Shown here piece after piece: positions 1 to 64,000 of a stretch of 64,000 nucleotides of DNA. The notes beneath the pieces are model-generated. The model saw only the letters and a program-made list of their open reading frames with translations. It searched no databases and had not been told where the DNA came from. Origin of the DNA: Canna indica. Taxonomy: Eukaryota; Streptophyta; Magnoliopsida; Zingiberales; Cannaceae. A program made the translations under genes and the position numbers. Every line of letters begins with the position of its first letter. Within the stretch, counting starts at the first letter, position 1. The stretch is taken from positions 57,946,001 through 58,010,000 of the forward strand of contig CP136891.1 of the NCBI GenBank assembly GCA_034359265.1, in the 5' to 3' direction.

Positions 1-1157
1 TTTGGATTTTGGGTTTGGTTTCCTTCATCATCATCATGCATTTTCAAGGAATATACAAATAATTTAGACCCAAAAAACTAGACTCTATATCTTATTCATC
101 TTTCGAACATCGATCAATGTCCTTTAGGATTTTTTAATTTATCGTCAATCTTCTGATTGCGACGTCGCATGCTACTCAACTTGGAACTTGTAATTATTTT
201 TCAATTAAACGCTACTTCCGATCGAGTTTGTTATCACTAAAATCAAGATTAAAATCCTTCAGCCAATGAGTCCTTTCTCATATAGGCTCTCTCATAATGC
301 CTAGGACTAGATTATGATCTCGAATCAACACACACCTTAGTCGGTGACATATGAGGCTTAGTCTAATAGTAGCTCCACATTAACTTGGGCAATTATATCT
401 CACAACGGCTCTTTCACTAGTCGAAGACTACATTAATAGCTATTATCATTCATCAATTTTATAGGTTTTAGCCTAATGCTTAAGTTGAAATTGGTACATA
501 GTAATGCACCATCAAGTTTTATTGACCAACATAACATATAATATTTTTTTAATATGGAACTAAACTACGTTACTATGTCATTATCGTTAATAAGGTTATT
601 TTGATCATTTTTCTTTTTATTCTTTATGTATTCCTTGTGTTAATTAAATGAAGTAATAAATATTTCTAGTCTACCTTAATGTTATTCCATCAAACAAATG
701 GAGCCGGTGTTTGGATCCGTTTGTACGACCAGATCAGTTGGAACCAACCAGTGTCTCTCTAGTCTCTATTCTCTGTAAATATTCCGCCGCTGGTCGCCTC
801 TCTACCTCAATTCGTCGCCGCCTGCAGTGCCCCCAATTATCGTTCTCTGCGGTGTTCACATGCCACTCCCCTCCCTCCACAATGTAAGCTCCAATCTCCT
901 CCACTTGCATTGGAATCTTGCCCTCTTTCTTCATCCCTCATTATCAGTTTGCTCATTTGCTTATTTTCCCTACCTACCTCGCTCCAATTAGCATCTTCAT
1001 CGTGTTTTGATCAGAAGCTTTCCTTGCGATTTGAGTTTGATCTCTTGTTTTTTCATTTTTCTTTGGACTTTGTGATCGTAATGCTTGATCTTTTGTTCTA
1101 CTTGAATACGAATGATGGGAAGGCAATGGTGGAGACAACTTAACTTGGAATCCTCTT
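1..1157 (+). pseudogene. Detached duplicate of TBCA promoter and 5' leader
   Basis: Positions 1-675 match 39348-39951 and 676-1157 match 44208-44702, in the same orientation and with scattered substitutions and small indels. Together these two blocks make up the region upstream of the intact TBCA gene. The pyrimidine-rich leader around 780-900 and the splice donor GTAAGC at 884 are both kept, but no TBCA coding exon follows. Similarity fades after 1157, just before a solo LTR. This copy lacks the LINE found in the other one, so it shows the pre-insertion state. Short ORFs here, such as the minus-strand one at 734-934, are antisense shadows of the leader. Whether the duplicate extends left of base 1 cannot be seen. 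Confidence 0.85.
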
Positions 1158-1480
1158 GTTCTCCTTGCTCTGGAAACACCGTGTTGGCCTAAGTTTATCA
1201 ACCTTGGTCTTAATTTCAATTTTGATGATAACAAACATGGAACTAATATTTTCATGGAGAAATATTTTCAGATTCCATATCGGTTGGCGCACGACGTCCG
1301 TGATTGAAAATATTGAAAAATCGATGAATCAAAAGGACGTTGATCGACGCGCTCGGACTCTTCGGGAATAATAGAGTTTAGGTTTAGGGTGTCTACAATG
1401 ATTGTATTAATCGTTATAATGATGCAAATATCCTAGGACATGAACCTAATCAATTAGCAAGACTTTCCAAGTCACAAACA

Positions 1481-1740
1481 ACATTCCGGATGAGATATTG
1501 GAACATCCCGGATGGGATGTTGTAACATTTCGTAATATCCCAAATTACGGGATGAGATGTTGTAACATTCTGGAATATCCTAGATGGAATATTGTACCTT
1601 TCTAGAATATTCCGGATGGGATGTTGTAACATTTCGGAATAGCCCGGATGGAATGTTGTAACATTCTGGAACATCCCGGAATAGCCTAGAACATCTCGGA
1701 TGAACATTCCAGAAAACTGTCCAAAATTCTCAGAATATCC
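1481..1740. repeat. Minisatellite with self-complementary unit, inside LTR A1
   Basis: About six to seven imperfect copies of a 30-35 bp unit of the type 'ggatgggatgttgtaacat..cggaatat'. Each unit contains a near-palindrome, for example ACATCCCGGATGGGATGT, so single strands could form a row of small hairpins. The related LTR A2 has no such block at the matching place. The minus-strand ORF across it is a repetitive translation with no protein-like character. Confidence 0.8.
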
Positions 1741-2063
1741 CCAACGACTCTATTATGAATTTCTACATATTGAGCTTATTGGGAATCGAGCTCTTACCCT
1801 TGGGATCTCTATATAAGCTATCAAACTTGTATTCCTTTGGTTTTAAACTATTCATTGAGTCATTCTAACAATATTTGAAGTTTTTATTGAGCCATTTCTC
1901 TCAAACCCTAGTTTTGAGATTCTACCTTCTTGATTGAGCCTTCAACCATGAGTTTCATCCTCAAAGGCATCAAAAGGAGCTAGGTGATATTGTCTTGGAG
2001 CTAAGTATATGTTGTATTATTTATTTGCTCCATTACTTGTGTATTTTCTTGTTTAGTTCATCG

Positions 2064-3300
2064 TGTTGGCCTAAGGTTTTCAATCTTGGTCTTAATATCA
2101 ATTTTGGTGATAACAAACATGAAACTAATAATTTCATGGAGAATTATTTTTTGATTCTATATCGGTTAGCGCACGACGTCCATGATCAAAAATATTGGAG
2201 AAATCAGAAAATCGAAAAGATGTTGGTCGACGGCTCTGATTCGTTGGGAAGATAGAGTCTAGGTTTATGGTATCTAGATAAATTATAAAATTCTCATTAT
2301 GATGCAAAGACCCCTAAAGAACCAAACCCGTAATTCAAAACCCGAATCGAAGAAAGAACCCGATTGAAACTGAATGAGAAAGTACATGTACTATAGTAAA
2401 GTACCGGTACATAAGGCTTCTAAAGCCAGGGATTCTAAAGCCACAAAAGGCTTCCGACCGATGACCGATCTCTCGGGCGATCGACCAGCCACTGACTGGG
2501 AGGTGCCAATGGTAAAAAAAAATGCCCGTTAGGAGTGGATATCTTGGCTCCTTTCCTCATGGCTTATAAATACAAGCCATGAGAGCCTTCCTCACCAGTT
2601 GTTGAACCTATTAAGCCATCATTTGATCCTATACTAAGCATTCATTGAGATATTCTTTGTAAACCGTAGCTTTGATCCTCACATTTTTGATTGAGTATTC
2701 ATTCTTCATCGATTCATTATCTTGAGGTATCAAGAGGACTAGAGAGTTTTTTTTTGAGCTAAGTATTTGTTGTTTGATTTATTTGTTCCATTGTTTGTGT
2801 ATTTTGTTGTTATTTACATTGTATTTGAGGTTGTGGAGACCTAGGTTGATAGGTCTTGTATGGTTGGTGGTTGCCTTGGTATTAAAGCTTAATTCCACCG
2901 GTGTAAACGTAGTTTGCTAGGATTAGTTGAGTTGTCCTAAGGGTTGAGGTGAGTGAGTGCTCTCGGTAGGAAGGTGAGATACTTCCGGGTGTGGAAGTGC
3001 CCTCTGGTGTAAATTCCTCTGTGTAAGGAAACTAATTAATCTAGTTAAACTAGTTTGGAAATACTAAGTGGGGTGCTTAGGTAGTGGAGTAGGCATTGGG
3101 GCCGAACCATTATAAATTGCATTGTGTTAGTATTGCTTATCTTGATTGTGTTGAATTACTTCTTATTTATTGCTTCCGCTTGCTATTAATATTATTTTTA
3201 GCCTAATTACTAATCAATAAACGGTTAAATATGGAATTAGGTTAAAATTTTAGCAAGCACACTATTCATCCTCCCTCTAGTGTAGGTCATTTCAATAACA
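2064..3300 (+). repeat. Solo LTR A2 nested in LTR A1
   Basis: A 1,237-bp LTR beginning TGTTGGCC and ending AATAACA. It is flanked by 5-bp duplications that differ at one base (CATCG at 2059-2063, CATTG at 3301-3305). It lies inside a second LTR of the same family, whose halves match it on both sides. A TATA-like TATAAATA is at about 2564. Its 3' part (2770-3300) aligns with 3306-3850 and, reversed, with 16808-17050, and more loosely with 61480-61915. Confidence 0.8.
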
Positions 3301-3855
3301 CATTGTTACTCAAGTTTGTAAAGATCTAGTTGTAGATCTTGAGTTTGGTGGTTACCTTGGTGTTGAGGCTTAAATCCACCGGTGTAAACTTAGTTTGCTA
3401 GGATTAGTGATTGTTATCCTTAGGTAATAGTGAGGTGGGAGAGTGCGCTCGATAGGAAGGCAGAGACTTTCGGGTGTGGAAGTGCCTTCAGTGTGAGGGT
3501 GAGACTTTCGGGTGTGGAAGTGCCCTCGGTGTGAGAGCGTAGACTTTTCGGGGGAAATTTCTCATTGTAAGGAAACACTCATAACCTAGTAAAGTTAAGT
3601 TTGGAAATCCTAAGCGGGGGTGCCTAGGTAGTGGAGTAGGCATTGTGGCCGAACTACTATAAATTAAAGTTTTAGCATTCTTTACTTTGCGTATTGAATT
3701 TCTTATTGTTTATCTTGCTTCCGCTTGCTATTAAATTGTAATTTGCCTAACTCATCAAGAAACATTTAAAACCGAAATTAGGCTAAATATTTAGTTACCA
3801 AACTATTCAAACCCCCCTCCCTCCTTCTAGTGTAGGCCATTTCACGAACACACCA

Positions 3856-4290
3856 TTTCCAAGGACGTTCGTCCAAAGGTTGAGCGGGGAGGTACTATTT
3901 ATAGCGAACAAGTCATGACCTTTTTACAAAAAGGCCCTCCCGACACTCAAAATCCCAATATATATATAATATGGAGAAATATGCGGATTAGTATTCGAAA
4001 TTAAATTAAAAAATGAAGAAATATGCGGATATAACATTCTCACCCCCTTAAAAGAATTTGGTCCCCAAATTCATGCACAAAATGACCATAAACTTCATAG
4101 CTCTCCAAGGGAATAAAAGAGGATAAATATATAACACAAAACGACGTCAACAAAAATATAAATACACCACGCTGTAATACAAATAGCTCTTAAGTAAAAT
4201 TAATTTAGCACCTATAAGACTTATTCATACTAGTCATTAACACGTCCTACTCCCTATTACCTTAAGGATTCTATGCTATAATACCAAATT
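3856..4290 (-). mobile_element. Ty3-gypsy 3' internal end and LTR start, minus strand, deleted
   Basis: Read on the minus strand, 4070-4030 carries the sequence 'ggggaccaaattcttttaa' followed by a G-run and GAGAATG. This is the usual sequence just before the 3' LTR in many plant Ty3-gypsy elements (polypurine tract and LTR start). A TATA-like 'ataaatagt' follows near 3900. About 200 bp further up is a primer-binding-like sequence of a minus-strand element (4267-4290). If both belong to one element, nearly all of its coding region has been deleted. They may instead come from different elements. Confidence 0.45.
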
Positions 4291-5908
4291 TGTTATGCCC
4301 CACCTAGAATTACCCCCAAATGAAGAGTGTCACCTACGATTCGCGTAACAAAAAATCCAATAAGACACAACATAAACTTAAAATTTCTTCACAATAAAAT
4401 AGTGGAATAATAGTTTACACAATAATAAAATATTCATAAGGAAAAATATATACAACACTATGGGAATCGACGTCAGAGCACGCCTCCTTTATTCTATCTA
4501 ACTAGATTTCCCCGACTACAAACTCGCACCTACGGATCTGAGGCATAAACAAGAGGAAAATCAGCGGAAGAATGAGTAGGACTCAACGTCAATATGACAA
4601 ACACTAAGATAATAACTCTAAATACCATGAACTTCAATAAATGCAAATATACTCTAAAATTAACTCTACTAGCTCTTCTTGCACCAATGCCACCTATATA
4701 CAGTATGTCAACGAATCAAGAGTGGTATGGACAAGAGCTCCATGGGTTTCCCCTTGTACTATCGCACCTGAGAGTGGTTCTTCCCGTCCGCTCGTACAAA
4801 GAGAACGACTATCCAAGGATAGCCTGCGGGCACTGCACAATGCCCCCACGCCGCAGCTCATCTCCTAAATATCGGTATTTCTTGGCCGTAGACTCCCTTA
4901 GGTCTATTGGGCCGTAAAAATGTCTCCGCCCGAAGCGCGAGGCTAATGGATCGCAAATAGATCATCATAATAAATAAAGCACTATTGAATGCAGCAATAT
5001 CATGCCAATTTTAAAAACACTACCATAACACATCTCCTTAATGCATATATAAGAAATGTAACACAAAGTCATTGTAACACATGATAATAACCCTTATGAG
5101 CACAGTTTTAGCACATGGCATCTCCAATATATATAATCAACATAATAATACCAATATGATAATAGATATATCATCTAGATGAGCGCTACATGTCTTGGTT
5201 CAAATAATTATGCAAGGAACTCCAAGGAATAATACTGAATCAAAACTCAATAAATAATAGCACAACAAGAAAAATATCACCAAGTGTAGGGTCCACAGGA
5301 GTCTAGGAGAGGATCTACTAACAAATGACAATTTCAAGCTCCAATATCAAAATATTATTTTTAAAGAATAAAATATACTCGGCACGAAAATTGAAGCACC
5401 AAAACTCCACACTGTTCAAATGATACATATATCATTTGGAAAATCGGACTTCACAAATGAATATATCCAGAACATCGATCACATAAAGATTTATATAAAA
5501 TATGTCAAAATCCAACTTAGAAAAACCCCCAAAATTAATTTCTGATAAAACTCCTAAATTTTCATTTAAAATCATCTACAATTAACTCATATTCTATATA
5601 TAACAATTTATAACACTGTTATACATAACACTCATACTTGTCTATCAGCATCAGAAACACTGCTATAATAAATATAACACCTAATATTTTGAACATTGTT
5701 ATAAATCTCAAATAACACTATTATAACAATATATCGTCGTTACAAAGTTCGTAACGGTGACACATGAGTAAGGGAAATTAGGGCTTCCCCTTCTCCAAAA
5801 TATAAGCGACCGGTGCGTGAACCCCGGGCGGCGAGTCCGCCGCCCTCTCCCGCTCCACCGGGTGGTGATTGCCGCCTGGAGAAACCACGGCTAGCACCGC
5901 CCAAATAT
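4291..5908 (-). mobile_element. Ty3-gypsy LTR-like sequence, minus strand
   Basis: The left end starts TGTTATGCCCC. Read on the minus strand this is an LTR terminus (GGGGCATAACA) followed by 'ttggtattatagcatag', a degenerate form of the 'tggtatcagagc' primer-binding site for initiator tRNA-Met. The minus-strand element would therefore extend leftwards, where only debris remains. The block contains GC-rich stretches near 5810-5900. The right boundary is taken where the plus-strand LTR begins and is uncertain. The ORFs at 4594-4917 show no recognisable protein. Confidence 0.45.
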
Positions 5909-8645
5909 TGTAATATCCTAGATATTATTATTTAATTTTGTTATTATTGTGATTGTCAGCCTAGCGGGCTAGTCCGAGGTCGAGCCGAGTCGACTCATGG
6001 TCTGGTGCGAGCTTGCGAGCTCGTGTAGGTAGGAATATGAATTATACGATTTCTTTTCCTGTGTAGATAAATTTATTTAATTATTCTATTGCATGTGCTT
6101 GATTTATTAAATTATGTTACATATGGATGTGCATGTGATTGATGTTTGTATTTAGCATAATGTTAGTTTGGGTTAGCGGGTTGGATTCGAGCTCGAGGCG
6201 GATGCGGGTTTGTTAAGAGGGTTAGTAGAATGAGGTTTTGAGGAGGGGAGTATAAAATCCCCCCTCATTGGCTAAGCGGCTCCCTATTGGATTCGCACCA
6301 ACCGAGAAGGAGAGAGAGGAGCCGCAAACCACTAAGCCGCCGCCCCTCTCCCCCCTTTCCTTGGAGCCGCCGCCCTCAAGCACCAAGCCGCTGAGCCTCC
6401 CCCCCCTTTTCTTCCCCTTTTCATTGGAGGCCAAGCCGTCGGCTTGTTTGAAGTCGGCACCTTCTCCCCTTTCTTGAAGCCGCTGCCCCTTCTTGAGGAG
6501 CCAAGCTGCTGCACCTTTGAGGCCGGATTCGGAGGCCGTTGCTTGGAAATTCGTCTCTATTCCTTCTTCCTAATCGAGTGAGTGGTTTTACCTCTCATCT
6601 TCTCGGGTTTTCACTTGTGTTCTTGAGCCGATTTGGGCGTTGTGACATTCTTGATTATTTCCCGTCGATTTTTGTGTTTGATCATCGAAATCTTGTGTCG
6701 ACTTGTGGGAAGGAACCCGAGGTTTCCCCTTTGTGGCTCGATAGTCTTAGGACTACCCTAGGGGTGCTCGGCCAAGGTGGAAGAAGGGGTGCCCTCAAGG
6801 TGTTTGATGAAATGTCTAAGAAATGACTCTTGTGTATTCTTTTGAGATCTTTATATTGAATTGCTTACCAATTTAGGTTCTTATAATGTTATTGCATGCC
6901 TTGAAATTAAATTTGTGATTTTTGGATATTAATCATTTTTTACTAGGATATGATTTGATCTTGATGTCATGGGTGTTCTTGATAAAGGTTCTTGATCATG
7001 AAGCTTGATTCTTGTTTAAAGATGATATTGATGCTTGCTAATCTTGTTTAACAAATATGATTTTTATGAGATTTATCTCAATGTTATAAATATATTTTGA
7101 TAGTGATTAAGAATTTAATTTCTGTAAATTTCGAATTAATTACCATGGTATGCTGAAAAATCAATCTTGTTGAAAACTTCATGCTGTATTGTTGATTCAG
7201 GACTGATTTTAAAAACTTTGTTGTGATATGTATAATTTAGAACATAGTCATGTAACCTATTATTTTGACCAGAAAATATAGTCTGGATCCATAGGACACA
7301 CTTTGGATGTCAGATTCGACTTGGGTGCACCAGTTTTAGGCTCAACAGTAAACTGAAAATAAAATCCTAATTTTGGCAAATGGAAATTTTAATTGAATAA
7401 TTAAAATTCATGGGGAAGTATAATATGTAAAGAGAAAACAAATTAAATTATATGCATGAAATAAAACCTCATGGGTTTATGATATTACGGGTCTAGGAGT
7501 TGGGATCGAGCATTGGGTGTTGTGGAGTTTTTCAATAAAGACATCCCTAAGACACCGTAGGAGACACTTGACTTAGGTATTGTTAGCGTCATATTTTTAT
7601 GAATGGCAGAGAGGCTCGGATAGGAGCCAGATTGCGGGCTTGGCCCGGGAGGTTGGATGGCTAATTCCTAACCTGTGTTTAAGGAACAAGTTCGGATGAG
7701 CAAAACCCGATTGTTCCTGCGTTTCTCGTAGAGCAAGTTCGGATGGGCAAATCTCGATTACTCCCGAGTGTCATTTGAGGAATAAGTTCGGATGGGCGAA
7801 TCCTGATTATTCCTGCGCTCTCTTTAAGGAACAATCTCGGATGGGCGAATCCCGATTACTCCCAAGTGTCATTTAAGGAATAAGTTCAGATGGGTGAATC
7901 CAGATTATTCCTGCGCTTTATCTAGGGGTTCTATTATAGGATAAGCTCGGATGGGCCAATCTCGATTATCCTCACAACCCTTGAGTGTGATGTGTGCCTT
8001 AGGTTACGGGTAGGCCGAGGCATGTTGAATTTCACTGCTTAGTGAAATTATTTGCCTTTGGGGCATGAGATGGCCAGTTGGCATGTTACCTAGTTATACC
8101 ACTTGATGATCTACCCCTGTATGAGATAGGGGCATTTTATTCTCTCTCTGTGTTTGTTTTTCTGGTGGGGGTTGGTAGAACCGCTCTCTGAGTTCTTTGA
8201 ACTCACCCATTGTCATTTTTGTTTTTTTTGCAGAGCCTGATCGGTGAGGCGGGCTGGAGTACTTGGCACGACTGGAGGGGCAGAGGAGCCACATTGATCT
8301 CATAGTAGTCCTAGTTAGGGGTTGTAGTCGAGTTTTTTTTGGTAGTTTGTCATGCACCTGTCTTTTGATATTTTGGAGTTGTAGTCCCTTGGGAACATTC
8401 ATGTCTTTCATTTTAGATTTCACTTATAAATGAATCGTTGAACTTTGATTTATTGTTTCTGCACTTTACTGTTTTGCTAAACTTACTTCTAATGAAATCT
8501 GGTTTGGTTTTTCATTTAAAATAAAACTCATTTCATTCTTTCCACTATATATTATTGTTATGAGTTGGCATATACATGGGTTAGATTGTGGGGTATAGGC
8601 ATGTATACCTTGGCCGGTCATGTGACCCTGAGTTGGGGCGTGACA
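5909..8645 (+). repeat. 5' LTR of Ty3-gypsy element (plus strand)
   Basis: The proposed LTR starts TGTAATATCC and ends GGGCGTGACA, the typical TG...CA limits. It is followed directly by a primer-binding-like sequence at 8649. Its length of about 2.7 kb is long but possible for plant gypsy families. It holds a GC-rich segment (6260-6540), an array of hairpin-forming repeats (7683-7973) and AT-rich DNA. No matching 3' LTR is in the window. The left limit is inferred from the TG start only. ORFs at 6222-6826 are low-complexity Pro/Gly-rich readings that I do not treat as genes. Confidence 0.6.
7683..7973. repeat. Six-unit tandem array of hairpin-forming repeats in the LTR
   Basis: Units start at about 7683, 7731, 7779, 7828, 7877 and 7938, so the spacing is 48-49 bp for the first five and about 61 bp before the last. 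Each unit has the form GGAATAAGTTCGGATGGGC followed by gaatcc.gattattcc. The outer GGAATAA/TTATTCC and inner TCGGAT/ATCC.GA parts pair as a stem. Changes in one arm are often matched in the other (GGAACAA with TTGTTCC, GGAATAA with TTATTCC, GAGCAA with TTACTC partly). Confidence 0.85.
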
Positions 8646-8648
8646 ATA

Positions 8649-8660
8649 TTGTATCAGAGC
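8649..8660 (+). promoter_or_regulatory. Primer-binding site of the gypsy element
   Basis: The sequence TTGTATCAGAGC lies 3 bp after the presumed LTR end and differs by one base from TGGTATCAGAGC-type sites, which pair with the 3' end of initiator tRNA-Met and prime minus-strand DNA synthesis in many plant Ty3-gypsy elements. Confidence 0.7.
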
Positions 8661-8865
8661 ATGTGGTTCGGTCTGACTACGACCTAGAGTTTATTTACCG
8701 TATAGGGCATTGCTAGCGTGTCAGTATACGGTAGGGTTGTCCTTATGAGATCAATGGGCTAAGTCTGCACCTCAGTGCGACTTGTGGTTAGTTTATTTTA
8801 AGATTCAAAGGTGAATCATTTCATTTATTGATGATGTTCTCTTTTTGGTGGCTCCAGTGTGATGG

Positions 8866-11800
8866 AGGCTTTTAGTGTCGCATAAAGTGGCAGTGGCAGT
8901 AACTCTACACGAGGCCAAGGTCGAGGCTAGAGCGGAGGCTGACGGTGGCGTCGGGGTCGTAAAAATAGACGATCAGTTGAGGAGGAACTAGGATAGTCTC
9001 AGGGTAGCACAGCTTGAGGCCGTGAATGACCCTGTGCTAGAGAGTGCACCATTTTTAGGGCAACCTTTGTATGGGTGCCTGGATTAGAGATTCTTGCAAT
9101 GTTTGCTTAGTATCTTGAATGATTCATTGGTTCTCGTCATATAGTTTAAATATCTATGGTGCAGTTTAGTTAGGGCAGCCCTAGGGATCCTAAGGGGCCT
9201 GTTGATAGAGTTCTGCATAAGGGATTTGTAGGGGTTGGTTGATGGTAAATTTCCCTTATAGCCAAAATTTTGGATTGATTGGAGGATCTTTCTACTAGAT
9301 TTCAGGAAATATAAATTAGGGGTGTAGAGCGACCTTATGCTTAAGAGCCATGATTATGTGCGACCAGATTTGAGCAAGACCCTAAGCCGTTTCACTCTGA
9401 GGCATGTTTTGGGGGTGTGGATAGGTTGGGCACTTCAGAAAGGATTGTCCCGGCAGAGGTAGTCAGCAGTTTGATCAGACCAGAGGGAAGGCACCGATGT
9501 CAGTAGGTTTTGTAGCTCAGATGGGTCAAACTCAGGACGGAGGCCAGCGAGCCACTGGTTCAGAGAGACCCGTTGCACGGGTATTTGCATTGAACCGAGA
9601 GGGTGATGAGGCGTCCAGGGGCAGTAATGACAGGTAACCTTATTGTTGGTTACGCTATTGCATTTGTTTTGTTTGATCCAGGTTCTATGCATTCATTTGT
9701 TTCTGCATGGTTTGCTACTAAATTGTCGGTGAAACCCTCTATACTTGATTTGTCTCTTGTGGTATCTACGCCTACGGGCGATCCTCTGTTGGCAAAGACA
9801 GTCTTTCTGGACTGCGAGTTGGTCATTTGTGGACATGTGTTGATGGCCGAGTTGACACTCCTGCCGATGCTGGAGCTTGATGTGATTTTGGGCATGGACT
9901 GGTTGGCGGACCATTTCGCCTCAGTGGACTGCAGGGCTAAGACTGTGACCTTCAGTAAGCCCGGATTGCCCTAGTTTACCTTCCAGGGTGAGGGAAGGGG
10001 GGATTCGTTCATGGTCATTTCAGCTCTCAAGATCCGGAAGCTGCTTCTAGGCGATTGCCAATCCTTCTTGGCCTTTGTGTCTGTGGCAGAGGGAAGCGGA
10101 TGTGTGGCTAGGGGCATTGAGGGAACACGAGTGGTATGCGAGTTATCTGATGTTTCCCCAGAGGAGTTGTCAAGTTTGCCCCTAGATAGGGAGATTGAGT
10201 TCTGTATTGATTTGCAGCCTGGGGTGAAGCCGATCTCCATTCCGCAGTATCGGATGGCACCAGCTGTGTTGAGGGAGTTGAAGTCCCAATTGCAGGAGCT
10301 GCTTGAGTTGGGCTTCATTCGCCCAAGTGTTTCGCCTTGGGGGTGCTCCAGTGCTCTTATGATTTGTTTGGGTCCATGCAGATGTGCATTGATTATCGAC
10401 AGCTTAACAAGGTGACAGTGAAGAACCGTTATCCGCTGCCCAGGATCGATGATATGTTTGATCAACTTCAGGGGGCTCAGTGGTTTTCCAAGATTGACAT
10501 GCGGTCAATGTACCATCTATTGAGAATCCGGGATAGTGACATTCTAAAGACGTCTTTCAGGTCGAGGTATAGTCACTATGAGTTCCTGGTTATGTGATTC
10601 GAGTTGACTAATGCACCTGTAGCATTTATGGATCTGATGAACCGAGTGTTCAGGGAATACTTGGATAAATTTGTGATAGTGTTTATTGATGACATCTTGA
10701 TATATTTCAGGAGCAGGGAGGAGCATGCTGAGCACTTGAGGGTAGTGCTGGAGACTCTCAGGGAGCACATATTGTATGGCAAATTCTCTAATTGCGAGTT
10801 CTGGCTGGAGAGTGTAAGGTTCCTTGGCCATGTGGTGTCCAGTGAAGGGGTAAAGGTGGACCCCGCAAAGATAGAAGTAGTTTAGAATTAAAAGAGGTCG
10901 ACTTATGTCATAGAGATTCGCAGCTTCCTGGGGTTGGCAGGTTATTACATAATATTTATGAAGAATTTCTCCAGGATTGCAGCACCCATCCGCCTGACTC
11001 TGAAGAAGGTCAAGTTCAACTGGGATAATAAGTGTGAAGAGAGCTTTTAAAAGCTCAATGACCGATTGACGTCGGCACCAGTTCTAGATGTACCCTTGGG
11101 CTCGGGGGGGAAGGGGGGGTTTGTTGTTTATTGTGATGTCTCCTGAGTCGGCTTGGGTTGTGTGTTAATGCAGAATGGCAGAGTGATAGCTTATGCCTCC
11201 CGGCAATTGAAGGTTCATGAGAAGAATTACCAGACTCATGATCTTGAGCTAACAATAGTGATGTTCGCATTGAAGTTGTGGCGTCACTACCTTTATGGCG
11301 AGGCTTGTGAGATATACACTTAGGGGTGGTAATTTTATCTGCATCAGCTAACTAAAAACCGCATCTACATCGTATCCAATCCATATCCGCAAGTAAAAAT
11401 GGATATGGATACGAATACAGATTTAGAAAATTTATATCCGCGCGGATACAGTGCGAATAGGATATGACTGTGGATCCGCACTGTATCCGCACCGCTTATC
11501 CGCGTCTTTGAATTAATATTTTACTCATATAAGTTATTAATATATAAAAAAGCTTTATGATAATTTTATGTCAAGATGAATTTTGAAATATATTATATAT
11601 TTGTTTTGGATCAATGAATTGGTAATTTATTGATTTTTTAATTAAATATATTATTTTAATATATTATTATTAAATATGGTGCGAATACGGATGCGGTGCA
11701 GATATCTGTATTTGAAGCAGTGCGGATATGGATATCCATATTCACATCCGTAGCGGATATAGTGAGGATACGAATGTGCGGATATGGGGTATGGTGCGGA

Positions 11801-12165
11801 TACGAATAATACAGTATCTGTACCATATTCGATCCGTTGCCAGCCATATATACACTAATCATAAGAGCCTCCAGTAATTACTCACCCAAAAGGAGTTGAA
11901 CCTGAGGCAGAGAATATGACTTGAACATACTCTTGAAGGACTATGACTGCACGATCATGTACCATCCGGGGAAGGCTAATATAATGGCAGATGTTTTGAG
12001 CAGAAAGTCTATGGGCAGTCTAGCGCATTTGGCAGTCAGGAGAATGTAGGAGGATGCCGTTGGCTCAGGATTTAGCCATGTGTTTTGATGACGGGATAGT
12101 CTTATCAGTATCAGTTTCTGGTACGTTGGTGGCTCATCCGAGAGTGCAGTCATAAAATCTTGATC
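8866..12165 (+). pseudogene. Ty3-gypsy gag-pol remnant (protease, RT, RNase H)
   Basis: The gag part (8866-9600) has many stops and keeps only a trace of the zinc-knuckle region (9370-9450). The protease reading (9603-9974) has DPGSMHSF in place of the usual DSGATHSF, and LGMDWL. RT follows at about 10011-10885 in three overlapping frames, with PYRMAP-like, [17 protein letters not shown], 'FSKID' and the catalytic VFIDDILIY. An in-frame TGA at about 10595 replaces the codon after FLVM. A connection and RNase H-like region follows (10910-11312 and 11857-12040), including ASRQL and, after the hAT insertion, KELNLRQR and HPGKAN. The element stops near 12165 in the linker before integrase, so integrase and the 3' LTR are missing. 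It is dead through stops, frameshifts, a 528-bp insertion and 3' truncation. Confidence 0.9.
11321..11848. mobile_element. Non-autonomous hAT-type element (528 bp)
   Basis: Perfect 8-bp duplications TATACACT stand on both sides (11313-11320 and 11849-11856). The ends are TAGGGGTGGTAA and, reversed, TATGGCTGGCAA (9 of 12 identical). The inside is a run of 'gcggatatggatac' type motifs in both orientations with an AT-rich centre and no coding capacity. Removing it together with one TATACACT restores the gypsy RNase H reading from GAGATATACACT to AATCATAAG. The 8-bp duplication and end sequence are typical of the hAT superfamily. Confidence 0.92.
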
Positions 12166-12318
12166 GATGATTACACCGAACCTCCCTAATCAATAATAGA
12201 TGCTTTTATTTTTTTTTTGTTAAAAAAATAAGATTATGAATTTATAATATTTTAATATATGAGTGCATTATACCATATTGACTTTCTTTAGCACACGTGA
12301 GCTGCTCTACAGGTTTGC

Positions 12319-12900
12319 TTGCTCTCCAAGAACAATGACAAACTTGTTCCCCAAGGATTTCAATTTCAACCCCCGATCGAACACCATCACCGATCCTTGC
12401 AATTTATAGGCGCATTCATCATCGGTCTTCACCAAAACCTCCACATCCGCAAGCCCAAGCCCGACAAGATGCTCCGCGAGGGCCGCCAACACGGAATGGT
12501 GAGGACACAAATCCTCCTCCAGCCGGCTCCTCTCAATCCAAGACCCAAATCCAGAGCCCCGAACCGGATCGACGCGCCTCCGGCCGCCGGAGCTTTAGCT
12601 AGGGCGCCCTCGAAGCCCACCCGCCGGTGCGGCAAGTCGACGTGCCCCTGCTGCCACGCGAAGCCCGCTTGGAAGTCGATGGGGAAAACCAAGGGAAAGT
12701 TCAAGGTCAAGTTGGGCTTCGAAGATGAGCTGAGAGCTTGCCGAGGAGCGGCGGCGGCGGCGGCTAGAGCTGGAGGCTTCTTGTCCGACGACGAGATCGG
12801 TGAGGACATGGAAGGTGCTTGTGAAAATGACGAGGGTGCGGAAGGTTTTCGTGGAAATGCGTGGCGTGGAGTTGACGAAGTATTGGAAGTTTACTGTTGA
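12319..12900 (+). CDS. Hypothetical GC-rich ORF, possible single-exon gene
   Basis: An open frame of 193 codons; the Met at 12469 (143 aa) is an alternative start. I do not recognise the product. GC content rises sharply over 12470-12800 compared with the AT-rich flanks, which favours a real or once-real coding region. Visible features are a Cys-rich cluster (CGKSTCPCCH) that could bind metal, a basic Lys stretch after it (KTKGKFKVK), an Ala run from the codons GCG GCG GCG GCG GCT, and an acidic C-terminal part (DDEIGEDMEG). The minus-strand ORF at 12429-12809 covers the same GC-rich DNA, so the strand is not certain. It could also be a captured or truncated gene fragment between retroelements. 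Confidence 0.4.
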   Translation: MLSKNNDKLVPQGFQFQPPIEHHHRSLQFIGAFIIGLHQNLHIRKPKPDKMLREGRQHGMVRTQILLQPAPLNPRPKSRAPNRIDAPPAAGALARAPSKPTRRCGKSTCPCCHAKPAWKSMGKTKGKFKVKLGFEDELRACRGAAAAAARAGGFLSDDEIGEDMEGACENDEGAEGFRGNAWRGVDEVLEVYC

Positions 12901-14409
<1,509 letters not shown>

Positions 14410-14492
14410 GATAAGTTCAAATGTTTAAATATATATATATATATTGATAAGTTCAAAAAAAATTGATAAGGAATCCCGAAGGAAACATCAAC

Positions 14493-14496
<4 letters not shown>

Positions 14497-14528
<32 letters not shown>
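14497..14528. repeat. (TA)16 microsatellite
   Basis: A second 32-bp uninterrupted TA run, about 90 bp after the first. A shorter TA stretch and a repeated 'ttgataagttcaaa' lie between them. Confidence 0.95.
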
Positions 14529-14529
<1 letters not shown>

Positions 14530-14532
<3 letters not shown>

Positions 14533-16155
14533 TTAATTTTAATTTGGTTTTTAAAATTTTAAAATTTTATTAATTTAATTATTTAAATTTAAGAATATCA
14601 ATTTGACTCGGGAAATTATTTTATTTTATTTCAATTTGACTCTTGAAATTTTTAAGTTTATTTTAATGTATATTTCTTTATTCCTAAATGTTTAGAATTC
14701 TATAATTTATCAATTAGGTATGAAACATTTATTGTTCATATACTATTATTTAGGTTTATTTTAATTTATGTTTCTTAACTCCTAAATGTTTAGAATTCTA
14801 TAACTTATCATACAAATTATAAGTGTACAACTTCATTGGGAGGATGAATGGCCTATTAGTGTGCATATTAATCATTTAAGTTGTAGGTTTTTATATTTAA
14901 AATTAGAATGAATGCTACTTAATTGATGAATTTTGATTGTATTTTGTAGTTAGTTGATGAAAAAAATGACTTAAAGTGTAACATTTTGTATATTTACATG
15001 AGATTGTTGTAAAAGAGATTCAAAGACGAACAAAAATTAAGAAGATCATGTTTCCTTTGCCTAAGCCTTGGCAAGGCTTACTAAGATCATACTTAATAGA
15101 CTGAACATGTTTCAAACGATAACTAGAAGATTTAATTTTGGTTCCTCTTTGATTTTGGAAACTTTAAGGATAAGAATATTAAATCAGATGATTTAATTGA
15201 TTTTTAATTTATTTTCATGCAGAACTCTATTTTTTTCACTCTTTCCTAAATTAGATTTAGGACTTACTATAAGAAAAGAATCATTGTAAGAAGACAATAT
15301 TCTAGTTTTCATCTTTGTAATTCTGCTCAGGCATATCATTTTGATGATGAGCGGCTGAATTCTTTTTTCTAGCTGAAGGATAATCTAGGTTTTGGATTCT
15401 ACAAGAACTGTGAGATCAAACTAATTTTCTTTTCTCTTTAATTCTTTCAATATTCATATATTTTCTAATTAAATTCCTTTAGATTATTATCTTGTTGATT
15501 GTTGCAATTAGGATCCATTGTGCAATTGCTAGGATAATGTATTGCCAATTTGAATGGTTAAATATGTAATTGTTTAATTATTATGATATTTTGTGGTAAA
15601 TTTGTGTAATTGTTCATAACCAAGTGTATAATTGATGCTACGAAAATATATGATCTAACCTAAATGAATAAAGCTTATGGGTTTGTTGGTTAGAAATCGT
15701 GATCTCTTTAAATTTTAATGTTGTTGATAGATTAAATCCTAACAACCTGTTTAGGGTTGTTTGTTAATCAGAGATTAATCAAAAGAGCTTATTTTGATTA
15801 ATTAAGAATTAAGGAGAGATATGATGTTAGAGCTTATTAACAACTATAATCGGTTTATTGAAGGAATTAAGATTTAACTTTGCATCTGTGATTCATCTTT
15901 CGAATTGAAACTGAAATTATACCTTTGGCTGGAATTTATTTGCATTGATTTATTTCAATTTAACTTGCTTCATCTATTTAGTTTCTTTAACTTTGAATTA
16001 TTTGGAAACCCCTTTTTCTTTTACTTTCTTGTTCCTTGTTTTTAAAAGAATTAATTCTAACCAAATTCTATGGATACGACCCTACTCATCTCTATTACAA
16101 ATTTACATTTTTAAGAAAGTAGGAATTTTATCTTGTTGGATTCGACACCCACAAA
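14530..16155 (+). mobile_element. Probable LTR and leader of a second gypsy element
   Basis: AT-rich DNA without coding potential that leads directly into a gypsy primer-binding-like sequence and gag. It contains a local direct repeat of about 95-bp spacing ('cctaaatgtttagaattctata' type, near 14686 and 14783). The left limit is not visible and may lie at the TA repeats. The short ORF at 15945-16190 is not protein-like. Confidence 0.5.
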
Positions 16156-17767
16156 ATTTCGTGTCGTTGTCAGGGATTGGTACAAATTAGTTTTAATTCT
16201 TTTAATGATCAAGTATGTTCGTACAGGTGAAGTTCAATGTGATCTTGAGATTGAAAAGACTGCTCGAAGTATGAGAAAAGAAGCTAAAGTGCGAAATAAA
16301 CAAGCTTCTGCATCTTTATCTTCACCATCTGAAGAGAGTGCAATATTTGATTTAGTTGATCCATTAGACAACTCTGAAACAGAAGAAGAAATGGCCGAAG
16401 ACGATAAAACTTTGAGAGACCTGGTTGCTGCACCCTTATATCAGCAGTCATTATGCAACACATACCAGTGTTGGAAGTGGCTTTTGAATTGAAATCTGGG
16501 TTGATACATTTGTTGCCCATTTTATGTGGACTTGAGAATAAAGACTCTCACAAACATTTGAAGGAATTTCATGTAGTATGTTCAACTATGAAACAACAGG
16601 GAGTGTTTGGGGAGCAAATCAAATTACATGATTTTCCTTTTTCTCTAGTCGATGCGATTAAAGAGTCGTTATTTTATTTACCTCCTGGTTTGATTAATAC
16701 TTGGACAGATATGTTGAGATTTTTCCTTGACATGTTTCCCTGCTTTACGAGTTGTTGGAATTAGAAGGCAAGTTTATGGAATTAAACAAAGGGACATATA
16801 TGTTGGGTGAAATGACACATTAGAGGGGGGGTTGAATAATGTGTTATCTAAATCTTTCACCTAATTCCAATTTTAATCGTTTAGGCAAATTATAATTTTA
16901 CAATTAAATGCGGAAGCAAGATAAACTAATTAAGCACAAACAAAAGATAACAATGCTAACACATAAATTTATAGTGGTTCAGCCCCAATGTCTACTCCAC
17001 TACCTAAGCACCCCACTTAGGATTTCTAAACTAAGTTTACTAGATTATTCATGAGTATTGGGAGAGGTTCAAACGACTTTGTGCAAGCTATCCTCAAATA
17101 GAATTTTTAAATAGCTCCTTATTCAATATTTTTATGAAGGATTGTTGCCCATGGAGAGGAAAATGATGGATGCAGCCAATGGCGGAGCTATAGTTAACAA
17201 AACCCCTTAAGCTGCTAGGGAATTGATCTCCATCATGGGTGCCAATTCAGAACAATTTGGATTTCGACAAGATTCTTCAAGAAGGGTAAATGGGGTAAAT
17301 GTATCTTCCCTTGAATATAAGATTTCTTAGGTAACCACCATGGTTCAGAATTTGGCTGCAGAAAATATGCAACAGGCTAAGCTTTATGAAATTTGTGCTC
17401 ACGCCGGTCGTCCTATTAATATGTGTCTTACACTCCAAGAGGACACTCAAGAATACGCCGATACCGTTGGATGATTTTTTGGTTCGCCACAAAGGAAATA
17501 TGATCCTTATTCTAACACTTATAACCTAGAATGGAGGGATCTTCCAAATTTTAGCTATGGAGCACGACCACCAAATTTTCAGCAATTCCAACCTAAGCCA
17601 CCTGCCCCATCATAGCAAAATTCTTCGAAATTGAATATATCTCTTGAAGAAATTATTAAATCACTTGCGACAAACACACAACAATTTTAACAGGAAGCAA
17701 GAATAATCATCTAGAATTTGAAGATTAATCAAGCAACCGAAACTGCACTATGTGCAGTTTCAACACA
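16156..17767 (+). pseudogene. Gypsy gag remnant (Athila/Tat-like style)
   Basis: The sequence at 16156-16180, GTGTCGTTGTCAGGGATTGG, is a decayed form of the 'tggcgccgttgccggggattgg' junction common in these elements. Gag follows: TLRDLVAAPLYQQSLC in one frame (to about 16450), then a frameshift, then VAFELKSGLIHLLP, HLKEFHVVCSTMK and YLPPGLINTW (16453-16700). After a small reversed LTR fragment, gag resumes with EYWERFKRLCASYP (17050-17095) and KYDPYSNTYN (17500). Several stops make it non-functional. It ends exactly where the CACTA element begins and does not resume after the other end of that element. Confidence 0.85.
16808..17050 (-). repeat. Reversed, truncated LTR of the A family inside gag
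   Basis: The reverse complement matches the 3' part of LTRs A1 and A2: the 'ctagtgtg.catttca' end, 'cttccgc' and 'gtggagtaggcattggggc.gaaccactataaatt'. It lies between two pieces of the gag reading (…ATATATGTTGGG and GAGTATTGGGAG), so it is an insertion. Only about 240 bp remain. I could not see a clean target duplication. Confidence 0.8.
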
Positions 17768-18185
17768 CACTACTAGAAACGTGTTAATCAACAACGGCCA
17801 TCAGCAACGGCCGCCCACATCGTTGCAATGACTAACGGCATTCTTACGGCCGTTCGAGCCATTACAGATGTGATATATTTGCAACCGTGTCTTTACGATC
17901 GCTCGGGTCGTTGCTAACAAGTGGATGGCGCGAACGCAATGCGCAAAGGAAATAACTTATCAGCAACGGCTTACTAATCACCGCGTCAGTCGTTGCTAAT
18001 GATATTATCACATTAGCAATGACTTACTTACGATTTCTGTACCATTGCTCTTTAGTCGATGGCGCGCTCGCGGCGCGAAAATGAAATACTTATCAGCAAC
18101 GGCGTTACATAGGACGAGCGGCCGTTGCTGATGATATGTATTTATTGGCAACGGCTCTACAACGGATAAGTGAGCCGTTGCTGAT
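17768..18185. repeat. CACTA left terminal and subterminal repeats
   Basis: After the terminal CACTACTAGAAAC there are about ten copies of ATCAGCAACGGC or its complement GCCGTTGCTGAT, some exact and some decayed, in both orientations (for example near 17792, 17804, 17960, 18099, 18120, 18153 and 18173). Adjacent opposite copies can form hairpins. In characterised CACTA elements such motifs bind the TnpA-type protein and bring the ends together; here that is an inference from position and pattern. Confidence 0.85.
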
Positions 18186-18366
18186 GAGTTTATTTAACTC
18201 GCGATCGCACCCGACCCCTCTCTTACCCTCTTCCTTCTTCCTTCTCTGCCGACCCCGCCGACGCCTGCTGTCGCCGATTCTTCGCCCGCCATCGAACTAT
18301 TTCCAAGTATTAGCCCCCCCCCCCTCGATTCTCCTTTACTAGGGCCGGCTGAAACCCTAAACATTA
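18186..18366 (+). other. GC-rich CT-tract leader-like segment in CACTA
   Basis: The segment is unusually GC and pyrimidine rich ('accctcttccttcttccttctc', 'gccgaccccgccgacgcctg') compared with the AT-rich DNA around it, and includes a run of ten or more C. It resembles a plant promoter or 5' leader and may be the start region of the transposase transcript or a captured host fragment. The ORFs here on both strands are low complexity. Confidence 0.4.
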
Positions 18367-19198
18367 GAGCCTGTTTGGTTAGCGAAACCAAGTCTGTTTT
18401 CATGGTTTCAGTTTCACTGAAACCAAAACTGCTTACGAAAACGTGTTTGGTTTAGTGTTTTCGTAAAACTGAATCGAAACCAGAATGAAAACGAAACCAA
18501 TTTTCTTAATAAAAATGAAAACAACAGAATGTTATTTTCTGTGGTTTCGAGACTGTCGGTTTCCTTATCAAAATGCTGTGACAATTTTGTAATTATAAAT
18601 ATTTTTTTATAAAATTAATTAATTTAAAAATAAACCAAACTATATCGAATTTTTAAAAATAAAAATAAAAATCATCATTTTTAACTCAAACTTTTATCTT
18701 AAATTTATAAAATAATTAAACCAATTTATATCTAATTGACTCAAACCCAAATTTTAAATAACTCAATTTTCTTAAAGTTGGTCTATTTATAATTTAATCA
18801 AACCTAATTTTAGATCATTGGACTTGTTTTTTTTCTTCAAATTTTATAATAACTATTAATTAATTTTTATATCTAATTGAACCAAAAAATCTTAAATTAT
18901 CAATAACTTAATTAACTAAATCATTTAAATATTTTGTAACCATATTAGCAAATATTTAATTTTGTAAACTAACTAAACATTTAATTACTACTAAAAATGT
19001 TCAAGGAAAATTAATAATATTTTTTATAACCAAATAAATATTTACTGGTTTCAACTAACTAAAACTGATGTTGTTTTTATTAACCAAATGCGTTTTCAGA
19101 AAACTGAAAACTAGAAACCAAAACCAAATTTTTGAAACCAAGTTTTCAGTTTCACTGAAACCAAACCAAAAAATAATTTTCGCTAACCAAACAACACC
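18367..19198. mobile_element. PIF/Harbinger-type (Tourist-like) MITE, 832 bp
   Basis: TTA duplications flank the element (18364-18366 and 19199-19201). The ends are GAGCCTGTTTGGTTAGCGAAA and, reversed, GGTGTTGTTTGGTTAGCGAAA, sharing TGTTTGGTTAGCGAAA apart from one base. Further inside, the palindromic CAGTTTCACTGAAACCAAA is repeated at both ends. The centre is AT-rich with no coding capacity. Removing it rejoins 'ccctaaacattagggttttgg'. TTA duplication and ends of this type are typical of Tourist-like MITEs. Confidence 0.9.
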
Positions 19199-19217
19199 TT
19201 AGGGTTTTGGCCGATCA

Positions 19218-19275
19218 CTGGATGTCGGACCAATGTCCAGTGTCCAATGTCGGACACTGGACTCCGGTACCGGAA
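19218..19275. repeat. Small inverted-repeat cluster
   Basis: Four variants of GTCCAGTGT or its complement ACACTGGAC within 60 bp, including the arms GTCCAGTGT and ACACTGGAC separated by 10 bp. It could be a binding-site cluster or a hairpin in the transposase promoter region. Confidence 0.6.
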
Positions 19276-19554
19276 TGTTGGTTAGGGTTTTATTAAACCC
19301 TAATCAAATTTTATTAGAGTTTAATTAAACCCTAATAAAATTTGATTAGGGTTTAATAATCTATGTTAAATGTTTACTGTTTAGATAAATTTTTCATATT
19401 TTAGATTAATTTTTCATATTTTAGGTTAATTTTTCATGTTTAGATTAATGTAGGTTAATGTTTAATGTTTTTTTAATGTTAATTAGATTTAGATTTAGTT
19501 TTAGGTTATATCTATTAATTAATTTTAATGTTAATCTTTATATTTAAATTAATT

Positions 19555-19653
19555 AGAATCGTCCACTTTGGACACGCACTAGAATCGTCCACTTTGGACT
19601 CGCGCTAGAATCGTCCACTTTGGACTCGTGCCGGAATTCTCCACCGTGGACTC
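19555..19653. repeat. 26-bp tandem repeat upstream of TnpD
   Basis: Units start at 19555, 19581, 19607 and 19633. The first three share AGAATCGTCCACTTTGGAC and the fourth is diverged. The core GTCCACTTTGGAC is nearly palindromic (GTCCA/TGGAC). The array lies about 460 bp upstream of the presumed TnpD start, so a regulatory role for the element's own proteins is possible but unproven. Confidence 0.8.
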
Positions 19654-20112
19654 TAACCGACATCGAAATATTTAGAAAATAATCATCCATTCGATGAGTT
19701 GATACGTTTCACGTACGCATCGGCGAGTCGAATATGATTTAGCAAAACCTTGGATCCGTTCGGGGGTTGTATGTTCGTGTAAAAGAAGTCGATGATCTTT
19801 TATACGACGTATAACCCTTGAATTGTTCGTAATTGGGCAATTTGGGAACATATTATTTGTATTTTACTTAGTTTTTTCTTTTAACCGTTAACTCATTCTT
19901 AAATTTTGGCTATTGTATCTCTCTTATTTTCCGATACGCTTCCAAATGATATGCGTATTCGGAGAACTCTAGGGAGATACTGCTGAAATTTAGAATGAAG
20001 TTAACGATTAAAAAAATACTTACTGCAATATGAATAATATGAATCCCGAATGAAATATGATCATCTCACCTAAAGACATTAACTGAAGATATTGTCATTG
20101 ATTGACAAAATC

Positions 20113-23100
20113 ATGTCAGGCGATCGAAGTTGGATGTACCAACGTCTTGATCGTTGAGCTCTAACGAATGAGTTTCGATTAGGCGTAATTTACTTTCTAA
20201 ATTTTGCCAATTCGAATCAGAAATTTGTTAACGTCGGTGATAAAATTCGATATCCGTGCTGCATTTGCTTGAATGCACAATTTTTGGATCGGGAAACTAT
20301 CACTCTACATCTATATAGCAAAGGATTTGCACCAAGATATCTTATATGGACTTGTCATGGGGAATCATGTGAAGTCGGAACGTCGAGTAATCCTGTCGTT
20401 TAGACACATGGTGAATCTTCCTCTGCTGGTGTTTCTTTATCCAGTCCATCTAATCCATATCGAACTATGATACTTGATAGTCTTGGGGGTCAATTCTAGT
20501 TGAATGATAATGTCGATCGGCCAGTTACTGAGACGTCAGTGACACCAGATACTACGGGTGTTGATGTCACATAATTGCCACCAGAAGTACAATCTGCGGT
20601 AGAGATTGAATTACTGAATAAAGAAACCGCAGAATTTTACGAGATGTTGAAAGCTACCGATGAACCTTTGTATGAGAATTGTCCTAAATACACTAGGTTT
20701 TCGGCAATGACGCAACTCCTAAACATCAAGGCCGATTGTAATATCAGCGTGGTTGCGTTTGATCGAAATGCAGGATTGATTAATGGAATGCTGCCTACTG
20801 ATAACAAGTTTGAGCCAACTTTTTATAAGACTAAAAAGTTGATGAGAAAATTAGGGCTTGGGTACGAAAAAATACACGCGTGCCAAAATAACTGCATTTT
20901 ATATTATAAAAAAATACGAAGTTGGATAAATGCCCTGTTTGTGAACATCCTCGTTACAAGGAGAAAAAATCGGTATGAGAGAAAAATATTCTGTTTAAGG
21001 TTCTTCGGCATTTTCCACTAACATCGAGGCTTCAAAGATTATTCATGTCGGAAAAGACGGCCCCCTATATGAGTTGGCATGCAAGAAGTCGTGATGATAC
21101 AATAATGATTCATCCATCTAACAGTGAAGCATGGAAACATTCAGATACATGTTGTCCTTCATTTGCTAGGGATACTAGAAATATCAGATTGGAATTATGC
21201 ACGAATGGTTTTAATCTGTTTGGTCATTCTGCAACTCCTTATTCAGTTTGGCCAGTGATACTAACAGTTTATAATTTGCCGCCGTCAATGTGTATGAAAG
21301 ATGAATTTATTTATCTTTCGATGATTATTCTGGGTCCTAAGGGTCCACAAAAAGAAATTGACATATTTCTCAGACCCCTAATAGATGAATTGGAAATATT
21401 GTGGACTGAAGGAGCTGTCACTTATGATTGTCATCGGAAGCAAAACTTTAATTTGAAGGCCACAGTCTTGTGGACAATCAATAATTTCCCGGCCTACGAC
21501 ATGTTGTCTGGTTGGAGCACTCACGGCCGACTCTCTTGTCTGTATTATATGGAACACTCTAAATCATTCAGTCTTCAGAATGGATGGAAAATCTCATTCT
21601 TTGATTGTCATTGTCGATTCTTACCAGCTAACCATCAGTATCAAATGAATCATAACAAATTTACTAAGGGCAGAGTCGAAAGAGACGAGCCACAACCGAT
21701 GTTGTCTGGTAAACAAATGTTAGCACGTGTTTCAGCACTTCTAGAGATAGTGTTTGATCGGAATGAAAGAGTGTCGGGCTTTGGTCAAACAAATAACTGG
21801 GTAAAAAAAGGTATCTTTTGGGAAATGCCGTATTGAAGTTCATTACTGATTCAACATAATTTGGATGTCATGCACATTGAGAAAAATATGTTTGATAATA
21901 TTTTTAACACTTTGATGGATGTTCCCGAGAAAACTAAAGATAATGTCAAGACCCGACATGATCTGAAAATACTTTGTAAGAGGCCGGAGTTGGAGTTACA
22001 AGAGATCAACGGACGATATTTGAAGCCGAAGGCCCCGTATGTGTTAAATAAACAACAGATGAAAGATGTTTGTCAATGGATCAAAGAATTCAGATTATCC
22101 AATGGATATGCCTCAAACTTATCTCGATGTGTGAACGTCGATGATTGCAAAATATCAGGGATAAAGAGTAATGATTGTCATGTATTCATGAAGAGATTAC
22201 TTCCGATCGCATTCCGAGATCTTCTACCTGATAATATTTGGGGTCCGTTGACTAAATTAAGTATATTTTTTAGAAACATTTGTGCAAATGTCCTTCGAGT
22301 CGAAGATATGTCAGCACTTGAAAGAAATATTATTAAGATTGTATGCAAGCTGAAGCAATTTTTTCCCTCCTGCCTTTTTTGACTCGATGGAGCATCTACC
22401 GATACACTTGGCATATGAGGCACGAGTTGGTGGCCCCATTCAATACCGGTGGATGTACTTATTTGAAAGATACATGAAACGTCTAAAGAAAAAAGTAAAG
22501 AACACGGCAATTGTTGAAGGATCAATATTTGAATCGTATACCATCCAAGAAATTTTAACATTCAGCTCATTTTACTTTGAATCGACAGTGCAGACAAGAT
22601 TTGATCGTCTTCCACGTAACGACGACGGGGGAGTTTGACATTCAGATGGATATTTAAATATATTCTGTCACTCTGGTCGTGCTTTTGGTTCTCATTCGTC
22701 TCGACACTTAAGCGACGAAAAGTATCATTTGACAGAATTATACGTATTACTCAATTGTCCAGAGATTGAACAATTCATTGAAATATTTGACATTGAGATG
22801 GTGCAAAAATACTCTATTCACAACGATCAAGAATTGGAGAGATTACGGAATCGTGATTTCCCTACTTGGATTCGGGCTTGCAGCAAAGATCACATAGCTA
22901 AAATAGTTGAAAAAATATTTGAGTTTGTTAGTGGACCATCGCGACTAGTGTCATGTTTTAACGGATATTTTGTTAATGGATATAAATTTCACATGGTTGA
23001 ATATGCATTTACAAAGAAGACGATGAATGCCGGGGTTTGCGTGAAAGGGACAACATATGTTGAATGTGATATGAATTTTTATGGACTGTTGGAAGAAGTG

Positions 23101-23616
23101 CTAGAATTGCACTACTTTGGCTTGAAATCAATTATCCTATTTAAATGTCATTGGTTCAATACAACAGATAGGGGCATGAAAGTTCATCCAAAATACAAAC
23201 TTATTGAGGTTAATTACAAATCGAAATTGACAGCAAATGAGCCTTTTATATTGGCATCACAAGCCGAACAAGTATATTATGCGAAGTATCCGACTCGAAT
23301 TAAAGATAGAGAAGATTGGTGTATAGTTTGTAAGACTAAAGCTCGAGGACGAATTGATTCGATAACGGGAGAAAATGAGCCGACACCTGATGTGACAAAT
23401 GATTTTTATCAAGAAGAGGATTCTCCCGTAGTAGACTGTATTATTCCAATACTCGAGGATGCGGACACAGCGTTAGTTCAATTAGAAGTTGAATATGTTG
23501 TTGATGATGATCATGAAGTTGAGGAAGGTGGAGATAAAGAAGTAGAATTTGAAGAAGATGAAGAAGATGATGAAGAAGAAGAATTGGAAGACTATTACTC
23601 AGATGATGATGAATAA
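20113..23616 (+). pseudogene. CACTA TnpD/TNP2-like transposase, copy 1 (only full-length one)
   Basis: The reading starts at ATG 20113 (MSGDRSWMYQRLD) with a transposase-associated domain that keeps IRYPCCIC and LHLYSKGF and ends at WTCHGE (about 20370). Next are the N-terminal TNP2 part (20575-21021: AEFYEMLKATDEPLY, LGLGYEKIHACQNNC) and the Transposase_21 core (21045-21836: YSVWPVILTVYNLPP, WTINNFPAYDMLSGW). Then come LDVMHIEKNMFDN (21861) and a DUF4218-like part (22387: MEHLPIHLAYEARVGGP). The DUF4216-like part and acidic tail are at 22729-23616. Disabling changes are in-frame stops at 20155-20157, near 20402, 20499 and 20572, frameshifts near 20900-21030, TGA at 21834 where TGG is expected after PY, a +1 frameshift in a T/C run near 22370, and TGA at 22636. 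The family acts in the nucleus as the element's transposase; this copy cannot. Confidence 0.9.
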
Positions 23617-23688
23617 TTGTAAATTATATCTTCTATTAAATTTATCTCTACTATATATATATTCTAATTATATTCTTATTCGACAGCT

Positions 23689-25072
23689 ATGGTGGGTCGA
23701 GGTTATCATCGGACTAGAGCTACAGAGTCTTCGATCGGTCAGACTCCCGATTTAGCCGCACTTGCTCCTATCGCTGATCCTCCTGCCGCCGAGCCTAGTT
23801 CATCGAGGCACAAGCAGCCATGCGAGCCGAACAGGATTCAGCCTCCGCTAGCCGCGAAACAACGCCGACTTATTTTTGTGATTGGCGAGCGATAATGTAA
23901 TATGAATTATGAATTATATATAATTCATTATATCGTAATATAATATTGTATTTTATTTTTGTTGTGCAGGTTCGAGCAGGAGGATGTCCCCAGGACTATA
24001 TCGGGGACAATCCGACGATATATTCATGGGGCCTGGCCCACTTGGTCTTACGCCCGTAAGCACGTGGACATGCTCTAGTGTAGGTTTGAGGTACGTATTT
24101 AAAATTTTTATATACATGTATTTAAAAAAATTTAATCAGCTTGATTATTATTGGTACTGATATTATTATTTTGCAGGCTCACTATACTTGGCCAAAGGAG
24201 CAGAGGCTATTTATTTACAATGCATGGGAGGCCATTTCCCGGCAGAGGTACAACTGCCAGTTGAGGCAGGCTCGGGCACAGGCGATGGCCCGAGCTTGGG
24301 CTACAAACATATATAGTAGATACTTGGGCATACGGCCTCGATTGGATTACTCCAGATATTTGGGATCAGCTCGTGTCGATATGGTCGATCGAGCGGTGGC
24401 AGAAGGTATCTAGGACTGCGGCTAGAAACTGCATGTCGGCGGGAGGAGCGCGTCACACTAGCGACTCTGTTTCATTTGTCATGCATGCGAGACACATGAT
24501 AAATATTATACCTTATTTTGAATTATATATTTTATTTGTTACTATATGTACTAATTAATGTATTTATTTTGTAAATGTAGACGATGGTGATAGATGATGG
24601 GACTATCCAGCGACCCTCCTCGATGGAGGCATTTGAGCGGACTCACCATAGAGGACATGGGGCGGGGGAGTACATCGACTCCCGCGCTGTAGTCATCATG
24701 GTAAGTATATTTGTTTCAATTATGCATTATTTATTTATAATTTAAGTTTTAGAAAAAATATGAAACAAAAACTAAACTCGTGTAGGAGACCTACACTCAG
24801 ACGGTGATGCAGCGCGGGGGCACCCCCGAGGACTCTGACGCGGGAGCGTGGGTCGAGGCTGCAGGTGGCTGGGACCACAGCCGCGTCTATGGCTTTGCTG
24901 ATAGTGGCCATGCGCGAGCACCGACCCCTCCGACAGTCGGTGAGCGACCCTCCACCTCCAGGATTAATGATCAAAACAGGAGGATATCGACACTAGAGGA
25001 GACGATCGCATGACAGAGTGAGATGATGGCTCATCAGAGTTAGATGATGGCTGAGATGCATGATATGCTGAG
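23689..25072 (+). pseudogene. CACTA TnpA-like gene (Transposase_24 type), copy 1
   Basis: The start ATG is at 23689 (MVGRGYHRTRATESS), 72 bp after the TnpD stop. A Pro/Ala-rich N-terminus leads to an exon ending near 23890. Exon 2 begins after TTGTGCAG at 23969 (FEQEDVPRTISG) and ends before GTACGT at 24092. Exon 3 starts after TTTTGCAG at 24177 (AHYTWPKEQR) and contains, after a frameshift, WITPDIWDQLVSIW, NCMSAGGARHTSDSVSF and MHARHM, the pattern of plant En/Spm Transposase_24 proteins. A later exon at 24580-24701 ends at GTAAGT and another starts at 24786 (ETYTQTVMQRGG). Stops occur in exon 2 (CTC TAG) and near the end (TGA 25012, TAG about 25042). Such proteins bind subterminal repeats. 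The first intron donor seems lost: AT where GT is expected. Confidence 0.8.
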
Positions 25073-25075
25073 TCC

Positions 25076-26956
25076 CACTTCTAGAGATAGTGTTTGATCG
25101 GAATGAAAGAGTGTCGGGCTTTGGTCAAACAAATAACTGGGTAAAAAAAGGTATCTTTTGGGAAATGCCGTATTGAAGTTCATTACTGATTCAACATAAT
25201 TTGGATGTCATGCACATTGAGAAAAATATGTTTGATAATATTTTTAACACTTTGATGGATGTTCCCGAGAAAACTAAAGATAATGTTAAGACCCGACATG
25301 ATCTGAAAATACTTTGTAAGAGGCCGGAGTTGGAGTTACAAGAGATCAACGGACGATATTTGAAGCCGAAGGCCCCGTATGTGTTAAATAAACAACAGAT
25401 GAAAGATGTTTGTCAATGGATCAAAGAATTCAGATTATCCAATGGATATGCCTCAAACTTATCTCGATGTGTGAACGTCGATGATTGCAAAATATCAGGG
25501 ATAAAGAGTAATGATTGTCATGTATTCATGAAGAGATTACTTCCGATCGCATTCCGAGATCTTCTACCTGATAATATTTGGGGTTCGTTGACTAAATTAA
25601 GTATATTTTTTAGAAACATTTGTGCAAATGTCCTTCGAGTCGAAGATATGTCAGCACTTGAAAGTAATATTATTAAGATTGTATGCAAGCTGAAGCAATT
25701 TTTTCCCTCCTGCCTTTTTTGACTCGATGGAGCATCTACCGATACACTTGGCATATGAGGCACGAGTTGGTGGCCCCATTCAATACCGGTGGATGTACTT
25801 ATTTGAAAGATACATGAAACGTCTAAAGAAAAAAGTAAAGAACACGGCAATTGTTGAAGGATCAATATTTGAATCGTATACCATCCAAGAAATTTTAACA
25901 TTCAGCTCATTTTACTTTGAATCGACAGTGCAGACAAGATTTGATCGTCTTCCACGTAACGACGACGGGGGAGTTTGACATTCAGATGGATATTTAAATA
26001 TATTCTGTCACTCTGGTCGTGCTTTTGGTTCTCATTCGTCTCGACACTTAAGCGACGAAAAGTATCATTTGACAGAATTATACGTATTACTCAATTGTCC
26101 AGAGATTGAACAATTCATTGAAATATTTGACATTGAGATGGTGCAAAAATACTCTATTCACAACGATCAAGAATTGGAGAGATTACGGAATCGTGATTTC
26201 CCTACTTGGATTCGGGCTTGCAGCAAAGATCACATAGCTAAAATAGTTGAAAAAATATTTGAGTTTGTTAGTGGACCATCGCGACTAGTGTCATGTTTTA
26301 ACGGATATTTTGTTAATGGATATAAATTTCACATGGTTGAATATGCATTTACAAAGAAGACGATGAATGCCGGGGTTTGCGTGAAAGGGACAACATATGT
26401 TGAATGTGATATGAATTTTTATGGACTGTTGGAAGAAGTGCTAGAATTGCACTACTTTGGCTTGAAATCAATTATCCTATTTAAATGTCATTGGTTCAAT
26501 ACAACAGATAGGGGCATGAAAGTTCATCCAAAATACAAACTTATTGAGGTTAATTACAAATCGAAATTGACAGCAAATGAGCCTTTTATATTGGCATCAC
26601 AAGCCGAACAAGTATATTATGCGAAGTATCCGACTCGAATTAAAGATAGAGAAGATTGGTGTATAGTTTGTAAGACTAAAGCTCGAGGACGAATTGATTC
26701 GATAACGGGAGAAAATGAGCCGACACCTGATGTGACAAATGATTTTTATCAAGAAGAGGATTCTCCCGTAGTAGACTGTATTATTCCAATACTCGAGGAT
26801 GCGGACACAGCGTTAGTTCAATTAGAAGTTGAATATGTTGTTGATGATGATCATGAAGTTGAGGAAGGTGGAGATAAAGAAGTAGAATTTGAAGAAGATG
26901 AAGAAGATGATGAAGAAGAAGAATTGGAAGACTATTACTCAGATGATGATGAATAA
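25076..26956 (+). pseudogene. TnpD 3' half, array copy 2
   Basis: Begins at the junction inside the Transposase_21 core and lacks everything upstream, so it has no start codon of its own family. It shares with copy 1 the TGA after PY (25174), the +1 frameshift near 25710 and the TGA at 25976. The longest open part, 26069-26956, encodes the DUF4216-like region and acidic tail. A private T is found at about 25287 (GTT for GTC, silent). Confidence 0.9.
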
Positions 26957-27028
26957 TTGTAAATTATATCTTCTATTAAATCTATCTCTACTATATATAT
27001 ATTCTAATTATATTCTTATTCGACAGCT

Positions 27029-28412
27029 ATGGTGGGTCGAGGTTATCATCGGACTAGAGCTACAGAGTCTTCGATCGGTCAGACTCCCGATTTAGCCGCA
27101 CTTGCTCCTATCGCTGATCCTCCTGCCGCCGAGCCTAGTTCATCGAGGCACAAGCAGCCATGCGAGCCGAACAGGATTCAGCCTCCACTAGCCGCGAAAC
27201 AACGCCGACTTATTTTTGTGATTGGCGAGCGATAATGTAATATGAATTATGAATTATATATAATTCATTATATCGTAATATAATATTGTATTTTATTTTT
27301 GTTGTGCAGGTTCGAGCAGGAGGATGTCCCCAGGACTATATCGGGGACAATCCGACGATATATTCATGGGGCCTGGCCCACTTGGTCTTACGCCCGTAAG
27401 CACGTGGACATGCTCTAGTGTAGGTTTGAGGTACGTATTTAAAATTTTTATATACATGTATTTAAAAAAATTTAATCAGCTTGATTATTATTGGTACTGA
27501 TATTATTATTTTGCAGGCTCACTATACTTGGCCAAAGGAGCAGAGGCTATTTATTTACAATGCATGGGAGGCCATTTCCCGGCAGAGGTACAACTGCCAG
27601 TTGGGGCAGGCTCGGGCACAGGCGATGGCCCGAGCTGGGGCTACAAACATATATAGTAGATACTTGGGCATACGGCCTCGATTGGATTACTCCAGATATT
27701 TGGGATCAGCTCGTGTCGATATGGTCGATCGAGCGGTGGCAGAAGGTATCTAGGACTGCGGCTAGAAACTGTATGTCGGCGGGAGGAGCGCGTCACACTA
27801 GCGACTCTGTTTCATTTGTCATGCATGCGAGACACATGATAAATATTATACCTTATTTTGAATTATATATTTTATTTGTTACTATATGTACTAATTAATG
27901 TATTTATTTTGTAAATGTAGACGATGGTGATAGATGATGGGACTATCCAGCGACCCTCCTCGATGGAGGCATTTGAGCGGACTCACCATAGAGGACATGG
28001 GGCGGGGGAGTACATCGACTCCCGCGCTGTAGTCATCATGGTAAGTATATTTGTTTCAATTATGCATTATTTATTTATAATTTAAGTTTTAGAAAAAATA
28101 TGAAACAAAAACTAAACTCGTGTAGGAGACCTACACTCAGACGGTGATGCAGCGCGGGGGCACCCCCGAGGACTCTGACGCGGGAGCGTGGGTCGAGGCT
28201 GCAGGTGGCTGGGACCACAGCCGCGTCTATGGCTTTGCTGATAGTGGCCATGCGCGAGCACCGACCCCTCCGACAGTCGGTGAGCGACCCTCCACCTCCA
28301 GGATTAATGATCAAAACAGGAGGATATCGACACTAGAGGAGACGATCGCATGACAGAGTGAGATGATGGCTCATCAGAGTTAGATGATGGCTGAGATGCA
28401 TGATATGCTGAG
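27029..28412 (+). pseudogene. TnpA-like gene, array copy 2
   Basis: Same exon layout and same stops and frameshift as copy 1. It differs from copy 1 at a few bases, for example G for A in the QLGQAR codon (27601-27610). It ends at the junction, where the C-terminal residues present only in copy 5 are replaced by the start of the next unit. Confidence 0.8.
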
Positions 28413-28415
28413 TCC

Positions 28416-30296
28416 CACTTCTAGAGATAGTGTTTGATCGGAATGAAAGAGTGTCGGGCTTTGGTCAAACAAATAACTGGGTAAAAAAAGGTATCTTTTG
28501 GGAAATGCCGTATTGAAGTTCATTACTGATTCAACATAATTTGGATGTCATGCACATTGAGAAAAATATGTTTGATAATATTTTTAACACTTTGATGGAT
28601 GTTCCCGAGAAAACTAAAGATAATGTCAAGACCCGACATGATCTGAAAATACTTTGTAAGAGGCCGGAGTTGGAGTTACAAGAGATCAACGGACGATATT
28701 TGAAGCCGAAGGCCCCGTATGTGTTAAATAAACAACAGATGAAAGATGTTTGTCAATGGATCAAAGAATTCAGATTATCCAATGGATATGCCTCAAACTT
28801 ATCTCGATGTGTGAACGTCGATGATTGCAAAATATCAGGGATAAAGAGTAATGATTGTCATGTATTCATGAAGAGATTACTTCCGATCGCATTCCGGGAT
28901 CTTCTACCTGATAATATTTGGGGTTCGTTGACTAAATTAAGTATATTTTTTAGAAACATTTGTGCAAATGTCCTTCGAGTCAAAGATATGTCAGCACTTG
29001 AAAGTAATATTATTAAGATTGTATGCAAGCTGAAGCAATTTTTTCCCTCCTGCCTTTTTTGACTCGATGGAGCATCTACCGATACACTTGGCATATGAGG
29101 CACGAGTTGGTGGCCCCATTCAATACCGGTGGATGTACTTATTTGAAAGATACATGAAACGTCTAAAGAAAAAAGTAAAGAACACGACAATTGTTGAAGG
29201 ATCAATATTTGAATCGTATACCATCCAAGAAATTTTAACATTCAGCTCATTTTACTTTGAATCGACAGTGCAGACAAGATTTGATCGTCTTCCACGTAAC
29301 GACGACGGGGGAGTTTGACATTCAGATGGATATTTAGATATATTCTGTCACTCTGGTCGTGCTTTTGGTTCTCATTCGTCTCGACACTTAAGCGACGAAA
29401 AGTATCATTTGACAGAATTATACGTATTACTCAATTGTCCAGAGATTGAACAATTCATTGAAATATTTGACATTGAGATGGTGCAAAAATACTCTATTCA
29501 CAACGATCAAGAATTGGAGAGATTACGGAATCGTGATTTCCCTACTTGGATTCGGGCTTGCAGCAAAGATCACATAGCTAAAATAGTTGAAAAAATATTT
29601 GAGTTTGTTAGTGGACCATCGCGACTAGTGTCATGTTTTAACGGATATTTTGTTAATGGATATAAATTTCACATGGTTGAATATGCATTTACAAAGAAGA
29701 CGATGAATGCCGGGGTTTGCGTGAAAGGGACAACATATGTTGAATGTGATATGAATTTTTATGGACTGTTGGAAGAAGTGCTAGAATTGCACTACTTTGG
29801 CTTGAAATCAATTATCCTATTTAAATGTCATTGGTTCAATACAACAGATAGGGGCATGAAAGTTCATCCAAAATACAAACTTATTGAGGTTAATTACAAA
29901 TCGAAATTGACAGCAAATGAGCCTTTTATATTGGCATCACAAGCCGAACAAGTATATTATGCGAAGTATCCGACTCGAATTAAAGATAGAGAAGATTGGT
30001 GTATAGTTTGTAAGACTAAAGCTCGAGGACGAATTGATTCGATAACGGGAGAAAATGAGCCGACACCTGATGTGACAAATGATTTTTATCAAGAAGAGGA
30101 TTCTCCCGTAGTAGACTGTATTATTCCAATACTCGAGGATGCGGACACAGCGTTAGTTCAATTAGAAGTTGAATATGTTGTTGATGATGATCATGAAGTT
30201 GAGGAAGGTGGAGATAAAGAAGTAGAATTTGAAGAAGATGAAGAAGATGATGAAGAAGAAGAATTGGAAGACTATTACTCAGATGATGATGAATAA
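28416..30296 (+). pseudogene. TnpD 3' half, array copy 3
   Basis: Same truncated start and same disabling changes as copy 2. It shares with copy 4 the variants ACGACAATT (about 29185) and TTTAGATA (about 29335), and has a private change giving Lys for Glu in VKDMSAL (28981). Confidence 0.9.
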
Positions 30297-30368
30297 TTGT
30301 AAATTATATCTTCTATTAAATCTATCTCTACTATATATATATTCTAATTATATTCTTATTCGACAGCT

Positions 30369-31752
30369 ATGGTGGGTCGAGGTTATCATCGGACTAGAGC
30401 TACAGAGTCTTCGATCGGTCAGACTCCCGATTTAGCCGCACTTGCTCCTATCGCTGATCCTCCTGCCGCCGAGCCTAGTTCATCGAGGCACAAGCAGCCA
30501 TGCGAGCCGAACAGGATTCAGCCTCCGCTAGCCGCGAAACAACGCCGACTTATTTTTGTGATTGGCCAGCGATAATGTAATATGAATTATGAATTATATA
30601 TAATTCATTATATCGTAATATAATATTGTATTTTATTTTTGTTGTGCAGGTTCGAGCAGGAGGATGTCCCCAGGACTATATCGGGGACAATCCGACGATA
30701 TATTCATGGGGCCTGGCCCACTTGGTCTTACGCCCGTAAGCACGTGGACATGCTCTAGTGTAGGTTTGAGGTACGTATTTAAAATTTTTATATACATGTA
30801 TTTAAAAAAATTTAATCAGCTTGATTATTATTGGTACTGATATTATTATTTTGCAGGCTCACTATACTTGGCCAAAGGAGCAGAGGCTATTTATTTACAA
30901 TGCATGGGAGGCCATTTCCCGGCAGAGGTACAACTGCCAGTTGGGGCAGGCTCGGGCACAGGCGATGGCCCGAGCTGGGGCTACAAACATATATAGTAGA
31001 TACTTGGGCATACGGCCTCGATTGGATTACTCCAGATATTTGGGATCAGCTCGTGTCGATATGGTCGATCGAGCGGTGGCAGAAGGTATCTAGGACTGCG
31101 GCTAGAAACTGTATGTCGGCGGGAGGAGCGCGTCACACTAGCGACTCTGTTTCATTTGTCATGCATGCGAGACACATGATAAATATTATACCTTATTTTG
31201 AATTATATATTTTATTTGTTACTATATGTACTAATTAATGTATTTATTTTGTAAATGTAGACGATGGTGATAGATGATGGGACTATCCAGCGACCCTCCT
31301 CGATGGAGGCATTTGAGCGAACTCACCATAGAGGACATGGGGCGGGGGAGTACATCGACTCCCGCGCTGTAGTCATCATGGTAAGTATATTTGTTTCAAT
31401 TATGCATTATTTATTTATAATTTAAGTTTTAGAAAAAATATGAAACAAAAACTAAACTCGTGTAGGAGACCTACACTCAGACGGTGATGCAGCGCGGGGG
31501 CACCCCCGAGGACTCTGACGCGGGAGCGTGGGTCGAGGCTGCAGGTGGCTGGGACCACAGCCGCGTCTATGGCTTTGCTGATAGTGGCCATGCGCGATCA
31601 CCGACCCCTCCGACAGTCGGTGAGCGACCCTCCACCTCCAGGATTAATGATCAAAACAGGAGGATATCGACACTAGAGGAGACGATCGCATGACAGAGTG
31701 AGATGATGGCTCATCAGAGTTAGATGATGGCTGAGATGCATGATATGCTGAG
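30369..31752 (+). pseudogene. TnpA-like gene, array copy 3
   Basis: Same structure as copies 1 and 2. It shares GCGATCACC at 31598 (Ser for Ala) and GCGAACTC (about 31320) with copy 4 only, but GGCCAGCG (about 30565) with copy 5 and not with copy 4, a mosaic pattern. Confidence 0.8.
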
Positions 31753-31755
31753 TCC

Positions 31756-33636
31756 CACTTCTAGAGATAGTGTTTGATCGGAATGAAAGAGTGTCGGGCT
31801 TTGGTCAAACAAATAACTGGGTAAAAAAAGGTATCTTTTGGGAAATGCCGTATTGAAGTTCATTACTGATTCAACATAATTTGGATGTCATGCACATTGA
31901 GAAAAATATGTTTGATAATATTTTTAACACTTTGATGGATGTTCCCGAGAAAACTAAAGATAATGTCAAGACCCGACATGATCTGAAAATACTTTGTAAG
32001 AGGCCGGAGTTGGAGTTACAAGAGATCAACGGACGATATTTGAAGCCGAAGGCCCCGTATGTGTTAAATAAACAACAGATGAAAGATGTTTGTCAATGGA
32101 TCAAAGAATTCAGATTATCCAATGGATATGCCTCAAACTTATCTCGATGTGTGAACGTCGATGATTGCAAAATATCAGGGATAAAGAGTAATGATTGTCA
32201 TGTATTCATGAAGAGATTACTTCCGATCGCATTCCGGGATCTTCTACCTGATAATATTTGGGGTTCGTTGACTAAATTAAGTATATTTTTTAGAAACATT
32301 TGTGCAAATGTCCTTCGAGTCGAAGATATGTCAGCACTTGAAAGTAATATTATTAAGATTGTATGCAAGCTGAAGCAATTTTTTCCCTCCTGCCTTTTTT
32401 GACTCGATGGAGCATCTACCGATACACTTGGCATATGAGGCACGAGTTGGTGGCCCCATTCAATACCGGTGGATGTACTTATTTGAAAGATACATGAAAC
32501 GTCTAAAGAAAAAAGTAAAGAACACGACAATTGTTGAAGGATCAATATTTGAATCGTATACCATCCAAGAAATTTTAACATTCAGCTCATTTTACTTTGA
32601 ATCGACAGTGCAGACAAGATTTGATCGTCTTCCACGTAACGACGACGGGGGAGTTTGACATTCAGATGGATATTTAGATATATTCTGTCACTCTGGTCGT
32701 GCTTTTGGTTCTCATTCGTCTCGACACTTAAGCGACGAAAAGTATCATTTGACAGAATTATACGTATTACTCAATTGTCCAGAGATTGAACAATTCATTG
32801 AAATATTTGACATTGAGATGGTGCAAAAATACTCTATTCACAACGATCAAGAATTGGAGAGATTACGGAATCGTGATTTCCCTACTTGGATTCGGGCTTG
32901 CAGCAAAGATCACATAGCTAAAATAGTTGAAAAAATATTTGAGTTTGTTAGTGGACCATCGCGACTAGTGTCATGTTTTAACGGATATTTTGTTAATGGA
33001 TATAAATTTCACATGGTTGAATATGCATTTACAAAGAAGACGATGAATGCCGGGGTTTGCGTGAAAGGGACAACATATGTTGAATGTGATATGAATTTTT
33101 ATGGACTGTTGGAAGAAGTGCTAGAATTGCACTACTTTGGCTTGAAATCAATTATCCTATTTAAATGTCATTGGTTCAATACAACAGATAGGGGCATGAA
33201 AGTTCATCCAAAATACAAACTTATTGAGGTTAATTACAAATCGAAATTGACAGCAAATGAGCCTTTTATATTGGCATCACAAGCCGAACAAGTATATTAT
33301 GCGAAGTATCCGACTCGAATTAAAGATAGAGAAGATTGGTGTATAGTTTGTAAGACTAAAGCTCGAGGACGAATTGATTCGATAACGGGAGAAAATGAGC
33401 CGACACCTGATGTGACAAATGATTTTTATCAAGAAGAGGATTCTCCCGTAGTAGACTGTATTATTCCAATACTCGAGGATGCGGACACAGCGTTAGTTCA
33501 ATTAGAAGTTGAATATGTTGTTGATGATGATCATGAAGTTGAGGAAGGTGGAGATAAAGAAGTAGAATTTGAAGAAGATGAAGAAGATGATGAAGAAGAA
33601 GAATTGGAAGACTATTACTCAGATGATGATGAATAA
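31756..33636 (+). pseudogene. TnpD 3' half, array copy 4
   Basis: Same truncated start and disabling changes. The closest relative is copy 3: ACGACAATT and TTTAGATA are shared only by these two. No private variant was noticed in this part. Confidence 0.9.
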
Positions 33637-33708
33637 TTGTAAATTATATCTTCTATTAAATCTATCTCTACTATATATATATTCTAATTATATTCTTATT
33701 CGACAGCT

Positions 33709-35092
33709 ATGGTGGGTCGAGGTTATCATCGGACTAGAGCTACAGAGTCTTCGATCGGTCAGACTCCCGATTTAGCCGCACTTGCTCCTATCGCTGATCC
33801 TCCTGCCGCCGAGCCTAGTTCATCGAGGCACAAGCAGCCATGCGAGCCGAACAGGATTCAGCCTCCGCTAGCCGCGAAACAACGCCGACTTATTTTTGTG
33901 ATTGGCGAGCGATAATGTAATATGAATTATGAATTATATATAATTCATTATATCGTAATATAATATTGTATTTTATTTTTGTTGTGCAGGTTCGAGCAGG
34001 AGGATGTCCCCAGGACTATATCGGGGACAATCCGACGATATATTCATGGGGCCTGGCCCACTTGGTCTTACGCCCGTAAGCACGTGGACATGCTCTAGTG
34101 TAGGTTTGAGGTACGTATTTAAAATTTTTATATACATGTATTTAAAAAAATTTAATCAGCTTGATTATTATTGGTACTGATATTATTATTTTGCAGGCTC
34201 ACTATACTTGGCCAAAGGAGCAGAGGCTATTTATTTACAATGCATGGGAGGCCATTTCCCGGCAGAGGTACAACTGCCAGTTGGGGCAGGCTCGGGCACA
34301 GGCGATGGCCCGAGCTGGGGCTACAAACATATATAGTAGATACTTGGGCATACGGCCTCGATTGGATTACTCCAGATATTTGGGATCAGCTCGTGTCGAT
34401 ATGGTCGATCGAGCGGTGGCAGAAGGTATCTAGGACTGCGGCTAGAAACTGTATGTCGGCGGGAGGAGCGCGTCACACTAGCGACTCTGTTTCATTTGTC
34501 ATGCATGCGAGACACATGATAAATATTATACCTTATTTTGAATTATATATTTTATTTGTTACTATATGTACTAATTAATGTATTTATTTTGTAAATGTAG
34601 ACGATGGTGATAGATGATGGGACTATCCAGCGACCCTCCTCGATGGAGGCATTTGAGCGAACTCACCATAGAGGACATGGGGCGGGGGAGTACATCGACT
34701 CCCGCGCTGTAGTCATCATGGTAAGTATATTTGTTTCAATTATGCATTATTTATTTATAATTTAAGTTTTAGAAAAAATATGAAACAAAAACTAAACTCG
34801 TGTAGGAGACCTACACTCAGACGGTGATGCAGCGCGGGGGCACCCCCGAGGACTCTGACGCGGGAGCGTGGGTCGAGGCTGCAGGTGGCTGGGACCACAG
34901 CCGCGTCTATGGCTTTGCTGATAGTGGCCATGCGCGATCACCGACCCCTCCGACAGTCGGTGAGCGACCCTCCACCTCCAGGATTAATGATCAAAACAGG
35001 AGGATATCGACACTAGAGGAGACGATCGCATGACAGAGTGAGATGATGGCTCATCAGAGTTAGATGATGGCTGAGATGCATGATATGCTGAG
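33709..35092 (+). pseudogene. TnpA-like gene, array copy 4
   Basis: Same structure and stops. It has the copy 3/4 variant GCGATCACC (34938) and GCGAACTC (about 34660), but GGCGAGCG at the first exon end, like copies 1 and 2. Confidence 0.8.
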
Positions 35093-35095
35093 TCC

Positions 35096-36976
35096 CACTT
35101 CTAGAGATAGTGTTTGATCGGAATGAAAGAGTGTCGGGCTTTGGTCAAACAAATAACTGGGTAAAAAAAGGTATCTTTTGGGAAATGCCGTATTGAAGTT
35201 CATTACTGATTCAACATAATTTGGATGTCATGCACATTGAGAAAAATATGTTTGATAATATTTTTAACACTTTGATGGATGTTCCCGAGAAAACTAAAGA
35301 TAATGTCAAGACCCGACATGATCTGAAAATACTTTGTAAGAGGCCGGAGTTGGAGTTACAAGAGATCAACGGACGATATTTGAAGCCGAAGGCCCCGTAT
35401 GTGTTAAATAAACAACAGATGAAAGATGTTTGTCAATGGATCAAAGAATTCAGATTATCCAATGGATATGCCTCAAACTTATCTCGATGTGTGAACGTCG
35501 ATGATTGCAAAATATCAGGGATAAAGAGTAATGATTGTCATGTATTCATGAAGAGATTACTTCCGATCGCATTCCGGGATCTTCTACCTGATAATATTTG
35601 GGGTTCGTTGACTAAATTAAGTATATTTTTTAGAAACATTTGTGCAAATGTCCTTCGAGTCGAAGATATGTCAGCACTTGAAAGTAATATTATTAAGATT
35701 GTATGCAAGCTGAAGCAATTTTTTCCCTCCTGCCTTTTTTGACTCGATGGAGCATCTACCGATACACTTGGCATATGAGGCACGAGTTGGTGGCCCCATT
35801 CAATACCGGTGGATGTACTTATTTGAAAGATACATGAAACGTCTAACGAAAAAAGTAAAGAACACGGCAATTGTTGAAGGATCAATATTTGAATCGTATA
35901 CCATCCAAGAAATTTTAACATTCAGCTCATTTTACTTTGAATCGACAGTGCAGACAAGATTTGATCGTCTTCCACGTAACGACGACGGGGGAGTTTGACA
36001 TTCAGATGGATATTTAAATATATTCTGTCACTCTGGTCGTGCTTTTGGTTCTCATTCGTCTCGACACTTAAGCGACGAAAAGTATCATTTGACAGAATTA
36101 TACGTATTACTCAATTGTCCAGAGATTGAATAATTCATTGAAATATTTGACATTGAGATGGTGCAAAAATACTCTATTCACAACGATCAAGAATTGGAGA
36201 GATTACGGAATCGTGATTTCCCTACTTGGATTCGGGCTTGCAGCAAAGATCACATAGCTAAAATAGTTGAAAAAATATTTGAGTTTGTTAGTGGACCATC
36301 GCGACTAGTGTCATGTTTTAACGGATATTTTGTTAATGGATATAAATTTCACATGGTTGAATATGCATTTACAAAGAAGACGATGAATGCCGGGGTTTGC
36401 GTGAAAGGGACAACATATGTTGAATGTGATATGAATTTTTATGGACTGTTGGAAGAAGTGCTAGAATTGCACTACTTTGGCTTGAAATCAATTATCCTAT
36501 TTAAATGTCATTGGTTCAATACAACAGATAGGGGCATGAAAGTTCATCCAAAATACAAACTTATTGAGGTTAATTACAAATCGAAATTGACAGCAAATGA
36601 GCCTTTTATATTGGCATCACAAGCCGAACAAGTATATTATGCGAAGTATCCGACTCGAATTAAAGATAGAGAAGATTGGTGTATAGTTTGTAAGACTAAA
36701 GCTCGAGGACGAATTGATTCGATAACGGGAGAAAATGAGCCGACACCTGATGTGACAAATGATTTTTATCAAGAAGAGGATTCTCCCGTAGTAGACTGTA
36801 TTATTCCAATACTCGAGGATGCGGACACAGCGTTAGTTCAATTAGAAGTTGAATATGTTGTTGATGATGATCATGAAGTTGAGGAAGGTGGAGATAAAGA
36901 AGTAGAATTTGAAGAAGATGAAGAAGATGATGAAGAAGAAGAATTGGAAGACTATTACTCAGATGATGATGAATAA
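35096..36976 (+). pseudogene. TnpD 3' half, array copy 5, with extra stop
   Basis: Same truncated start and shared disabling changes, plus a private CAA to TAA stop at 36131-36133 and AAG to ACG near 35847 (Thr for Lys). The open part downstream starts at Met 36158. As the last copy it has the largest number of private variants. Confidence 0.9.
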
Positions 36977-37048
36977 TTGTAAATTATATCTTCTATTAAA
37001 TCTATCTCTACTATATATATATTCTAATTATATTCTTATTCGACAGCT

Positions 37049-38556
37049 ATGGTGGGTCGAGGTTATCATCGGACTAGAGCTACAGAGTCTTCGATCGGTC
37101 AGACTCCCGATTTAGCCGCACTTGCTCCTATCGCTGATCCTCCTACCGCCGAGCCTAGTTCATCGAGGCACAAGCAGCCATGCGAGCCGAACAGGATTCA
37201 GCCTCCGCTAGCCGCGAAACAACGCCGACTTATTTTTGTGATTGGCCAGCGATAATGTAATATGAATTATGAATTATATATAATTCATTATATCGTAATA
37301 TAATATTGTATTTTATTTTTGTTGTGCAGGTTCGAGCAGGAGGATGTCCCCAGGACTATATCAGGGACAATCCGACGATATATTCATGGGGCCTGGCCCA
37401 CTTGGTCTTACGCCCGTAAGCACGTGGACATGCTCTAGTGTAGGTTTGAGGTACGTATTTAAAATTTTTATATACATGTATTTAAAAAAATTTAATCAGC
37501 TTGATTATTATTGGTACTGATATTATTATTTTGCAGGCTCACTATACTTGGCCAAAGGAGCAGAGGCTATTTATTTACAATGCATGGGAGGCCATTTCCC
37601 GGCAGAGGTACAACTGCCAGTTGGGGCAGGCTCGGGCACAGGCGATGGCCCGAGCTGGGGCTACAAACATATATAGTAGATACTTGAGCATACGGCCTCG
37701 ATTGGATTACTCCAGATATTTGGGATCAGCTCGTGTCGATATGGTCGATCGAGCGGTGGCAGAAGGTATCTAGGACTGCGGCTAGAAACTGCATGTCGGC
37801 GGGAGGAGCGCGTCACACTAGCGACTCTGTTTCATTTGTCATGCATGCGAGACACATGATAAATATTATACCTTATTTTGAATTATATATTTTATTTGTT
37901 ACTATATGTACTAATTAATGTATTTATTTTGTAAATGTAGACGATGGTGATAGATGATGGGACTATCCAGCGACCCTCCTCGATGGAGGCATTTGAGCGG
38001 ACTCACCATAGAGGACATGGGGCGGGGGAGTACATCGACTCCCGCGTTGTAGTCATCATGGTAAGTATATTTGTTTCAATTATGCATTATTTATTTATAA
38101 TTTAAGTTTTAGAAAAAATATGAAACAAAAACTAAACTCGTGTAGGAGACCTACACTCGGACGGTGATGCAGCGCGGGGGCACCCCCGAGGACTCTGACG
38201 CGGGAGCGTGGGTCGAGGCTGCAGGTGGCTGGGACCACAGCCGCGTCTATGGCTTTGCTGATAGTGGCCATGCGCGAGCACCGACCCCTCCGACAGTCGG
38301 TGAGCGACCCTCCACCTCCAGGATTAATGATCAGAACAGGAGGATATCAACACTAGAGGAGACGATCGCATGACAGAGTGAGATGATGGCTCATCAGAGT
38401 TAGATGATGGCTGAGATGCATGATATGCTGAGACAGATGACAGGTCAGTCCAGCGGTGTACACTCAGATCTATCGTCATCGACTCAATCCACGCTAGTGT
38501 ACACTCAAGTACTCCAGAGCCCATCATATGATCCCGACCTTCCTCCACCATCGTAG
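37049..38556 (+). pseudogene. TnpA-like gene, array copy 5, with the true 3' end
   Basis: The only copy that continues past the unit edge. After MHDMLR it reads on in the same frame through QMTGQSSGVHSDLSSS and ends PDLPPPS with TAG at 38554-38556. It carries the two internal stops shared by all copies (TGA near 38371, TAG near 38401). Private changes include ACTCGGACG (38158), CGTTGTAG (38046) and TTGAGCATA (37686), mostly C/G to T/A transitions. Confidence 0.85.
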
Positions 38557-38883
38557 TGAGTTTTTATAGTTTTATGAGTTGATTGACTTGGATATTGACT
38601 TATTATATACTTGTTACTTGGATATCTTAGAGTTACTTGTTTTGTGACTTGATATATTGATTTGTATCGTGTTGATACAATAGTTTTGATTTCGTATATT
38701 TTTTATACGATTATGGATAATTATAATTATAAGTATAATTATTTTGATGTATATCTGGGTGTATCTATGATGTGTGTGTGAATGTATGTGTATTTGAATG
38801 GATGTGTTTATGGGTGTGTAAGTTATATATCAGGTTAAAAATGTATCAATGAAAATTTCTAATTTTGAAATTTCTCAATTACA
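38557..38883. other. CACTA 3' untranslated, AT-rich, no gene
   Basis: AT-rich with a run of 'tgtgtgtgaatgtatgtgtat' at 38770-38815. No coding region seen. Probably the 3' untranslated and polyadenylation region of the TnpA-like transcript. Confidence 0.6.
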
Positions 38884-39323
38884 GGTTAACATCATCAGCA
38901 ACGGCCTTTCCATGGTCATCCATATAAAAGTCGTTGTTGAAAGTGTATCGTAATACTTGGGCCGCAAACTTAAAGTCGTTGCTGATGAACAATGACAACA
39001 GCTTAGCAAAAGCTTAGCAACAACCTTTCAACAAAGGCTTTGCAACGGCTTGTGGGCCGTTGCTGATGGCAATATCTGCAACAGTCGACAAGCCATTGAG
39101 GAATCATTGCTGATAAAAGTAGCAGCAACAACAGCCCCTCGTTGTGGAACCGTTGCCGATAACGTATCAACAACAGATATCGTCTGTTGCGGAACCGTTG
39201 TAGATCCGTGGTTAAGTTATCAGGTATGCCATCGTCTGCAACGGGTGCAGCCGTTGCTGATGGTCTTCAACAATGGCATGGCAACGGATCCAGTCGTTGG
39301 TGATGCTTGTTATTCCAGTAGTG
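38884..39323. repeat. CACTA right subterminal and terminal repeats
   Basis: GCAACGGC/GCCGTTGC motifs recur in both orientations (for example near 38899, 38930, 38977, 39040, 39056, 39245, 39285), several followed by TGATG as on the left side. The block ends GTTATTCCAGTAGTG, the inverted counterpart of the left end. Confidence 0.85.
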
Positions 39324-39951
39324 ATAGGTTCGAGTTTCGGTTCAGGTTTTGGATTTTAGGTTTGGTTTCCTTCATCATCATCATGCATTTCAAGGAATAT
39401 ACAAATAATTTAGACCCAAAAAACTAGACTATATCTTCTTCGTCTTCCGAGCATCGATCAACGTCCTTTAAGATTTTTTGATTTATCATCAATCTTCTGA
39501 TCGCGAATGTCGCGTGCTACTCAACTTGTTATCATCAAAACCAAGTTTAAGATCAAAACTTAAAAACCTTTGGCCAATAAGTCCTTTCTCATATAGGCTC
39601 TCTCATCATGCCTAGGACTAGATCATATTCTCAAATCAACACACACCTTAGTCAATGACATATGAGGCTTAGTCTAATAGTAGATCCATATTAACTTGGG
39701 CAATTATATCTTATATCGGCTCCCTCACTAGTCGAGGACTACATCAATAGCTATTATCATTCGTCAATTTTATAGATAACAATGCATCATCAAGTCTTAT
39801 TAACCAACATAACATATAATATATTTTCGATATGGAACTAAACTAAGTTACTATGTCATTATCGTTAATAAGATTATTTTGATCATTTTTCTTTTTATTC
39901 TTTATGTATTCATTTTGTTAATTAAATAAAGTAATAATTATTTCTAGTCTA
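39324..39951 (+). promoter_or_regulatory. Distal upstream region of TBCA, separated by a LINE
   Basis: Matches 1-675 of the window from 39348 onward. It adjoins the CACTA right end directly. In the uninterrupted duplicate this DNA runs straight into the proximal promoter and leader, so it was the original upstream region of TBCA before the LINE inserted. No gene is present in it. Confidence 0.75.
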
Positions 39952-42900
39952 TATCTTTTTTTTTGAAAGAAAATGAAGCCCATAGGCCACCCGATGCATT
40001 TCATACGATTTAAAATGTATAGCAACTAGGTGAAAGAGATCCCTCCCCCATAGCCAGTGGCCAAGAAGGGGTCACGAATCAAACCAAAAAAAATCCAAAA
40101 GACAAATTCATTCCCAGACCAAAACTCGGGACTAAGATGGTCTCCGAGTCCCATCGTCATTTAAGCGACTCCAAAAAGTCCATCTCAGTCGCACAATGAT
40201 CAAAGCGTCCACATGAACATTGTTAAATATCGCGGTATTCCTGGTTGACCACACACTCCAACACTAAAGCATAGCAAGGGAAGCACAATCCACATTCCAC
40301 TCTTCTTCCTCCTTATCATTTACTGGGATCGGGTTGAAAGCAGGCTTATCCACCTTTCGAAGAAATTCGCTCCAACCCGCAGAGATAACCAGACATTCAC
40401 CAAAAAGGTGAGAGGAGGTTTCATGCAATACCTTACAAAAGATGCATTTGGGGTCGAGGTCCACACATCCATGCTTGATGAGCCGATCCTTAGTTTGGAG
40501 CCTTCTCTTTACCACAAGACATAATATTATTTTCATTTTTAGCGGGCATTTACACTTCCAAACTTTTGCTGCCATAAGGTCACGGACTCCTCTCTCCACC
40601 ATAATTTTATACATTGAGGAGGTGGAGAAAATATTAGATGAGTTCCAACGCCAATGATGGAAGTCCTCGGAAGAACCCAATTCTTGAGAGTTTAAAAGAT
40701 CCCTCAAGCAAGCCACCTCTTGGAGGTTTACCTCTCCCCTCCATGAGAAGTGTCATACATTGGCATTAGGAGAGGTGAAATCCTCAATCATTCCCTTCTT
40801 GTTTCGGCACAAGGAGTATAAGTGAGGGAAATTGTCCGCTAGTTGAGAGTTTCGAATCCATCGATAAAGCCAGAACCGCGTAGAGTTCCCCCTTCCCACA
40901 ATAGACTCCATACCCATGGCAAATAGATGTTTGGACTCATATATACCTTTCCAGACAGCAGACCAGCGAGACGTGTTATGATTTGCTTGCCACCTTGCCC
41001 GACGAAAGTAAAGGTTTGAGATGATATGGGTCCATAGCAAATTTTCCCCCGAAGCCAAACCCCACCACCATCTTCCAAGGCGAGCCACGTTATGCTTTTC
41101 CAAATCTAAAATTCCCAACCCCCCATTGTGCCTAGGGGAGGTCACATCATCCCAACACACCAGGGCCTTGCACACTTCTTCACTGCCTCCATTCCATAGG
41201 AAATTTCTTCTTCGTCGGTCAATTTGGTTTAAGACCCATTTTGGAGCTTTGAAAATGCTAAAGTGATCGTTGAGGCCGCTAAGAATACTATTAATCAGAG
41301 TTAATCTTCCTCACCTGGAAAGAGCTCTCCCTTTCCAAGCAACTAATTTCCTATCTATTTGCTCGATTACCTCATTCCAGTCCTCCCTTTTAAGACGGCC
41401 ATCACGCAGCGGTAAGCCAAGATATCTCAAAGGGAAAGCTTTAGCTTGGCAACCTAAGAATCCCGCCGCTTTGGAAGCCTTCGAGAAATCATTCTGCAGG
41501 TGCACTACCACCGTCTTGCTAAGATTAACCCTCAGTCCGCTCATGAGATGAAAAGCTCGCAGAAGTAGATGAATGTTTCCAAGGTCCTCGTTACTCCCCT
41601 TGGTAAAGAGAAGGAAATCATTTGCAAATTCGAGGTTCGTAACCTCCCTTCCCCCACCCAAGTCTATACCCGAAATCGTCCCTTCACTGTTTTCCCTTCT
41701 CATAACTCTTGCAAAGATATCCACCATAAGCAGGAAAAGGTAAGGAGACAGGGGGTGCCCTTGGCACAACCCCTTCTTGTATCTAAACCAGTTACCTGGA
41801 CTGCCATTCAGCATGACTGTCGATTCTCCCGATCGAAGCAAGTTTCCAATCCAATTTATCCAAAGGGCAGGAAATCCCCTTTTTCGAAGGATATCCAATA
41901 GAAAATCCCAAGAAATAGAATCAAAAGCTTTAGCCATGTCTGTACCTTGTCTTTTGCAGTGGTGTATAATATCATTTGCCGCCAGATACGAATCATGGGT
42001 GGATCACCCAGGCACGAACGCACACTGGGTGTCACCAACTATCCCGGACATCAATGGCTTTATTTTGAGAGCTAGAATTTTTGAAAGGATTCGAACAACA
42101 CCAGACGAGAGGCTAATTGGCCTGAAGCTGTCAATATCTTCCACCCCTTCAAATTTCAGGATAAGCAAAATGAAGGCTTTGTTGATTGTAGACTAGTCCA
42201 CATTTCCGAAAAGAAGATGCTCCAAGAGAGCCAGGAAGGGCTGACCGATAACATTCCATGCATGAATAAAGAACTCAGCTGTGAGGCCATCCGGCCTTGG
42301 GGCTTTATCCTTACCCAGCGCCTTAATGGCCTTGAGAACCTCCTCCTCTGATAGATGATTGCAGAGCGAGGATAAATCTGGTGGGTGCTCCGAGAAGAGA
42401 ACCCCCCCCCAGTCCAGATGGATCAGAGGTGAGTGGCCAATCCCCAGGGATTCACGGAAGAAGTCTCTGTGAAGATTCGCCATCTAATCGTGAGATTCAG
42501 CTACCCACTCCCCAAGTCTTAAAACTGAAATCCAGTTCTTCTGCTTTCTAGCCCAAGCGACTCTATGGAAGAATTTAGTGTTTCAATTGCCATCTTTCAG
42601 CCATCTTGCCTTGGCACGCTGGCGCCAAAACACATGTTCAGCTTGATAGCAGTCATCGATGTGTTTCCCGATGGCCTAAATTTCCAAACTATCCCATTGA
42701 TTCGCGCTACCGAGTTCCACATCTGAGAGAAGTTCCTCCAGTCTACCCTCAAGGCCCATGATATTACCCCTCGAGGATTCCTTATGCTTTTTGCTCCATT
42801 CTTTAATGGTTGATATGAGATTTCTCATCTTTCGGATCCATCTGCTTAGCGGTGCCATCTCCTGCGCGTGCTCCTCCCTCAACCAACAATCATTTACCAA

Positions 42901-44207
42901 ATCATAGAAATATGGCAAATCGAACCAAAAGTGTTCCATGCGAAAGGGATGGTTCCTTTGCAGACCCATAGCCACAATAGAAAACAGAGAGTGGTCAGAA
43001 AGCCCCGGGCTTCCCACTTTGACAACCCAAGAAGCGCTCCAATCCATCAATGAGCTATTTATCAAGATTTTGTCCAAACGAGCCATTGCCGGAGGGGTCT
43101 GATTATTACACCATGTAAATCTTCTTCCATGTAAGGGAATATCCATGAACGAGGAATCAGAGATAATCTCCGAAAACTTAGCGTCGTCAGAATGGATACC
43201 TCGACAGTTTAAACGCTCCTCGCTCCCCAACGTTACGCTGAAGTCACCTCCGATAATGGTAGGGATTTCTGAATCCATCAATATTCCCACAAGCTCCCCC
43301 CAAAAGGCACCTCTTCCCTCCCTTGACGGGGGCCGTAGATGTTGAAAATTCTAATGATGCGATTCGTCGGGTGATGCAAAAGAGTACACCCAATGAAGTG
43401 AGCGCCCATAGAAGAAGACACGGCATCCCAAAGGTCCGAATTCCAAGCGAGAAGCAGACCACCCGATAAACCCATAGAATTTCGGAAGGAGTAACATAAT
43501 TTAGAGCAACTAGTTAATTTCTTAATCCATACATCATTGAAGTCCTCGATATCCTTTTTCTCCCACGGCAACGGGTTTGGCAGGAAACTCTCCAAGACCT
43601 TCTAAAAAAATGTCACAATTACATGATCTAATAACATTCCTAATCATCATGTGCTTACTATTCCGACGAGCACCACGCACATTCCAAAAGGTTGTACATA
43701 ACATACAAACACCGAAAAAGGATCATCGTACTTGGTGAACAAATCAAGTCGCCTTACTCGACGGGTCTTCCTACCCACGCAGAATATCACAAGTGGAAGG
43801 ATAGGCACGGAGGAATCGAAATCGCGAAAGTTTCCAATTTATTTTTTCATCCGCCATCAAAGCAATGCCAGGAGGTTCAACGGGGAAAGCCTGAGCTGGA
43901 GTTGAGAAAGAGGACTCCGCAGATGATGCACGATTTTTCCCCGCCCGCTTTCTCGGTGGCCCCATCATGGCCTCTTTCGCCTTACGGATCATTGCTTTTT
44001 TAAGTGCACCTCCGCATCTCGAGCTGTAGTCTTTGAGGCGAGCACGACGCATGAGTCTGGGGCTTGCAACCGGTGGGGGCAAAGGAGGCAGAGGAGGGTT
44101 CACCGCACAGTCATTTCTATGCAAAGTAATACCCAAATTCAAGCCCAAATCAGAGAAACTATCGCACATGATGAGAGGCTCACAAGGTTCCATAATTTGA
44201 GCTCCCT
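39952..44207 (-). mobile_element. 5'-truncated L1-type LINE, minus strand
   Basis: Read on the minus strand: the C-terminal part of the ORF1/linker region (44207-43780), then an AP-endonuclease (about 43740-42680) with WNVRGARRN, NIYGP, GGDFSV, FTWCNNQ, ARLDKILIN and SDHSLF. Reverse transcriptase follows (42480-41310) with DKAPRPDGLTAEFF, KAFDSISWDF, GLCQGHPLSPYLF and FANDFLLF (FADD in active enzymes; here one Asp is Asn). Last come a zf-RVT-like region (40716-40264; CIFCKVLHETSSHLF) and a tail of nine A before 39956. The frame is broken by stops and shifts. The insertion point is defined by the intact duplicate (between about 675 and 676). A clear target duplication was not seen. No RNase H domain is found. 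Confidence 0.92.
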
Positions 44208-44427
44208 GACCTAATGTTATTCCATCAAACAAACGGAGCTGGTGTTTTGGATCCGTTTGTAGGACCACATCAGCTGGAAGCCTGGAACCAACAAGCGTCT
44301 CTCTAGTCTCTATTCTCTGTAAATATTCCGCCGCTGGTCCCCTCTCTTCCTCGATTCGTCGTCGCCTGCAGTGTCCCCGGTTATCGTCCCCTGCGGTGTT
44401 CGCACGCTGCTCCCCTCCCTCCACGAT
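44208..44427 (+). promoter_or_regulatory. TBCA: TBCA proximal promoter and 5' leader exon
   Basis: The pyrimidine-rich segment ('ctctctagtctctattctctg', 'cttcctcgattcgtcgtcgcc') matches 676-883. It ends at a good donor, GATGTAAGCT (GT at 44428). An acceptor, TTTCTTTCTTGAAG, ends at 45617, 7 bp before the start codon. I infer a non-coding first exon and a leader intron of about 1.19 kb (44428-45617). The transcription start is not identifiable with certainty. The minus-strand ORF 44478-43771 crosses from this leader into the LINE and is a chance reading. Confidence 0.6.
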
Positions 44428-45623
44428 GTAAGCTCCGATCTCCTCCACTCCCATTGCAATCTTGCCCTCTTTCTTCATCCCTCGCTATCGGTTTGCTCAT
44501 TTGCTTATTTTCCCTACCTACCTCGTTCCAGTTAGCATCTTCATCGTGTTTTGATCAGAAGTTTTCCTTGCGTTTTGAGTTTGACCTCTTGATTTGTCGT
44601 TTTCCTTTGGGCTGCGTGATCGCAGTGCTTGATCTTTTCTTCTCCTTGAATACGGATGATGGGAAGGCAATGGAAGGAGACAACTTAACTTGGAATCCTT
44701 TTGGCACTCTTCTTTGGTGTTGTATAATCGATTAGGATTGAAAAAACCTTGATTCATTTGTGATTTTATTTGGAGATGGAATTGCCTGCTAGATAGTACC
44801 CCCTTTATATTGTCTATATTGGCTTTTCTTTTTAATGATAGTATCTGCTGTTTTGTGCTTGTTGGATGGATATTCACTCTGTCTTGGTTGTCCGATTGGC
44901 TTGCCAGATCTTCTAATTTGGCTGCATTCAATTGCAGATTTCGACTAAAATATTGTCTCTGGCTAAGTTGACAGCTTCGTTATGAGTAATTGGTTGTTTA
45001 ACATGATTTAAAGTTGTTGGTTGTAATTATCTCTGAGTCCGGACTTGCATTTGTGCTGGTATTTGAAGTTGTGTATTTTTTGAGCTGATGCTACTATGTC
45101 TTCAGGGAGCAAGTTATGTTCTTTCTTATTAAGCACTCGGTTTATGCTTTTGTTGGGAAGATGCATGAATAGGTAAGAGACTAAAGAATGGAAAAAGAAA
45201 CTTGATAAAATTATTGTATACCATAGAAAAGAAGAAAAGGATTTGGGGTCTGTAGCACGTTATGAGTTTTAGTCCAAGTTCGAATTGATAGTTTTGTACC
45301 TATGAAGGCCATATCATCTTCTGCTTAATGGATTATCTTCATTTGCTCGTGAAATGAGATGAAAGCTTTTGCAATTGCTTGCTTCGGGCACTATTCATTT
45401 GGCAACCATTATTGTTTTGTGGACTTCTTTTATTTATTATTCAAATAACATGAAAAGCTTTGAATTGCTTTCTTCACGGAACTGTTTATTTTGCATTGAT
45501 TAAAATATTGTTGGTACAAAATGAGTTTACATCTGTAAAAGCAATGTTGTAAGACTTGGGTGATTGTCTAAATGTCTAGAAAGGTAACCACATTGACGGA
45601 AGGTTTCTTTCTTGAAGTTGAAT

Positions 45624-47425
45624 ATGGCTACTACTCGAAGCTTGAAGATCAAGACAGCAACTTGCAAACGCATCCTTAAGGAGCTTCGATCTTATGAGAA
45701 AGAGGTTGAGGAAGAAGCCGCAAAGACTGCTGATATGAAGGAAAAAGGTGCTGACCCTTATGATCTTAAGCAGCAGGTATTTTGCAGTTGCAACTCTATA
45801 CCTATTTTCTATGATTTTCCCTACCCATAGTTCACACGCAGTTTAATGGCATTAAGTAATTGTATAATTTTATTATTTAGTCAGTAACTGCTCCTCATTG
45901 CTTATGTAGAAGTAAATACTCTCCTTTTTATGATCCTAAAAGACATTTTATATATTTTTAGATTTGGTTGTTCCCCATTTATATGGTTTTCCAATTATAT
46001 CTGGGAGTGCCTCTACTGATATCAATTTACTATGTTTTTCAATGAGAATATTTTGATTTATTTTTATATATTGGTTCCTTGATTTTGCTCCTAAGTGTTT
46101 CTCTTCCCAACCAACATTTATGATTGTTTTCTCATGTCAGAAGTACATAATTTTTAACAAATCTTTTCATTTCTAATTTATGTTAACTTCATGTTTATGA
46201 TTCTCTTAAAGGATTCATCTTCACTTTTATCAGCTTAATGTGCAAATGTTTTCATCTTCCAGCTTGCATTTTAAGTTATAGAACATATACCTCTCACATA
46301 AAATTCTCCTTGTTAGGAACCTGACTAGCTTTAAGAGACTTTAGTATATTCTGCCAATTAATCATGAAGTTTTCTTGAATCTTTTGGAACCTACATATAA
46401 TATAATTAATGAAGGTTATACAAGCAAGGATAAGTAAAAAATGGTTTGCTAATTTTACGGTAGAAAAAAAAGGGTTCAGAAGGACATAAAAAGAGATAAT
46501 CAAAGGCCATATAGCCTTATGGAAAATGGAAGATGAATGTAATGAGAGTATATACCTAAAAAAGGATTGGTTCGAGTACTTTTTGTTTGATTGTTCTATA
46601 TTCAGACTCTGCAAAACTGAGAACTAATATGGAAAGTAGGGCAAGAATAGAAGCCAAAAATTTTTGCATGTATGGTGATCTTCTCTCAGACAACTGAAAT
46701 GATGATTTAGGCATGAAAGGAAAGAAAAAGATCTTCATCTTAACCTGATTGTTAAATTAATGAACCATATCCTGGTTATCAACAATCTAAAAGTTTGTCA
46801 AAAGCTTATAGTCTGTTGCTCAAAGAGAAGTTGTAATTGGCAATTGATTTCTAAATCTTTTGATCTAAGGCCAACAAACTAACTTATTTGTATGGGTATT
46901 TCTTGGATAAAATGTGCGTTACATGCTGACAGCTATACTTGGATCATGTTATCTTGGCTACTGATGGCTATTGGCTGCCATATCTTTCAGAGCTTTAAAC
47001 TTGACCCTCCATTTTTCTAGAATTTTTTACTGATAATGGGAAGAATATGCCTCATTTTCATTAAAGCTGAATAAAGACTTGACATTGAGCGCAATTCATA
47101 CTCTATGTGACATTTGATTCATTTCCATGTATCATTAAGGCTTTGTTGCCCGTGAGCAGGAGAATGTGTTGGCAGAGTCGAGAATGATGATTCCTGATTG
47201 CCACAAACGACTAGAAGCTTCCCTTACAGATCTGAAAGGAATATTGGTTTGTAAATTTCAAACACAGTCAGTAATTCTACCTTTCTAGATTAAGGCCCTT
47301 CTAAGAATTGTAATCGTTAATTGCAGGCAGAGCTGAAGGAATTGAACCATCAAGGAGTAGAGATTGAGGAAGCTGAAAGCATGGTTACAGAAGTTGAAGC
47401 TTTTTTTCAAGCAGCAGATGAGTAG
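45624..47425 (+). CDS. TBCA: Tubulin-folding cofactor A (tubulin-specific chaperone A)
   Basis: Three coding exons, all phase 0: 45624-45776, 47160-47246 and 47327-47425, giving 112 aa. The product is close to plant TFCA/KIESEL (Arabidopsis 113 aa), a small three-helix coiled-coil cytosolic protein that holds beta-tubulin during alpha/beta-tubulin dimer assembly. Family signatures are TRSLKIKTATCKRILKEL, KGADPYDLKQQENVL, ESRMMIPDCHKRLEASL and the acidic C-terminus. The start is the second Met of the open frame, as MATTRSLKIK matches family starts; the extra upstream MKLN is not expected. The intron 2 donor GTTTGT is weak, but it is the only choice that keeps frame (GIL|AELKEL). The gene appears intact. 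Its original upstream region is split by the LINE. Confidence 0.95.
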
Positions 47426-49119
47426 TAGTCAAAACAACAAAAGTGCTTGCTGCATTGTTTAGTGCTACTAATCTTGACAACTTTCCAGTGCCTTGATGTT
47501 TATGCGTGATATATTATCATATTTCTGGGGATCTCTTTCTTATTAAGAGCTGCTTATGTAATCTTTGTTGTGGCTGATTGTGCAAAATTTGGAGTTATCA
47601 ATCATTTTTATGGATCTGATTCTGAGCAATAGTATCTGGAATTCAATTCAATTTAGTTTTATTTGATTTGAACTAAAGTTTTATATTTTTATAATATTAA
47701 GTTTGTTTTATGCAAAGTTTGTTTCAATTTTTTAAAGAACTAAAATATTGTCATTTTTAAATAAAATGTGATAAAAAAAATTAATTCTGTAAGATCGTAT
47801 TCAATTTTAATAAAGAAAACTCAGGACTGAATTTCGAAAAAAAAATTCCAATCTGCACTCGGATGGTTTCGTAAAATTTGATTTGACTCAATTTTGCTGG
47901 ACCACTATAACAAATTGTATTCGTAGATAATAGTGCCCGTAACTAGAGAAAAAAATAGGTCAGATGTGGCTTGACTTGTATTTGGCTTGACCTATAACAA
48001 ATTGTATTCGTAGATAATAGTGCCCGTAACTAGAGAAAAAAATAGGTCAGATGTGGCTTGACTTGTATTTGGCTTGACCTATTTAAAAATAAAACAAAGC
48101 CTGAACTTTAAAATAGATATTTTTTTTATCAGGTCAGGCTCAATCTCAATTTAAAACCTATTAAGCTTAACATGTCGGCCCGAGTTTGTTAAGATGACGT
48201 GCCCAGTGTATATATAAATATATAATGGAAGCAGATCTTATAAACATGCCACATGCCGGCAGACTCAATTTTTATATTAAAAGCAGATTTTATAAACAAA
48301 CTTCGGGTTTTATATTACATCGACTTTATAAATAGGCCACAGGCCAAGCTAATGAACAGACCAAACTTAGACCGAAAAAAATCTATAACATGCTACTGGC
48401 CAAACTCAAACCAATTTATTACTGGCCTATTAAGGCAAAAACCTGAACGGACCTGTTTCCACTCCTACCTGTGACCTGTGACTATGCACTGAAGCAATTT
48501 TTTCTCTCGCTATGCTGTAGGACCATAAAACTCATATGTGGCTACTCATATTCAAAGTTCAAAATAAGAAGGTAGGTAGAAAGATGGTGAAAGGAGCAAA
48601 TTTTGAACTTGGGGTGAGGCAAGTATCTTGAATTAAACCATGCAAAACTTCCGTTCATGCCTATAACTAAACCATGTGTGAATTATTGCGATCCTTGTTT
48701 GAAGTCGATAGCAAGAATGGTTAAAAACTAGCAGTTGCTATTATCTTGAAGGGAACAAAGATGAACACGCTCTCTAATAAAATTACACTACAACGAATGA
48801 TGTCTATCATCAATTCGGATTATGAATGGAAGTATGCGAATCCATCTCTATTGCCCCTATTTGGCTCTTTCCTGACGGTTGGAAGCATGGAATAGAACGC
48901 CAAGAGACATCTATGCAACATAAGCTGCACAAACACAAGGTTTCCGCATGCAGTGCCCCGAATCAAACATATGCCATGATTAACTAAACAGAGTATATCA
49001 TCTGGTACAACATAGAGGGAACCCGGAATCTTGGAATGATCTCAATTCTCAAGCATGTCTAAAATGCTCTACTTCACACGGTTACTGCTTGAAGAACGAG
49101 AAAGAAACCTGGCTAGTAT
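47426..49119. other. Intergenic region between convergent TBCA and KH genes
   Basis: It contains both 3' ends. No gene is seen. At 48080-48480 are several 'ggccacaggccaa', 'ggcccgagtttgt' and 'cggacctgtttccactcc' phrases typical of decayed hAT-type repeats in plants, but I could not define ends or a target duplication. The ORF at 48253-48474 falls in this repeat-like DNA. Confidence 0.5.
47905..48078. repeat. Perfect 87-bp tandem duplication
   Basis: 47905-47991 and 47992-48078 are identical by eye, starting CTATAACAAATTG and ending GGCTTGAC. Lack of divergence points to a recent slippage or duplication event in the TBCA downstream region. Confidence 0.95.
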
Positions 49120-52100
49120 TCAGAGCCTATAGCCTCCATAACCTCCTAAACCCGAAGACCCATATCCACCAAGAGATCGCGATGTAAGAGATGAGGAGAG
49201 ATACCCTGAACCTGATAAGGTAGAGTATGATGAACCTGATAAGCTAGAGTATGATGGACGGTAACTTGTATCGAGGCTGCTGTAGCTGCTTGATGTGGGT
49301 TCTTTATGCCCGCCAACAACATCCTGTTATCACAAGGGTAATGGAAGTCATTCAAAATACTGGCGAAGTATTGCAGTTTACTAGAGTTTTATTTTGGTGA
49401 ACTTTAATTATTAAAAATAAGAGAAATGGAAATGATACCTCAATTAGCTGCTGAGCAGTCTGAACTTGGGTTGAATTGCCTTTGATCTCAACTATTATTT
49501 CATCAGGCACAGTTCTACTCTCCTCGAGGGTTATAACTGCTCCACTTGTTCTGCGTATATATGATATATTTCCTCCTCCAACACCAATTATTTCCTCTGC
49601 ATACGTCAGGGGAATATTCATTGTCTGGGTAATCTGCACAAGCAATTTGAGGATTTATGGCAGGATTCCCAAAGAAAAACTTTCACTAGTCGGTTCATTA
49701 AAGTTGTCTATTTACCATAAGACAAAAAGAGAAAACTATATAATAATAACTACTTATTTTATATTGTGTTTAGTTTCAGCACTAAACTCCAAGTGAAACA
49801 AGTCAGGTTCATCAAGTAATGAATACCCCAAAAAGGGAAGATGCCCTCAATCATATCCATAGCTCAAGAAAAAAACAACTATAAACTATGGTAAAATAGA
49901 GAAAATTCAGATTACACCATATTTGCTTGTAAGTTGAACATGGCTTTATTGGATGAACTTTTTCTCCTAAAAGTCAACAGACAGACTACCCTTGCAGTGC
50001 TCCTTTCCTAATATGTAAATTGGTAGCCCAGAAGTGTTTGTTATGTATTTTTGTCAAGTAAAATGTCCTCATTATACTGAGTTCAGTATAGTTAAAATAG
50101 TCCAGTTAATCTACCCGAAGAACCCTGATAGTAATACATTCAAGCATGTTTGACCGACTAAGTATGCTCACATGTGTCTACAATGTTTTAAAATTCAATT
50201 CATGCGGCCACATATGCATATGCACCAACTTGGAGCATCACATATTAAATTTGCAGTCTAATGCACTAGAACCGCATATGTGGCCGCATGAATGCATATG
50301 CAGTATATGCAGTTGCATGACACCAAACACCTTGCTTATCAAGTATTAGAAACTTTATTTTTTTTATAGATGCAAAATAAATATTTCTTATGTTCACTTA
50401 CTTATATACCATCATTTAATTAGGTAATCATCATACTATAGATTTTATCTCTTGAATTATTGAAATGTTTTGATTAATTACAGCTATGTGCACTAGGTTT
50501 TTTTATTAATACAATTTTTGTAAATATTTTTTAAATCCATGTGTGTCTATGATGTGATATGGTTCAAAAGGAAATTCAACATATATTGAAAGACTTGGTG
50601 AAAAGATCACCACTGATCACCTGACTGGAGCTATAGCTCCTTTGAAAAAATAAAAGAGCTACAAAAATAGATAAGTATTGGAGTAAACCTGAGTAACAAA
50701 AGAACCAGTTGAACGCCCTAGTACTGGAGTATGTAAGCCAGAAACAGCAGGATCTTGACCATATATTGACAATCTACTCCGTTGATATGGTGCATCTATT
50801 TGAGTTCTACGATCAAGGAGTAATGGATCCCGGTTCAAGGAAAGAGAGTAATCATTCCCTGTTCCAATTTGCTGAGTAGGCTGAATAGAGGATTGTTTTT
50901 TATCAGCCCAAGTTTCTATTGCATGATCTTGAGCTGTTGGCATTCCAAGCTGGAAGAAGAAAGACATACTAAAATAATATTTGTTGTTGAATAATTGGTT
51001 TATTTTTCTTTGGCAACACATTGAAGCCCAAAATGCTGTTTAGTATGGAACAACAAACTTACACTCTTTTCAAAAAGTGGAAGTATGCTATGATCTACAA
51101 GAAATTTTCTGAGATGACCAAGTACTGCTTCCAGTGCTTTCAGAACCTTCAAGGTTTCACCATGTATCTCCACAATTCTTTCTTCTGCAGTTGCATAATA
51201 AGGCAGCTCCTCTACCAAAAGAATTTTCATGTATTAATTCTGACCAAGAAGTACGGCTGTCCAAAATTAAGTTTAAACTAAAAAACAAAACCAAATTGGA
51301 TAAATTCGGTTCGGTTTATAGTTAAAAAATATTCTGAAATATTTAATTTGGTCTGGGTTCGCTTTCGGTTTCTGTGATGTAAACCGAAGCAAACCTAAAA
51401 AACTGAATTTCTACAAATAATATATTTTGATCAAAAATAATGATCAATTGTTAGATGCTTAGATGATTAGAACATACAGATACAGCCTATAAGGTCAAGG
51501 GTTCAATTCCAATTTCCAACTAATAATATTTTTGTATGAATATGTTACAATACAATAGTAAATTATAATTAATTTTGATTAAAAAATTAAAAAATTAAAA
51601 ATTAATATCCTATAGTTCACTATTACTAATACTAAAGGTAAATTTTTATATTTATTTCAGTTTAAAACGAACCAAACTGAAAAAATAGATTCGGTTTTGG
51701 TACAGATCGGTTTGACAATTTTAAAGACAGTTTGATTTGGTTCAGTTTAATTTGCTTCATTTCCCTTCGATTTAAGCCGAATTGACAGCCCTACCAAGAA
51801 GGCAACAAAGAGGCAGTCATGGCAGAAAGAATAAAGCTTGTGACATCTTATCTATAGCACATGATGGTATCATTAGTATACAAATGAAACTTTTAGTCTG
51901 CTTGTTTGATGATGTAGTATTGCCAGGTCTAGGATAAATGTGTAATGTGTGCATAGGATGCATTTTTGAAGTATGCAAGACTTGATATTTCTTGTTCAAG
52001 ACTAATAATGAAGGACTACTTTAGGAATTTGGCACCATCAAAGATGAGTTAGTGAGTCTAAAGTACCAACAAGATTGTAGCCCTTTCATGATTGTGATAA

Positions 52101-55100
52101 TCATCTAAGTGAAACTGTGAAATGGTGACGAGTGTTTAACTTAAACAAAAGTTCAAACAGTTGATCTTCATCAAAGTAACTTAAAGCACGTGCAAGGGAA
52201 TGTTCAAATTTTTTGCATGATGCAATACCATACCCAACTCAGGACCTTATATAACTACTGGATTCATCAATTTTAGAATCACATTATGGAAGGGCAATTA
52301 AGAGGGGGTAGGATTGTGTTCTTAGACAGTTCAAACCCATATTAGAATGCTCAGCAATGCCAATTCCTCATCTAAGTGCTCCATCATTGATTTTGGAAGA
52401 GAAATATCAAGGTTTAGTCTGTAACACAATTGTATATTATGTTAATTGTGTATCTAATTCAGATATTGACAAAAAAAAATTAATTGAATAGAGCATGAGT
52501 ACAGTATATAATTGAAGTTTCAGTTGATAATGTCAGTCAAACCAAAGATATTGGACATGATTTTTTAATGTCATGCATAGAAAAAGAAAATAGCATGCCC
52601 CTAGCATAGGAAAAGGAAAGTTCATGTTGTACCTTTAGCAGATTCTCTTTGAATTATGAATTTTCATGCATCATATGCATAGAAAAAAGGAAAATTCGTG
52701 TTGTACCTTTAGGCAGAATACGTATAGTGGCACCGGAGTTTTCTTGAATAGACTTAACTGAGGCACCTTGTTTCCCAATTAAAGTAATGGCTTGTGATGA
52801 TGCAACCAACAACTTAATTGAGCATAATGTAGATGAACCCTCATTCTCCGTTATGTCATTGATACGCTTGAAGATTCTTAAAGCAGCATCCATTGCAGGG
52901 GATAATATGGCCTCTGGTTCTTCTCTTGCTGATATCAATACCTATGAATTAAGAGGACGCTTCATTAGTTATCTAGTTAAGAACATCATGCATCATAATG
53001 AATTTTTATCCGTCTATGAATAGCAGTATAACATGAAAGGCAAACTGATAATTTAACAGTTTATGAGCTCCCATTTTCCTTTGAAGAAAGCCCCCTGCAT
53101 ATCACAGAAAAAAATTGATAGCTAGTTACTCACATCAAGCAATTTGACCATGCAGAAAAAAACCATCAACAGAAGTCATCAAGCTAGAAAGTTTCTTTGT
53201 TGATAATAAATGGTAGAAGAAAACCTCAATGCACCCCTCAACATGGCTAAAGGGTTCTGACTTCCGAGATGATATACATGATAAAATTGTGGGTCTTGAA
53301 ATAGAAAAATATTAGGACTGTCTCCTGCATTATTTATATGGATCTATATTTAGCATTAAGAAAATTCATGCCATAAAGCTAGATAGAGATGTTAAGGGCA
53401 GCACGTCCCTCCTAAATATTGAGGTGCTATGTCTCAAGAATCTAAATAGAAGTATACTAGATGGAGGATTTTATTCAACATGTTATTCAACCCAACTCGA
53501 TCACATGTTTATTCAACCCAACCCATTTTCTTCTACATATAAAACACTAAGCACCTTCTAGAGCTAGGATTTTATGATTCTAGTGAGAACCTCTGCAGGT
53601 GTATTTGGAGCTTCGGAGGAATTAAGTTAAGTTCTTGTATTCTTCATCATTGTTAAATTTGATTGGATCACAAACTTATCCAAAAGCTTAAGCTTGCAGG
53701 AAAAAACCTATACATTTATATAATGTATATTGTTAACACTCCCCCTCGGATGTGCATAGATAAACTTGAATAGATTGAGCCAAGTTGAACACATGATTAA
53801 TTTTAACTTAAGTGGGGGTATTTTTTATAATTAATGACACTAGCAAGAGTCGAACCCAGGACCACTTGCTTCCCGATATGATCCTACATTAAAATTTGAT
53901 TGGATGACTACTTTTTCGAAAAGCTTAAACTATTATGAATAACACATGTTTATACAATTATATTCTTAACAATTACTTCATATAGTGAGGGCTCTCGTCT
54001 TGACAATGGGGCTAAAGCCCAAAGGAATAAATCAGACAATACTTGTTTGTTTAAAATTGCTTGATGTGGATATCTTGGTTTGCATGTCCTAGTTCCATAT
54101 TCAGTAATAACAAATAGTTTACTTTATGCATGCCTAACAACAACATCACAGAGAACAAATTCTAGCAAACACATCAGGTTATAATATACTCAGGGCATAA
54201 CATTGAAAATAACAAAAAGATGTTTATGTATCTTCTATCTATCAGAGAAACACCTAATAGTGCCTCGGTCAATAGGATGTTAAAAGTTTAAAATATACCT
54301 AATGAATTTTAAGGGTATTTTATACTCATATACCCTAATATATCCAATATATTGGTACTGTTTAAGAATCTCCTATTTAGCTTTATGTGTACTTAATGGT
54401 GCTTGACCAGGGTCACCAATTGGGTTTATAAATGGTGACTCTCTCTTACACTAAAACATTTTTCAGTAGAGATGCATTACAAGCATTGTTAAACAAATCA
54501 GCAATTGGATTTCTGCTTCCACACACTCTAGGTACAATATCATGATCAGTGATGTCGGCCTTGAATTCATGAATTTGTAAATGATCTATAAGAATAGTTT
54601 ACTTTGTTAAAGAAAGAGATACACAAAATTAACATGAAACAATGCAAAGTTGAAAAGGAAACTAGCACTAACAATTCATGGAATCTTCATCTCTTCTAAC
54701 TCTTTTTAAGCAGACAGGTTATTCTACTAAGTACTGACTCCAAGACATGCCACAATCTCAAACCTTAGATCACACAAAGGGAAGCACCCACGGTGGTTTT
54801 TGACTCCAACAAAGGTGAATCCCACAAATAAGAAGTCCCCAAAATTTATCCTTCCCTCACAAGGATGACTTGCTGGGGAAAGAATCTCAAATCTATAATT
54901 GCAGTCTCGATGCAAGCACAGATGAAAGGATGAATCATTGAGTTTAAGTCAATTATTAGATATTTTAATAATTTAGCATATTAGAAAGATATTCAAGAAA
55001 TTAATTCTTCATATCTCTTAGTAAAATGGAAAAAAAAAGTGTTCCGAAATTTAATAAATAGAGAATAATTCTGCAGACTTACCCAATTAATTGGTCAATT

Positions 55101-57121
55101 GAGCACCCAAAATCAACATTGTAAAACTGGTTTTAACAAGTTATAAGACAGATATGATGCAGAGATATTTAGAAGAATATTGAGTGTGCTAAGGTGTATC
55201 TATGTATTGTCTATTATCTTTTATTGGTTGGATAAGTAAACTAGTATAAACAAATCCAACAGGTATTTTAAACCAAATTCAGAACAACTATTTAAAAGAG
55301 AATTACATAATAGAACACAAAAATGGAAGCTTTCTTAATATAGAATGTATTCATAAATAGTAAATGAAGTGAGCTTCTACTTGCAGAGATATGCTCAATA
55401 AGCCTAATGTTCATCATTCAGGATATAGAAAATTCTCTGCACGATATTATAGTTATCCACAATTATATTATGGAGTTAAAAAATTATGTTCAATTCAACC
55501 AAACCTTGCTTAAATTAAAAGTTACTAAGGATTGTTAAAATGAGAAAGATCAAGCAAGTAGAACAATGAAAAGACACAATGTAGCAACAGAGTTATGATA
55601 TATAAGGAGGAACAATAAATAGTAGTCTAGAGTCTAGACGCCTGTAAAATTTCTAATGGAACCTACCAATAGCTAACTTTAAAATTCTTACATTATCAAT
55701 GAAGTCATATCTTGGTATCATAAAAGTAGAAAAGCATAAGATGGAAAATTAGCCCGCTTATGAAATGATCTGTTCCATTAGCTATTGGATTGATGGCACT
55801 AAAAAAGCATATGGCAGCATTACCCCCATGATCTTTAATTTTAGGGAAGTACTACACTACAACCTTACTGGTGATTTAGTTTGTAATGAATTAAGGATGG
55901 TCACTTAGACAAGTCAATGATGCATACAAATTACTTATTATTGTTAACATTCTTCGCCTCACTATTGGAAAACTAGATCTCCTTGTCAGAATATTAAAAA
56001 ACAGTTATTTACCAAAAGTTAGTTATTATGTCAAGCTCACTTTCCAGTCAAAAAGAATTCTCAAGTTTCTCCCCCAAAAGATAGTTCAAGACTGTACGAC
56101 GAACACTTATTTGTGATCATCATAAAAAGGCTTAGAAAGACTATTCAATGCAGAAGCCAAAAGCTCTGCTGAGTGCAGAGCTACGAGAACCTTCTTAGCC
56201 TGTATATAACAGAATTAGAAACAGGTCTAACACTAAAGGAATTTTATGCACATCAAGAATGCTGCAATAACTCAGAAACAAATATACAAACACGATCCTG
56301 GAAGAAAAATCCAGAAATCAAGACATGATGGTCCGAGGTAACGCGCAAAACCTCCATATTTGAAACTATTTTCAAGTCAGCTAATCTTTAATTAACGAAA
56401 AAACTAAGGAGAAGACAAGATAGAACAACATTGCAGCGACCAAGTGAAAGTAGGCACCAAAGACTACAGATATGCATTAAGAGTGTAATAAAAACTAAGG
56501 ACTGAACCATCCAGTTGTTAGGAGGGCACAATCGAGAAAATCCAACATCAAAGTCGCATGTTTCAAATAAACTATACAAGATCACTGCATATGGCATACA
56601 GCATGCTAAACATCCTCGTCCGTTGAATACTTGCAATGTCAACCTGTTTAAATACAAATTCCCTAATCTAAGATTTAATCTATTTTAGTTTTGGCGCATA
56701 TCGAGGTGGTATATAGCAGCACATACTACATTCAGGAGGTAGAAAACCCCAAAAAAAATAACCTTGGCGAAAAAACGAGATAAAATTACTACAAACAAGG
56801 ATGGTGGGGGGAGATGGAAGTGAGACTCACGATGCGATCGGGGGTGCCCACGGCCCCTTCGAGGATGCGGACCTTTGCCCGGGACTCGTCGCAGAGCTTC
56901 TTGATGAGTTCACCCTTCCGCCCTATGATGCTCCCGACCTTGGTCACAGGAACGATCAGTCGGAACACGTTGTCCCCCGGCCAACCGGGCCACTTCTGTT
57001 GCGCCGAAGCCGCGACGGGGGGCTCCGCCTCGGCGTCAGGGGCGTCCGGGATGGCCTCAACTTCCTGAGCAAGCTCGGAATCGGGGGCGTGGCCATCGGT
57101 GTCAGCAGGGTTCGCCGCCAT
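49120..57121 (-). CDS. PEP: Triple KH-domain RNA-binding protein, PEPPER-like
   Basis: Six coding exons on the minus strand: 57121-56831, 52941-52707, 51211-51063, 50949-50689, 49633-49439 and 49323-49120, with GT-AG introns and frame kept, giving 444 aa. After an acidic Ala/Pro-rich N-terminus come KH1 (about residues 50-120, FRLIVPVTKVGSIIGRKGE), KH2 (about 140-215, IKLLVASSQAITLIGKQGA) and KH3 (about 308-380, QTMNIPLTYAEEIIGVGGG). The first two have the GXXG RNA-binding loop as GRKG and GKQG; KH3 has GVGG. The C-terminus is Ser/Gly/Tyr rich (GGYGSSGLGGYGGYRL). SIYGQDPAVS and LRKFLVDHS fit the PEPPER (At4g26000) group better than the related FLK. PEPPER is a nuclear regulator acting on flowering and floral-gene transcripts. 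Start ATG 57121 has a good context (CCATGG). Intron 1 is 3.9 kb. Confidence 0.9.
50198..50293. repeat. 20-bp perfect inverted repeat in KH intron 4
   Basis: The arms 50198-50217 and 50274-50293 are exact reverse complements (core CATGCGGCCACATATGC), separated by 56 bp. Further GCATATGCA phrases surround it. A transcript could form a hairpin. It may be the relic of a small inverted-repeat element. Confidence 0.9.
51252..51793. mobile_element. Non-autonomous hAT-type MITE in KH intron 2, 542 bp
   Basis: Perfect 8-bp duplications CCAAGAAG flank it (51244-51251 and 51794-51801). The ends are TACGGCTGTC and, reversed, TAGGGCTGTC. It contains 'ttcggttcggttta' and 'cggttttggtacagatcggttt' phrases common in plant hAT MITEs, with an AT-rich centre. 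The inner edge lies about 40 bp upstream of the exon 3 acceptor (AG at 51213-51212 on the minus strand), so it has replaced the DNA where a branch point could be. Confidence 0.92.
52942..56830 (-). other. KH gene intron 1, 3.9 kb, contents
   Basis: No gene is recognised. At about 53655-53745 and 53890-53975 are two similar blocks ('aatttgattggat....aaaagcttaa', then 'ttgttaacactcccc' / 'ttcttaacaattac'), probably remnants of a common plant repeat. The rest is AT-rich. ORFs at 54727-54915 and 56388-56657 show no protein family. The long first intron could hold regulatory sequence, but none is identified. Confidence 0.6.
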
Positions 57122-57556
57122 GGCCAGGGAGGAGGGTTCGATAGAGTAGCGAAGAGAAGAGAGAGGGGGGCAAGAAAGTGAACAAGTAATTTGCTGGAAG
57201 TGGGGAAGGATTGGGTGAGCTTTTGGGTTCATTTAGGTGCGTGCGGCGGAGACGCGTCCAGTTTGTACGAAATTTAGTGGTCCCCACGTACTACGACTTA
57301 GCGCTGTCGAATTGTCAACTGTATCTCGTACATTTAACCTATTCCGTTTTTGTAAGTAATCTGGCTGGATAATTTTATCTACGAGACTTCGACTATTTAC
57401 CAAACTCGGAATTATTAATTAAATGACAAAAATAGAAATCTTAAAAAATTTATCAAAATTGAAATCGAATTAAATAGCGTATTATAAGCAATGACAGATC
57501 TAAAAAAAATTTACTAACGAAGATAAGTTAATGTATAAATTTTTTGAACTCCAATT
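57122..57556 (-). promoter_or_regulatory. KH gene 5' leader and presumptive promoter
   Basis: Directly upstream of the KH start codon the minus strand reads a pyrimidine-rich leader ('cccccctctctcttctcttcg', 57170-57140). This is followed further upstream by AT-rich DNA until a retroelement-like junction at 57557. Available host promoter sequence is thus at most about 400 bp. A TATA box is not clear. Confidence 0.45.
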
Positions 57557-58400
57557 TGGTATCAAAGCAGATCCACTATTGCATGTCACTACGCGATAGC
57601 TAGCGAGCCAAACTGGTGAAGACCGACTCCTGGTCGTCTAAGGGCGTTGAGGCCAGAAGTAATGATGTGATAGCAGCGAGCCAGGCTGATAAAAATCGAG
57701 TCATAATCGTGTAAGGGCACTGAGGCCGAAAGTAGTGGCTTTTGAGGCCAAGGACTTTACTCGGGGTTCAAGCCGAGCTCGCCGATGAGCGTAAGGCAAG
57801 ACCGCGCATGATGAGTCGAGTAAGGGCTATGAGACTGAAAGTAATTGCGTGATAGCTAGCGAGCTAGGCTAATGAAAATCGAGTCCTGATCGTGTAAGAG
57901 CGTTGAGGCTATAAGTATCGGTTCTAGGGGCTGAAGACTTTACTCGGAGGCTCAAGCTGAGCTCGCTGACGAGCATAAGATAGGACTGAGTGCGAGGAGT
58001 CAAGTAAGATTTGAATAAAATATTCATTAAAGCGGCGGGATGGCTGTAAGACTCCTTGGGCATATACAGAGAAGAGATGTGAGAAATGCAATTTTGAGTG
58101 ATAAAGAAATTGTGCGTACAAGAGGAATGCTCGGTCTGAGGTGGTGATTTGATTACGACTCGAGTTCTTCCAAGGGTTGAGTCGGGGTTGCTTTCGTATG
58201 TTCCTTCCTGAGTTTGTCTTGGAGACTTCCACCGGCTATTTGCCTTTGGTTGTGGAAAGCGTTTGTGGGCCATTAGGCTCTTTTTTTGGTTTGACCATCT
58301 TTGGTTTAAGGCATTTATTATAGCACCATCAGGCTTCTTTCTGATCGGCATGCGACACGCCTACTTCTATTTCCAAAATAGGAAACTTTAACGCCAGGTG
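57557..58400. repeat. LTR-retrotransposon-derived DNA with internal repeats
   Basis: It begins with TTTGGTATCAAAGCAGATCC at 57556, a primer-binding-like phrase in plus orientation. Blocks of the type 'gatagc.agcgagcc.ggctgatgaaaatcgagtc..gatcgtgtaag' start near 57596, 57669 and 57851. Blocks with 'gactttactcgg.g.tcaagc.gagctcgc.gacgagc' are near 57755 and 57930. These are imperfect internal repeats of retroelement leader or LTR type. ORFs at 57869-58351 look like chance readings. Confidence 0.5.
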
Positions 58401-58580
58401 GGGAGTGGATACGACGGCTCCCAAATTGTTCAAAGATGATCGTCCTCAGATCATATGATATGGGCTGGGAATGTTAATGACTAGGTACTGTACATCAATT
58501 ATTTTCGGCTCCACGAACGTCAATTCTTTCTCCTGAGAAGCCTACTAAGTCTCCTTTGCATGGTGTAAACGAGGCTTCTA

Positions 58581-59885
58581 TTAATTGCATTTTCTCAAAG
58601 GTAAAGTAGAAAGGATGTCGGTCGATCTACCTTGGTCGATAAGGACCTTTTTGATGATGAAGTTTCCTGCAATCACAGAGATTACGATCGGGTCATGCAG
58701 GTTTTGATCTGTTCCGCGAAAATCGAATTCATAGAACGATAGTACCAAGGCTTTTGGGGTAGGACGGTGTGGATGAGTGACACTATCAACTGCCATAATT
58801 GCCCGAAGAGACCTTTTTCTGGCCGAGCTTGAGTCTCCGCCTCTTGCAAATCCGTCGGCGATGTAGTCGATGACTCCTCGGAGCTTGTTTTGTGACCGAT
58901 CAGCTTGACTATTCACCCTATGGGAATTCGGAGGTGTCCGGCTTCATCGTCGAGGGTCGCAGCTCCTGCTTCGTCCTCTCTCTCTCAGGTGATCTATGTA
59001 TTTGGCTAGGTATCCTGCATGGACTAAATCTTCAAGTTGATCTACGAGAACTACACAATCCTCGGTAGTATGTTCATAAGTGTTGTGGAATACACACTTC
59101 TTGCTCATATCGGCGTTAGGCGATAGCTTTTGTTTTCCCGCGTTGGCGGGGTATCCGATAAGCTTCAGGTGGTAGATGTTGTGAAGGATGGTTTCCTTCT
59201 TAGTGTTGAAAGGGGTGTGTCTTTCGTATCGGGCACTCGGGTGAGGTGGTGACCTCGACCCTCTGTCGTTGCTTCGCTCATGTCAGTTACGGTCTTCACT
59301 TTTTCTATTTGCCTTCTTGGATTTTTTATCTTCGACAACGGCTTTGAGATTTTTCAAGTCGATCTTTTTTGCTTCTCGGAGTTCTTCCATTTTTATGAAG
59401 CTAGTGGTCTTCTCCTGAAATTCGGTCATTTCTTTAGGCTCTGTTAGGGCGATCTCATCGGCGAAGAGTCCGATTTTTAAATCAAGTTTGGAGTAGAATT
59501 CGATCCGTGGGTCGAGATTGGGAATTTTGGCCGCTATGACCTAGAACCTATTTATGTAATCCCTTAGGGGCTCATGCTGCCCCTACCTGACGTAATGGAG
59601 GGCGTCTTCCATTTTGTGATAGACTCGCGATGTGGTGAATCGGTTGAGGAAGACGCAGGAGAGGTCCTCAAAGGAATGAATGGACCTCGTCGGTAGGGAA
59701 ACGAACCGCAACAAAGCGGTTTTTCCCGAGAAAGTTGGGAAGGCTCTGCAGAGTGCGGGGTCGGTTGCTCCATGATAGAGCATCATGGTCCTAAATGTCG
59801 TAATGTGTACTGTAGGGTCACCTGTATCATAGTAGGGTGTCAGAATAGTGGGCAACTTACATTTTGACAAGAGGCGAGTCGCCAT
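58581..59885 (-). pseudogene. Ty3-gypsy gag and protease remnant, minus strand
   Basis: Read on the minus strand: gag from 59885 (KLPTILTPYYDTGDP, MLYHGATDPALCRAFPT, SFEDLSCVFLNRF), a middle part with FADEIALTEPKEMTEFQEK, then a zinc-finger-like HTTEDC segment near 59060 (KCVFHNTYEHTTEDC). Next come IDYIADGFARGG and a protease-like segment with DPIVISVIAGNF and VLIDQGRSTDIL (58916-58581), where the usual DGGSS is DQGRS. Stops and shifts interrupt it. No RT follows, so it is truncated. The same family occurs in plus orientation at 63092-64000. Confidence 0.85.
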
Positions 59886-60246
59886 TATGTGTTCAGCAAA
59901 AGGTCCTTCGTTGATAGGAAGGGCAGTCCCAGCCTTCCTGACTTTTGGAGGTAATGAAATTGAAACTTAGGTTGCATGAGGTGTAGATAGTAGGGTTGTG
60001 ATGGCGTATCCCTCGTGATAAAGAAGGACATGGATGTCCATGTATGACTGGGTGGAGCCATTTGGTCTAGCTCGAATCTAGTTCATGAGCGCGGCTAGGT
60101 GGAGCCCCCAGGCGGGCCCTGTTTGGTTCGGCTTGAGGAAAATTATGGGGTGATGCTGGGTTTGGTCCAACTGGGCCCAATAGTTCTAGTCAAGTCCACT
60201 TTCTTATTAGACTCAACCCTTAGTTTGACTCAATACGAGTTTAGAT
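59886..60246. other. No gene recognised
   Basis: A transition between the reversed gypsy remnant and a Copia fragment. GC content is moderate. The ORF at 60099-60329 starts here but has no family features in its first part. Confidence 0.5.
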
Positions 60247-60590
60247 TCTTGGACGTGGTGATGCACAGCCTTCTATGCAATAGGCATTCTCTATTGTTAA
60301 GAGTGAAGAAACTCAACGATCAGTTATGATTGATACTGATACTTTTCGATCTACATTTACTGTCTAACCCCTACAAAAAGGTGACAAAGAACAAATGTTA
60401 TGTGATTATGGTTACATGGTCGACCATATTAAGGACACATGTTGAAAACTTCATAGTAAACATGTTTGCAGTGGAGGATGTGGTGGTTGTCGTAGAGGGG
60501 CGGAGGCTATGGTAGTGGTCAGGGTGCCCCTACATGACATGCACACTATTCCGAGTATAAGTTTGACTCTCACTTTCCCTCATGTTACAT
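60247..60590 (+). pseudogene. Copia-type gag fragment with decayed zinc knuckle
   Basis: In one frame with stops: AFSIVKSEETQRSVM and then CDYGYMVDHIKDTC followed by KLHSKH. The spacing is that of a CCHC knuckle (C-X2-C-X4-H-X4-C) in which the second Cys has become Gly, as commonly seen in Copia gag ending CWKLHG. Three in-frame stops show that it is dead. No integrase or RT follows. Confidence 0.65.
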
Positions 60591-60846
60591 GAGCAGATGT
60601 ACTTCAAACACTCAACTAGCTTTTGACTAAGCTAGATTCTATTTCCATTCGATATTCTTCATCACCCCTCGGGTTCCTCTAGTCCAATCTTCTACTCACC
60701 ATTCTCACTTTGCTCAATCAAGTATCTCTCATTGTGCATTAGATAATTCAATCAACGCATTCAATTATAGTCATATTTCTATCTCTTTTTGGATTATCAA
60801 CTCAAGAGCCTTCTTTGTGTCTTATTTTCCATGCTCAAGTAAAGAT

Positions 60847-61915
60847 TGTTGGTCAAAGGTTCTCAACCTTAGTTTCAACAAGCAAGGAACAAATGGTTTA
60901 ATGAGAAATAAATTCAAGGTCAATGTTGATAAGCACGCGATGTCCACGATCGAAAATATTGAAACAAAAATAAAGAATTCAAATGACGTTGCTAAAAGTC
61001 GAAAAGATTTGAAGATTAGCTTTAACATTGTGATCCTTGGGATGATGTCTAATAAATCCAATTCATTGAAACCCAAACTGAATCGAGTCCACAGGAAATC
61101 ATAAAAAAAATCAGTTATCAATTTCAACCGACGTTTGATTAAATGTCAATCAACCGAAGGTCAACCAAAATAAGGTTCAAATTTTCAATAGCTTTTTGCC
61201 GAAACTTCATTCGACCCATGGTCGACAGCCCAACAGCTAGCTTTCCAATTGTTCTAACTTGCCCATTCCTGAGCCTTGCCCTTGAAATCCTATATATGTC
61301 CATCATGCCTTCATTTACTCTAAAACTCATTGAGACATCCTAAAAAATTTCTTGAGCTTTGATTATGTCATTAATTTAAGAAACCCTAGATTTGAGGTGT
61401 TTTCTCTTGATTAAGCCTCAACCCTTGAATCATTCATCACCAAAGGTATCAGGAGGAGCTAGGAGCTTGTCTTTGGAACTAAGTAGTGTTGTTTATTGCT
61501 AAGTTTATTCTACATTTTTGTTTATTTGTGTTCATTCAAAGTTTGTTTTTAGCCTTAGGGTATTAGGTCTAGTTTGAGTGATCATCTTGGTGTAAAGACA
61601 TAATTCTACTCAATTGGGTAGCTAGATTAATTTCGTTTCCTAAGAGCTTGAGGTGTTGGAGGTTCCCTCAGGGAGATGGTGGTAACCCCAATTTGTAAAT
61701 CCTCTTGGAGGAAATACTTTTTATTTAGTAGATTTGTGAAAATCCTAAGCATGGTTCTTAGATAGTAGATGTATACTTGGTTAGAAGTTGAACCACTATA
61801 AATTTATTGTGTTGGTGTTGAATTATTTTGAGTGTGTGTTTTATTGATATTTACTTATTTTTGCTTGAACCAAATTAAGAAAAAAAATTATCGTTCACAC
61901 TCAACACACTCAATT
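60847..61915 (+). repeat. Third, diverged LTR of the A family
   Basis: Starts TGTTGGTCAAAGGTTCTCAACC and follows the order of LTR A2: 'aacaaa.gg..taatga' near 60890, 'cacgcgatgtccacgatcgaaaatatt' near 60935, the 'ctcattgagacatcc' block near 61330, 'ggtatcaggaggagctagg' near 61445, and 'gttgaaccactataaatttattgtgttggtgttgaatt' near 61785. It is clearly more divergent than A1 and A2. The 3' end is ill-defined and no target duplication was found. Confidence 0.7.
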
Positions 61916-61929
61916 AAGAGTAGATAAAT

Positions 61930-63065
61930 TTTTTACTTGAAAATCGGAACTATATTAGGCTATTAGCCAACAGAAAGAGAATCATGATACAAAAATATTT
62001 CTAGCTCAGGAGGTCGATAAGTAGTCCAACGGATAGACTCCCTACGACTTTTGACTAGATTTGCTGCCCAATGAGTAGCTTTGTTTGCGGTTCTATAAAC
62101 ATAAGAAATAGATACATGGTTGAAATTACTAAGAAGGGAAAGAATGTCTTCATAAATGGAACCCAAGCTATGCGAATAGTCAACATGACTATTGATAGAA
62201 TCCACAAGCGACTTGCAATCCGATTCAATAATGAAACGATCAATTCACCTGCCATAGGCATAAGACAAAGCATGATAGATAGCAATTGCTTCGGAATAAA
62301 AACTCGATGATGAAAAGAAATAAGAACTAGAGGCAAAAAGACATTCACCTTTATGGTTACGAAGAATAATTGCAACTCCACCTTCATCATTAATAAAGGA
62401 ACCATCATTGTTAAATTTAAGCCAAGGTTCAGAGGGGTGGTGACCAATCTTGAGCATTAAATTTCAAGTGCAAAGTGTCCTCAGGAGTGTAAGTATCTAT
62501 AAATTGACTTAAGAAAGCCAATATATGAGTCATTGCCTTTTTAATGGAAGGCTTAGTTTTACCATGCAAAATAGAATCCCTGAAGTACCAAATAAACCAA
62601 ATGACATTGGCAACAATGACTTTGGATTCCAAGTCTAAAGCTAAACCCGGACTCAACAAAAACCAGTTACCTGAATGCCAACAGTTTCTTTGGGAAAACA
62701 AAAGTATGAGTGTTAATGCATGATTTAATCCACTCAATGAATTTACAAGAAAAATTGTATAAAGAGAGGACTTTAAGAATTGCGTCTTCAAGATCAATTT
62801 TAATAACTATATAAAGGTATTTACCTTTGGTACCATAAAGGAGTGTATAAGCTCCTAAATCACAAGGATGTTATCCTGAATGTGTCTACCCTTAATAAAG
62901 GCATATTACTCTTTACTAATAAGAAGAGATAAGCTTGCAAGCTTTAAGCCTATTTGCAATCATTTTAGAAAGAATTCTATGAGACAAATTACATAGAGCC
63001 ATGGGCCTAAAATCCTTACTAACCTAGGGTTTTTAATTTTAGCAATAAAGGTTAGCATAGTTTGA
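61930..63065 (-). pseudogene. LINE 3' remnant with RNase H, minus strand
   Basis: Read on the minus strand: a short RT piece (63060-62830) with a KLRPISLCN-like region decayed to 'GPWLYVICLIEFF', then an internal deletion, and a C-terminal region (62797-62429, WFIWYFRDSILHGK) as found after zf-RVT. An RNase H domain follows (62457-61963) with LKFNNDGSF, SEAIAIYHALSYAYG and TANKATHWAANL. It is split by a frameshift near 62240. It belongs to a different LINE lineage from the one at 39952-44207, which has no RNase H. The RT core is missing. Confidence 0.8.
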
Positions 63066-63091
63066 TTCCAAGAAAAATGAACAATAAAGGA

Positions 63092-64000
63092 ATGAACAAC
63101 AATCGGGCGGCGTCATCACCTCCGCCTGTAATAAATACGAACACGACAAGAACGCTCAAACAACGAGGAGCGATGCTCCGGTGCCATCCCATCTTCCCCC
63201 TAAAGAGCCCCAGTAGTGGATAAATGTGTTGGAAGCAGAAAACCAATGTCTAGCAGCCCAAGTTGAGATACTGACACGGTCCCGGGAACAACCACCAGCT
63301 GACCACGAGCGTTGTCACTCAGAGCATGGGGAGAGTAATCACTCAAAAAGAAGAGGGCCAGTTTTCGTCCTTTGTAATTAGGTCTCCAACACCGCCGCCC
63401 GAAGAAAGACAAAGATCCCAAAGCCAGCAAAGCCGGGATTGCACTCTCTCTCGACGTCGGATCCTTTACCGAGCACATCATGACAACCCACCTCCTACCG
63501 AAGAGTGAGTTGCCTACCACCCTCACACCCTACAACAGTACAAGCGATCCCATGCTACACCTGGCGGCGTTTAGGACTACAATGCTCTATCACGAAGCAA
63601 CTGATCTGACACTCTACAAAGCCTTTCCAACTTTCTTGGAAAAAATCGCTTTACTATGGTTTTTCTCCCTCTATCGGGATCTATTCATTCCTTCGAAGAC
63701 CTCTCCCACATCTTCTTGAATCAGTTTACCACATCACGAGTATACCACGAGACAGTGGCTACCCTCCACTATGTCAGGCAAGAGCAACATTAGCCCCTAA
63801 GAGAAAACCTGAATAGGTTTTAGGCCATAGCAGTCGAAATCCCTAATCTCGACTCACAAATCGAGCTCTTCTCCATCCAGCTCGAGCTAAAGCTTGACTT
63901 CGTCGACCAAATCGCCTTGACAGAGCCTAAGGATATGGCCGAGTTTCAAGAGAAGGCCGGTAGCTTCATAAATGTGGAAGAACTCAGAGAAACTAAAAAG
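63092..64000 (+). pseudogene. Ty3-gypsy gag, plus strand, continuing beyond the window
   Basis: A possible start is ATG 63092 (MNNNRAASSPPPVINTNTTR), followed by stops and shifts. A coiled-coil-like LEAENQCLAAQVEIL is near 63230. The gag core lies at 63480-63719 (ELPTTLTPYNSTSDP, MLYHEATDLTLYKAFPT), then another frame with LDFVDQIALTEPKDMAEFQ and FINVEELRETKK up to the window end. It aligns along its length with the reversed remnant at 58581-59885, so both are one family in opposite orientation. The reading is interrupted, so the product is not intact. Confidence 0.85.

Follow-up and report, generated by a model that had tools for sequence, protein, structure and literature searches.

A CACTA (En/Spm) element of Canna indica contains five direct head-to-tail copies of a 3,340-bp unit as assembled, which occupy positions 21736–38432 of the window (the whole 64,000-nucleotide stretch of DNA analyzed here). 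With a probability of about 0.62, we propose that the array began as a single duplication made by end joining or template switching and then grew by unequal exchange or gene conversion, leaving a nascent tandem repeat in a dead transposon. The array itself most likely serves no function, and it looks like satellite DNA at an early stage.

The copies all lie on the forward strand, at 21736–25075, 25076–28415, 28416–31755, 31756–35095, and 35096–38432, and their starts are spaced by exactly 3,340 bp. Copies 1–4 each end with a 3-nt insert, TCC (25073–25075 in copy 1), while copy 5 is 3,337 bp long, lacks the insert, and continues into native sequence beginning ACAGATG, so that position 38432 marks the end of the sequence common to the copies. 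The insert is identical at all four junctions; the junction reads GCTGAG-TCC-CACTTC, and the join was made without shared bases. Since TCC is the same at all four, the founding duplication was probably a single event. The copy number, the exact period, and the end at 38432 are all as originally predicted, and the array has the head-to-tail arrangement of one directly repeated unit expected of a satellite, with only five units in the window. As a separate observation on the insert, AGTCC occurs 15–19 bases beyond the right breakpoint, a match too short to mean much. A search of the array junction against IMG/VR gave 0 matches. An in-frame tnpA–tnpD fusion across the junction was ruled out; the frame reading MAEMHDML continues as AGT CCC ACT TCT AGA GAT AGT GTT and then reaches a stop, and there is no long fusion.

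The array sits within one element at 17768–39323 (forward strand), which spans 21,556 bp as assembled and would be 8,196 bp with a single unit. Its terminal inverted repeats start with CACTA and are degenerate: the left terminus, CACTACTAGAAA, which begins at 17768, and the right terminus, CACTACTGGAAT, which is read on the reverse strand and ends at 39323, are identical at 10 of 12 positions. In addition, GCAACGG/CCGTTGC motifs are clustered beside both ends, at 17804–18181 and 38898–39287, and these clusters hold 13 of the 17 sites in the window. Together, termini and subterminal repeats cover 17768–18181 on the left and 38898–39323 on the right. Position 17768 was chosen as the left end because the terminal repeat and the subterminal motifs are both found there; the candidates at 19216, 19577, and 21016 were set aside. 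The flanking triplets, ACA on the left and ATA on the right, form an imperfect target site duplication with two of three bases the same, and one later mutation would explain the mismatch. The claim of an internal amplification within one CACTA element is supported; the array lies between the termini, with subterminal clusters on both sides. Relatives in the searches were distant and came from various plants, with best hits of 45% identity and, among the best 120 of 418 listed, 56%.

The gene content is also that of a CACTA element, with PF02992 and PF13952 above their cut-offs and PF13960 and PF03004 below them. The Transposase_21 (tnp2) domain of the tnpD-like gene is present once, at 21096–21734 on the forward strand (PF02992, E 3.6e-72; residues 18–230 of the open reading frame at 21045–21836). 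This match stops just ahead of the unit start at 21736, and the domain therefore lies outside the repeated unit. Inside the unit is DUF4216, carried in copy 1 by an open reading frame at 22729–23616 (forward strand; PF13952, E 1.4e-23) that represents the C-terminal part of the tnpD-like gene. DUF4218 (PF13960) scores 16.8 bits, below the curated cut-off of 27. The tnpA-like (Transposase_24-like) gene region follows at 23690–25072 on the forward strand, with limits judged by eye; it is mostly within the unit, and the gene ends beyond 38432. Transposase_24 (PF03004) scores 25.2 bits on the open reading frame at 27491–27898 in copy 2, below its curated cut-off of 28.7.

Each of the five copies carries the same three lesions in its tnpD-like sequence, two stops and one frameshift. 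The TGA at 21834–21836 (forward strand) faces tryptophan in 33 of the 36 alignments that cross it, and the TGA at 22636–22638 (forward strand) is opposite a residue in 14 of 15 alignments and opposite a gap in the other. The frameshift lies in a stretch of the DUF4218 part at 22340–22400 (forward strand), and the frame changes near 22379 in the alignments of P0093 and P0132. A further stop is found at 20976; those at 20155, 20497, 20572, and 20907, which mostly face gaps, and at 22351, which falls in a frame overlap, were not used as evidence of decay. With stops at 20976, 21834, and 22636 and the frameshift near 22379, the element has no working transposase and is not autonomous. Judged from its sequence, it is a dead CACTA element and still a CACTA member. 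The unit had been described as a coding module; all five copies are pseudogenes, so it is no working coding module. Since no copy has an intact tnpD-like gene, transposase dosage was rejected as the reason for amplification.

To characterize variation among the copies, we compared 3,337 aligned positions, without the three junction bases at the end of the unit, and found 24 variable sites and no indels. Differences between pairs of copies are substitutions only and range from 2 (copies 3 and 4) to 16 (copies 1 and 5); all pairs other than copies 3 and 4 differ at 7–16 sites. The mean difference increases with separation along the array (8.5, 11.7, 12.5, and 16), and the observed copy order ranks only within the best 5% of all orders. 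Private variants number 5, 2, 1, 0, and 9 along the array, with 14 of 17 in the outer two copies (P 0.00045 under equal rates). Seven sites carry variants common to two copies. Six site pairs fail the four-gamete test; five of these depend on site 2152 and the sixth on transition sites 482 and 2697, and since the failures rest on few sites, recurrent mutation could account for part of them. Transitions make up 19 of the 24 variants, and 12 of the 19 fall at CG or CHG sites, where 36% would be expected (one-sided P 0.013). The variants are treated as unpolarised because the searches turned up no relative at the DNA level. Collectively, the units have been homogenised in the manner of a satellite, the inner ones being most alike and the outer ones most diverged. 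The distance-dependent differences and the excess of private variants in the outer copies favor unequal exchange as a mechanism of growth, as the original prediction had proposed, and its suggestion of an early step towards satellite DNA is supported.

The same comparison bears on a single burst, in which all five units would have been made together, either by rolling-circle copying from a circle that was excised or formed during repair or by replication-based re-copying, followed by mutation only. The one junction sequence at all four joins and the low divergence fit such a burst as well as they fit stepwise growth. However, star histories simulated with equal rates at all sites produced at most 2 two-copy variants in 20,000 runs, against the seven found, and the 2 differences between copies 3 and 4 stand apart from the 7–16 of other pairs. 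Rolling-circle or other amplification in a single burst, which had been offered as an alternative origin, is therefore a poor fit to the variants common to two copies if mutation alone followed, and we regard it as unlikely. A burst may have been followed by gene conversion, or a circle may have acted at an earlier stage. It is very unlikely that the array is an assembly artefact in which fewer real units were multiplied or joined from haplotypes. Copies 3 and 4, which differ at 2 sites and are identical over a run of 1,584 bp, would suit an artefact, and with two copies so alike the true number of units could be 4 or 6. In contrast, no two copies carry the same set of variants, there are no indels, most variants are transitions, and differences rise with distance. 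Concatenation of haplotypes would be expected to place closely similar copies at a fixed spacing of two or more units, and no such pairs were seen.

The left breakpoint hints, from its sequence, at transposase cutting. It falls exactly 5′ of CACTTCTAGAGA (21736–21747, forward strand), which matches the left terminal repeat at 10 of 12 positions; in the single-copy element, look-alikes of this quality occur only at 21736 and 18986 on the forward strand and nowhere on the reverse strand. A CACTA transposase acting in trans might have cut there, with repair from the sister chromatid, which may have been abortive gap repair or alternative transposition, yielding the first tandem copy and exchange enlarging the array. 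Transposition causes tandem duplications in maize (PMC4270019; PMC3744419), and filler DNA is reported as frequent after excision of plant transposons (PMC4423477). However, the match was spotted after the fact, a look-alike is present at just one of the two breakpoints (comparison by eye revealed no terminal repeat at the right one), 21736 has no subterminal motif cluster beside it, and the element itself no longer encodes an intact transposase. We consider this origin distinctly unlikely. If it were true, a one-ended cut would have started an array that is now becoming a satellite, and look-alikes of the terminal repeat within CACTA genes would act as seeds for CACTA-derived satellites. Should breakpoints at such look-alikes recur, they would link transposase cutting to the birth of satellites.

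Under the preferred reading, a duplication followed by exchange or conversion, the tnpD-like gene would have decayed first, its stops and frameshift predating amplification. An internal segment of 3,337 bp, starting just past Transposase_21 and reaching almost to the end of the tnpA-like gene, would then have been duplicated once in tandem, with the first join probably made when a break was repaired by end joining or template switching. Long, near-perfect homology would have let the pair expand to five units and become partly homogenised through unequal exchange between sister chromatids, through gene conversion, or through both, with out-of-register repair included; we infer this stage because of the variant pattern.

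The array had been called unusual, a view that holds in part. Satellites born from CACTA/En-Spm sequence are already published, with much shorter units (PMC7320549; PMC10794571), and the general kind is thus known; what is unusual is the length of the unit within a single element, and in literature searched largely outside subscription journals we found no description of a transposase-gene unit of several kilobases repeated within a CACTA element with both ends. Likewise, the accessible part of a report on a 20.5-kb soybean CACTA element describes no internal tandem units (PMC2613891). The CficCl-61-40 satellite of Chenopodium derives from the CACTA element Jozin (PMC7320549; PMC7591062) and is likewise a tandem repeat made from CACTA transposase sequence; the full length of Jozin, approximately 8.3 kb, is near the 8,196 bp of the Canna element with a single unit. 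In contrast, CficCl-61-40 has a monomer of approximately 40 bp from inside a tnp2 fragment and forms large genome-wide arrays, whereas the Canna array has five units of 3,337 bp that start after Transposase_21 and lie in one element with both ends. The Arabidopsis satellites Ensat1 and Ensat2 (Atenspm2) also come from En/Spm (CACTA) sequence (PMC10794571; PMC7320549), but from segments of 499 and about 151 bp, and the two papers disagree on whether the source is terminal or internal. A 16.5-kb CACTA element of Chenopodium quinoa resembles the Canna element in having an array that greatly lengthens an element with nearly complete ends; its 32.5 copies of a 171-bp unit lie outside coding sequence and were read by the authors as captured (PMC8978399). 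The Canna unit, unlike that of quinoa, is the element's own gene sequence.

The maize Ac/Ds elements are of the hAT type. Their transposase action also yields tandem duplications, through alternative transposition and re-replication (PMC4270019; PMC3744419), but it uses the termini of two elements, whereas the Canna element offers at most one cryptic end. Long-unit tandem repeats with local homogenisation have come from other transposable elements as well, such as CRM1TR/CRM4TR of maize (about 1.37 kb), for which gene conversion or unequal exchange was proposed (PMC3648361), and St3-294 of potato (over 5.4 kb) (PMC10794571); in contrast to the Canna array, these derive from LTR retrotransposons and form large mature arrays (PMC3648361; PMC10794571). 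In Lathyrus, a tandem repeat within Ogre elements similarly seeds a satellite, but the repeats are short and lie in the 3′ untranslated region of a retrotransposon (PMC7004042). The transition from transposon to satellite is usually inferred from old, large arrays in which the first steps have been erased, whereas at the Canna locus five units that can be told apart, the junction that founded them, and the parent element with both ends still lie next to each other, so that the first duplication can be separated from later growth.

Five direct copies of a 3,340-bp unit start at 21736, 25076, 28416, 31756, and 35096, and the sequence common to the copies ends at 38432. The repeat finder and the base-by-base comparison agree on this arrangement, and the array is real and was well described by the original prediction. 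The native flanks read TTTCAG/CACTTC on the left and CTGAG/ACAGATG on the right (slash, array boundary), while all four internal junctions read CTGAG-TCC-CACTTC. The repeating unit thus joins 3,337 bp from the element to an insert of 3 nt. As this insert is identical at every junction, the array points to one founding junction that was copied afterwards.

The array is enclosed by a CACTA (En/Spm) element whose left terminus, CACTACTAGAAA, starts at 17768 and whose right terminus, CACTACTGGAAT on the reverse strand, ends at 39323; the two agree at 10 of 12 bases. Additionally, subterminal GCAACGG/CCGTTGC clusters at 17804–18181 and 38898–39287 account for 13 of the window's 17 copies of this motif. 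With ACA on the left and ATA on the right, the flanking triplets form an imperfect target site duplication. In the tnpD-like gene, Transposase_21 (~21096–21734; Pfam E 3.6e-72) stops just short of the array and DUF4216 (Pfam E 1.4e-23) lies inside it, while DUF4218 and the Transposase_24 domain of the tnpA-like gene score under the curated Pfam cut-offs. As assembled, the element measures 21,556 bp; with a single unit it would measure 8,196 bp. Its 5′ part contains a near-perfect palindrome at 19290–19359 (two 35-nt arms, no spacer, 97% complementary) with AAACCCTAA/TTAGGGTTT motifs, and the interval from the left end to the tnpD-like gene holds 3.8 copies of a 26-bp repeat, TAGAATCGTCCACTTTGGACTCGCGC, at 19554–19653.

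The right end of the element is closely followed, from 39348, by a member of a repeat family (39348–44703) that also occurs at the window start (1–1158), so the CACTA insertion may have landed next to or within a dispersed repeat. A minus-strand LINE-like insertion interrupts this repeat at 39952–44208 (RVT_1 at 41311–41937, E 2.9e-18); the relative at 1–1158 is unsplit and 88–93% identical. Elsewhere, the window contains a perfect (TA)55 at 14297–14406, a second AT run of 19.5 copies at 14493–14530, a very recent short tandem duplication at 47905–48082 (an 87-bp unit present twice without mismatch), and an inverted pair of ~590 bp, 73% identical (59364–59949 and 63416–64000), that extends to the window end.

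The unit had been called a coding module, a description that fails in the sense of working genes. All 182 relatives aligned to 19900–23800 (62 listed plus the best 120 of 418) match this region. Of the 36 alignments that cross the TGA at 21834, 33 have tryptophan there; of the 15 at the TGA at 22636, 14 have a residue and one has a gap. A frame change occurs near 22379 in the alignments of two relatives, P0093 and P0132. These two stops and the stretch with the frameshift do not differ among the five copies, and a further stop lies outside the array at 20976. Near the unit end, the tnpA-like frame meets stops at 38371 and 38401 when read straight from DNA, where introns may alter it. With the two shared stops and the frameshift in its tnpD-like gene, the module is dead in every copy. 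On the simplest reading, the lesions inside the unit would predate amplification; their later spread among copies by conversion is a possible but less simple alternative.

The copies differ at 24 sites and by no indels. Transitions make up 19 of these sites, and 12 of the 19 fall in CG or CHG contexts, above the 36% expected (one-sided P 0.013), a pattern typical of methylated plant repeats. From copy 1 to copy 5, private variants number 5, 2, 1, 0, and 9, so that 14 of the 17 lie in the two outer copies (P 0.00045 if rates are equal), and those of copy 5 are skewed to its outer side (P 0.04). The mean pairwise difference rises with separation (8.5, 11.7, 12.5, and 16), and the copy order ranks in the best 5% of all possible orders. 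Moreover, a minority state is common to two copies at 7 sites, whereas 20,000 star-history simulations assuming equal rates gave at most 2. Taken as a whole, this pattern does not fit a single burst without subsequent exchange. Six site pairs fail the four-gamete test, but five of these failures depend solely on site 2152 and the sixth involves two transition sites, which makes this evidence on growth thin. Collectively, the variant patterns fit stepwise unequal exchange or conversion, which would replace inner units and retain outer ones. Of the mechanisms originally proposed, unequal exchange is supported, and growth of the array looks stepwise. If 7e-9 or 1.3e-8 substitutions accumulate per site per year, the closest to farthest pairs would be, roughly, 43,000–342,000 or 23,000–184,000 years old, respectively. 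The exact count of five is unproven. Two observations argue against an assembly artefact: the units each carry a distinct combination of variants, and joined haplotypes predict close pairs at least two units apart, none of which is seen in the pairwise differences. Any two units are identical over at most 1,584 bp in a row, a length that accurate long reads can span.

At the founding junction the joined ends share no bases and 3 nt are inserted, as end joining or template switching would leave them. Around DNA transposons of animals, template switching and gap filling are described (PMC8277862); in rice, excision can leave filler DNA (PMC4423477), and in maize, transposition can bring about re-replication (PMC4270019). 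The left breakpoint falls exactly before CACTTCTAGAGA, which matches the left terminal repeat at 10 of 12 bases; in the single-copy element, such matches occur on the plus strand only here and at 18986, and none on the minus strand. We estimate the chance of such a coincidence at ~1 in 1,000 (counting two sites in 8,196 bp, both breakpoints, and both strands), but the match was noticed post hoc and at one breakpoint only. That transposase cutting began the duplication is attractive but unproven; it depends on this look-alike, and stepwise growth from one founding junction does not.

In the literature covered, with subscription journals largely outside it, we found no report of a CACTA element that retains both ends and contains repeated copies of a multi-kilobase transposase-gene unit, an absence that is itself unproven. 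Related systems are described. In Chenopodium, a CACTA element has given rise, from its tnp2 region, to satellite monomers of ~40 bp (PMC7320549; PMC7591062), and a 16.5-kb CACTA element of C. quinoa holds 32.5 copies of a 171-bp repeat, taken by its authors as captured (PMC8978399). Arabidopsis Ensat1/2 come from Atenspm2, from terminal or internal sequence depending on the source (PMC10794571; PMC7320549). Long-unit satellites derived from retrotransposons include potato St3-294 (>5.4 kb; PMC10794571) and maize CRM4TR (~1.37 kb; PMC3648361); short tandem repeats within Ogre elements grew into satellites in Lathyrus (PMC7004042), and tandem LTR-retrotransposon structures are reportedly common in plants (PMC11899658). 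A review of transposon-derived repeats gives Jozin as its CACTA example (PMC9659126), and the Canna element with one unit is close in size to Jozin (roughly 8,300 bp according to PMC7320549). Set among these systems, the array is a nascent tandem repeat within a transposon, of a known kind, distinguished by the unusual length of its unit and by a history that can still be read.
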